From Apostichopus japonicus (Eukaryota > Echinodermata > Holothuroidea > Aspidochirotida > Stichopodidae): a stretch of DNA of 64,000 nt. The DNA lies in the NCBI RefSeq assembly GCF_037975245.1, contig NC_092569.1:10649001-10713000 (forward strand). Direction: 5' to 3'. Below the pieces are notes generated by a model, which did no database searches, was not told the DNA's origin, and was given only the letters and a program-made list of their open reading frames with translations. The position numbers and the translations under genes were made by a program. Of the stretch, positions 1-64,000 are shown piece after piece; position 1 is the stretch's first letter, and each line of letters begins with the position of its first letter.

Positions 1-1612
1 GATATGATAAAAAAAAAAAAATGAGGAATTGTCGAATTACGATAGTTCTTGCGATTCCTGCTAATGGAAAGCATCTTCTTAGAATAAAAGACTATCAATA
101 ATTACTCCATAATTAACTTTAAATTTGGTGAAGAGATTTGGAGGGTGCATTACTGTGATCTTCAACAAGGTTGGGCGTGAACAATACTCGTTGAGTTTCG
201 TAAACTGTCTGGAAACTGACGACTAAAAACATTACGAAATGAGGCTCCACTCTAGAAACGGTCCACATCATTTCTTTACTTTTATTTGTGAGAATCCTCC
301 TTTAAATGCCCCCACCCCCCCCCCCCCCCAAATCGACGGTGTTTACATTAGTACCAATTTGGTGTAAAAACAATTAGAATGAATTGTGCGTTGCAAGTAT
401 CATTATAAAGCTATAATGTTAACTAATTTCTTGACAAAAATTATACCAAATGATATTTGCGAGAAACCGAAACAGCCAGGGCGGTCAAGTTAAACCAAAA
501 TATAGAAAACACAAGAACTGTCTTCATAAATTCGCACAGGGAAGGCTATATGTAATAGAGGGCGCAATATCACATTTGTAACCAAAATAAATACCCGCAG
601 GCCCCATTGTAAAATGTATAAAATCTAGTCTGTCGAAGAGCTGTATCGGGGTCGGGGTTGAGGAAACCTCGGTATATATGCATTTTTTTTACTGTAGTTA
701 TTGTGGCATATTTATCATAGAGCTCGTTGTACCTGGTATGTATGTTCTCTCGTCACAAAACAAATAGAAAACAGCTTTTTGACAGATTTTGATTCAATTT
801 ATTTATTTATTTCTTACTAAAGTAGTAAAATCCACTAACATTGTAGACTATGATATAGACTAAACATGTTTTTTCTCAACCAAACGAATGTTATAACGTG
901 GAAAATTATGAAAGGTTTCAAGTTACTCTTAACATTTCTCATCTACTGATTTGAACAGTTTATACGTACATTAAAAAAAAAAAAAAATGGTCGAATCGAA
1001 TGCATTTATTTTTTGCTGATTAACCTCTGCTTCGCAGAAAAATCTAGTTGCAGGGCGCGATCCAAAGTAGGTGTGTAACCCCCTTTTTTGTACCCCCCCC
1101 CCGAAAATTTAAAATTGCTTATAGGCTTATATACTAACACAACCTTGTGTATAGACCTTTTCATAGACCTAACTTATAACCTAATATGCCCCAGACTACA
1201 ACATTTCACACATCCCCTAGCTGAGGGGGTGGCTAGAAGAACCCCATTTCCATATACCCTTCCTTTTATAATCTTCTTGTAAAATTTGGTTCGATTAATA
1301 CTCGCTAGGTTTGTTAAAATTGCCGACCAAATGCAAAATACTATTTGAAAGAAAGAGAGTAGAGAGCAAACGCCTTGTTGAAACGCCCATGAATACATGG
1401 CACTGCCGTGTAACAGGTTTTTAGGGGCACTGTCTAACATCTGTGTTAATATGCGGCTCTGTTTGTGTGAGTCTAAAGCTGCATTTTGCGTTAGAAATTA
1501 CATTTTTTTTTTACTTTCGAAATTGGCTTCGGAATCCAATGCTATATTTTCATCGCACTGGGAGGGAGAACTTCGGGGTCCAATGTGCAGCTCATACTTT
1601 GAGGGACCTAAT

Positions 1613-1614
<2 letters not shown>

Positions 1615-1677
<63 letters not shown>

Positions 1678-1678
1678 A
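1615..1678. repeat. (TA)n(TG)n microsatellite, unit 1
   Basis: Compound dinucleotide tract, TA repeats followed by TG repeats. It lies at the same place in every unit but has a different length in each. Such sequence can form cruciform or Z-DNA. Confidence 0.95.
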
Positions 1679-2205
1679 TATTTATATAGTAAACAAGGAA
1701 AACTTTGACAATATTATAAGCGCACATTTTCAGTTATTCAGTGTTGTTTGAAAAATGGTGAATGTGCCATCGGGCCTTTAACCTGTTACCTATCAGTATC
1801 TGTCAGTGTGATGTCTATAGCATATATTCTAACTATATTTCAAAGTGCGTTGCTATTTACGATTGTACTTTTAATAACACAATTTAGGGCCTGTTATTTT
1901 AAGGACGCACAGCGATCACTATATTTCTATATATAACTCAATTGAGAGAGATATATGTATATTTATGTCTCCAATTTAAGTGCGCCCTGCGTCACAGGTA
2001 TGGACTCCCCAGTTTTGATTGAGGTTGGGAAATTAATAGCGGAAACGACCAATCAAATTGTTCACTTCGATAAACGTCATTGCTCACATGACCGCGTATT
2101 TATGCTATACGGTACCTCTTAACAGTATAACATTGCTTGGTTACTATATATTTAAAAAATAATTAGCGGCGTGACTATCAATGGGAGACTGAAAGTTGGT
2201 TTTTG

Positions 2206-2253
2206 TTGGGTTCGGTGGGGATGGGGGAGGGGGTCGGGAGGAGAGGGATGGGA
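2206..2253 (+). other. G-rich tract with quadruplex potential
   Basis: At least five runs of three or more G on the + strand within about 50 bases, roughly 230 bp before the telomeric block. The tract recurs in each unit. The G-rich strand of the telomeric block is the opposite (-) strand, so quadruplex-capable DNA is present on both strands of each unit. Sequence pattern only; no function shown. Confidence 0.6.
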
Positions 2254-2480
2254 AGTGAAAGTTGTACAGATTTTGCGGATTACTGTGAAACAGCCTAGTG
2301 TTTCTTTGCTTAGCTTAAAATCTGCTAATATTATGAAGCTTTAGTTACATCCGTCGAAAAGTTACACTCTGTTGAAATCAGGGAGTTGTTTAGGATTGAA
2401 ACGTTGCACTGCTTTACGGCTCTACATTACTGTATCAAATATACAATGTCCATATACATTGTACGCTGTAGTAGTGCATT

Positions 2481-2978
2481 CCTAACCCTAACCCTAACCC
2501 TAACCCTAACCCTAACCCTAACCCTAACCCTAACCCTAACCCTAACCCTAACCCTAACCCTAACCCTAACCCTAACCCTAACCCTAACCCTAACCCTAAC
2601 CCTAACCCTAACCCTAACCCTAACCCTAACCCTAACCCTAACCCTAACCCTAACCCTAACCCTAACCCTAACCCTAACCCTAACCCTAACCCTAACCCTA
2701 ACCCTAACCCTAACCCTAACCCTAACCCTAACCCTAACCCTAACCCTAACCCTAACCCTAACCCTAACCCTAACCCTAACCCTAACCCTAACCCTAACCC
2801 TAACCCTAACCCTAACCCTAACCCTAACCCTAACCCTAACCCTAACCCTAACCCTAACCCTAACCCTAACCCTAACCCTAACCCTAACCCTAACCCTAAC
2901 CCTAACCCTAACCCTAACCCTAACCCTAACCCTAACCCTAACCCTAACCCTAACCCTAACCCTAACCCTAACCCTAAC
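2481..2978 (-). repeat. Interstitial telomeric array 1, (CCCTAA)83
   Basis: 498 bp of uninterrupted CCCTAA on the + strand (TTAGGG on the - strand). It begins directly after GTAGTGCATT and ends CCCTAAC-AGTTGTAG. Unlike most blocks in the window it has no CCCTAT variant next to the right edge. Open frames through it (Leu-Thr, Leu-Gly and Arg-Val dipeptide repeats) are artefacts of the hexamer. Confidence 0.98.
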
Positions 2979-3036
2979 AGTTGTAGAAACATAAATTCGA
3001 ATGTATACTTTATTATTAGTAATGTTAACGCATAAA

Positions 3037-3059
3037 GCACGAGCGCTGAAAGCTCGTGC
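3037..3059. other. Conserved 8-bp stem hairpin beside telomeric block
   Basis: GCACGAGC and GCTCGTGC form a perfect 8-bp inverted repeat around a 7-base spacer, starting 59 bp after the end of the telomeric block. The same hairpin occurs at 5869-5891, 9401-9423, 12836-12858, 16177-16199, 32338-32360, 35841-35863, 39470-39492, 42536-42558, 45758-45780 and 63884-63906. It is absent after array 11, where the unit is truncated. Role unknown: it could be a transcript end, a replication-stalling structure or neutral. Confidence 0.75.
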
Positions 3060-4782
3060 CTGTATTACATTCCATTGAACAAAGATTTCGTGCTGCAGGA
3101 GGGGGGAGGGGGTCTGTAATACTAACTGCGCCAAATGTAACAAAACAACTTCATCTGTTTAGTTTTTGGAAGATATGATAAAAAAAAAAAAATGAGGAAT
3201 TGTCGAATTACGATAGTTCTTGCGATTCCTGCTAATGGAAAGCATCTTCTTAGAATAAAAGACTATCAATAATTACTCCATAATTAACTTTAAATTTGGT
3301 GAAGAGATTTGGAGGGTGCATTAACTGTGATCTTCAACAAGGTTGGGCGTGAACAATACTCGTTGAGTTTCGTAAACTGTCTGGAAACTGACGACTAAAA
3401 ACATTACGAAATGAGGCTCCACTCTAGAAACGGTCCACATCATTTCTTTACTTTTATTTGTGAGAATCCTCCTTTAAATGCCCCCACCCCCCCCCCCCAA
3501 ATCGACGGTGTTTACATTAGTACCAATTTGGTGTAAAAACAATTAGAATGAATTGTGCGTTGCAAGTATCATTATAAAGCTATAATGTTAACTAATTTCT
3601 TGACAAAAATTATACCAAATGATATTTGCGAGAAACCGAAACAGCCAGGGCGGTCAAGTTAAACCAAAATATAGAAAACACAAGAACTGTCTTCATAAAT
3701 TCGCACAGGGAAGGCTATATGTAATAGAGGGCGCAATATCACATTTGTAACCAAAATAAATACCCGCAGGCCCCATTGTAAAATGTATAAAATCTAGTCT
3801 GTCGAAGAGCTGTATCGGGGTCGGGGTTGAGGAAACCTCGGTATATATGCATTTTTTTTACTGTAGTTATTGTGGCATATTTATCATAGAGCTCGTTGTA
3901 CCTGGTATGTATGTTCTCTCGTCACAAAACAAATAGAAAACAGCTTTTTGACAGATTTTGATTCAATTTATTTATTTATTTCTTACTAAAGTAGTAAAAT
4001 CCACTAACATTGTAGACTATGATATAGACTAAACATGTTTTTTCTCAACCAAACGAATGTTATAACGTGGAAAATTATGAAAGGTTTCAAGTTACTCTTA
4101 ACATTTCTCATCTACTGATTTGAACAGTTTATACGTACATTAAAAAAAAAAAAAAATGGTCGAATCGAATGCATTTATTTTTTGCTGATTAACCTCTGCT
4201 TCGCAGAAAAATCTAGTTGCAGGGCGCGATCCAAAGTAGGTGTGTAACCCCCTTTTTTGTACCCCCCCCCCCGAAAATTTAAAATTGCTTATAGGCTTAT
4301 ATACTAACACAACCTTGTGTATAGACCTTTTCATAGACCTAACTTATAACCTAATATGCCCCAGACTACAACATTTCACACATCCCCTAGCTGAGGGGGT
4401 GGCTAGAAGAACCCCATTTCCATATACCCTTCCTTTTATAATCTTCTTGTAAAATTTGGTTCGATTAATACTCGCTAGGTTTGTTAAAATTGCCGACCAA
4501 ATGCAAAATACTATTTGAAAGAAAGAGAGTAGAGAGCAAACGCCTTGTTGAAACGCCCATGAATACATGGCACTGCCGTGTAACAGGTTTTTAGGGGCAC
4601 TGTCTAACATCTGTGTTAATATGCGGCTCTGTTTGTGTGAGTCTAAAGCTGCATTTTGCGTTAGAAATTACATTTTTTTTTTACTTTCGAAATTGGCTTC
4701 GGAATCCAATGCTATATTTTCATCGCACTGGGAGGGAGAACTTCGGGGTCCAATGTGCAGCTCATACTTTGAGGGACCTAAT

Positions 4783-4784
<2 letters not shown>

Positions 4785-4863
<79 letters not shown>

Positions 4864-4864
4864 A
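4785..4864. repeat. (TA)n(TG)n microsatellite, unit 2
   Basis: Same compound tract as in unit 1, about 16 bp longer here. Confidence 0.95.
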
Positions 4865-5666
4865 TATTTATATAGTAAACAAGGAAAACTTTGACAATAT
4901 TATAAGCGCACATTTTCAGTTATTCAGTGTTGTTTGAAAAATGGTGAATGTGCCATCGGGCCTTTAACCTGTTACCTATCAGTATCTGTCAGTGTGATGT
5001 CTATAGCATATATTCTAACTATATTTCAAAGTGCGTTGCTATTTACGATTGTACTTTTAATAACACAATTTAGGGCCTGTTATTTTAAGGACGCACAGCG
5101 ATCACTATATTTCTATATATAACTCAATTGAGAGAGATATATGTATATTTATGTCTCCAATTTAAGTGCGCCCTGCGTCACAGGTATGGACTCCCCAGTT
5201 TTGATTGAGGTTGGGAAATTAATAGCGGAAACGACCAATCAAATTGTTCACTTCGATAAACGTCATTGCTCACATGACCGCGTATTTATGCTATACGGTA
5301 CCTCTTAACAGTATAACATTGCTTGGTTACTATATATTTAAAAAATAATTAGCGGCGTGACTATCAATGGGAGACTGAAAGTTGGTTTTTGTTGGGTTCG
5401 GTGGGGATGGGGGAGGGGGTCGGGAGGAGAGGGATGGGAAGTGAAAGTTGTACAGATTTTGCGGATTACTGTGAAACAGCCTAGTGTTTCTTTGCTTAGC
5501 TTAAAATCTGCTAATATTATGAAGCTTTAGTTACATCCGTCGAAAAGTTACACTCTGTTGAAATCAGGGAGTTGTTTAGGATTGAAACGTTGCACTGCTT
5601 TACGGCTCTACATTACTGTATCAAATATACAATGTCCATATACATTGTACGCTGTAGTAGTGCATT

Positions 5667-5810
5667 CCTAACCCTAACCCTAACCCTAACCCTAACCCTA
5701 ACCCTAACCCTAACCCTAACCCTAACCCTAACCCTAACCCTAACCCTAACCCTAACCCTAACCCTAACCCTAACCCTAACCCTAACCCTAACCCTAACCC
5801 TATCCCTAAC
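5667..5810 (-). repeat. Interstitial telomeric array 2, (CCCTAA)24
   Basis: Shortest block in the window, 144 bp. It carries a single CCCTAT variant two hexamers from the right edge, a marker shared with arrays 3, 5, 6, 8, 10 and 12. Confidence 0.98.
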
Positions 5811-7612
5811 AGTTGTAGAAACATAAATTCGAATGTATACTTTATTATTAGTAATGTTAACGCATAAAGCACGAGCGCTGAAAGCTCGTGCCTGTATTAC
5901 ATTCCATTGAACAAAGATTTCGTGCTGCAGGAGGGGGGAGGGGGTCTGTAATACTAACTGCGCCAAATGTAACAAAACAACTTCATCTGTTTAGTTTTTG
6001 GAAGATATGATAAAAAAAAAAAATGAGGAATTGTCGAATTACGATAGTTCTTGCGATTCCTGCTAATGGAAAGCATCTTCTTAGAATAAAAGACTATCAA
6101 TAATTACTCCATAATTAACTTTAAATTTGGTGAAGAGATTTGGAGGGTGCATTAACTGTGATCTTCAACAAGGTTGGGCGTGAACAATACTCGTTGAGTT
6201 TCGTAAACTGTCTGGAAACTGACGACTAAAAACATTACGAAATGAGGCTCCACTCTAGAAACGGTCCACATCATTTCTTTACTTTTATTTGTGAGAATCC
6301 TCCTTTAAATGCCCCCACCCCCCCCCCCAAATCGACGGTGTTTACATTAGTACCAATTTGGTGTAAAAACAATTAGAATGAATTGTGCGTTGCAAGTATC
6401 ATTATAAAGCTATAATGTTAACTAATTTCTTGACAAAAATTATACCAAATGATATTTGCGAGAAACCGAAACAGCCAGGGCGGTCAAGTTAAACCAAAAT
6501 ATAGAAAACACAAGAACTGTCTTCATAAATTCGCACAGGGAAGGCTATATGTAATAGAGGGCGCAATATCACATTTGTAACCAAAATAAATACCCGCAGG
6601 CCCCATTGTAAAATGTATAAAATCTAGTCTGTCGAAGAGCTGTATCGGGGTCGGGGTTGAGGAAACCTCGGTATATATGCATTTTTTTTACTGTAGTTAT
6701 TGTGGCATATTTATCATAGAGCTCGTTGTACCTGGTATGTATGTTCTCTCGTCACAAAACAAATAGAAAACAGCTTTTTGACAGATTTTGATTCAATTTA
6801 TTTATTTATTTCTTACTAAAGTAGTAAAATCCACTAACATTGTAGACTATGATATAGACTAAACATGTTTTTTCTCAACCAAACGAATGTTATAACGTGG
6901 AAAATTATGAAAGGTTTCAAGTTACTCTTAACATTTCTCATCTACTGATTTGAACAGTTTATACGTACATTAAAAAAAAAAAAAAATGGTCGAATCGAAT
7001 GCATTTATTTTTTGCTGATTAACCTCTGCTTCGCAGAAAAATCTAGTTGCAGGGCGCGATCCAAAGTAGGTGTGTAACCCCCTTTTTTGTACCCCCCCCC
7101 CCGAAAATTTAAAATTGCTTATAGGCTTATATACTAACACAACCTTGTGTATAGACCTTTTCATAGACCTAACTTATAACCTAATATGCCCCAGACTACA
7201 ACATTTCACACATCCCCTAGCTGAGGGGGTGGCTAGAAGAACCCCATTTCCATATACCCTTCCTTTTATAATCTTCTTGTAAAATTTGGTTCGATTAATA
7301 CTCGCTAGGTTTGTTAAAATTGCCGACCAAATGCAAAATACTATTTGAAAGAAAGAGAGTAGAGAGCAAACGCCTTGTTGAAACGCCCATGAATACATGG
7401 CACTGCCGTGTAACAGGTTTTTAGGGGCACTGTCTAACATCTGTGTTAATATGCGGCTCTGTTTGTGTGAGTCTAAAGCTGCATTTTGCGTTAGAAATTA
7501 CATTTTTTTTTTACTTTCGAAATTGGCTTCGGAATCCAATGCTATATTTTCATCGCACTGGGAGGGAGAACTTCGGGGTCCAATGTGCAGCTCATACTTT
7601 GAGGGACCTAAT

Positions 7613-7697
<85 letters not shown>

Positions 7698-8500
7698 ATA
7701 TTTATATAGTAAACAAGGAAAACTTTGACAATATTATAAGCGCACATTTTCAGTTATTCAGTGTTGTTTGAAAAATGGTGAATGTGCCATCGGGCCTTTA
7801 ACCTGTTACCTATCAGTATCTGTCAGTGTGATGTCTATAGCATATATTCTAACTATATTTCAAAGTGCGTTGCTATTTACGATTGTACTTTTAATAACAC
7901 AATTTAGGGCCTGTTATTTTAAGGACGCACAGCGATCACTATATTTCTATATATAACTCAATTGAGAGAGATATATGTATATTTATGTCTCCAATTTAAG
8001 TGCGCCCTGCGTCACAGGTATGGACTCCCCAGTTTTGATTGAGGTTGGGAAATTAATAGCGGAAACGACCAATCAAATTGTTCACTTCGATAAACGTCAT
8101 TGCTCACATGACCGCGTATTTATGCTATACGGTACCTCTTAACAGTATAACATTGCTTGGTTACTATATATTTAAAAAATAATTAGCGGCGTGACTATCA
8201 ATGGGAGACTGAAAGTTGGTTTTTGTTGGGTTCGGTGGGGATGGGGGAGGGGGTCGGGAGGAGAGGGATGGGAAGTGAAAGTTGTACAGATTTTGCGGAT
8301 TACTGTGAAACAGCCTAGTGTTTCTTTGCTTAGCTTAAAATCTGCTAATATTATGAAGCTTTAGTTACATCCGTCGAAAAGTTACACTCTGTTGAAATCA
8401 GGGAGTTGTTTAGGATTGAAACGTTGCACTGCTTTACGGCTCTACATTACTGTATCAAATATACAATGTCCATATACATTGTACGCTGTAGTAGTGCATT
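5811..8500 (+). repeat. Satellite unit body 3 (complete, 2690 bp)
   Basis: Full-length copy with the landmarks of unit 2. Hairpin at 5869-5891, TTAA site 2 at 6418-6421, microsatellite 7615-7698. It carries the common variants: AATTTAGGG near 7902, GTATGTATGTT near 6735, and GACGG after the poly-C. Nothing gene-like found. Confidence 0.95.
7615..7698. repeat. (TA)n(TG)n microsatellite, unit 3
   Basis: Compound TA/TG tract at the conserved unit position. Confidence 0.95.
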
Positions 8501-9342
8501 CCTAACCCTAACCCTAACCCTAACCCTAACCCTAACCCTAACCCTAACCCTAACCCTAACCCTAACCCTAACCCTAACCCTAACCCTAACCCTAACCCTA
8601 ACCCTAACCCTAACCCTAACCCTAACCCTAACCCTAACCCTAACCCTAACCCTAACCCTAACCCTAACCCTAACCCTAACCCTAACCCTAACCCTAACCC
8701 TAACCCTAACCCTAACCCTAACCCTAACCCTAACCCTAACCCTAACCCTAACCCTAACCCTAACCCTAACCCTAACCCTAACCCTAACCCTAACCCTAAC
8801 CCTAACCCTAACCCTAACCCTAACCCTAACCCTAACCCTAACCCTAACCCTAACCCTAACCCTAACCCTAACCCTAACCCTAACCCTAACCCTAACCCTA
8901 ACCCTAACCCTAACCCTAACCCTAACCCTAACCCTAACCCTAACCCTAACCCTAACCCTAACCCTAACCCTAACCCTAACCCTAACCCTAACCCTAACCC
9001 CCTAACCCTAACCCTAACCCTAACCCTAACCCTAACCCTAACCCTAACCCTAACCCTAACCCTAACCCTAACCCTAACCCTAACCCTAACCCTAACCCTA
9101 ACCCTAACCCTAACCCTAACCCTAACCCTAACCCTAACCCTAACCCTAACCCTAACCCTAACCCTAACCCTAACCCTAACCCTAACCCTAACCCTAACCC
9201 TAACCCTAACCCTAACCCTAACCCTAACCCTAACCCTAACCCTAACCCTAACCCTAACCCTAACCCTAACCCTAACCCTAACCCTAACCCTAACCCTAAC
9301 CCTAACCCTAACCCTAACCCTAACCCTAACCCTATCCCTAAC
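8501..9342 (-). repeat. Interstitial telomeric array 3, ~140 repeats
   Basis: 842 bp of CCCTAA. One register slip lies at about 8998-9002, where five C replace three and shift the hexamer phase by two. A CCCTAT variant sits two hexamers from the right edge. The slip could be a join between two shorter arrays or a sequencing/assembly error. Confidence 0.98.
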
Positions 9343-11147
9343 AGTTGTAGAAACATAAATTCGAATGTATACTTTATTATTAGTAATGTTAACGCATAAA
9401 GCACGAGCGCTGAAAGCTCGTGCCTGTATTACATTCCATTGAACAAAGATTTCGTGCTGCAGGAGGGGGGAGGGGGTCTGTAATACTAACTGCGCCAAAT
9501 GTAACAAAACAACTTCATCTGTTTAGTTTTTGGAAGATATGATAAAAAAAAAAAAATGAGGAATTGTCGAATTACGATAGTTCTTGCGATTCCTGCTAAT
9601 GGAAAGCATCTTCTTAGAATAAAAGACTATCAATAATTACTCCATAATTAACTTTAAATTTGGTGAAGAGATTTGGAGGGTGCATTAACTGTGATCTTCA
9701 ACAAGGTTGGGCGTGAACAATACTCGTTGAGTTTCGTAAACTGTCTGGAAACTGACGACTAAAAACATTACGAAATGAGGCTCCACTCTAGAAACGGTCC
9801 ACATCATTTCTTTACTTTTATTTGTGAGAATCCTCCTTTAAATGCCCCCACCCCCCCCCCCCCCCAAATCGACGGTGTTTACGTTAGTACCAATTTGGTG
9901 TAAAAACAATTAGAATGAATTGTGCGTTGCAAGTATCATTATAAAGCTATAATGTTAACTAATTTCTTGACAAAAATTATACCAAATGATATTTGCGAGA
10001 AACCGAAACAGCCAGGGCGGTCAAGTTAAACCAAAATATAGAAAACACAAGAACTGTCTTCATAAATTCGCACAGGGAAGGCTATATGTAATAGAGGGCG
10101 CAATATCACATTTGTAACCAAAATAAATACCCGCAGGCCCCATTGTAAAATGTATAAAATCTAGTCTGTCGAAGAGCTGTATCGGGGTCGGGGTTGAGGA
10201 AACCTCGGTATATATGCATTTTTTTTACTGTAGTTATTGTGGCATATTTATCATAGAGCTCGTTGTACCTGGTATGTATGTTCTCTCGTCACAAAACAAA
10301 TAGAAAACAGCTTTTTGACAGATTTTGATTCAATTTATTTATTTATTTCTTACTAAAGTAGTAAAATCCACTAACATTGTAGACTATGATATAGACTAAA
10401 CATGTTTTTTCTCAACCAAACGAATGTTATAACGTGGAAAATTATGAAAGGTTTCAAGTTACTCTTAACATTTCTCATCTACTGATTTGAACAGTTTATA
10501 CGTACATTAAAAAAAAAAAAAAATGGTCGAATCGAATGCATTTATTTTTTGCTGATTAACCTCTGCTTCGCAGAAAAATCTAGTTGCAGGGCGCGATCCA
10601 AAGTAGGTGTGTAACCCCCTTTTTTGTACCCCCCCCCGAAAATTTAAAATTGCTTATAGGCTTATATACTAACACAACCTTGTGTATAGACCTTTTCATA
10701 GACCTAACTTATAACCTAATATGCCCCAGACTACAACATTTCACACATCCCCTAGCTGAGGGGGTGGCTAGAAGAACCCCATTTCCATATACCCTTCCTT
10801 TTATAATCTTCTTGTAAAATTTGGTTCGATTAATACTCGCTAGGTTTGTTAAAATTGCCGACCAAATGCAAAATACTATTTGAAAGAAAGAGAGTAGAGA
10901 GCAAACGCCTTGTTGAAACGCCCATGAATACATGGCACTGCCGTGTAACAGGTTTTTAGGGGCACTGTCTAACATCTGTGTTAATATGCGGCTCTGTTTG
11001 TGTGAGTCTAAAGCTGCATTTTGCGTTAGAAATTACATTTTTTTTTTACTTTCGAAATTGGCTTCGGAATCCAATGCTATATTTTCATCGCACTGGGAGG
11101 GAGAACTTCGGGGTCCAATGTGCAGCTCATACTTTGAGGGACCTAAT

Positions 11148-11224
<77 letters not shown>

Positions 11225-12027
11225 ATATTTATATAGTAAACAAGGAAAACTTTGACAATATTATAAGCGCACATTTTCAGTTATTCAGTGTTGTTTGAAA
11301 AATGGTGAATGTGCCATCGGGCCTTTAACCTGTTACCTATCAGTATCTGTCAGTGTGATGTCTATAGCATATATTCTAACTATATTTCAAAGTGCGTTGC
11401 TATTTACGATTGTACTTTTAATAACACAATTAAGGGCCTGTTATTTTAAGGACGCACAGCGATCACTATATTTCTATATATAACTCAATTGAGAGAGATA
11501 TATGTATATTTATGTCTCCAATTTAAGTGCGCCCTGCGTCACAGGTATGGACTCCCCAGTTTTGATTGAGGTTGGGAAATTAATAGCGGAAACGACCAAT
11601 CAAATTGTTCACTTCGATAAACGTCATTGCTCACATGACCGCGTATTTATGCTATACGGTACCTCTTAACAGTATAACATTGCTTGGTTACTATATATTT
11701 AAAAAATAATTAGCGGCGTGACTATCAATGGGAGACTGAAAGTTGGTTTTTGTTGGGTTCGGTGGGGATGGGGGAGGGGGTCGGGAGGAGAGGGATGGGA
11801 AGTGAAAGTTGTACAGATTTTGCGGATTACTGTGAAACAGCCTAGTGTTTCTTTGCTTAGCTTAAAATCTGCTAATATTATGAAGCTTTAGTTACATCCG
11901 TCGAAAAGTTACACTCTGTTGAAATCAGGGAGTTGTTTAGGATTGAAACGTTGCACTGCTTTACGGCTCTACATTACTGTATCAAATATACAATGTCCAT
12001 ATACATTGTACGCTGTAGTAGTGCATT
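9343..12027 (+). repeat. Satellite unit body 4 (complete, 2685 bp)
   Basis: Full-length copy. Diagnostic differences: ACGTTAG near 9883 where the other copies have ACATTAG, and AATTAAGGG near 11432, shared with units 6 and 10. Poly-C near 10629 is shorter than in unit 3. No gene found. Confidence 0.95.
11150..11224. repeat. (TA)n(TG)n microsatellite, unit 4
   Basis: Compound TA/TG tract at the conserved unit position. Confidence 0.95.
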
Positions 12028-12777
12028 CCTAACCCTAACCCTAACCCTAACCCTAACCCTAACCCTAACCCTAACCCTAACCCTAACCCTAACCCTAACC
12101 CTAACCCTAACCCTAACCCTAACCCTAACCCTAACCCTAACCCTAACCCTAACCCTAACCCTAACCCTAACCCTAACCCTAACCCTAACCCTAACCCTAA
12201 CCCTAACCCTAACCCTAACCCTAACCCTAACCCTAACCCTAACCCTAACCCTAACCCTAACCCTAACCCTAACCCTAACCCTAACCCTAACCCTAACCCT
12301 AACCCTAACCCTAACCCTAACCCTAACCCTAACCCTAACCCTAACCCTAACCCTAACCCTAACCCTAACCCTAACCCTAACCCTAACCCTAACCCTAACC
12401 CTAACCCTAACCCTAACCCTAACCCTAACCCTAACCCTAACCCTAACCCTAACCCTAACCCTAACCCTAACCCTAACCCTAACCCTAACCCTAACCCTAA
12501 CCCTAACCCTAACCCTAACCCTAACCCTAACCCTAACCCTAACCCTAACCCTAACCCTAACCCTAACCCTAACCCTAACCCTAACCCTAACCCTAACCCT
12601 AACCCTAACCCTAACCCTAACCCTAACCCTAACCCTAACCCTAACCCTAACCCTAACCCTAACCCTAACCCTAACCCTAACCCTAACCCTAACCCTAACC
12701 CTAACCCTAACCCTAACCCTAACCCTAACCCTAACCCTAACCCTAACCCTAACTCTAACCCTAACCCTAACCCTAAC
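12028..12777 (-). repeat. Interstitial telomeric array 4, ~125 repeats
   Basis: 750 bp of CCCTAA with one CTCTAA variant at 12753-12758, four hexamers from the right edge, and no CCCTAT. The same variant at the same distance from the edge occurs in array 9, marking these two blocks as close relatives although their lengths differ two-fold. Confidence 0.98.
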
Positions 12778-14574
12778 AGTTGTAGAAACATAAATTCGAA
12801 TGTATACTTTATCATTAGTAATGTTAACGCATAAAGCACGAGCGCTGAAAGCTCGTGCCTGTATTACATTCCATTGAACAAAGATTTCGTGCTGCAGGAG
12901 GGGGAGGGGGTCTGTAATACTAACTGCGCCAAATGTAACAAAACAACTTCATCTGTTTAGTTTTTGGAAGATATGATAAAAAAAAAAAAATGAGGAATTG
13001 TCGAATTACGATAGTTCTTACGATTCCTGCTAATGGAAAGCATCTTCTTAGAATAAAAGACTATCAATAATTACTCCATAATTAACTTTAAATTTGGTGA
13101 AGAGATTTGGAGGGTGCATTAACTGTGATCTTCAACAAGGTTGGGCGTGAACAATACTCGTTGAGTTTCGTAAACTGTCTGGAAACTGACGACTAAAAAC
13201 ATTACGAAATGAGGCTCCACTCTAGAAACGGTCCACATCATTTCTTTTCTTTTATTTGTGAGAATCCTCCTTTAAATGCCCCCACCCCCCCCCAAATCGA
13301 TGGTGTTTACATTAGTACCAATTTGGTGTAAAAACAATTAGAATGAATTGTGCGTTGCAAGTATCATTATAAAGCTATAATGTTAACTAATTTCTTGACA
13401 AAAATTATACCAAATGATATTTGCGAGAAACCGAAACAGCCAGGGCGGTCAAGTTAAACCAAAATATAGAAAACACAAGAACTGTCTTCATAAATTCGCA
13501 CAGGGAAGGCTATATGTAATAGAGGGCGCAATATCACATTTGTAACCAAAATAAATACCCGCAGGCCCCATTGTAAAATGTATAAAATCTAGTCTGTCGA
13601 AGAGCTGTATCGGGGTCGGGGTTGAGGAAACCTCGGTATATATGCATTTTTTTTACTGTAGTTATTGTGGCATATTTATCATAGAGCTCGTTGTACCTGG
13701 TATGTATGTTCTCTCGTCACAAAACAAATAGAAAACAGCTTTTTGACAGATTTTGATTCAATTTATTTATTTATTTCTTACTAAAGTAGTAAAATCCACT
13801 AACATTGTAGACTATGATATAGACTAAACATGTTTTTTCTCAACCAAACGAATGTTATAACGTGGAAAATTATGAAAGGTTTCAAGTTACTCTTAACATT
13901 TCTCATCTACTGATTTGAACAGTTTATACGTACATTAAAAAAAAAAAAAATGGTCGAATCGAATGCATTTATTTTTTGCTGATTAACCTCTGCTTCGCAG
14001 AAAAATCTAGTTGCAGGGCGCGATCCAAAGTAGGTGTGTAACCCCCTTTTTTGTACCCCCCCCCGAAAATTTAAAATTGCTTATAGGCTTATATACTAAC
14101 ACAACCTTGTGTATAGACCTTTTCATAGACCTAACTTATAACCTAATATGCCCCAGACTACAACATTTCACACATCCCCTAGCTGAGGGGGTGGCTAGAA
14201 GAACCCCATTTCCATATACCCTTCCTTTTATAATCTTCTTGTAAAATTTGGTTCGATTAATACTCGCTAGGTTTGTTAAAATTGCCGACCAAATGCAAAA
14301 TACTATTTGAAAGAAAGAGAGTAGAGAGCAAACGCCTTGTTGAAACGCCCATGAATACATGGCACTGCCGTGTAACAGGTTTTTAGGGGCACTGTCTAAC
14401 ATCTGTGTTAATATGCGGCTCTGTTTGTGTGAGTCTAAAGCTGCATTTTGCGTTAGAAATTACATTTTTTTTTTACTTTCGAAATTGGCTTCGGAATCCA
14501 ATGCTATATTTTCATCGCACTGGGAGGGAGAACTTCGGGGTCCAATGTGCAGCTCATACTTTGAGGGACCTAAT

Positions 14575-14655
<81 letters not shown>

Positions 14656-15458
14656 ATATTTATATAGTAAACAAGGAAAACTTTGACAATATTATAAGCG
14701 CACATTTTCAGTTATTCAGTGTTGTTTGAAAAATGGTGAATGTGCCATCGGGCCTTTAACCTGTTACCTATCAGTATCTGTCAGTGTGATGTCTATAGCA
14801 TATATTCTAACTATATTTCAAAGTGCGTTGCTATTTACGATTGTACTTTTAATAACACAATTTAGGGCCTGTTATTTTAAGGACGCACAGCGATCACTAT
14901 ATTTCTATATATAACTCAATTGAGAGAGATATATGTATATTTATGTCTCCAATTTAAGTGCGCCCTGCGTCACAGGTATGGACTCCCCAGTTTTGATTGA
15001 GGTTGGGAAATTAATAGCGGAAACGACCAATCAAATTGTTCACTTCGATAAACGTCATTGCTCACATGACCGCGTATTTATGCTATACGGTACCTCTTAA
15101 CAGTATAACATTGCTTGGTTACTATATATTTAAAAAATAATTAGCGGCGTGACTATCAATGGGAGACTGAAAGTTGGTTTTTGTTGGGTTCGGTGGGGAT
15201 GGGGGAGGGGGTCGGGAGGAGAGGGATGGGAAGTGAAAGTTGTACAGATTTTGCGGATTACTGTGAAACAGCCTAGTGTTTCTTTGCTTAGCTTAAAATC
15301 TGCTAATATTATGAAGCTTTAGTTACATCCGTCGAAAAGTTACACTCTGTTGAAATCAGGGAGTTGTTTAGGATTGAAACGTTGCACTGCTTTACGGCTC
15401 TACATTACTGTATCAAATATACAATGTCCATATACATTGTACGCTGTAGTAGTGCATT
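12778..15458 (+). repeat. Satellite unit body 5 (complete, 2681 bp)
   Basis: Full-length copy. It starts with the array-4/array-9 associated variants (ATCATTAG near 12811, GGAGGGGGAGGG, CTTACGATTCC near 13020). It then carries TTTCTTTTCT near 13246 and GATGG near 13301, both shared with unit 9 rather than unit 11. No gene found. Confidence 0.95.
14577..14656. repeat. (TA)n(TG)n microsatellite, unit 5
   Basis: Compound TA/TG tract at the conserved unit position. Confidence 0.95.
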
Positions 15459-16118
15459 CCTAACCCTAACCCTAACCCTAACCCTAACCCTAACCCTAAC
15501 CCTAACCCTAACCCTAACCCTAACCCTAACCCTAACCCTAACCCTAACCCTAACCCTAACCCTAACCCTAACCCTAACCCTAACCCTAACCCTAACCCTA
15601 ACCCTAACCCTAACCCTAACCCTAACCCTAACCCTAACCCTAACCCTAACCCTAACCCTAACCCTAACCCTAACCCTAACCCTAACCCTAACCCTAACCC
15701 TAACCCTAACCCTAACCCTAACCCTAACCCTAACCCTAACCCTAACCCTAACCCTAACCCTAACCCTAACCCTAACCCTAACCCTAACCCTAACCCTAAC
15801 CCTAACCCTAACCCTAACCCTAACCCTAACCCTAACCCTAACCCTAACCCTAACCCTAACCCTAACCCTAACCCTAACCCTAACCCTAACCCTAACCCTA
15901 ACCCTAACCCTAACCCTAACCCTAACCCTAACCCTAACCCTAACCCTAACCCTAACCCTAACCCTAACCCTAACCCTAACCCTAACCCTAACCCTAACCC
16001 TAACCCTAACCCTAACCCTAACCCTAACCCTAACCCTAACCCTAACCCTAACCCTAACCCTAACCCTAACCCTAACCCTAACCCTAACCCTAACCCTAAC
16101 CCTAACCCTATCCCTAAC
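15459..16118 (-). repeat. Interstitial telomeric array 5, 110 repeats
   Basis: 660 bp of CCCTAA with the CCCTAT variant near the right edge; otherwise pure. Confidence 0.98.
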
Positions 16119-17918
16119 AGTTGTAGAAACATAAATTCGAATGTATACTTTATTATTAGTAATGTTAACGCATAAAGCACGAGCGCTGAAAGCTCGTGCC
16201 TGTATTACATTCCATTGAACAAAGATTTCGTGCTGCAGGAGGGGGGAGGGGGTCTGTAATACTAACTGCGCCAAATGTAACAAAACAACTTCATCTGTTT
16301 AGTTTTTGGAAGATATGATAAAAAAAAAAAAATGAGGAATTGTCGAATTACGATAGTTCTTGCGATTCCTGCTAATGGAAAGCATCTTCTTAGAATAAAA
16401 GACTATCAATAATTACTCCATAATTAACTTTAAATTTGGTGAAGAGATTTGGAGGGTGCATTAACTGTGATCTTCAACAAGGTTGGGCGTGAACAATACT
16501 CGTTGAGTTTCGTAAACTGTCTGGAAACTGACGACTAAAAACATTACGAAATGAGGCTCCACTCTAGAAACGGTCCACATCATTTCTTTACTTTTATTTG
16601 TGAGAATCCTCCTTTAAATGCCCCCACCCCCCCCCCAAATCGACGGTGTTTACATTAGTACCAATTTGGTGTAAAAACAATTAGAATGAATTGTGCGTTG
16701 CAAGTATCATTATAAAGCTATAATGTTAACTAATTTCTTGACAAAAATTATACCAAATGATATTTGCGAGAAACCGAAACAGCCAGGGCGGTCAAGTTAA
16801 ACCAAAATATAGAAAACACAAGAACTGTCTTCATAAATTCGCACAGGGAAGGCTATATGTAATAGAGGGCGCAATATCACATTTGTAACCAAAATAAATA
16901 CCCGCAGGCCCCATTGTAAAATGTATAAAATCTAGTCTGTCGAAGAGCTGTATCGGGGTCGGGGTTGAGGAAACCTCGGTATATATGCATTTTTTTTACT
17001 GTAGTTATTGTGGCATATTTATCATAGAGCTCGTTGTACCTGGTATGTATGTTCTCTCGTCACAAAACAAATAGAAAACAGCTTTTTGACAGATTTTGAT
17101 TCAATTTATTTATTTATTTCTTACTAAAGTAGTAAAATCCACTAACATTGTAGACTATGATATAGACTAAACATGTTTTTTCTCAACCAAACGAATGTTA
17201 TAACGTGGAAAATTATGAAAGGTTTCAAGTTACTCTTAACATTTCTCATCTACTGATTTGAACAGTTTATACGTACATTAAAAAAAAAAAAAAATGGTCG
17301 AATCGAATGCATTTATTTTTTGCTGATTAACCTCTGCTTCGCAGAAAAATCTAGTTGCAGGGCGCGATCCAAAGTAGGTGTGTAACCCCCTTTTTTGTAC
17401 CCCCCCCCGAAAATTTAAAATTGCTTATAGGCTTATATACTAACACAACCTTGTGTATAGACCTTTTCATAGACCTAACTTATAACCTAATATGCCCCAG
17501 ACTACAACATTTCACACATCCCCTAGCTGAGGGGGTGGCTAGAAGAACCCCATTTCCATATACCCTTCCTTTTATAATCTTCTTGTAAAATTTGGTTCGA
17601 TTAATACTCGCTAGGTTTGTTAAAATTGCCGACCAAATGCAAAATACTATTTGAAAGAAAGAGAGTAGAGAGCAAACGCCTTGTTGAAACGCCCATGAAT
17701 ACATGGCACTGCCGTGTAACAGGTTTTTAGGGGCACTGTCTAACATCTGTGTTAATATGCGGCTCTGTTTGTGTGAGTCTAAAGCTGCATTTTGCGTTAG
17801 AAATTACATTTTTTTTTTACTTTCGAAATTGGCTTCGGAATCCAATGCTATATTTTCATCGCACTGGGAGGGAGAACTTCGGGGTCCAATGTGCAGCTCA
17901 TACTTTGAGGGACCTAAT

Positions 17919-18011
<93 letters not shown>

Positions 18012-18456
18012 ATATTTATATAGTAAACAAGGAAAACTTTGACAATATTATAAGCGCACATTTTCAGTTATTCAGTGTTGTTTGAAAAATGGTGAATGTG
18101 CCATCGGGCCTTTAACCTGTTACCTATCAGTATCTGTCAGTGTGATGTCTATAGCATATATTCTAACTATATTTCAAAGTGCGTTGCTATTTACGATTGT
18201 ACTTTTAATAACACAATTAAGGGCCTGTTATTTTAAGGACGCACAGCGATCACTATATTTCTATATATAACTCAATTGAGAGAGATATATGTATATTTAT
18301 GTCTCCAATTTAAGTGCGCCCTGCGTCACAGGTATGGACTCCCCAGTTTTGATTGAGGTTGGGAAATTAATAGCGGAAACGACCAATCAAATTGTTCACT
18401 TCGATAAACGTCATTGCTCACATGACCGCGTATTTATGCTATACGGTACCTCTTAA
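16119..18456 (+). repeat. Satellite unit body 6, left part, ending at Kolobok copy 1
   Basis: Unit body from its normal left edge to TTAA site 1 (CTCTTAA, 18453-18456), where the transposon begins. It has the AATTAAGGG variant (a at 18219) also seen in units 4 and 10. The remaining ~360 bp of the unit and its telomeric block are missing: sequence after the transposon resumes at a different TTAA site of the unit. Confidence 0.93.
17921..18012. repeat. (TA)n(TG)n microsatellite, unit 6
   Basis: One of the longest copies of this compound tract in the window. Confidence 0.95.
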
Positions 18457-18472
18457 AGGACATGTGACACGG
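18457..18472 (+). repeat. Left terminal inverted repeat, Kolobok copy 1
   Basis: AGGACATGTGACACGG, matched perfectly by the complement of the right end. Similarity stops after 16 bp. It lies directly next to TTAA. Confidence 0.95.
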
Positions 18473-18623
18473 TATAGATCCCTCTCAAATTCATACTAGT
18501 GATTCTTTGGATGATAATATAAGTTTATGAATCATTTCGGACGAAAAACATCTCTTACTGCTTTCTAATTAGCTTAATTAAGTCCCGTTCACAACTCTCA
18601 AAACGGCTGAATTTGCGACAAAT

Positions 18624-18642
18624 ATGCAAATGAGATGACGTA
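18624..18642 (+). promoter_or_regulatory. Octamer and CRE-like words upstream of transposase
   Basis: ATGCAAAT (18624-18631, POU octamer consensus) and TGACGTA (18636-18642, CRE-like) lie close together about 250 bp before the transposase start codon. Both could occur by chance; no promoter core is obvious. Copy 2 has the same words (octamer 51659-51666). Confidence 0.25.
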
Positions 18643-18888
18643 CAGAGATGGAGTCACGATATCCTAGCGACGCGTCAGGAGATCAGTGGTCAGGAACAAC
18701 AAAACAACAGTAGACACGCAAACGTATTCTTGTGTACGAGACGTATTATAATATTGTACATAGGCCTAAGCATACTCAGTTTTACTACAGTTGCCTGTCT
18801 ATAATTTCATCAGTTTGTAGGCTATTAACCCTACTCAATAAGTTTCTGAAAGCTAAAGTGATTTCATTTTAAACCGCTGTTACCGACG

Positions 18889-21554
18889 ATGGGAAAATTT
18901 TGTATCGCTGGCGGATGCAGCAACTCCAGTAAAGACGGCGTGAGTCTTCATGGATTCCCCAAAAGAGAACCCGTTCGGAAACTTTGGGTAAATGCCGTGA
19001 GAAACACCCGCAAAGACTGGCTTCAGCCCACTGCTTATTCGTTTTTGTGCAGTGCACACTTCGATGAGACGTGTTTCAAAGAATTTGTGGGGAGTAGGTT
19101 TTCAGAATTTGGACTTTCGCCACATAAACTTCGAAGGCTGAAGGACGATGCTGTGCCAACTTTGTTTGGAAGCAAGGCTAGGCCAAGGCAACAGGAAGGA
19201 AGCAGCCCGATGGATAGGCCAGATGTTAGCAGTTCTGGCAGTAATACTAGCAAGCCAAGCGGCAGTGCCATGTCCACCCCAGGGCCGGTCTCTTTCGTGG
19301 CCGAAACGGTCGTGAAGAAACGAAAGATCGGTGGAGCTTTCAGGAAAAGAGAACATGCTAGGGTGAGTGCATTCAGACTAGGCCTAGACTAAACTCTTTG
19401 CTGGTTTTCCACCTTTCAAATCATTACCCCATTTATGATGATTTAGTAACATAGGCCTAGTCCAAGCTATCACTGAGCAAGGTATCTTCTCATGATCATA
19501 TTTTTACTATGTACATGTCCTATCCTAATGTTGGGTGTAGGATATGAAAGCGTTAGCCTCAACTTGATCATTTATGTAGAAATGAAGTGATGTTGCTGAG
19601 CCTACATTGTGAGGTGGAAGGTATTTGGCATATGGCCTAGGCCTACAATGGATTGTTTTAAAAGTGTGAGAATAGGGCCTACTGTTCTTCCCTAGTTACA
19701 CTAACCTAACATAACAGTTTCGTGCAGTGCTGTGAGTAACTCATTATTTATTGAGACCAAAGGATAGCACGGTGGGTTCATAGAGCTCATTTTACACATT
19801 TAGGATTTTCCAATAATGAGTATTGACAGAGAGTGCACTCCAGCAGCCACCTATTAGCATTTCAATCTGTTTCTGTAGCTAAGAAAATGATTAAGGCCTA
19901 TTGCTGGGCTCCAACAGTATATAAAATTCAAAGTGGCTATTCTTATGACTCGTTGGGACAATAATTCCCTTTTGCGCATGCACAGTTGCTATAACGTGGC
20001 TACTTTTAAGACTAGGAGTACTATTTTCATGACCAGGTGTAACAATAATTTCCGGTTAGGGTTGGATTGAGGGTTAGAGTTAGGGTTACCCCTACTACAT
20101 GCGCAGTTGCTTTATTTACTTTGAATTCGCCGATGTCATAAGAATAATTTATAAATAATTATGACGACTAGTCGTAAGAATAGCCACAGCCTATAAAATT
20201 TAGCAAAATCTGTGAGATGTCAGCAATTTCCAGCTGGTTCGTACATGTATTTGTCACAAGGTAAATTTGTAGTGGTAAACTGATTATATATAATGGCAAT
20301 AGAGGGTAGGTCATAGGTTGTGAAGTATCCACTCTACCCAAAACCTGAGCTGTAGGCCTGCTTGTCGTCATGTCGATAGATAATGTAAATTGCAAGGAAT
20401 AAATCTGCTAAATTTGCAACAATATAAGCAAGATGCAAAAGCTTACAACAGAACAAAAGTTTACTTACATGCCATGACATGTACAGTATTCTGCTAGTAC
20501 CCTGTATTGAAAAAGGCTTTGAAGGCTGAAATATGATTGATTTTCGATTGATAGCCTTCAATTGAATTCATAGGCTGTCAGTTTAAGGCCAGCATCAGTT
20601 TTTTGGGCTCATTTCTATACCAGAAGTCAAACACATAAAGGGGTTGATTTCAGTCAGAAAACAGAATAAAATGACAACAGAGGCACAAATATTTTTCAAA
20701 GCGATTTTTGTGTTCAGTTTGCTTGTTGTAATAATTTTTGTATCTACTTGCAAGTTGCTTATATGCTATTAAAGGCAAAATATTGGCAATAGCCTGACTC
20801 AAAGAGACATGATCTGTACGTGTCAATTGCCATATATAGATTTCTTTTCTTTTCTTCATTTAACAGAACAATGTTGCTCGCATGAGGCAATGGGAATTTT
20901 AGTTCAAGAGGGTTATTGAGTAGGGAAAGAGTTGAGTGTCTTTTTCTATGTGTGGAAAATCACTAAGATGTTGGTACGTTGCGTCTTGCTTCATTGGATT
21001 TTAATAAATAATGTTCTTTTTCTTTACCATGAAGACCCTTGAAGCTGCAGGGGGTAGCAGTTTATCAGAAAAACCATCGTCTGTTCGAGCACAACCACTC
21101 CCAACAGTGCGCGAATTAATAAAAAGAAAGAAAGCCTCTCATCTGGAATCAACACCATTGATGATGGATATTGCATCATCAGAGGTGAGTTTTTTTCTAA
21201 TTATTCTTTTAACAATATAAATTTCTGTTGCAGTCATACTTACATAAATGACAGTTAAAAAGTATTGTAAATGTTGCTTCCAATAGGTGTGTTGAATTTG
21301 AAAAATCTCTAATTAATGATAAATCTTGCATCTTAGTTGTTGTGGCAAGAATTGGAAGCTAAGTCTGTCATGAATGGTTTTGATCTATGGGTCAAATTAA
21401 CATGTCACCTTGATAATAGAATAGTTGAGTGTAGTAGAGGAGAGAGTTAATCTGCATACAGAAACAATGCAACTTTCATCAGTCATGTATTGTTTGCTAC
21501 TTAGTGAAAACACTTTTGTCAGATATTTTCACTGAATATATAGCATTTCATACA

Positions 21555-21614
<60 letters not shown>

Positions 21615-21626
21615 TTATTGTTTCAT

Positions 21627-21665
<39 letters not shown>

Positions 21666-24600
21666 TTATTGTGTGCATAATATGTAAGTGTTCATAGACA
21701 CAAACTACAGAATATCTAAGAACTGAATGGAGTCATGAGCAATGTTTCATCAGTGATTTATCTATCATTTGCATCTCTAGGGTGAAAGTAGTATTGTTGT
21801 GGCACCAAGGGATACTGTCAACGTTGAGGTCAGAGATGAGTTGGCCGTGGAGACTGCATTTTTGTCTAAAGGTAATATATCACCTCTGCCCATGCCCTAT
21901 TGATGATTGTTGTCTGTATAGTTTTTGGTTCCTTTGCTCAAGTACTATTTACTCAAGATAACATGTGTGTTGATGTAAGTAAATGTCAAGAACAGTGGGT
22001 TGGTTTGAATTGAAGATTTTCAGTGCCAGATTTCATTTTGCTGATTAAATATGAGGGGTGGGGCCCGAGAAATTTATGCCTGAATTTGGTTCATTCACAC
22101 AGAATCTATAGAACTTTGGGTTGGTTGAAATACTACTTGACACAATGGTGGGCCCTATTGGTTTTGTTGTGAATATGCTGTATGGTAATGATTTGCAGGT
22201 TTTAGCGAATTAATGTGAGATTGACTTCATATATGGTGTGTACATGACTTCATGTTGCTTGACAGTTAAGACATTTGAAATAGACCCAAGGTTGTATTCA
22301 TGTCATTAATTAGACATTGACATTGAGGATTTCTAAACTACATTGCTAAAACTGTTAAACAGAAGAAAAACCAATGCAGCCATGTGTTTGTCAAACCCTG
22401 TAAGTGCAAATTATTGTCTAGTTAGGTAAGAAACATTTTGCAATGTACATAAATCTCAACCTTCAATTTTTTGAACAGATACCCAGACAGACCGTTCAGA
22501 GTATGTTGAGGCATACGTTCAGTGTGCTTTTGTCCCACTGCCACCACTAGAGTTCAGACACACATCTGAGGAGTTTCCAAAGCCAGCTACTCCTAAGCCA
22601 GCTACCCCCAAGCCAACCACTCCATTATCAGTTAGCCCTACAAAGCCACCATCAGAACTTAGTGAAGAATCCAGTGAGCCAAACCAGCCATCAAGCCCAA
22701 TTTATGAGCCTTCTTCTCATTCATCTGATCCCAGTGGTGATCATGGACCTGGATCATCTCCAGTGTAAGAACTATTATCCTTCTTTCTCACATTTGCATG
22801 TCAGTTTATGACATATATGTTAACTCAATTCACTACATTAAATACAATGTAGTCAATCCTCTCTCTCAAAGTGTGAAAAAATGAAAATTGAAGACAAAGA
22901 CCCAAAAAAAAGTGTGAGCAGATGAATGGGTTGTTTTGTTAGGTAATAATTATCAACAGATCTTGCTGGTTTTTAGAATTCAGCCTTACATGCGTTCGGT
23001 CAAGCACACAAAACCTGCCTGCTCTAATGTAAGAAAGTAATATGAAAGGTTTTCATGAAACAGTGGTGTGTGCAATTCTCAAAGTGCAAATGGTTTTCCT
23101 GTTACTAGATTTATTCCCCTCCAATTACATTTCTTTTGGCAAATCATAGATGAACAGTATTAGGGTCTGTTTTTTTTTTTCTGAAGGACTTTGCCTGTTT
23201 TGTTGATTGACATTTTTCACACCTTCATGATGAAAAAAGGCTGTTCTAAAAAATCCTCAAAAATATAAATTCTGTCTGAATGATCAAATAAAATTGTTTA
23301 TAAGTGATTTGAATGTGGTCTTTGCAAATTCAGTGAGTGGGAGCTGAAATTTTTGGACATGCCAAATCCCAAACATAGATAGCCCTGACACTGTTCTTTG
23401 CATACACTTCCAATGTACTGATGAGTGCATGGTTTGCCAGAAAGTCTGAAAAAAAAAACTTTTCAAAACTTTTTTATCTGCAGAAAACCAAATGTTGAGG
23501 AGACCAAAGAACGTGTATTTTTGGTGATGGAGAGTTGTCTCCTGCTGCTCTTCAAGTTATGTTCTGCATGCAGTGGAACTGTGGAGGCAGTGGTGTGGAA
23601 CATTATAGGGTCCATGATAAGGGTCAGGCAGAGGTGTAAAGAGTGTGCCAACATCACCTTCTGGGACAGCCAGACGTTAGTAGGAAACATTCCCCATGGC
23701 AACCTGATGATGAGTGCAGGGATTCTGTTTGCAGGATCAAATCCTTCAAAGACCCTGCGGGTCTTTACAAATATGTATTGTCCTGCCATTACAAAACGGA
23801 CATTTCACAGGCATCAGAGGAACTGGCTGCATCCAACAATCAGCAGAGTTTGGCGGGAGTCGCAGGAGGAGATGATTGAGGGGCTGAAGGAGATCGGTAT
23901 GGCAGTGAACCTTGGTGGAGATGGAAGGAGTGACAGCCCAGGTCACTCTGCAAAATATGGGTCCTACACTTTCGTTGACCTTGACTGGAACATGGTTCTT
24001 CACCAAGAATTAGTACAGGTACTGATATTTAAGATATAAACTTACATTGATTCTACAAATGTACCTTAAACAACTATGTCTTTTGCTCACATTTGATGAA
24101 ATGAGGCAATCAGAAACAAATCTTTCATATTCCTTGCAATTTTTTCCCTTTTACAGAGCAATGAAGTTTCCAGCAGTAATGCTATGGAACTGGAAGGCCT
24201 GAAGCGGGGGTTGCAGTTCTTTGCAGGGCAAAATCTCCAGGTCAACTCTCTTGTGACAGACAGGCACCGTTCCATTTCAAAATATATGAGGGAAGACCAA
24301 AGTGAGATTGACCATCGCTATGATGTTTGGCACATAGCAAAAGGTGTCTATTTATTCCACTTTTTAAATGGGTATATTACGGGTGTTGCCAAAATTCAAT
24401 TAAGCTAATACAGCAACAACTCTCTGTCTTGGTTTAGTGACCAACATACACAATGAATTTTTGTAAGTTTGCCCAAGTTCCTATTGCTACACCATCACTT
24501 ATAAAACAAATTGTGGTAATCATCCATGATGAGATTACTACCAATGCTATGTTTTGTTTCATTACGTAAAATTTGGCCTCAAAGTGATTTTTCTGCAATG

Positions 24601-26115
24601 GACAATTTATTACACTCTGCTTTATATTTTGCAGGTACTTGTAAGAAAATTGACAAGCTGGCGAAAAAGAAAACCTGTGCAGCAGCTGGTGCCTGGGCAA
24701 AGAGTGTAAGCAACCACCTCTACTGGGTTGCAGCATCTACACCTGACGGTGATGGTGATGTGATGTTGGCCAAGTGGCTGTCTGTTGCCAATCACATCCA
24801 AGATGTGCACCAGCATGATAGTGATCTTTTCCCAAGATGTGTGCATGGAGAATTAAATGTACCAGGAAGAAAGAAGAAGTGGCTGCAACCTAGTAAGTGG
24901 TTCTAGGTGTAGGTGTAACTATTATAACATGGGTGGATGTCCATCTCTCTTCTTGATAATCTTACGTTGAGAAATTGGAAGGTTATACATATACAATAAA
25001 TGCAAAATGGTGTCCACGACAACACTAAAAATCTATCCCTTTTTTTTGAACAGGCACCGAAGTTTGTGAGAAAATGGTACAGGTGATAACTGCTAAGTGT
25101 TTGCAGAAAGACGTTATGCAGTTGTCATCTGCATATCAAACTTCAAACGTTGAAAGCTTTCACAGTGTAGTTATACACTTTGCCCCGAAGAATACCCACT
25201 ACAGCTACCATGGAATGATCAGCAGGTAAACATTGTACCACTTTTATCAATTCTAGGCATCAAGGTTTAACTCATGTAGACATTGCACTTACCAGCTGCA
25301 TAGCCTTAACACCCATTAAGAATTTTAAAATATTTGGAAACAGATGGATGTCTTTTATTAGTAACATCATCAATATTTAATTTTCAAAATGGTTCATACC
25401 TATCACTTTCCTAAGTCCACTTTATAAACATGATCTCTGGTAAAAGCAATGCTACTCCCAGTCTTACATTTACTGTGAAACCAGCAGAAATGTTTGAAAG
25501 TGAAGATAAGGGGTTGACAATTATCAGTGTATTCTCCACAAGTAATAATATTTATACCCAGGGAAATACTTCAGCAAAACAATGAGCAGGGGTGTTTAGA
25601 CACCTGCCATTTAATCATACTCAATTCTTATGATTCACATGTTAGTCTTTAATTTTGATTTCAGACTACAGCTTGCTGCTCTCCATTTTAATGAAAATTC
25701 AAGCAGATCACAAGCCACCACAAATGAGGGAAAAGAAAGGTTTGCCATGAGGTTCCCAAAGTTTAAGAAAGGCCAAGCCACTGTTTCCAAGGTCCTTACC
25801 GATGCAACTTATGGTAAATATTTTTTCCTGCAACTACAGCCTCTTGCAGTGAAATGCAACTTTCATAAGTTATGTAAAGGCAAATTTTTCCATTAAGTCA
25901 CAGTGTTACTTTTTCCCCTTGAATAAATATTCTTTTTTATTGGGGTTGCAGGTTATGTAGAGAAACTGACATCAACTCTACTTCAGTTGTGTAAGGCTGG
26001 AAGAAGCACTATAGGAGACCTTGAGGAAGCTTCTGCCCCACCACCACTGGCAAGCTCTTATGTCCATCCAGACAAAGAGGAGGCTGTCCAGCAACACAAG
26101 AGCAGATATAACTAG
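18889..26115 (+). CDS. THAP-domain Kolobok transposase, copy 1 (10 exons, 821 aa predicted)
   Basis: Predicted to bind the transposon ends and catalyse cut-and-paste transposition in the nucleus. Exons: 18889-19362, 21035-21184, 21781-21871, 22479-22764, 23484-24018, 24157-24343, 24635-24892, 25054-25225, 25665-25813, 25952-26115. All introns are GT-AG and the phases (0,0,1,2,0,1,1,2,1) join into one frame of 2466 nt. Residues 1-93 form a THAP zinc finger: C5, C10, C54, H57, W33 and the closing AVPTLF box. Residues ~245-333 are a Pro/Ser/Thr-rich linker with KPATP repeats. CxxC pairs (CSAC, CKEC) follow in exon 5. The catalytic region has GDGR (D480), TDRH (D547), DVWH (568-571) and SNVES (E694), a plausible DDE triad. 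The start has A at -3 and G at +4. Exons 1-2 are joined by intron phase only, so that splice is least certain. All exons are intact. Confidence 0.85.
19929..20191. mobile_element. MITE-like element nested in transposase intron 1, copy 1
   Basis: 263 bp flanked by a 9-bp direct repeat TATAAAATT (19920-19928 and 20192-20200). Near-terminal inverted repeats GTGGCTATTCTTATGACT (19933-19950) and the complement of GTGGCTATTCTTACGACT (20170-20187) match at 17 of 18 bases. No coding capacity. The 8-9 bp duplication suggests a hAT- or P-type non-autonomous element, but the outermost 4 bp do not pair, so the family is uncertain. Confidence 0.65.
20054..20088 (+). repeat. Short degenerate TTAGGG-like tract
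   Basis: About six degenerate telomere-like hexamers (GGTTAGGG, GAGGGTTAGAG, TTAGGGTT) inside the nested MITE-like element. The G-rich strand is the + strand, opposite to all the large arrays. Probably chance or an old capture. Confidence 0.5.
20867..20902 (+). CDS. Possible alternative terminal exon (THAP-only isoform), copy 1
   Basis: A strong pyrimidine tract and CAG acceptor end at 20866. Splicing from exon 1 (phase 0) would add eleven codons and then TAG at 20900, giving a ~169-aa protein with the THAP finger and no catalytic domain. Retention of intron 1 would give a similar 167-aa THAP-only product. This resembles the repressor-type truncated products known for P elements, but no transcript evidence is available. 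Confidence 0.3.
   Translation, partial: NNVARMRQWEF
21558..21662. repeat. AT microsatellite duplicated in transposase intron 2, copy 1
   Basis: Two AT-dinucleotide tracts, each followed by TTGTTTTATTGT and separated by TTTCATACAA, apparently from a local duplication. This is the main length difference between transposon copies: about 20 bp longer here than in copy 2. Confidence 0.9.
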
Positions 26116-26976
26116 TATACAGCTCTACTAATCTAGCCATCTATCCGTCCGTCCATCTGCCATGTTACTATACCACCATACTTGAACAGATTCACTTGAA
26201 CATTATATATATTTTCAAAAATAAGAAAAACTGATTGTATTGTATGATCATGAAAGTTGAGCACTATGATTGACCAATGGTACAAAAGGGGGGGGGGGGG
26301 GATGTGGGTTATATGAAAGGTTAAATAGTGATCACTTTCACCCATTTTTTTAAAATGCTCAAATGCTGCTTCTACAAATTATATTTAAGTTAATCAGTAC
26401 TATCGCTTGCCAATGGTACATACTGTATGGGACCCATGTGAAGTTTGTTACACATTTTTTTATATGAAGTGAAATTTATTATGGGGGCAAAATGTTTTCA
26501 TCTAGCCTGAACATTGCAGGGATAATGTATGGGCCACCCTCCTTGTTCATTAGGGGACATATCCTCTTCCCCATTCTCCTCACCCTGACCCCTCATTTAA
26601 GTCTGTTTTTATGTCAAATGAATATTTGAAGTATTTTTTAATCTTGTAGTTGTTATGTTATGTAAGTCTTTCTTTAGCTCTAATTTTCCTTGTTTTAAGC
26701 TACAGCTACTTCTTGAGAACTTCTTCAACTTCTTGAAGTAATTGAAAACCGAGGCTTCACACAAGCACATGCATATTCACACACTGCCACATTAAGCACT
26801 CATTTATTCCTCATTGTTTTGTGAAATTAAAAATAGTTATAAATATTTGTAAACAATCACAACTTCCAAGTTCATACTTTCTTTTGTCACTGATTTTTTT
26901 TTTCTTGCTTTCTTTAATGTTAGAAAACCATACAAAATCAGCACTTTAAAGTAGATGACCAATGAAGATTTTCATT

Positions 26977-26982
26977 AATAAA
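26977..26982 (+). terminator. Polyadenylation signal for transposase gene, copy 1
   Basis: AATAAA about 860 bp after the transposase stop codon, and only 33 bp before the opposing gene's AATAAA. The intervening sequence 26116-26976 (putative 3' UTR) shows a poly-G run near 26288 and no gene. Earlier signals could be used instead. Confidence 0.5.
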
Positions 26983-27014
26983 AGAGACACACCTTCTCTT
27001 GATTTACCGTTATG

Positions 27015-27020
27015 TTTATT
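27015..27020 (-). terminator. Polyadenylation signal for ballast-like gene, copy 1
   Basis: AATAAA on the - strand, about 15 bp beyond the stop codon of the - strand gene. Together with the + strand signal at 26977 it marks a compact convergent 3' end. Confidence 0.6.
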
Positions 27021-27034
27021 TACTACACACAAAT

Positions 27035-29277
27035 TTACAGTCGAGGCAATCTAAAACCTTCATAGTTGTCTGATGGAAAAGTGTCTCTAATTTTTAATAC
27101 GGCACATGCTGGGAGGATCACCCTGACATCTTTTCCCAAAAACTGCCAACAAAACCTCACTAGTTGTCGATACGCCACGTGTCGATACTTCCTACAGATA
27201 CAAAAGAAAGGAAAAGAAGAGAGAGAAAAAGCTTGTTCAGTACCAATACTTGCAAGCTGTGTATTGAAAACATACATTAGTTCTGTTTGAATTGTAATCT
27301 AATGCTAGTTACAATGTTTAAATGCCAAATGGAGGAACACTTTAAGCATGACATTGAGTGCTGGCCACCCAGATGAATTAAAGTCCATGAGTTGTACCTC
27401 TCTTCAATGATCAATAATGACAAGTGCTGCCCATTCCATTTTATTTATTGTACATTTCAGCATAAAACTGGTGCCGTGTAGTTAAAGGCTTCTAAAATTA
27501 TAATAACATTAAATTTCTATGGCAATTCGTGTAAGCAATGCAAGTTTTTCATAAATCTTACTCATGTAAACTGCTCTCTCTTGCATTTTCTCCATACTGT
27601 TGGCGGTAAGCAAAATATGCTGTCCTTAATCCCCACCTGTCAAGACAGACAGCATGAAATCCAGGATGTGTTGTGATGCATCCTACACCTTCTTCTTCCA
27701 TAACAACTTTCACCTGATCAATTTCAGTGCAGCATCTGCATTCCCTCGCAGTTGTCATTATGGCACAATGACCACAGGTACACCTTTATGTGAAAGAAGA
27801 TTGAAGTAGTAGTAGTAAACCACAAGAAAGACCACTGTATATAGAGTAATAAATTAGTGAACGACAATGCTGAGGCAGTTAGAAACTTCAACAGGGCCCT
27901 AGCTGTCTATCATGTATTTCATGAACCACTGCAAGAAAGCCCAAGTGCAACCCACCAAATTTCAGAATGTAAGAGATCTTTGATTAAAAAAAAACGCCTG
28001 TAACTGACAGAATGCACTGTTCAATATTACTGAAAGTTTATACTGCCCAAATCATCCTTGTTTATTTCTCTAAGACACTACCCCAAGATTAGATAAACAG
28101 GAAGAACAGACCACATGTATTCGCTTGGTCAGCTAATTGAAGCCACACTCTGATGACCAGGAGAAAATAAAAGAGTGGTCTGATTAGTGATTATGTGTTA
28201 GTACCATGGTCGATTGGAGCAGTTAATCGTACAAAATCTATGTTAATGGAATAAGCAGGCTCATATTGGCTTGACCATAAACAAATACTCATTCCGATAT
28301 CATTCCAACAACTTGTGCCTTTCAAGACATGCATTAAAAACTGAAAATAACTTAATAATGTCCTTTCAAAATAAGGCACAGACTTTTTCTTAGAGCAACA
28401 GCTATTCTACTGCACTGTAGTACTGTGATGGATTCAAGCCTAGGTTCTGTTCACCCTCAATGTTGCATACAGATACAGTTTCATTATCATGAGTAAAATT
28501 GATGGGCAAACAAACAGGGAAAACAATAATTTCCTTCATTTATCTATTTACCAATTAACCACAGATTGAACAGACCTTTAAGTGACTGAATCACAGTACC
28601 CTAAGCCACTGATGTAGGCCTTGGTCATAGAATATAATTCATATTGTCACTGACCTAAGCCAGCTAAACTAACGTTAGGCATAACTATGTTAGGCCTTGG
28701 CAGCCACAGGCTTGCCTAATTCCTGCTTGATCACTTACACGATTGAGTGAACAACCTTCGATTGAGTCCAAATTAGCCTAGGCTACATGCCTACGAAAAC
28801 TTTCGCTTTCTATAATAAGTATGTACAACTACAACGTACACTGGCCCAAATAGGCATCGCGCTTAGGGTCGATATGATGAAGCATTCTGGCGGCGTTCGA
28901 TTACTAAGTATAATCTTATCAGAAGGCAAACAATGATATTGACACTGTGATAAAGGACACTTAATTTCCCAAATATTTACTGGTGAATGGGGTGAATGTT
29001 CGACTAACTCACGTATCCTTCATTATTTGAGTACGTACCAGTCCAAATTCCTTTGGCGATTACCTTCATCGCCTTGTACATCTCCTCCTCCAGCACGGCC
29101 CTCGCCATCGTTCTCGTCACCGGAATCATCCGTTTCTGGCTCGTACATGTAAGGCTGGATATCTCCGCCGCCAGGTAAATATTGTTGATCGGCGATATTC
29201 TCACCATCATTCTCGCTACTTTCGTCAGTATCTGAGCTCTCTACTTCGATACTGAGAGGAAAATATGGCACTGTCAT
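27035..29277 (-). CDS. P2X7 ballast-domain-like protein carried by Kolobok, copy 1 (3 exons, ~205 aa)
   Basis: Exons on the - strand: 29277-29039, 27783-27562, 27191-27035. GT-AG introns, both phase 2, join into one frame of 618 nt. Residues 1-80 are acidic and Gly-rich, with a YMYEPE motif. Residues 81-205 are cysteine-rich: CTCGHC (81-86), ECRCC (94-98), CITTHPGF (115-122), VCL (125-127), YRHVAYRQ (156-163), RVILPACAV (177-185), IRDTFP (188-193), YEGF (197-200). Known: this order (CIT, RH-AYR, LPSC, IR-FP, Y-GF) matches the zinc-binding cytoplasmic ballast domain of vertebrate P2X7 receptors; stand-alone relatives labelled P2X7-like occur in invertebrates. No channel or membrane segments here. 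Its role in transposition is unknown. The upstream in-frame ATG at 29355 (231 aa) has a poorer start context, so 29277 is preferred. The promoter presumably lies between the start and the right terminal repeat. Confidence 0.8.
27784..29038 (-). other. Long intron of the ballast-like gene, copy 1
   Basis: 1255 bp between exon 1 (donor GTACGT) and exon 2 (acceptor ATAAAG) of the - strand gene. AT-rich with several AGGCCT/TAGGCC words. No further exon, nested element or RNA gene recognised; short open frames here look like chance. Confidence 0.6.
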
Positions 29278-29542
29278 GTTTGTTTTCGGTAAAGATGTCT
29301 GGTAATAGCGTGAATTCGTCCAGTAAAATATACTGCGCAGAAGTGACAACTTCATCGACGTTCTGCGCTACAATACCGTACGTCATCAAAAATGAATACG
29401 AAATTAGCTGGCATTCGATGGCCTGATATGAGCGGTTATATTTCACCAATTTTGAATCTGAAGGATTTTTCTGTCGAAAACCATCGAAGTCGATTTGGGA
29501 TAATTGTTGTACGTTATAAAGAGTTCAGTAGAGTTTCGTTTT

Positions 29543-29558
29543 CCGTGTCACATGTCCT
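29543..29558 (-). repeat. Right terminal inverted repeat, Kolobok copy 1
   Basis: CCGTGTCACATGTCCT, the exact complement of the left end, followed by TTAA. Confidence 0.95.
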
Positions 29559-30753
29559 TTAACTAATTTCTTGACAAAAATTATACCAAATGATATTTGC
29601 GAGAAACCGAAACAGCCAGGGCGGTCAAGTTAAACCAAAATATAGAAAACACAAGAACTGTCTTCATAAATTCGCACAGGGAAGGCTATATGTAATAGAG
29701 GGCGCAATATCACATTTGTAACCAAAATAAATACCCGCAGGCCCCATTGTAAAATGTATAAAATCTAGTCTGTCGAAGAGCTGTATCGGGGTCGGGGTTG
29801 AGGAAACCTCGGTATATATGCATTTTTTTTACTGTAGTTATTGTGGCATATTTATCATAGAGCTCGTTGTACCTGGTATGTATGTTCTCTCGTCACAAAA
29901 CAAATAGAAAACAGCTTTTTGACAGATTTTGATTCAATTTATTTATTTATTTCTTACTAAAGTAGTAAAATCCACTAACATTGTAGACTATGATATAGAC
30001 TAAACATGTTTTTTCTCAACCAAACGAATGTTATAACGTGGAAAATTATGAAAGGTTTCAAGTTACTCTTAACATTTCTCATCTACTGATTTGAACAGTT
30101 TATACGTACATTAAAAAAAAAAAAAAATGGTCGAATCGAATGCATTTATTTTTTGCTGATTAACCTCTGCTTCGCAGAAAAATCTAGTTGCAGGGCGCGA
30201 TCCAAAGTAGGTGTGTAACCCCCTTTTTTGTACCCCCCCCCCCGAAAATTTAAAATTGCTTATAGGCTTATATACTAACACAACCTTGTGTATAGACCTT
30301 TTCATAGACCTAACTTATAACCTAATATGCCCCAGACTACAACATTTCACACATCCCCTAGCTGAGGGGGTGGCTAGAAGAACCCCATTTCCATATACCC
30401 TTCCTTTTATAATCTTCTTGTAAAATTTGGTTCGATTAATACTCGCTAGGTTTGTTAAAATTGCCGACCAAATGCAAAATACTATTTGAAAGAAAGAGAG
30501 TAGAGAGCAAACGCCTTGTTGAAACGCCCATGAATACATGGCACTGCCGTGTAACAGGTTTTTAGGGGCACTGTCTAACATCTGTGTTAATATGCGGCTC
30601 TGTTTGTGTGAGTCTAAAGCTGCATTTTGCGTTAGAAATTACATTTTTTTTTTACTTTCGAAATTGGCTTCGGAATCCAATGCTATATTTTCATCGCACT
30701 GGGAGGGAGAACTTCGGGGTCCAATGTGCAGCTCATACTTTGAGGGACCTAAT

Positions 30754-30846
<93 letters not shown>

Positions 30847-31649
30847 ATATTTATATAGTAAACAAGGAAAACTTTGACAATATTATAAGCGCACATTTTC
30901 AGTTATTCAGTGTTGTTTGAAAAATGGTGAATGTGCCATCGGGCCTTTAACCTGTTACCTATCAGTATCTGTCAGTGTGATGTCTATAGCATATATTCTA
31001 ACTATATTTCAAAGTGCGTTGCTATTTACGATTGTACTTTTAATAACACAATTTAGGGCCTGTTATTTTAAGGACGCACAGCGATCACTATATTTCTATA
31101 TATAACTCAATTGAGAGAGATATATGTATATTTATGTCTCCAATTTAAGTGCGCCCTGCGTCACAGGTATGGACTCCCCAGTTTTGATTGAGGTTGGGAA
31201 ATTAATAGCGGAAACGACCAATCAAATTGTTCACTTCGATAAACGTCATTGCTCACATGACCGCGTATTTATGCTATACGGTACCTCTTAACAGTATAAC
31301 ATTGCTTGGTTACTATATATTTAAAAAATAATTAGCGGCGTGACTATCAATGGGAGACTGAAAGTTGGTTTTTGTTGGGTTCGGTGGGGATGGGGGAGGG
31401 GGTCGGGAGGAGAGGGATGGGAAGTGAAAGTTGTACAGATTTTGCGGATTACTGTGAAACAGCCTAGTGTTTCTTTGCTTAGCTTAAAATCTGCTAATAT
31501 TATGAAGCTTTAGTTACATCCGTCGAAAAGTTACACTCTGTTGAAATCAGGGAGTTGTTTAGGATTGAAACGTTGCACTGCTTTACGGCTCTACATTACT
31601 GTATCAAATATACAATGTCCATATACATTGTACGCTGTAGTAGTGCATT
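29559..31649 (+). repeat. Satellite unit body 7, right part, resuming after Kolobok copy 1
   Basis: Starts at TTAACTAATTTCTTG, i.e. TTAA site 2 of the unit (about 619 bp into a normal body), and runs to the telomeric junction at 31650. It carries the common AATTTAGGG variant, unlike unit 6 on the other side of the transposon, confirming that the two flanks derive from different units. Confidence 0.93.
30756..30846. repeat. (TA)n(TG)n microsatellite, unit 7
   Basis: Compound TA/TG tract at the conserved unit position. Confidence 0.95.
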
Positions 31650-32279
31650 CCTAACCCTAACCCTAACCCTAACCCTAACCCTAACCCTAACCCTAACCCT
31701 AACCCTAACCCTAACCCTAACCCTAACCCTAACCCTAACCCTAACCCTAACCCTAACCCTAACCCTAACCCTAACCCTAACCCTAACCCTAACCCTAACC
31801 CTAACCCTAACCCTAACCCTAACCCTAACCCTAACCCTAACCCTAACCCTAACCCTAACCCTAACCCTAACCCTAACCCTAACCCTAACCCTAACCCTAA
31901 CCCTAACCCTAACCCTAACCCTAACCCTAACCCTAACCCTAACCCTAACCCTAACCCTAACCCTAACCCTAACCCTAACCCTAACCCTAACCCTAACCCT
32001 AACCCTAACCCTAACCCTAACCCTAACCCTAACCCTAACCCTAACCCTAACCCTAACCCTAACCCTAACCCTAACCCTAACCCTAACCCTAACCCTAACC
32101 CTAACCCTAACCCTAACCCTAACCCTAACCCTAACCCTAACCCTAACCCTAACCCTAACCCTAACCCTAACCCTAACCCTAACCCTAACCCTAACCCTAA
32201 CCCTAACCCTAACCCTAACCCTAACCCTAACCCTAACCCTAACCCTAACCCTAACCCTAACCCTAACCCTATCCCTAAC
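31650..32279 (-). repeat. Interstitial telomeric array 6, 105 repeats
   Basis: 630 bp of CCCTAA with the CCCTAT marker near the right edge. Confidence 0.98.
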
Positions 32280-34087
32280 AGTTGTAGAAACATAAATTCG
32301 AATGTATACTTTATTATTAGTAATGTTAACGCATAAAGCACGAGCGCTGAAAGCTCGTGCCTGTATTACATTCCATTGAACAAAGATTTCGTGCTGCAGG
32401 AGGGGGGAGGGGGTCTGTAATACTAACTGCGCCAAATGTAACAAAACAACTTCATCTGTTTAGTTTTTGGAAGATATGATAAAAAAAAAAAAATGAGGAA
32501 TTGTCGAATTACGATAGTTCTTGCGATTCCTGCTAATGGAAAGCATCTTCTTAGAATAAAAGACTATCAATAATTACTCCATAATTAACTTTAAATTTGG
32601 TGAAGAGATTTGGAGGGTGCATTAACTGTGATCTTCAACAAGGTTGGGCGTGAACAATACTCGTTGAGTTTCGTAAACTGTCTGGAAACTGACGACTAAA
32701 AACATTACGAAATGAGGCTCCACTCTAGAAACGGTCCACATCATTTCTTTACTTTTATTTGTGAGAATCCTCCTTTAAATGCCCCCACCCCCCCCCCCCC
32801 CCCAAATCGACGGTGTTTACATTAGTACCAATTTGGTGTAAAAACAATTAGAATGAATTGTGCGTTGCAAGTATCATTATAAAGCTATAATGTTAACTAA
32901 TTTCTTGACAAAAATTATACCAAATGATATTTGCGAGAAACCGAAACAGCCAGGGCGGTCAAGTTAAACCAAAATATAGAAAACACAAGAACTGTCTTCA
33001 TAAATTCGCACAGGGAAGGCTATATGTAATAGAGGGCGCAATATCACATTTGTAACCAAAATAAATACCCGCAGGCCCCATTGTAAAATGTATAAAATCT
33101 AGTCTGTCGAAGAGCTGTATCGGGGTCGGGGTTGAGGAAACCTCGGTATATATGCATTTTTTTTACTGTAGTTATTGTGGCATATTTATCATAGAGCTCG
33201 TTGTACCTGGTATGTATGTTCTCTCGTCACAAAACAAATAGAAAACAGCTTTTTGACAGATTTTGATTCAATTTATTTATTTATTTCTTACTAAAGTAGT
33301 AAAATCCACTAACATTGTAGACTATGATATAGACTAAACATGTTTTTTCTCAACCAAACGAATGTTATAACGTGGAAAATTATGAAAGGTTTCAAGTTAC
33401 TCTTAACATTTCTCATCTACTGATTTGAACAGTTTATACGTACATTAAAAAAAAAAAAAAATGGTCGAATCGAATGCATTTATTTTTTGCTGATTAACCT
33501 CTGCTTCGCAGAAAAATCTAGTTGCAGGGCGCGATCCAAAGTAGGTGTGTAACCCCCTTTTTTGTACCCCCCCCCCCGAAAATTTAAAATTGCTTATAGG
33601 CTTATATACTAACACAACCTTGTGTATAGACCTTTTCATAGACCTAACTTATAACCTAATATGCCCCAGACTACAACATTTCACACATCCCCTAGCTGAG
33701 GGGGTGGCTAGAAGAACCCCATTTCCATATACCCTTCCTTTTATAATCTTCTTGTAAAATTTGGTTCGATTAATACTCGCTAGGTTTGTTAAAATTGCCG
33801 ACCAAATGCAAAATACTATTTGAAAGAAAGAGAGTAGAGAGCAAACGCCTTGTTGAAACGCCCATGAATACATGGCACTGCCGTGTAACAGGTTTTTAGG
33901 GGCACTGTCTAACATCTGTGTTAATATGCGGCTCTGTTTGTGTGAGTCTAAAGCTGCATTTTGCGTTAGAAATTACATTTTTTTTTTACTTTCGAAATTG
34001 GCTTCGGAATCCAATGCTATATTTTCATCGCACTGGGAGGGAGAACTTCGGGGTCCAATGTGCAGCTCATACTTTGAGGGACCTAAT

Positions 34088-34176
<89 letters not shown>

Positions 34177-34979
34177 ATATTTATATAGTAAACAAGGAAA
34201 ACTTTGACAATATTATAAGCGCACATTTTCAGTTATTCAGTGTTGTTTGAAAAATGGTGAATGTGCCATCGGGCCTTTAACCTGTTACCTATCAGTATCT
34301 GTCAGTGTGATGTCTATAGCATATATTCTAACTATATTTCAAAGTGCGTTGCTATTTACGATTGTACTTTTAATAACACAATTTAGGGCCTGTTATTTTA
34401 AGGACGCACAGCGATCACTATATTTCTATATATAACTCAATTGAGAGAGATATATGTATATTTATGTCTCCAATTTAAGTGCGCCCTGCGTCACAGGTAT
34501 GGACTCCCCAGTTTTGATTGAGGTTGGGAAATTAATAGCGGAAACGACCAATCAAATTGTTCACTTCGATAAACGTCATTGCTCACATGACCGCGTATTT
34601 ATGCTATACGGTACCTCTTAACAGTATAACATTGCTTGGTTACTATATATTTAAAAAATAATTAGCGGCGTGACTATCAATGGGAGACTGAAAGTTGGTT
34701 TTTGTTGGGTTCGGTGGGGATGGGGGAGGGGGTCGGGAGGAGAGGGATGGGAAGTGAAAGTTGTACAGATTTTGCGGATTACTGTGAAACAGCCTAGTGT
34801 TTCTTTGCTTAGCTTAAAATCTGCTAATATTATGAAGCTTTAGTTACATCCGTCGAAAAGTTACACTCTGTTGAAATCAGGGAGTTGTTTAGGATTGAAA
34901 CGTTGCACTGCTTTACGGCTCTACATTACTGTATCAAATATACAATGTCCATATACATTGTACGCTGTAGTAGTGCATT
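32280..34979 (+). repeat. Satellite unit body 8 (complete, 2700 bp)
   Basis: Longest intact body, owing to a long poly-C near 32787 and a long microsatellite. Hairpin at 32338-32360. Common variants throughout. No gene found. Confidence 0.95.
34090..34176. repeat. (TA)n(TG)n microsatellite, unit 8
   Basis: Compound TA/TG tract at the conserved unit position. Confidence 0.95.
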
Positions 34980-35782
34980 CCTAACCCTAACCCTAACCCT
35001 AACCCTAACCCTAACCCTAACCCTAACCCTAACCCTAACCCTAACCCTAACCCTAACCCTAACCCTAACCCTAACCCTAACCCTAACCCTAACCCTAACC
35101 CTAACCCTAACCCTAACCCTAACCCTAACCCTAACCCTAACCCTAACCCTAACCCTAACCCTAACCCTAACCCTAACCCTAACCCTAACCCTAACCCTAA
35201 CCCTAACCCTAACCCTAACCCTAACCCTAACCCTAACCCTAACCCTAACCCTAACCCTAACCCTAACCCTAACCCTAACCCTAACCCTAACCCTAACCCT
35301 AACCCTAACCCTAACCCTAACCCTAACCCTAACCCTAACCCTAACCCTAACCCTAACCCTAACCCTAACCCTAACCCTAACCCTAACCCTAACCCTAACC
35401 CTAACCCTAACCCTAACCCTAACCCTAACCCTAACCCTAACCCTAACCCTAACCCTAACCCTAACCCTAACCCTAACCCTAACCCTAACCCTAACCCTAA
35501 CCCTAACCCTAACCCTAACCCTAACCCTAACCCTAACCCTAACCCTAACCCTAACCCTAACCCTAACCCTAACCCTAACCCTAACCCTAACCCTAACCCT
35601 AACCCTAACCCTAACCCTAACCCTAACCCTAACCCTAACCCTAACCCTAACCCTAACCCTAACCCTAACCCTAACCCTAACCCTAACCCTAACCCTAACC
35701 CTAACCTTACCCTAACCCTAACCCTAACCCTAACCCTAACCCTAACCCTAACCCTAACCCTAACCCTAACCCTAACCCTAAC
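34980..35782 (-). repeat. Interstitial telomeric array 7, ~134 repeats
   Basis: 803 bp of CCCTAA. A CCTTACCC irregularity near 35704-35711 shifts the hexamer phase by one. The right edge lacks CCCTAT and is followed by the ATCATTAG variant, as for arrays 4 and 9. Confidence 0.98.
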
Positions 35783-37591
35783 AGTTGTAGAAACATAAAT
35801 TCGAATGTATACTTTATCATTAGTAATGTTAACGCATAAAGCACGAGCGCTGAAAGCTCGTGCCTGTATTACATTCCATTGAACAAAGATTTCGTGCTGC
35901 AGGAGGGGGGAGGGGGTCTGTAATACTAACTGCGCCAAATGTAACAAAACAACTTCATCTGTTTAGTTTTTGGAAGATATGATAAAAAAAAAAAAATGAG
36001 GAATTGTCGAATTACGATAGTTCTTGCGATTCCTGCTAATGGAAAGCATCTTCTTAGAATAAAAGACTATCAATAATTACTCCATAATTAACTTTAAATT
36101 TGGTGAAGAGATTTGGAGGGTGCATTAACTGTGATCTTCAACAAGGTTGGGCGTGAACAATACTCGTTGAGTTTCGTAAACTGTCTGGAAACTGACGACT
36201 AAAAACATTACGAAATGAGGCTCCACTCTAGAAACGGTCCACATCATTTCTTTTCTTTTATTTGTGAGAATCCTCCTTTAAATGCCCCCACCCCCCCCCC
36301 CCCCCCCAAATCGATGGTGTTTACATTAGTACCAATTTGGTGTAAAAACAATTAGAATGAATTGTGCGTTGCAAGTATCATTATAAAGCTATAATGTTAA
36401 CTAATTTCTTGACAAAAATTATACCAAATGATATTTGCGAGAAACCGAAACAGCCAGGGCGGTCAAGTTAAACCAAAATATAGAAAACACAAGAACTGTC
36501 TTCATAAATTCGCACAGGGAAGGCTATATGTAATAGAGGGCGCAATATCACATTTGTAACCAAAATAAATACCCGCAGGCCCCATTGTAAAATGTATAAA
36601 ATCTAGTCTGTCGAAGAGCTGTATCGGGGTCGGGGTTGAGGAAACCTCGGTATATATGCATTTTTTTTACTGTAGTTATTGTGGCATATTTATCATAGAG
36701 CTCGTTGTACCTGGTATGTATGTTCTCTCGTCACAAAACAAATAGAAAACAGCTTTTTGACAGATTTTGATTCAATTTATTTATTTATTTCTTACTAAAG
36801 TAGTAAAATCCACTAACATTGTAGACTATGATATAGACTAAACATGTTTTTTCTCAACCAAACGAATGTTATAACGTGGAAAATTATGAAAGGTTTCAAG
36901 TTACTCTTAACATTTCTCATCTACTGATTTGAACAGTTTATACGTACATTAAAAAAAAAAAAAAATGGTCGAATCGAATGCATTTATTTTTTGCTGATTA
37001 ACCTCTGCTTCGCAGAAAAATCTAGTTGCAGGGCGCGATCCAAAGTAGGTGTGTAACCCCCTTTTTTGTACCCCCCCCCCCGAAAATTTAAAATTGCTTA
37101 TAGGCTTATATACTAACACAACCTTGTGTATAGACCTTTTCATAGACCTAACTTATAACCTAATATGCCCCAGACTACAACATTTCACACATCCCCTAGC
37201 TGAGGGGGTGGCTAGAAGAACCCCATTTCCATATACCCTTCCTTTTATAATCTTCTTGTAAAATTTGGTTCGATTAATACTCGCTAGGTTTGTTAAAATT
37301 GCCGACCAAATGCAAAATACTATTTGAAAGAAAGAGAGTAGAGAGCAAACGCCTTGTTGAAACGCCCATGAATACATGGCACTGCCGTGTAACAGGTTTT
37401 TAGGGGCACTGTCTAACATCTGTGTTAATATGCGGCTCTGTTTGTGTGAGTCTAAAGCTGCATTTTGCGTTAGAAATTACATTTTTTTTTTACTTTCGAA
37501 ATTGGCTTCGGAATCCAATGCTATATTTTCATCGCACTGGGAGGGAGAACTTCGGGGTCCAATGTGCAGCTCATACTTTGAGGGACCTAAT

Positions 37592-37672
<81 letters not shown>

Positions 37673-38475
37673 ATATTTATATAGTAAACAAGGAAAACTT
37701 TGACAATATTATAAGCGCACATTTTCAGTTATTCAGTGTTGTTTGAAAAATGGTGAATGTGCCATCGGGCCTTTAACCTGTTACCTATCAGTATCTGTCA
37801 GTGTGATGTCTATAGCATATATTCTAACTATATTTCAAAGTGCGTTGCTATTTACGATTGTACTTTTAATAACACAATTTAGGGCCTGTTATTTTAAGGA
37901 CGCACAGCGATCACTATATTTCTATATATAACTCAATTGAGAGAGATATATGTATATTTATGTCTCCAATTTAAGTGCGCCCTGCGTCACAGGTATGGAC
38001 TCCCCAGTTTTGATTGAGGTTGGGAAATTAATAGCGGAAACGACCAATCAAATTGTTCACTTCGATAAACGTCATTGCTCACATGACCGCGTATTTATGC
38101 TATACGGTACCTCTTAACAGTATAACATTGCTTGGTTACTATATATTTAAAAAATAATTAGCGGCGTGACTATCAATGGGAGACTGAAAGTTGGTTTTTG
38201 TTGGGTTCGGTGGGGATGGGGGAGGGGGTCGGGAGGAGAGGGATGGGAAGTGAAAGTTGTACAGATTTTGCGGATTACTGTGAAACAGCCTAGTGTTTCT
38301 TTGCTTAGCTTAAAATCTGCTAATATTATGAAGCTTTAGTTACATCCGTCGAAAAGTTACACTCTGTTGAAATCAGGGAGTTGTTTAGGATTGAAACGTT
38401 GCACTGCTTTACGGCTCTACATTACTGTATCAAATATACAATGTCCATATACATTGTACGCTGTAGTAGTGCATT
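35783..38475 (+). repeat. Satellite unit body 9 (complete, 2693 bp)
   Basis: Starts with ATCATTAG but has CTTGCGATTCC (common form). It then carries TTTCTTTTCT near 36254 and GATGG near 36315, both shared only with unit 5. Longest poly-C run (near 36291). No gene found. Confidence 0.95.
37594..37672. repeat. (TA)n(TG)n microsatellite, unit 9
   Basis: Compound TA/TG tract at the conserved unit position. Confidence 0.95.
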
Positions 38476-39411
38476 CCTAACCCTAACCCTAACCCTAACC
38501 CTAACCCTAACCCTAACCCTAACCCTAACCCTAACCCTAACCCTAACCCTAACCCTAACCCTAACCCTAACCCTAACCCTAACCCTAACCCTAACCCTAA
38601 CCCTAACCCTAACCCTAACCCTAACCCTAACCCTAACCCTAACCCTAACCCTAACCCTAACCCTAACCCTAACCCTAACCCTAACCCTAACCCTAACCCT
38701 AACCCTAACCCTAACCCTAACCCTAACCCTAACCCTAACCCTAACCCTAACCCTAACCCTAACCCTAACCCTAACCCTAACCCTAACCCTAACCCTAACC
38801 CTAACCCTAACCCTAACCCTAACCCTAACCCTAACCCTAACCCTAACCCTAACCCTAACCCTAACCCTAACCCTAACCCTAACCCTAACCCTAACCCTAA
38901 CCCTAACCCTAACCCTAACCCTAACCCTAACCCTAACCCTAACCCTAACCCTAACCCTAACCCTAACCCTAACCCTAACCCTAACCCTAACCCTAACCCT
39001 AACCCTAACCCTAACCCTAACCCTAACCCTAACCCTAACCCTAACCCTAACCCTAACCCTAACCCTAACCCTAACCCTAACCCTAACCCTAACCCTAACC
39101 CTAACCCTAACCCTAACCCTAACCCTAACCCTAACCCTAACCCTAACCCTAACCCTAACCCTAACCCTAACCCTAACCCTAACCCTAACCCTAACCCTAA
39201 CCCTAACCCTAACCCTAACCCTAACCCTAACCCTAACCCTAACCCTAACCCTAACCCTAACCCTAACCCTAACCCTAACCCTAACCCTAACCCTAACCCT
39301 AACCCTAACCCTAACCCTAACCCTAACCCTAACCCTAACCCTAACCCTAACCCTAACCCTAACCCTAACCCTAACCCTAACCCTAACCCTAACCCTAACC
39401 CTATCCCTAAC
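38476..39411 (-). repeat. Interstitial telomeric array 8, 156 repeats
   Basis: 936 bp, the longest array without a phase break. CCCTAT marker near the right edge. Confidence 0.98.
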
Positions 39412-41215
39412 AGTTGTAGAAACATAAATTCGAATGTATACTTTATTATTAGTAATGTTAACGCATAAAGCACGAGCGCTGAAAGCTCGTGCCTGTATTA
39501 CATTCCATTGAACAAAGATTTCGTGCTGCAGGAGGGGGGAGGGGGTCTGTAATACTAACTGCGCCAAATGTAACAAAACAACTTCATCTGTTTAGTTTTT
39601 GGAAGATATGATAAAAAAAAAAAAATGAGGAATTGTCGAATTACGATAGTTCTTGCGATTCCTGCTAATGGAAAGCATCTTCTTAGAATAAAAGACTATC
39701 AATAATTACTCCATAATTAACTTTAAATTTGGTGAAGAGATTTGGAGGGTGCATTAACTGTGATCTTCAACAAGGTTGGGCGTGAACAATACTCGTTGAG
39801 TTTCGTAAACTGTCTGGAAACTGACGACTAAAAACATTACGAAATGAGGCTCCACTCTAGAAACGGTCCACATCATTTCTTTACTTTTATTTGTGAGAAT
39901 CCTCCTTTAAATGCCCCCACCCCCCCCCCCCCCAAATCGACGGTGTTTACATTAGTACCAATTTGGTGTAAAAACAATTAGAATGAATTGTGCGTTGCAA
40001 GTATCATTATAAAGCTATAATGTTAACTAATTTCTTGACAAAAATTATACCAAATGATATTTGCGAGAAACCGAAACAGCCAGGGCGGTCAAGTTAAACC
40101 AAAATATAGAAAACACAAGAACTGTCTTCATAAATTCGCACAGGGAAGGCTATATGTAATAGAGGGCGCAATATCACATTTGTAACCAAAATAAATACCC
40201 GCAGGCCCCATTGTAAAATGTATAAAATCTAGTCTGTCGAAGAGCTGTATCGGGGTCGGGGTTGAGGAAACCTCGGTATATATGCATTTTTTTTACTGTA
40301 GTTATTGTGGCATATTTATCATAGAGCTCGTTGTACCTGGTATGTATGTTCTCTCGTCACAAAACAAATAGAAAACAGCTTTTTGACAGATTTTGATTCA
40401 ATTTATTTATTTATTTCTTACTAAAGTAGTAAAATCCACTAACATTGTAGACTATGATATAGACTAAACATGTTTTTTCTCAACCAAACGAATGTTATAA
40501 CGTGGAAAATTATGAAAGGTTTCAAGTTACTCTTAACATTTCTCATCTACTGATTTGAACAGTTTATACGTACATTAAAAAAAAAAAAAAATGGTCGAAT
40601 CGAATGCATTTATTTTTTGCTGATTAACCTCTGCTTCGCAGAAAAATCTAGTTGCAGGGCGCGATCCAAAGTAGGTGTGTAACCCCCTTTTTTGTACCCC
40701 CCCCCGAAAATTTAAAATTGCTTATAGGCTTATATACTAACACAACCTTGTGTATAGACCTTTTCATAGACCTAACTTATAACCTAATATGCCCCAGACT
40801 ACAACATTTCACACATCCCCTAGCTGAGGGGGTGGCTAGAAGAACCCCATTTCCATATACCCTTCCTTTTATAATCTTCTTGTAAAATTTGGTTCGATTA
40901 ATACTCGCTAGGTTTGTTAAAATTGCCGACCAAATGCAAAATACTATTTGAAAGAAAGAGAGTAGAGAGCAAACGCCTTGTTGAAACGCCCATGAATACA
41001 TGGCACTGCCGTGTAACAGGTTTTTAGGGGCACTGTCTAACATCTGTGTTAATATGCGGCTCTGTTTGTGTGAGTCTAAAGCTGCATTTTGCGTTAGAAA
41101 TTACATTTTTTTTTTACTTTCGAAATTGGCTTCGGAATCCAATGCTATATTTTCATCGCACTGGGAGGGAGAACTTCGGGGTCCAATGTGCAGCTCATAC
41201 TTTGAGGGACCTAAT

Positions 41216-41296
<81 letters not shown>

Positions 41297-42099
41297 ATAT
41301 TTATATAGTAAACAAGGAAAACTTTGACAATATTATAAGCGCACATTTTCAGTTATTCAGTGTTGTTTGAAAAATGGTGAATGTGCCATCGGGCCTTTAA
41401 CCTGTTACCTATCAGTATCTGTCAGTGTGATGTCTATAGCATATATTCTAACTATATTTCAAAGTGCGTTGCTATTTACGATTGTACTTTTAATAACACA
41501 ATTAAGGGCCTGTTATTTTAAGGACGCACAGCGATCACTATATTTCTATATATAACTCAATTGAGAGAGATATATGTATATTTATGTCTCCAATTTAAGT
41601 GCGCCCTGCGTCACAGGTATGGACTCCCCAGTTTTGATTGAGGTTGGGAAATTAATAGCGGAAACGACCAATCAAATTGTTCACTTCGATAAACGTCATT
41701 GCTCACATGACCGCGTATTTATGCTATACGGTACCTCTTAACAGTATAACATTGCTTGGTTACTATATATTTAAAAAATAATTAGCGGCGTGACTATCAA
41801 TGGGAGACTGAAAGTTGGTTTTTGTTGGGTTCGGTGGGGATGGGGGAGGGGGTCGGGAGGAGAGGGATGGGAAGTGAAAGTTGTACAGATTTTGCGGATT
41901 ACTGTGAAACAGCCTAGTGTTTCTTTGCTTAGCTTAAAATCTGCTAATATTATGAAGCTTTAGTTACATCCGTCGAAAAGTTACACTCTGTTGAAATCAG
42001 GGAGTTGTTTAGGATTGAAACGTTGCACTGCTTTACGGCTCTACATTACTGTATCAAATATACAATGTCCATATACATTGTACGCTGTAGTAGTGCATT
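39412..42099 (+). repeat. Satellite unit body 10 (complete, 2688 bp)
   Basis: Full-length copy with the AATTAAGGG variant (a at 41504) shared with units 4 and 6. Like unit 4, it precedes an array with a CTCTAA variant. No gene found. Confidence 0.95.
41219..41296. repeat. (TA)n(TG)n microsatellite, unit 10
   Basis: Compound TA/TG tract at the conserved unit position. Confidence 0.95.
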
Positions 42100-42477
42100 C
42101 CTAACCCTAACCCTAACCCTAACCCTAACCCTAACCCTAACCCTAACCCTAACCCTAACCCTAACCCTAACCCTAACCCTAACCCTAACCCTAACCCTAA
42201 CCCTAACCCTAACCCTAACCCTAACCCTAACCCTAACCCTAACCCTAACCCTAACCCTAACCCTAACCCTAACCCTAACCCTAACCCTAACCCTAACCCT
42301 AACCCTAACCCTAACCCTAACCCTAACCCTAACCCTAACCCTAACCCTAACCCTAACCCTAACCCTAACCCTAACCCTAACCCTAACCCTAACCCTAACC
42401 CTAACCCTAACCCTAACCCTAACCCTAACCCTAACCCTAACCCTAACCCTAACTCTAACCCTAACCCTAACCCTAAC
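42100..42477 (-). repeat. Interstitial telomeric array 9, 63 repeats
   Basis: 378 bp with a CTCTAA variant near 42453, at the same distance from the right edge as in array 4. No CCCTAT. Confidence 0.98.
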
Positions 42478-44277
42478 AGTTGTAGAAACATAAATTCGAA
42501 TGTATACTTTATCATTAGTAATGTTAACGCATAAAGCACGAGCGCTGAAAGCTCGTGCCTGTATTACATTCCATTGAACAAAGATTTCGTGCTGCAGGAG
42601 GGGGAGGGGGTCTGTAATACTAACTGCGCCAAATGTAACAAAACAACTTCATCTGTTTAGTTTTTGGAAGATATGATAAAAAAAAAAAAATGAGGAATTG
42701 TCGAATTACGATAGTTCTTACGATTCCTGCTAATGGAAAGCATCTTCTTAGAATAAAAGACTATCAATAATTACTCCATAATTAACTTTAAATTTGGTGA
42801 AGAGATTTGGAGGGTGCATTAACTGTGATCTTCAACAAGGTTGGGCGTGAACAATACTCGTTGAGTTTCGTAAACTGTCTGGAAACTGACGACTAAAAAC
42901 ATTACGAAATGAGGCTCCACTCTAGAAACGGTCCACATCATTTCTTTACTTTTATTTGTGAGAATCCTCCTTTAAATGCCCCCACCCCCCCCCCCCCCAA
43001 ATCGACGGTGTTTACATTAGTACCAATTTGGTGTAAAAACAATTAGAATGAATTGTGCGTTGCAAGTATCATTATAAAGCTATAATGTTAACTAATTTCT
43101 TGACAAAAATTATACCAAATGATATTTGCGAGAAACCGAAACAGCCAGGGCGGTCAAGTTAAACCAAAATATAGAAAACACAAGAACTGTCTTCATAAAT
43201 TCGCACAGGGAAGGCTATATGTAATAGAGGGCGCAATATCACATTTGTAACCAAAATAAATACCCGCAGGCCCCATTGTAAAATGTATAAAATCTAGTCT
43301 GTCGAAGAGCTGTATCGGGGTCGGGGTTGAGGAAACCTCGGTATATATGCATTTTTTTTACTGTAGTTATTGTGGCATATTTATCATAGAGCTCGTTGTA
43401 CCTGGTATGTTCTCTCGTCACAAAACAAATAGAAAACAGCTTTTTGACAGATTTTGATTCAATTTATTTATTTATTTCTTACTAAAGTAGTAAAATCCAC
43501 TAACATTGTAGACTATGATATAGACTAAACATGTTTTTTCTCAACCAAACGAATGTTATAACGTGGAAAATTATGAAAGGTTTCAAGTTACTCTTAACAT
43601 TTCTCATCTACTGATTTGAACAGTTTATACGTACATTAAAAAAAAAAAAAAATGGTCGAATCGAATGCATTTATTTTTTGCTGATTAACCTCTGCTTCGC
43701 AGAAAAATCTAGTTGCAGGGCGCGATCCAAAGTAGGTGTGTAACCCCCTTTTTTGTACCCCCCCCCCGAAAATTTAAAATTGCTTATAGGCTTATATACT
43801 AACACAACCTTGTGTATAGACCTTTTCATAGACCTAACTTATAACCTAATATGCCCCAGACTACAACATTTCACACATCCCCTAGCTGAGGGGGTGGCTA
43901 GAAGAACCCCATTTCCATATACCCTTCCTTTTATAATCTTCTTGTAAAATTTGGTTCGATTAATACTCGCTAGGTTTGTTAAAATTGCCGACCAAATGCA
44001 AAATACTATTTGAAAGAAAGAGAGTAGAGAGCAAACGCCTTGTTGAAACGCCCATGAATACATGGCACTGCCGTGTAACAGGTTTTTAGGGGCACTGTCT
44101 AACATCTGTGTTAATATGCGGCTCTGTTTGTGTGAGTCTAAAGCTGCATTTTGCGTTAGAAATTACATTTTTTTTTTACTTTCGAAATTGGCTTCGGAAT
44201 CCAATGCTATATTTTCATCGCACTGGGAGGGAGAACTTCGGGGTCCAATGTGCAGCTCATACTTTGAGGGACCTAAT

Positions 44278-44362
<85 letters not shown>

Positions 44363-45165
44363 ATATTTATATAGTAAACAAGGAAAACTTTGACAATATT
44401 ATAAGCGCACATTTTCAGTTATTCAGTGTTGTTTGAAAAATGGTGAATGTGCCATCGGGCCTTTAACCTGTTACCTATCAGTATCTGTCAGTGTGATGTC
44501 TATAGCATATATTCTAACTATATTTCAAAGTGCGTTGCTATTTACGATTGTACTTTTAATAACACAATTTAGGGCCTGTTATTTTAAGGACGCACAGCGA
44601 TCACTATATTTCTATATATAACTCAATTGAGAGAGATATATGTATATTTATGTCTCCAATTTAAGTGCGCCCTGCGTCACAGGTATGGACTCCCCAGTTT
44701 TGATTGAGGTTGGGAAATTAATAGCGGAAACGACCAATCAAATTGTTCACTTCGATAAACGTCATTGCTCACATGACCGCGTATTTATGCTATACGGTAC
44801 CTCTTAACAGTATAACATTGCTTGGTTACTATATATTTAAAAAATAATTAGCGGCGTGACTATCAATGGGAGACTGAAAGTTGGTTTTTGTTGGGTTCGG
44901 TGGGGATGGGGGAGGGGGTCGGGAGGAGAGGGATGGGAAGTGAAAGTTGTACAGATTTTGCGGATTACTGTGAAACAGCCTAGTGTTTCTTTGCTTAGCT
45001 TAAAATCTGCTAATATTATGAAGCTTTAGTTACATCCGTCGAAAAGTTACACTCTGTTGAAATCAGGGAGTTGTTTAGGATTGAAACGTTGCACTGCTTT
45101 ACGGCTCTACATTACTGTATCAAATATACAATGTCCATATACATTGTACGCTGTAGTAGTGCATT
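42478..45165 (+). repeat. Satellite unit body 11 (complete, 2688 bp)
   Basis: Starts like unit 5 (ATCATTAG, CTTACGATTCC near 42720) but then has the common TTTACTTTT and GACGG. Near 43406 it lacks 4 bp of GTATGTATGTT, a deletion shared only with unit 13. No gene found. Confidence 0.95.
44280..44362. repeat. (TA)n(TG)n microsatellite, unit 11
   Basis: Compound TA/TG tract at the conserved unit position. Confidence 0.95.
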
Positions 45166-45699
45166 CCTAACCCTAACCCTAACCCTAACCCTAACCCTAA
45201 CCCTAACCCTAACCCTAACCCTAACCCTAACCCTAACCCTAACCCTAACCCTAACCCTAACCCTAACCCTAACCCTAACCCTAACCCTAACCCTAACCCT
45301 AACCCTAACCCTAACCCTAACCCTAACCCTAACCCTAACCCTAACCCTAACCCTAACCCTAACCCTAACCCTAACCCTAACCCTAACCCTAACCCTAACC
45401 CTAACCCTAACCCTAACCCTAACCCTAACCCTAACCCTAACCCTAACCCTAACCCTAACCCTAACCCTAACCCTAACCCTAACCCTAACCCTAACCCTAA
45501 CCCTAACCCTAACCCTAACCCTAACCCTAACCCTAACCCTAACCCTAACCCTAACCCTAACCCTAACCCTAACCCTAACCCTAACCCTAACCCTAACCCT
45601 AACCCTAACCCTAACCCTAACCCTAACCCTAACCCTAACCCTAACCCTAACCCTAACCCTAACCCTAACCCTAACCCTAACCCTAACCCTATCCCTAAC
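45166..45699 (-). repeat. Interstitial telomeric array 10, 89 repeats
   Basis: 534 bp with the CCCTAT marker near the right edge. Confidence 0.98.
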
Positions 45700-47501
45700 A
45701 GTTGTAGAAACATAAATTCGAATGTATACTTTATTATTAGTAATGTTAACGCATAAAGCACGAGCGCTGAAAGCTCGTGCCTGTATTACATTCCATTGAA
45801 CAAAGATTTCGTGCTGCAGGAGGGGGGAGGGGGTCTGTAATACTAACTGCGCCAAATGTAACAAAACAACTTCATCTGTTTAGTTTTTGGAAGATATGAT
45901 AAAAAAAAAAAAATGAGGAATTGTCGAATTACGATAGTTCTTGCGATTCCTGCTAATGGAAAGCATCTTCTTAGAATAAAAGACTATCAATAATTACTCC
46001 ATAATTAACTTTAAATTTGGTGAAGAGATTTGGAGGGTGCATTAACTGTGATCTTCAACAAGGTTGGGCGTGAACAATACTCGTTGAGTTTCGTAAACTG
46101 TCTGGAAACTGACGACTAAAAACATTACGAAATGAGGCTCCACTCTAGAAACGGTCCACATCATTTCTTTACTTTTATTTGTGAGAATCCTCCTTTAAAT
46201 GCCCCCACCCCCCCCCCAAATCGACGGTGTTTACATTAGTACCAATTTGGTGTAAAAACAATTAGAATGAATTGTGCGTTGCAAGTATCATTATAAAGCT
46301 ATAATGTTAACTAATTTCTTGACAAAAATTATACCAAATGATATTTGCGAGAAACCGAAACAGCCAGGGCGGTCAAGTTAAACCAAAATATAGAAAACAC
46401 AAGAACTGTCTTCATAAATTCGCACAGGGAAGGCTATATGTAATAGAGGGCGCAATATCACATTTGTAACCAAAATAAATACCCGCAGGCCCCATTGTAA
46501 AATGTATAAAATCTAGTCTGTCGAAGAGCTGTATCGGGGTCGGGGTTGAGGAAACCTCGGTATATATGCATTTTTTTTACTGTAGTTATTGTGGCATATT
46601 TATCATAGAGCTCGTTGTACCTGGTATGTATGTTCTCTCGTCACAAAACAAATAGAAAACAGCTTTTTGACAGATTTTGATTCAATTTATTTATTTATTT
46701 CTTACTAAAGTAGTAAAATCCACTAACATTGTAGACTATGATATAGACTAAACATGTTTTTTCTCAACCAAACGAATGTTATAACGTGGAAAATTATGAA
46801 AGGTTTCAAGTTACTCTTAACATTTCTCATCTACTGATTTGAACAGTTTATACGTACATTAAAAAAAAAAAAAATGGTCGAATCGAATGCATTTATTTTT
46901 TGCTGATTAACCTCTGCTTCGCAGAAAAATCTAGTTGCAGGGCGCGATCCAAAGTAGGTGTGTAACCCCCTTTTTTGTACCCCCCCCCCCCGAAAATTTA
47001 AAATTGCTTATAGGCTTATATACTAACACAACCTTGTGTATAGACCTTTTCATAGACCTAACTTATAACCTAATATGCCCCAGACTACAACATTTCACAC
47101 ATCCCCTAGCTGAGGGGGTGGCTAGAAGAACCCCATTTCCATATACCCTTCCTTTTATAATCTTCTTGTAAAATTTGGTTCGATTAATACTCGCTAGGTT
47201 TGTTAAAATTGCCGACCAAATGCAAAATACTATTTGAAAGAAAGAGAGTAGAGAGCAAACGCCTTGTTGAAACGCCCATGAATACATGGCACTGCCGTGT
47301 AACAGGTTTTTAGGGGCACTGTCTAACATCTGTGTTAATATGCGGCTCTGTTTGTGTGAGTCTAAAGCTGCATTTTGCGTTAGAAATTACATTTTTTTTT
47401 TACTTTCGAAATTGGCTTCGGAATCCAATGCTATATTTTCATCGCACTGGGAGGGAGAACTTCGGGGTCCAATGTGCAGCTCATACTTTGAGGGACCTAA
47501 T

Positions 47502-47576
<75 letters not shown>

Positions 47577-48379
47577 ATATTTATATAGTAAACAAGGAAA
47601 ACTTTGACAATATTATAAGCGCACATTTTCAGTTATTCAGTGTTGTTTGAAAAATGGTGAATGTGCCATCGGGCCTTTAACCTGTTACCTATCAGTATCT
47701 GTCAGTGTGATGTCTATAGCATATATTCTAACTATATTTCAAAGTGCGTTGCTATTTACGATTGTACTTTTAATAACACAATTTAGGGCCTGTTATTTTA
47801 AGGACGCACAGCGATCACTATATTTCTATATATAACTCAATTGAGAGAGATATATGTATATTTATGTCTCCAATTTAAGTGCGCCCTGCGTCACAGGTAT
47901 GGACTCCCCAGTTTTGATTGAGGTTGGGAAATTAATAGCGGAAACGACCAATCAAATTGTTCACTTCGATAAACGTCATTGCTCACATGACCGCGTATTT
48001 ATGCTATACGGTACCTCTTAACAGTATAACATTGCTTGGTTACTATATATTTAAAAAATAATTAGCGGCGTGACTATCAATGGGAGACTGAAAGTTGGTT
48101 TTTGTTGGGTTCGGTGGGGATGGGGGAGGGGGTCGGGAGGAGAGGGATGGGAAGTGAAAGTTGTACAGATTTTGCGGATTACTGTGAAACAGCCTAGTGT
48201 TTCTTTGCTTAGCTTAAAATCTGCTAATATTATGAAGCTTTAGTTACATCCGTCGAAAAGTTACACTCTGTTGAAATCAGGGAGTTGTTTAGGATTGAAA
48301 CGTTGCACTGCTTTACGGCTCTACATTACTGTATCAAATATACAATGTCCATATACATTGTACGCTGTAGTAGTGCATT
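45700..48379 (+). repeat. Satellite unit body 12 (complete, 2680 bp)
   Basis: Shortest intact body, with a short poly-C near 46207 and a shorter microsatellite. Common variants otherwise. No gene found. Confidence 0.95.
47504..47576. repeat. (TA)n(TG)n microsatellite, unit 12
   Basis: Compound TA/TG tract at the conserved unit position, with one fewer TG than most. Confidence 0.95.
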
Positions 48380-49522
48380 CCTAACCCTAACCCTAACCCT
48401 AACCCTAACCCTAACCCTAACCCTAACCCTAACCCTAACCCTAACCCTAACCCTAACCCTAACCCTAACCCTAACCCTAACCCTAACCCTAACCCTAACC
48501 CTAACCCTAACCCTAACCCTAACCCTAACCCTAACCCTAACCCTAACCCTAACCCTAACCCTAACCCTAACCCTAACCCTAACCCTAACCCTAACCCTAA
48601 CCCTAACCCTAACCCTAACCCTAACCCTAACCCTAACCCTAACCCTAACCCTAACCCTAACCCTAACCCTAACCCTAACCCTAACCCTAACCCTAACCCT
48701 AACCCTAACCCTAACCCTAACCCTAACCCTAACCCTAACCCTAACCCTAACCCTAACCCTAACCCTAACCCTAACCCTAACCCTAACCCTAACCCTAACC
48801 CTAACCCTAACCCTAACCCTAACCCTAACCCTAACCCTAACCCTAACCCTAACCCTAACCCTAACCCTAACCCTAACCCTAACCCTAACCCTAACCCTAA
48901 CCCTAACCCTAACCCTAACCCTAACCCTAACCCTAACCCTAACCCTAACCCTAACCCTAACCCTAACCCTAACCCTAACCCTAACCCTAACCCTAACCCT
49001 AACCCTAACCCTAACCCTAACCCTAACCCTAACCCTAACCCTAACCCTAACCCTAACCCTAACCCTAACCCTAACCCTAACCCTAACCCTAACCCTAACC
49101 CTAACCCTAACCCTAACCCTAACCCTAACCCTAACCCTAACCCTAACCCTAACCCTAACCCTAACCCTAACCCTAACCCTAACCCTAACCCTAACCCTAA
49201 CCCTAACCCTAACCCTAATCCTAACCTAACTCTAACCTAACCCTAACCTTAACCCTAACCCTAACCCTAACCCTAACCCTAACCCTAACCCTAACCCTAA
49301 CCCTAACCCTAACCCTAACCCTAACCCTAACCCTAACCCTAACCCTAACCCTAACCCTAACCCTAACCCTAACCCTAACCCTAACCCTAACCCTAACCCT
49401 AACCCTAACCCTAACCCTAACCCTAACCCTAACCCTAACCCTAACCCTAACCCTAACCCTAACCTAACCCTAACCCTAACCCTAACCCTAACCCTAACCC
49501 TAACCCTAACCCTAACCCTAAC
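48380..49522 (-). repeat. Interstitial telomeric array 11, ~190 repeats, irregular
   Basis: Longest array (1143 bp). It begins at the normal junction, is pure to about 49215, passes through a degenerate stretch, returns to pure CCCTAA, has a one-base deletion (CCTAA) near 49463, and ends by running directly into the interior of a unit (CTGTGATCTTC) instead of the usual AGTTGTAG edge. Confidence 0.97.
49216..49252 (-). repeat. Degenerate telomere-variant island in array 11
   Basis: Within about 37 bp there are CCTAAT, CCTAA (5-mers), CTCTAA and CCTTAA variants, unlike the near-pure hexamers elsewhere. Such variants are typical of older, centromere-proximal telomere tracts or of a fusion point. 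Confidence 0.85.
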
Positions 49523-50975
49523 CTGTGATCTTCAACAAGGTTGGGCGTGAACAATACTCGTTGAGTTTCGTAAACTGTCTGGAAACTGACGACTAAAAAC
49601 ATTACGAAATGAGGCTCCACTCTAGAAACGGTCCACATCATTTCTTTACTTTTATTTGTGAGAATCCTCCTTTAAATGCCCCCACCCCCCCCCCCAAATC
49701 GACGGTGTTTACATTAGTACCAATTTGGTGTAAAAACAATTAGAATGAATTGTGCGTTGCAAGTATCATTATAAAGCTATAATGTTAACTAATTTCTTGA
49801 CAAAAATTATACCAAATGATATTTGCGAGAAACCGAAACAGCCAGGGCGGTCAAGTTAAACCAAAATATAGAAAACACAAGAACTGTCTTCATAAATTCG
49901 CACAGGGAAGGCTATATGTAATAGAGGGCGCAATATCACATTTGTAACCAAAATAAATACCCGCAGGCCCCATTGTAAAATGTATAAAATCTAGTCTGTC
50001 GAAGAGCTGTATCGGGGTCGGGGTTGAGGAAACCTCGGTATATATGCATTTTTTTTACTGTAGTTATTGTGGCATATTTATCATAGAGCTCGTTGTACCT
50101 GGTATGTTCTCTCGTCACAAAACAAATAGAAAACAGCTTTTTGACAGATTTTGATTCAATTTATTTATTTATTTCTTACTAAAGTAGTAAAATCCACTAA
50201 CATTGTAGACTATGATATAGACTAAACATGTTTTTTCTCAACCAAACGAATGTTATAACGTGGAAAATTATGAAAGGTTTCAAGTTACTCTTAACATTTC
50301 TCATCTACTGATTTGAACAGTTTATACGTACATTAAAAAAAAAAAAAAATGGTCGAATCGAATGCATTTATTTTTTGCTGATTAACCTCTGCTTCGCAGA
50401 AAAATCTAGTTGCAGGGCGCGATCCAAAGTAGGTGTGTAACCCCCTTTTTTGTACCCCCCCCCCCGAAAATTTAAAATTGCTTATAGGCTTATATACTAA
50501 CACAACCTTGTGTATAGACCTTTTCATAGACCTAACTTATAACCTAATATGCCCCAGACTACAACATTTCACACATCCCCTAGCTGAGGGGGTGGCTAGA
50601 AGAACCCCATTTCCATATACCCTTCCTTTTATAATCTTCTTGTAAAATTTGGTTCGATTAATACTCGCTAGGTTTGTTAAAATTGCCGACCAAATGCAAA
50701 ATACTATTTGAAAGAAAGAGAGTAGAGAGCAAACGCCTTGTTGAAACGCCCATGAATACATGGCACTGCCGTGTAACAGGTTTTTAGGGGCACTGTCTAA
50801 CATCTGTGTTAATATGCGGCTCTGTTTGTGTGAGTCTAAAGCTGCATTTTGCGTTAGAAATTACATTTTTTTTTTACTTTCGAAATTGGCTTCGGAATCC
50901 AATGCTATATTTTCATCGCACTGGGAGGGAGAACTTCGGGGTCCAATGTGCAGCTCATACTTTGAGGGACCTAAT

Positions 50976-51046
<71 letters not shown>

Positions 51047-51491
51047 ATATTTATATAGTAAACAAGGAAAACTTTGACAATATTATAAGCGCACATTTTC
51101 AGTTATTCAGTGTTGTTTGAAAAATGGTGAATGTGCCATCGGGCCTTTAACCTGTTACCTATCAGTATCTGTCAGTGTGATGTCTATAGCATATATTCTA
51201 ACTATATTTCAAAGTGCGTTGCTATTTACGATTGTACTTTTAATAACACAATTTAGGGCCTGTTATTTTAAGGACGCACAGCGATCACTATATTTCTATA
51301 TATAACTCAATTGAGAGAGATATATGTATATTTATGTCTCCAATTTAAGTGCGCCCTGCGTCACAGGTATGGACTCCCCAGTTTTGATTGAGGTTGGGAA
51401 ATTAATAGCGGAAACGACCAATCAAATTGTTCACTTCGATAAACGTCATTGCTCACATGACCGCGTATTTATGCTATACGGTACCTCTTAA
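49523..51491 (+). repeat. Satellite unit body 13, truncated at left, cut by Kolobok copy 2
   Basis: Begins at CTGTGATCTTC, so it lacks the first 346 bp of a normal body, including the hairpin and first poly-A. It runs to TTAA site 1 (51488-51491). It has the 4-bp deletion near 50106 shared with unit 11, and the AATTTAGGG variant, unlike the unit left of Kolobok copy 1. Its remainder continues at 62576. Confidence 0.93.
50979..51046. repeat. (TA)n(TG)n microsatellite, unit 13
   Basis: Among the shortest copies of the compound tract. Confidence 0.95.
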
Positions 51492-51507
51492 AGGACATGT
51501 GACACGG
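51492..51507 (+). repeat. Left terminal inverted repeat, Kolobok copy 2
   Basis: AGGACATGTGACACGG, directly after TTAA at 51488-51491. Confidence 0.95.
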
Positions 51508-51923
51508 TATAGATCCCTCTCAAATTCATACTAGTGATTCTTTGGATGATAATATAAGTTTATGAATCATTTCGGACGAAAAACATCTCTTACTGCTTTC
51601 TAATTAGCTTAATTAAGTCCCGTTCACAACTCTCAAAACGGCTGAATTTGCGACAAATATGCAAATGAGATGACGTACAGAGATGGAGTCACGATATCCT
51701 AGCGACGCGTCAGGAGATCAGTGGTCAGGAACAACAAAACAACAGTAGACACGCAAACGTATTCTTGTGTACGAGACGTATTATAATATTGTACATAGGC
51801 CTAAGCATACTCAGTTTTACTACAGTTGCCTGTCTATAATTTCATCAGTTTGTAGGCTATTAACCCTACTCAATAAGTTTCTGAAAGCTAAAGTGATTTC
51901 ATTTTAAACCGCTGTTACCGACG

Positions 51924-54589
51924 ATGGGAAAATTTTGTATCGCTGGCGGATGCAGCAACTCCAGTAAAGACGGCGTGAGTCTTCATGGATTCCCCAAAAG
52001 AGAACCCGTTCGGAAACTTTGGGTAAATGCCGTGAGAAACACCCGCAAAGACTGGCTTCAGCCCACTGCTTATTCGTTTTTGTGCAGTGCACACTTCGAT
52101 GAGACGTGTTTCAAAGAATTTGTGGGGAGTAGGTTTTCAGAATTTGGACTTTCGCCACATAAACTTCGAAGGCTGAAGGACGATGCTGTGCCAACTTTGT
52201 TTGGAAGCAAGGCTAGGCCAAGGCAACAGGAAGGAAGCAGCCCGATGGATAGGCCAGATGTTAGCAGTTCTGGCAGTAATACTAGCAAGCCAAGCGGCAG
52301 TGCCATGTCCACCCCAGGGCCGGTCTCTTTCGTGGCCGAAACGGTCGTGAAGAAACGAAAGATCGGTGGAGCTTTCAGGAAAAGAGAACATGCTAGGGTG
52401 AGTGCATTCAGACTAGGCCTAGACTAAACTCTTTGCTGGTTTTCCACCTTTCAAATCATTACCCCATTTATGATGATTTAGTAACATAGGCCTAGTCCAA
52501 GCTATCACTGAGCAAGGTATCTTCTCATGATCATATTTTTACTATGTACATGTCCTATCCTAATGTTGGGTGTAGGATATGAAAGCGTTAGCCTCAACTT
52601 GATCATTTATGTAGAAATGAAGTGATGTTGCTGAGCCTACATTGTGAGGTGGAAGGTATTTGGCATATGGCCTAGGCCTACAATGGATTGTTTTAAAAGT
52701 GTGAGAATAGGGCCTACTGTTCTTCCCTAGTTACACTAACCTAACATAACAGTTTCGTGCAGTGCTGTGAGTAACTCATTATTTATTGAGACCAAAGGAT
52801 AGCACGGTGGGTTCATAGAGCTCATTTTACACATTTAGGATTTTCCAATAATGAGTATTGACAGAGAGTGCACTCCAGCAGCCACCTATTAGCATTTCAA
52901 TCTGTTTCTGTAGCTAAGAAAATGATTAAGGCCTATTGCTGGGCTCCAACAGTATATAAAATTCAAAGTGGCTATTCTTATGACTCGTTGGGACAATAAT
53001 TCCCTTTTGCGCATGCACAGTTGCTATAACGTGGCTACTTTTAAGACTAGGAGTACTATTTTCATGACCAGGTGTAACAATAATTTCCGGTTAGGGTTGG
53101 ATTGAGGGTTAGAGTTAGGGTTACCCCTACTACATGCGCAGTTGCTTTATTTACTTTGAATTCGCCGATGTCATAAGAATAATTTATAAATAATTATGAC
53201 GACTAGTCGTAAGAATAGCCACAGCCTATAAAATTTAGCAAAATCTGTGAGATGTCAGCAATTTCCAGCTGGTTCGTACATGTATTTGTCACAAGGTAAA
53301 TTTGTAGTGGTAAACTGATTATATATAATGGCAATAGAGGGTAGGTCATAGGTTGTGAAGTATCCACTCTACCCAAAACCTGAGCTGTAGGCCTGCTTGT
53401 CGTCATGTCGATAGATAATGTAAATTGCAAGGAATAAATCTGCTAAATTTGCAACAATATAAGCAAGATGCAAAAGCTTACAACAGAACAAAAGTTTACT
53501 TACATGCCATGACATGTACAGTATTCTGCTAGTACCCTGTATTGAAAAAGGCTTTGAAGGCTGAAATATGATTGATTTTCGATTGATAGCCTTCAATTGA
53601 ATTCATAGGCTGTCAGTTTAAGGCCAGCATCAGTTTTTTGGGCTCATTTCTATACCAGAAGTCAAACACATAAAGGGGTTGATTTCAGTCAGAAAACAGA
53701 ATAAAATGACAACAGAGGCACAAATATTTTTCAAAGCGATTTTTGTGTTCAGTTTGCTTGTTGTAATAATTTTTGTATCTACTTGCAAGTTGCTTATATG
53801 CTATTAAAGGCAAAATATTGGCAATAGCCTGACTCAAAGAGACATGATCTGTACGTGTCAATTGCCATATATAGATTTCTTTTCTTTTCTTCATTTAACA
53901 GAACAATGTTGCTCGCATGAGGCAATGGGAATTTTAGTTCAAGAGGGTTATTGAGTAGGGAAAGAGTTGAGTGTCTTTTGCTATGTGTGGAAAATCACTA
54001 AGATGTTGGTACGTTGCGTCTTGCTTCATTGGATTTTAATAAATAATGTTCTTTTTCTTTACCATGAAGACCCTTGAAGCTGCAGGGGGTAGCAGTTTAT
54101 CAGAAAAACCATCGTCTGTTCGAGCACAACCACTCCCAACAGTGCGCGAATTAATAAAAAGAAAGAAAGCCTCTCATCTGGAATCAACACCATTGATGAT
54201 GGATATTGCATCATCAGAGGTGAGTTTTTTTCTAATTATTCTTTTAACAATATAAATTTCTGTTGCAGTCATACTTACATAAATGACAGTTAAAAAGTAT
54301 TGTAAATGTTGCTTCCAATAGGTGTGTTGAATTTGAAAAATCTCTAATTAATGATAAATCTTGCATCTTAGTTGTTGTGGCAAGAATTGGAAGCTAAGTC
54401 TGTCATGAATGGTTTTGATCTATGGGTCAAATTAACATGTCACCTTGATAATAGAATAGTTGAGTGTAGTAGAGGAGAGAGTTAATCTGCATACAGAAAC
54501 AATGCAACTTTCATCAGTCATGTATTGTTTGCTACTTAGTGAAAACACTTTTGTCAGATATTTTCACTGAATATATAGCATTTCATACA

Positions 54590-54635
<46 letters not shown>

Positions 54636-57600
54636 TTATTGTTTCATACAATATATATATATATATATATATATATTGTTTTATTGTGTGCATAATATGT
54701 AAGTGTTCATAGACACAAACTACAGAATATCTAAGAACTGAATGGAGTCATGAGCAATGTTTCATCAGTGATTTATCTATCATTTGCATCTCTAGGGTGA
54801 AAGTAGTATTGTTGTGGCACCAAGGGATACTGTCAACGTTGAGGTCAGAGATGAGTTGGCCGTGGAGACTGCATTTTTGTCTAAAGGTAATATATCACCT
54901 CTGCCCATGCCCTATTGATGATTGTTGTCTGTATAGTTTTTGGTTCCTTTGCTCAAGTACTATTTACTCAAGATAACATGTGTGTTGATGTAAGTAAATG
55001 TCAAGAACAGTGGGTTGGTTTGAATTGAAGATTTTCAGTGCCAGATTTCATTTTGCTGATTAAATATGAGGGGTGGGGCCCGAGAAATTTATGCCTGAAT
55101 TTGGTTCATTCACACAGAATCTATAGAACTTTGGGTTGGTTGAAATACTACTTGACACAATGGTGGGCCCTATTGGTTTTGTTGTGAATATGCTGTATGG
55201 TAATGATTTGCAGGTTTTAGCGAATTAATGTGAGATTGACTTCATATATGGTGTGTACATGACTTCATGTTGCTTGACAGTTAAGACATTTGAAATAGAC
55301 CCAAGGTTGTATTCATGTCATTAATTAGACATTGACATTGAGGATTTCTAAACTACATTGCTAAAACTGTTAAACAGAAGAAAAACCAATGCAGCCATGT
55401 GTTTGTCAAACCCTGTAAGTGCAAATTATTGTCTAGTTAGGTAAGAAACATTTTGCAATGTACATAAATCTCAACCTTCAATTTTTTGAACAGATACCCA
55501 GACAGACCGTTCAGAGTATGTTGAGGCATACGTTCAGTGTGCTTTTGTCCCACTGCCACCACTAGAGTTCAGACACACATCTGAGGAGTTTCCAAAGCCA
55601 GCTACTCCTAAGCCAGCTACCCCCAAGCCAACCACTCCATTATCAGTTAGCCCTACAAAGCCACCATCAGAACTTAGTGAAGAATCCAGTGAGCCAAACC
55701 AGCCATCAAGCCCAATTTATGAGCCTTCTTCTCATTCATCTGATCCCAGTGGTGATCATGGACCTGGATCATCTCCAGTGTAAGAACTATTATCCTTCTT
55801 TCTCACATTTGCATGTCAGTTTATGACATATATGTTAACTCAATTCACTACATTAAATACAATGTAGTCAATCCTCTCTCTCAAAGTGTGAAAAAATGAA
55901 AATTGAAGACAAAGACCCAAAAAAAAGTGTGAGCAGATGAATGGGTTGTTTTGTTAGGTAATAATTATCAACAGATCTTGCTGGTTTTTAGAATTCAGCC
56001 TTACATGCGTTCGGTCAAGCACACAAAACCTGCCTGCTCTAATGTAAGAAAGTAATATGAAAGGTTTTCATGAAACAGTGGTGTGTGCAATTCTCAAAGT
56101 GCAAATGGTTTTCCTGTTACTAGATTTATTCCCCTCCAATTACATTTCTTTTGGCAAATCATAGATGAACAGTATTAGGGTCTGTTTTTTTTTTTCTGAA
56201 GGACTTTGCCTGTTTTGTTGATTGACATTTTTCACACCTTCATGATGAAAAAAGGCTGTTCTAAAAAATCCTCAAAAATATAAATTCTGTCTGAATGATC
56301 AAATAAAATTGTTTATAAGTGATTTGAATGTGGTCTTTGCAAATTCAGTGAGTGGGAGCTGAAATTTTTGGACATGCCAAATCCCAAACATAGATAGCCC
56401 TGACACTGTTCTTTGCATACACTTCCAATGTACTGATGAGTGCATGGTTTGCCAGAAAGTCTGAAAAAAAAAACTTTTCAAAACTTTTTTATCTGCAGAA
56501 AACCAAATGTTGAGGAGACCAAAGAACGTGTATTTTTGGTGATGGAGAGTTGTCTCCTGCTGCTCTTCAAGTTATGTTCTGCATGCAGTGGAACTGTGGA
56601 GGCAGTGGTGTGGAACATTATAGGGTCCATGATAAGGGTCAGGCAGAGGTGTAAAGAGTGTGCCAACATCACCTTCTGGGACAGCCAGACGTTAGTAGGA
56701 AACATTCCCCATGGCAACCTGATGATGAGTGCAGGGATTCTGTTTGCAGGATCAAATCCTTCAAAGACCCTGCGGGTCTTTACAAATATGTATTGTCCTG
56801 CCATTACAAAACGGACATTTCACAGGCATCAGAGGAACTGGCTGCATCCAACAATCAGCAGAGTTTGGCGGGAGTCGCAGGAGGAGATGATTGAGGGGCT
56901 GAAGGAGATCGGTATGGCAGTGAACCTTGGTGGAGATGGAAGGAGTGACAGCCCAGGTCACTCTGCAAAATATGGGTCCTACACTTTCGTTGACCTTGAC
57001 TGGAACATGGTTCTTCACCAAGAATTAGTACAGGTACTGATATTTAAGATATAAACTTACATTGATTCTACAAATGTACCTTAAACAACTATGTCTTTTG
57101 CTCACATTTGATGAAATGAGGCAATCAGAAACAAATCTTTCATATTCCTTGCAATTTTTTCCCTTTTACAGAGCAATGAAGTTTCCAGCAGTAATGCTAT
57201 GGAACTGGAAGGCCTGAAGCGGGGGTTGCAGTTCTTTGCAGGGCAAAATCTCCAGGTCAACTCTCTTGTGACAGACAGGCACCGTTCCATTTCAAAATAT
57301 ATGAGGGAAGACCAAAGTGAGATTGACCATCGCTATGATGTTTGGCACATAGCAAAAGGTGTCTATTTATTCCACTTTTTAAATGGGTATATTACGGGTG
57401 TTGCCAAAATTCAATTAAGCTAATACAGCAACAACTCTCTGTCTTGGTTTAGTGACCAACATACACAATGAATTTTTGTAAGTTTGCCCAAGTTCCTATT
57501 GCTACACCATCACTTATAAAACAAATTGTGGTAATCATCCATGATGAGATTACTACCAATGCTATGTTTTGTTTCATTACGTAAAATTTGGCCTCAAAGT

Positions 57601-59130
57601 GATTTTTCTGCAATGGACAATTTATTACACTCTGCTTTATATTTTGCAGGTACTTGTAAGAAAATTGACAAGCTGGCGAAAAAGAAAACCTGTGCAGCAG
57701 CTGGTGCCTGGGCAAAGAGTGTAAGCAACCACCTCTACTGGGTTGCAGCATCTACACCTGACGGTGATGGTGATGTGATGTTGGCCAAGTGGCTGTCTGT
57801 TGCCAATCACATCCAAGATGTGCACCAGCATGATAGTGATCTTTTCCCAAGATGTGTGCATGGAGAATTAAATGTACCAGGAAGAAAGAAGAAGTGGCTG
57901 CAACCTAGTAAGTGGTTCTAGGTGTAGGTGTAACTATTATAACATGGGTGGATGTCCATCTCTCTTCTTGATAATCTTACGTTGAGAAATTGGAAGGTTA
58001 TACATATACAATAAATGCAAAATGGTGTCCACGACAACACTAAAAATCTATCCCTTTTTTTTGAACAGGCACCGAAGTTTGTGAGAAAATGGTACAGGTG
58101 ATAACTGCTAAGTGTTTGCAGAAAGACGTTATGCAGTTGTCATCTGCATATCAAACTTCAAACGTTGAAAGCTTTCACAGTGTAGTTATACACTTTGCCC
58201 CGAAGAATACCCACTACAGCTACCATGGAATGATCAGCAGGTAAACATTGTACCACTTTTATCAATTCTAGGCATCAAGGTTTAACTCATGTAGACATTG
58301 CACTTACCAGCTGCATAGCCTTAACACCCATTAAGAATTTTAAAATATTTGGAAACAGATGGATGTCTTTTATTAGTAACATCATCAATATTTAATTTTC
58401 AAAATGGTTCATACCTATCACTTTCCTAAGTCCACTTTATAAACATGATCTCTGGTAAAAGCAATGCTACTCCCAGTCTTACATTTACTGTGAAACCAGC
58501 AGAAATGTTTGAAAGTGAAGATAAGGGGTTGACAATTATCAGTGTATTCTCCACAAGTAATAATATTTATACCCAGGGAAATACTTCAGCAAAACAATGA
58601 GCAGGGGTGTTTAGACACCTGCCATTTAATCATACTCAATTCTTATGATTCACATGTTAGTCTTTAATTTTGATTTCAGACTACAGCTTGCTGCTCTCCA
58701 TTTTAATGAAAATTCAAGCAGATCACAAGCCACCACAAATGAGGGAAAAGAAAGGTTTGCCATGAGGTTCCCAAAGTTTAAGAAAGGCCAAGCCACTGTT
58801 TCCAAGGTCCTTACCGATGCAACTTATGGTAAATATTTTTTCCTGCAACTACAGCCTCTTGCAGTGAAATGCAACTTTCATAAGTTATGTAAAGGCAAAT
58901 TTTTCCATTAAGTCACAGTGTTACTTTTTCCCCTTGAATAAATATTCTTTTTTATTGGGGTTGCAGGTTATGTAGAGAAACTGACATCAACTCTACTTCA
59001 GTTGTGTAAGGCTGGAAGAAGCACTATAGGAGACCTTGAGGAAGCTTCTGCCCCACCACCACTGGCAAGCTCTTATGTCCATCCAGACAAAGAGGAGGCT
59101 GTCCAGCAACACAAGAGCAGATATAACTAG
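51924..59130 (+). CDS. THAP-domain Kolobok transposase, copy 2 (10 exons, 821 aa predicted)
   Basis: Exons: 51924-52397, 54070-54219, 54796-54886, 55494-55779, 56499-57033, 57172-57358, 57650-57907, 58069-58240, 58680-58828, 58967-59130. Splice sites and phases equal those of copy 1 and the translated exons look identical, including the zinc-ligand set C5/C10/C54/H57 and candidate catalytic D480, D547, E694. It is predicted to recognise the terminal repeats through the THAP finger and carry out TTAA-directed transposition. Two intact copies suggest recent activity, or homogenisation by recombination within the array. As in copy 1, an acceptor in intron 1 (exon start 53902) would give a THAP-only product. 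Confidence 0.85.
52964..53226. mobile_element. MITE-like element nested in transposase intron 1, copy 2
   Basis: Same 263-bp insertion as in copy 1, with the TATAAAATT direct repeats and 18-bp subterminal inverted repeats. Its presence in both copies shows that it entered before the transposon was duplicated. Confidence 0.65.
53089..53123 (+). repeat. Short degenerate TTAGGG-like tract, copy 2
   Basis: Same tract as at 20054-20088, within the nested MITE-like element. Confidence 0.5.
53902..53937 (+). CDS. Possible alternative terminal exon (THAP-only isoform), copy 2
   Basis: Identical to the candidate in copy 1: pyrimidine-rich acceptor, eleven in-frame codons after exon 1, then TAG. Confidence 0.3.
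   Translation, partial: NNVARMRQWEF
54590..54676. repeat. AT microsatellite in transposase intron 2, copy 2
   Basis: Same duplicated AT tracts as copy 1, about 20 bp shorter in total. Confidence 0.9.
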
Positions 59131-59993
59131 TATACAGCTCTACTAATCTAGCCATCTATCCGTCCGTCCATCTGCCATGTTACTATACCACCATACTTGA
59201 ACAGATTCACTTGAACATTATATATATTTTCAAAAATAAGAAAAACTGATTGTATTGTATGATCATGAAAGTTGGTGAGCACTATGATTGACCAATGGTA
59301 CAAAAGGGGGGGGGGGGATGTGGGTTATATGAAAGGTTAAATAGTGATCACTTTCACCCATTTTTTTAAAATGCTCAAATGCTGCTTCTACAAATTATAT
59401 TTAAGTTAATCAGTACTATCGCTTGCCAATGGTACATACTGTATGGGACCCATGTGAAGTTTGTTACACATTTTTTTATATGAAGTGAAATTTATTATGG
59501 GGGCAAAATGTTTTCATCTAGCCTGAACATTGCAGGGATAATGTATGGGCCACCCTCCTTGTTCATTAGGGGACATATCCTCTTCCCCATTCTCCTCACC
59601 CTGACCCCTCATTTAAGTCTGTTTTTATGTCAAATGAATATTTGAAGTATTTTTTAATCTTGTAGTTGTTATGTTATGTAAGTCTTTCTTTAGCTCTAAT
59701 TTTCCTTGTTTTAAGCTACAGCTACTTCTTGAGAACTTCTTCAACTTCTTGAAGTAATTGAAAACCGAGGCTTCACACAAGCACATGCATATTCACACAC
59801 TGCCACATTAAGCACTCATTTATTCCTCATTGTTTTGTGAAATTAAAAATAGTTATAAATATTTGTAAACAATCACAACTTCCAAGTTCATACTTTCTTT
59901 TGTCACTGATTTTTTTTTTTCTTGCTTTCTTTAATGTTAGAAAACCATACAAAATCAGCACTTTAAAGTAGATGACCAATGAAGATTTTCATT

Positions 59994-59999
59994 AATAAA
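59994..59999 (+). terminator. Polyadenylation signal for transposase gene, copy 2
   Basis: AATAAA at the place equivalent to 26977 in copy 1. The sequence 59131-59993 before it shows no gene. Confidence 0.5.
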
Positions 60000-60031
60000 A
60001 GAGACACACCTTCTCTTGATTTACCGTTATG

Positions 60032-60037
60032 TTTATT
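60032..60037 (-). terminator. Polyadenylation signal for ballast-like gene, copy 2
   Basis: AATAAA on the - strand just beyond the stop codon of the - strand gene. Confidence 0.6.
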
Positions 60038-60051
60038 TACTACACACAAAT

Positions 60052-62294
60052 TTACAGTCGAGGCAATCTAAAACCTTCATAGTTGTCTGATGGAAAAGTG
60101 TCTCTAATTTTTAATACGGCACATGCTGGGAGGATCACCCTGACATCTTTTCCCAAAAACTGCCAACAAAACCTCACTAGTTGTCGATACGCCACGTGTC
60201 GATACTTCCTACAGATACAAAAGAAAGGAAAAGAAGAGAGAGAAAAAGCTTGTTCAGTACCAATACTTGCAAGCTGTGTATTGAAAACATACATTAGTTC
60301 TGTTTGAATTGTAATCTAATGCTAGTTACAATGTTTAAATGCCAAATGGAGGAACACTTTAAGCATGACATTGAGTGCTGGCCACCCAGATGAATTAAAG
60401 TCCATGAGTTGTACCTCTCTTCAATGATCAATAATGACAAGTGCTGCCCATTCCATTTTATTTATTGTACATTTCAGCATAAAACTGGTGCCGTGTAGTT
60501 AAAGGCTTCTAAAATTATAATAACATTAAATTTCTATGGCAATTCGTGTAAGCAATGCAAGTTTTTCATAAATCTTACTCATGTAAACTGCTCTCTCTTG
60601 CATTTTCTCCATACTGTTGGCGGTAAGCAAAATATGCTGTCCTTAATCCCCACCTGTCAAGACAGACAGCATGAAATCCAGGATGTGTTGTGATGCATCC
60701 TACACCTTCTTCTTCCATAACAACTTTCACCTGATCAATTTCAGTGCAGCATCTGCATTCCCTCGCAGTTGTCATTATGGCACAATGACCACAGGTACAC
60801 CTTTATGTGAAAGAAGATTGAAGTAGTAGTAGTAAACCACAAGAAAGACCACTGTATATAGAGTAATAAATTAGTGAACGACAATGCTGAGGCAGTTAGA
60901 AACTTCAACAGGGCCCTAGCTGTCTATCATGTATTTCATGAACCACTGCAAGAAAGCCCAAGTGCAACCCACCAAATTTCAGAATGTAAGAGATCTTTGA
61001 TTAAAAAAAAACGCCTGTAACTGACAGAATGCACTGTTCAATATTACTGAAAGTTTATACTGCCCAAATCATCCTTGTTTATTTCTCTAAGACACTACCC
61101 CAAGATTAGATAAACAGGAAGAACAGACCACATGTATTCGCTTGGTCAGCTAATTGAAGCCACACTCTGATGACCAGGAGAAAATAAAAGAGTGGTCTGA
61201 TTAGTGATTATGTGTTAGTACCATGGTCGATTGGAGCAGTTAATCGTACAAAATCTATGTTAATGGAATAAGCAGGCTCATATTGGCTTGACCATAAACA
61301 AATACTCATTCCGATATCATTCCAACAACTTGTGCCTTTCAAGACATGCATTAAAAACTGAAAATAACTTAATAATGTCCTTTCAAAATAAGGCACAGAC
61401 TTTTTCTTAGAGCAACAGCTATTCTACTGCACTGTAGTACTGTGATGGATTCAAGCCTAGGTTCTGTTCACCCTCAATGTTGCATACAGATACAGTTTCA
61501 TTATCATGAGTAAAATTGATGGGCAAACAAACAGGGAAAACAATAATTTCCTTCATTTATCTATTTACCAATTAACCACAGATTGAACAGACCTTTAAGT
61601 GACTGAATCACAGTACCCTAAGCCACTGATGTAGGCCTTGGTCATAGAATATAATTCATATTGTCACTGACCTAAGCCAGCTAAACTAACGTTAGGCATA
61701 ACTATGTTAGGCCTTGGCAGCCACAGGCTTGCCTAATTCCTGCTTGATCACTTACACGATTGAGTGAACAACCTTCGATTGAGTCCAAATTAGCCTAGGC
61801 TACATGCCTACGAAAACTTTCGCTTTCTATAATAAGTATGTACAACTACAACGTACACTGGCCCAAATAGGCATCGCGCTTAGGGTCGATATGATGAAGC
61901 ATTCTGGCGGCGTTCGATTACTAAGTATAATCTTATCAGAAGGCAAACAATGATATTGACACTGTGATAAAGGACACTTAATTTCCCAAATATTTACTGG
62001 TGAATGGGGTGAATGTTCGACTAACTCACGTATCCTTCATTATTTGAGTACGTACCAGTCCAAATTCCTTTGGCGATTACCTTCATCGCCTTGTACATCT
62101 CCTCCTCCAGCACGGCCCTCGCCATCGTTCTCGTCACCGGAATCATCCGTTTCTGGCTCGTACATGTAAGGCTGGATATCTCCGCCGCCAGGTAAATATT
62201 GTTGATCGGCGATATTCTCACCATCATTCTCGCTACTTTCGTCAGTATCTGAGCTCTCTACTTCGATACTGAGAGGAAAATATGGCACTGTCAT
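60052..62294 (-). CDS. P2X7 ballast-domain-like protein carried by Kolobok, copy 2 (3 exons, ~205 aa)
   Basis: Exons on the - strand: 62294-62056, 60800-60579, 60208-60052, with the same splice sites, phases and translation as copy 1. The cysteine/histidine pattern (CTCGHC, ECRCC, CITTHPGF, YRHVAYRQ, RVILPACAV, IRDTFP, YEGF) is complete. An in-frame upstream ATG lies at 62372. Intact in both transposon copies, so the gene seems to be a standing component of the element and not a one-off capture. Function unknown: the zinc-binding fold suggests a nucleic-acid, nucleotide or protein-binding accessory role, which is inference only. Confidence 0.8.
60801..62055 (-). other. Long intron of the ballast-like gene, copy 2
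   Basis: Equivalent of 27784-29038. AT-rich, with no additional exon or RNA gene recognised. Confidence 0.6.
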
Positions 62295-62559
62295 GTTTGT
62301 TTTCGGTAAAGATGTCTGGTAATAGCGTGAATTCGTCCAGTAAAATATACTGCGCAGAAGTGACAACTTCATCGACGTTCTGCGCTACAATACCGTACGT
62401 CATCAAAAATGAATACGAAATTAGCTGGCATTCGATGGCCTGATATGAGCGGTTATATTTCACCAATTTTGAATCTGAAGGATTTTTCTGTCGAAAACCA
62501 TCGAAGTCGATTTGGGATAATTGTTGTACGTTATAAAGAGTTCAGTAGAGTTTCGTTTT

Positions 62560-62575
62560 CCGTGTCACATGTCCT
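62560..62575 (-). repeat. Right terminal inverted repeat, Kolobok copy 2
   Basis: CCGTGTCACATGTCCT followed by the duplicated TTAA at 62576-62579. Confidence 0.95.
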
Positions 62576-62937
62576 TTAACAGTATAACATTGCTTGGTTA
62601 CTATATATTTAAAAAATAATTAGCGGCGTGACTATCAATGGGAGACTGAAAGTTGGTTTTTGTTGGGTTCGGTGGGGATGGGGGAGGGGGTCGGGAGGAG
62701 AGGGATGGGAAGTGAAAGTTGTACAGATTTTGCGGATTACTGTGAAACAGCCTAGTGTTTCTTTGCTTAGCTTAAAATCTGCTAATATTATGAAGCTTTA
62801 GTTACATCCGTCGAAAAGTTACACTCTGTTGAAATCAGGGAGTTGTTTAGGATTGAAACGTTGCACTGCTTTACGGCTCTACATTACTGTATCAAATATA
62901 CAATGTCCATATACATTGTACGCTGTAGTAGTGCATT
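62576..62937 (+). repeat. Satellite unit body 13, right part after Kolobok copy 2
   Basis: Resumes at TTAACAGTATAAC exactly where 49523-51491 stopped. Contains the G-rich tract near 62671-62708 and the normal junction into the last telomeric block. Confidence 0.95.
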
Positions 62938-63825
62938 CCTAACCCTAACCCTAACCCTAACCCTAACCCTAACCCTAACCCTAACCCTAACCCTAACCCT
63001 AACCCTAACCCTAACCCTAACCCTAACCCTAACCCTAACCCTAACCCTAACCCTAACCCTAACCCTAACCCTAACCCTAACCCTAACCCTAACCCTAACC
63101 CTAACCCTAACCCTAACCCTAACCCTAACCCTAACCCTAACCCTAACCCTAACCCTAACCCTAACCCTAACCCTAACCCTAACCCTAACCCTAACCCTAA
63201 CCCTAACCCTAACCCTAACCCTAACCCTAACCCTAACCCTAACCCTAACCCTAACCCTAACCCTAACCCTAACCCTAACCCTAACCCTAACCCTAACCCT
63301 AACCCTAACCCTAACCCTAACCCTAACCCTAACCCTAACCCTAACCCTAACCCTAACCCTAACCCTAACCCTAACCCTAACCCTAACCCTAACCCTAACC
63401 CTAACCCTAACCCTAACCCTAACCCTAACCCTAACCCTAACCCTAACCCTAACCCTAACCCTAACCCTAACCCTAACCCTAACCCTAACCCTAACCCTAA
63501 CCCTAACCCTAACCCTAACCCTAACCCTAACCCTAACCCTAACCCTAACCCTAACCCTAACCCTAACCCTAACCCTAACCCTAACCCTAACCCTAACCCT
63601 AACCCTAACCCTAACCCTAACCCTAACCCTAACCCTAACCCTAACCCTAACCCTAACCCTAACCCTAACCCTAACCCTAACCCTAACCCTAACCCTAACC
63701 CTAACCCTAACCCTAACCCTAACCCTAACCCTAACCCTAACCCTAACCCTAACCCTAACCCTAACCCTAACCCTAACCCTAACCCTAACCCTAACCCTAA
63801 CCCTAACCCTAACCCTATCCCTAAC
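62938..63825 (-). repeat. Interstitial telomeric array 12, 148 repeats
   Basis: 888 bp of CCCTAA with the CCCTAT marker near the right edge. Confidence 0.98.
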
Positions 63826-64000
63826 AGTTGTAGAAACATAAATTCGAATGTATACTTTATTATTAGTAATGTTAACGCATAAAGCACGAGCGCTGAAAGC
63901 TCGTGCCTGTATTACATTCCATTGAACAAAGATTTCGTGCTGCAGGAGGGGGGGGGGGTCTGTAATACTAACTGCGCCAAATGTAACAAAACAACTTCAT
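63826..64000 (+). repeat. Satellite unit body 14 (cut by window end)
   Basis: First 175 bp of another unit, with the hairpin at 63884-63906. The G-run near 63946 is an unbroken nine-G form where most units have GGAGGGGGGAGGG. Confidence 0.93.

Follow-up and report, generated by a model that had tools for sequence, protein, structure and literature searches.

A stand-alone P2X7-type ballast gene in a Kolobok DNA transposon from a sea cucumber, Apostichopus japonicus, and two types of ballast gene in its genome

The locus analyzed here raises the question of why the cytoplasmic ballast domain of the P2X7 receptor should be encoded by a stand-alone gene within a mobile element of a sea cucumber. 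P2X7, a drug target, has a ballast with sites for zinc and for guanine nucleotides. If the ballast began as transposon machinery, its old job, the holding of a transposase or of DNA ends, would be a testable guide to the function of the receptor tail. We analyzed a stretch of 64,000 nucleotides of A. japonicus contig NC_092569.1 (C9), hereafter called the window. The first-pass annotation of this stretch had proposed a link between Kolobok transposons and the P2X7 ballast. The proposal was right, and it has been in print since 2022: passages of Kojima & Bao (PMC9587614) name the gene in question KolX and state that the P2X7 ballast originated from it. The main idea of the annotation was therefore known already, and a literature search for a link between Kolobok or KolX and P2X7 found no paper beyond that one.

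The KolX gene of the window consists of three exons with AG/GT splice signals, which by predicted splicing join into an open frame of 205 amino acids (aa) (Table 1). A motif scan found WCxCxxC, CC, CIT and PAC...IR..FP in the same order as in P2X7, and the Pfam profile P2RX7_C (PF20478) matched the protein with 67.5 bits (E = 2e-18, cut-off 23.5). Judged from sequence, the match to the P2X7 ballast domain is not a chance one. Pfam showed no P2X channel domain in this protein. The reading of this minus-strand gene as a complete and stand-alone set of ordered ballast motifs was thus confirmed by the open frame, the profile score and the motif order, and the profile check that had been proposed for the predicted protein returned the ballast family. 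An annotated A. japonicus protein, P0001, is listed with 100% identity across all 205 aa of KolX; counting by eye gave one residue different. All seven zinc cysteines are invariant among 31 aligned ballast proteins from several phyla, at a mean identity per column of 29%. A ballast fold that includes the zinc cysteines is predicted for KolX, and its N-terminus is enriched in D, E, S and T. In an alignment with rat P2X7, three of the five GDP-binding residues (R546, H547 and R578) are retained and two (R574 and K583) are substituted; the loss of the latter equivalents makes a nucleotide-binding role doubtful.

This gene lies in an element bounded by perfect 16-bp terminal inverted repeats (AGGACATGTGACACGG). 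The window holds two copies, which are 99.76% identical over 11,114 alignment columns, with one mismatch and five gap openings; the three KolX exons and the ten transposase exons are letter-identical between them. In the transposase, the THAP domain scored 59.9 bits (Pfam cut-off 23.9), the Mutator-like transposase family PF20700 scored 23.2 bits, below its cut-off of 26.5, and D480, D547, the DxxH at 568–571 and E694 were assigned by motif. There were 213 homologues at E ≤ 0.001. The closest is a partial A. japonicus THAP protein (91%), and further ones come from sea urchin, acorn worm, mollusc, lancelet, coral, sponge and fish. The transposase and KolX genes are convergent (tail to tail), with a gap of 0.9 kb. 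The element ends, 5'-AG...CT-3' (AGGACATG...CATGTCCT), fit the form 5'-RR and YY-3', which at TTAA target sites is a hallmark of Kolobok against piggyBac. A C/DxxH between the second D and the E, together with a THAP domain, is a trait of the Kolobok superfamily and is present in the transposase; the trait of the Kol0 lineage, a second gene that codes for KolX with its ballast fold, is present in the element. By its predicted two-gene content, the element is of the Kol0 lineage type. No RNA families were found within the window.

Table 1. Features of the two element copies in the window (positions are those of the window)
Feature	Position	Strand	Remarks
Kolobok element, copy 1, 11,102 bp	18457..29558	+	perfect 16-bp inverted repeats 18457-18472, 29543-29558
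TTAA, copy 1 left end	18453..18456	.	site A of tandem unit
TTAA, copy 1 right end	29559..29562	.	site B of tandem unit, not A
THAP-DDE transposase gene, copy 1	18889..26115	+	10 predicted exons, 821 aa, open frame; THAP domain, D480, D547, D568xxH571, E694
KolX exon 1, copy 1	29039..29277	-	acidic N-terminus and PYMYEPE motif; in-frame upstream ATG at 29355
KolX exon 2, copy 1	27562..27783	-	zinc cysteines, clusters 1 and 2
KolX exon 3, copy 1	27035..27191	-	RHVAYR, PAC...IRDTFP; stop at 27035
Kolobok element, copy 2, 11,084 bp	51492..62575	+	flanked by TTAA 51488-51491, 62576-62579, both site A
Transposase gene, copy 2	51924..59130	+	ten exons, all letter-identical to copy 1
KolX gene, copy 2	60052..62294	-	letter-identical to copy 1 exons

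The surroundings of the two copies bear on how they arose. From 419 to 62579, the window is a tandem array of units of about 3.2 kb, each with a telomere-like (CCCTAA)n tract; the tracts comprise 16 runs of at least four repeats, total 7,956 bp and share a single orientation. This array is a subtelomere-like satellite that was invaded by the transposon. The left ends of both copies lie at the same TTAA, here called site A, of the tandem unit. Two independent insertions in the window were ruled out by this common site. Because site A is shared, the window counts as one insertion that was afterwards multiplied or altered. The first-pass annotation had placed the ballast gene inside the inverted repeats of both copies, and this part stood, with letter-identical exons in the two elements; the copies do not, however, count as independent insertions. 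A TTAA target-site duplication was found for copy 2, which has the TTAA of site A on both sides, and site A is empty in 11 other units. The TTAAs of copy 1 come from two sites, A and B, and at this copy the stretch from A to B, 1.1–1.9 kb long in 11 other units, is absent. This deletion stops exactly at the last base of the element and at a TTAA, of which one unit of 3,186 bp contains 22; this suggests the action of the transposase or recombination between elements that once lay at A and at B. The A/B join would then be what a one-ended transposition, or recombination of two insertions with each other, has left behind. Four further copies were found elsewhere in the genome (one on C16, two on C17 and one on C21) with a common right end and differing right flanks, and the C16 copy is listed as 100% identical to the query along all of its 2,243 bases. 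In all, six copies have an identical right end followed by TTAA and then by six different flanks, and it is this meeting of one right end with six flanks that shows the element to have been mobile.

We then asked how ballast genes are distributed in the genome as a whole. The Pfam P2RX7_C search detected at least 150 matches, all above the cut-off (150 scored of 471 candidates), and none in 14 control genomes. The pairing of ballast and transposase genes was counted with 69 of the 150 ballast rows (the 81 lowest were omitted) and 62 transposase places, after repeats and exon pieces had been dropped. These places came from searches with two Kolobok proteins, in which 58 of 315 and 76 of 254 candidates were scored. 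Fifteen of the 33 best ballast loci (>60 bits) lay no more than 5 kb from a Kolobok transposase match, against 0.03 expected if uniform placement is assumed, and the orientation was tail to tail in all 15 pairs. For the other 18, some of them from families with in-frame stops, no transposase match was seen up to a distance of 10 kb. Among 36 loci of 40–60 bits, five were within 5 kb of a transposase (0.04 expected) and eight within 12 kb, seven of the latter pairs being tail to tail and one on the same strand. At the DNA level (80% identity over 1 kb), 30 fetched loci fell into families of 16, 4, 4, 3 and 2 members and one singleton, and for 26 of them the family has at least one member beside a Kolobok transposase. 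The family of three (L010, L011 and L021) showed only weak transposase-like pieces (E from 3e-4 to 7e-4, in L021 and L011), and no clear transposase was found for it or for the singleton, L023.

When copies were compared, the left ends of three ballast families proved to be a TTAA with AG or AA next to it, and one right end read CCT-TTAA. One element of 14.1 kb has copies on C5 and C9 that are 99.9% identical and differ in their flanks. Seven lower-scoring loci were also fetched. Three of them lie in one repeat, with the left end TTAA-AGTGGCCATGACACG in all three and a matching right end in two, and two others share the left end TTAA-AGGGGC. Given these TTAA ends, C-terminal ballast pieces, too, are carried by TTAA repeats. 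The conclusion that the ballast genes of this genome are mostly transposon genes is supported by these data. The suspicion that 'P2X7-like' gene expansions could be transposon genes was borne out for this genome by the close pairs and the paired families, and the notion of a mobile element as carrier of a ballast gene held for the element in the window as well as for the genome-wide pairing with Kolobok transposases.

Several further observations were made in the same searches. The three loci in one repeat (L063, L064 and L065) belong to a repeat of high copy number, about 3.1 kb long, that has TTAA-AGTGGCCATGACACG ends and a C-terminal ballast piece 74% identical to the protein P0007. Judged by common coordinates and a common stop, roughly half of the 150 scored matches resemble this repeat. 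One A. japonicus gene model, P0014, combines a ballast piece with the sialyltransferase domain PF00777; here the annotation may have taken a transposon insertion for an exon. For other phyla, the evidence consists of protein lists and one scallop gene pair, the genome scan being that of A. japonicus. In this scallop, Ylistrum balloti, the ballast gene LOC132557107 (P0031) and the Kolobok transposase gene LOC132557108 (P0190) have consecutive identifiers, and the scaffold of each is 220,032 bp long, which reads as a ballast-transposase pairing. A search for relatives in viral contigs gave 49 pattern matches, none of which was confirmed.

A gene carried by a transposon may be a passenger, kept by chance and of no use to the element. 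The role assigned to KolX is a putative one, and many loci hold only its C-terminal piece within TTAA repeats, as a passenger might; against this, the seven zinc cysteines have stayed invariant in proteins that otherwise differ so much, and one gene order recurs in every close pair of the best loci. A neutral passenger would not stay that uniform, and we consider this explanation improbable. Under the alternative that we prefer, in which KolX serves the element, the transposase would use its THAP domain to bind the terminal inverted repeats and its DDE core for cleavage at one TTAA and joining at another. KolX, folded around zinc, would be a partner either to the transposase or to the DNA ends; the likely site of contact or docking would be its acidic tail, which bears PYxFEP. 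In other Kolobok lineages the second protein is a nuclease or a helicase, which suits a role of KolX in the handling of DNA ends. An accessory role is likely, for which the argument is the presence of KolX in transposons. It is highly probable, as a whole, that the window contains a Kolobok DNA transposon with an open THAP-DDE transposase gene and an opposed, stand-alone ballast gene that likely serves the element's own transposition.

A phylogeny of ballast domains, which the first-pass annotation had put forward as a check, was then constructed and separated two types, with P2X7 on the side of type II and the window protein in type I. The unrooted 42-row tree, from which L016, L020, L024 and L037 had been removed by a motif filter, showed this two-way split with support of 100/100. 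The same split (100/100) was obtained in an unrooted 36-row tree to which L016 was added and from which the long-branched L023 and six near-copies were left out. Type I comprised the window and 25 proteins from other phyla, all retrieved with the window's own protein; the type II rows came from A. japonicus only, and the P2X7 sequences were those of two or three mammals. Nesting of mammalian P2X7 in type II had support of 92/85, and a type II that stands alone, with P2X7 as its sister, had an AU p of 0.549, so that either arrangement may hold. The CC-CIT loop also differs: it has 16 residues in the window protein and 5–6 in type II and P2X7. Among 123 type I search matches, the loop was 14–30 residues long in 104 and shorter in nine, and ten lacked the pattern; a spacing of 4 in eight type I proteins was taken for a cysteine within the long loop, as checked by eye in P0027. 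The motif P[YF]xx[EDQ][PQ], a pattern picked post hoc from the alignment itself, lies upstream of the zinc domain in 30 of 31 aligned type I proteins, P0043 being the exception, and none was found in the N-termini of the type II frames L016, L024 and L026.

The best PDB scores against P2X7 were 39.8 bits for the window and 48.1 bits for P0007 (type I), 75.5 bits for L016 and 81.9 bits for L010 (type II), and 59.8 bits for L023. The L016 family is paired with transposases and the L010 family not clearly so. In a transposase tree, three rows of the type II side stood apart (100/100), of which only L049, on a long branch, is known to be ballast-paired, 9 of 12 loci having been lost to the frame filter; no firm conclusion is based on this tree. 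The ballast trees, the loop lengths and the PDB scores indicate that the P2X7 tail is likely nearer to the sister transposon type, type II, than to the type I of the window.

L023 (L023:1354-1962; C19:11523676-11524285), the sole singleton among the fetched loci, grouped with P2X7 in the 42-row tree (81/86) on a long branch. It has an open frame of 213 codons after a good splice acceptor, as in a terminal exon, and a P2X7-like motif (LCCRRSHGVCIT), and no transposase was found in its flanks. L023 may be a domesticated KolX, for which it is a candidate. Since both the motif and the terminal-exon acceptor were present, a fusion to a P2X channel was sought there. No P2X motif was found, by eye and by regular expression, in reading frames up to 10 kb upstream. 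The Pfam P2X profile (PF00864) gave five matches in the genome (nine candidates, all scored), all on C15 at 15.099–15.191 Mb, away from the window on C9 and from L023 on C19. A P2X-ballast fusion at L023 was ruled out on these two grounds. On C15 itself, the nearest of eight ballast matches, among the 150 scored of 471 candidates, was 1.02 Mb from a P2X exon.

That the P2X7 ballast would derive from a KolX-type gene has already been published by others. With slightly less than even confidence, we propose in addition that the P2X7 tail is a captured transposition cofactor of the short-loop KolX type II, which is still found in TTAA transposons of the sea cucumber; that the long-loop type I of the window is an older cousin; and that capture occurred more than once, the single-copy gene on C19 being an independent domestication without a P2X channel. 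The flow may instead have run from host to transposon, some transposons having acquired a ballast gene that belonged to the host. According to passages of Rump et al. 2020 (PMC7016195), animals have fewer than ten ballast genes per species, with a linkage to two markers, shared from sponge to sea urchin, that is read as one ancestral host locus; in the present genome, L023 is a ballast gene that is single-copy and has no transposon traits. Yet the vast majority of ballast matches in this genome occur in repeats and in pairs with Kolobok transposases, and the two markers are left unnamed in those passages, which make no mention of 'transpos'. They also describe an odd fusion, a tick protein with a THAP-type ('TAHP') domain ahead of the ballast, as in a Kolobok transposase; this protein looks like a Kolobok THAP protein. 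As the ballast tree is unrooted, it says nothing on the direction of flow. We regard a host origin as unlikely, marginally more so than a passenger role for KolX.

Membership of the element in piggyBac, another superfamily that uses TTAA target sites and for which passages of Kojima & Bao (PMC9587614) mention families with a KolX-like C-terminal part, is so improbable that it can be set aside, given the 5'-AG...CT-3' ends, the THAP domain and DxxH signature of the transposase, and a Pfam scan of the transposase (E ≤ 1) in which no piggyBac family appeared. The preferred reading, a Kolobok element with its own KolX gene, has a practical consequence. Invertebrate genes annotated as 'P2X purinoceptor 7-like' are mostly not receptors, a warning that follows from the count of at least 150 matches in one genome against the figure per species in the passages of PMC7016195. 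The two-type split indicates which elements suit tests of ballast function.

The element of the window adds one more family to a kind already known. Like the Kol0/KolX elements in passages of PMC9587614, it has TTAA sites, 5'-RR ends, a THAP-DDE transposase and a second protein with a ballast domain; it differs as a holothurian family of 11.1 kb, the main text of that paper naming only KolobokP for A. japonicus. The two-type split of KolX with P2X7 on one side was not met in those passages. The genome-wide confirmation and the two-type refinement, with P2X7 on the type II side, are new here as far as the passages of the cited papers go. Xenopus Kolobok A3, as described in passages of PMC6004289, likewise has TTAA sites and AG ends, and the first nine bases of its terminus (AGGACATGTCAACCCC) are common with those of the window element; it is another family, whose passages leave a ballast gene unmentioned. 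With the P2X7 ballast, or ZCD, as described in passages of PMC7016195, KolX shares three cysteine clusters, the equivalents of R546, H547 and R578 and, by model, the fold. It differs in having no P2X channel part, in a CC-CIT loop of 16 residues versus 6 in P2X7, in the lost equivalents of R574 and K583, and in an acidic N-terminus with PYxFEP. Zebrafish nanor and other stand-alone ballast genes, as described in passages of PMC7016195 and PMC9587614, resemble KolX in standing alone and in their short N-terminus. Genes of the nanor type are described as host genes and, according to Kojima & Bao, are likely domesticated KolX, whereas the gene of the window lies in a mobile element.
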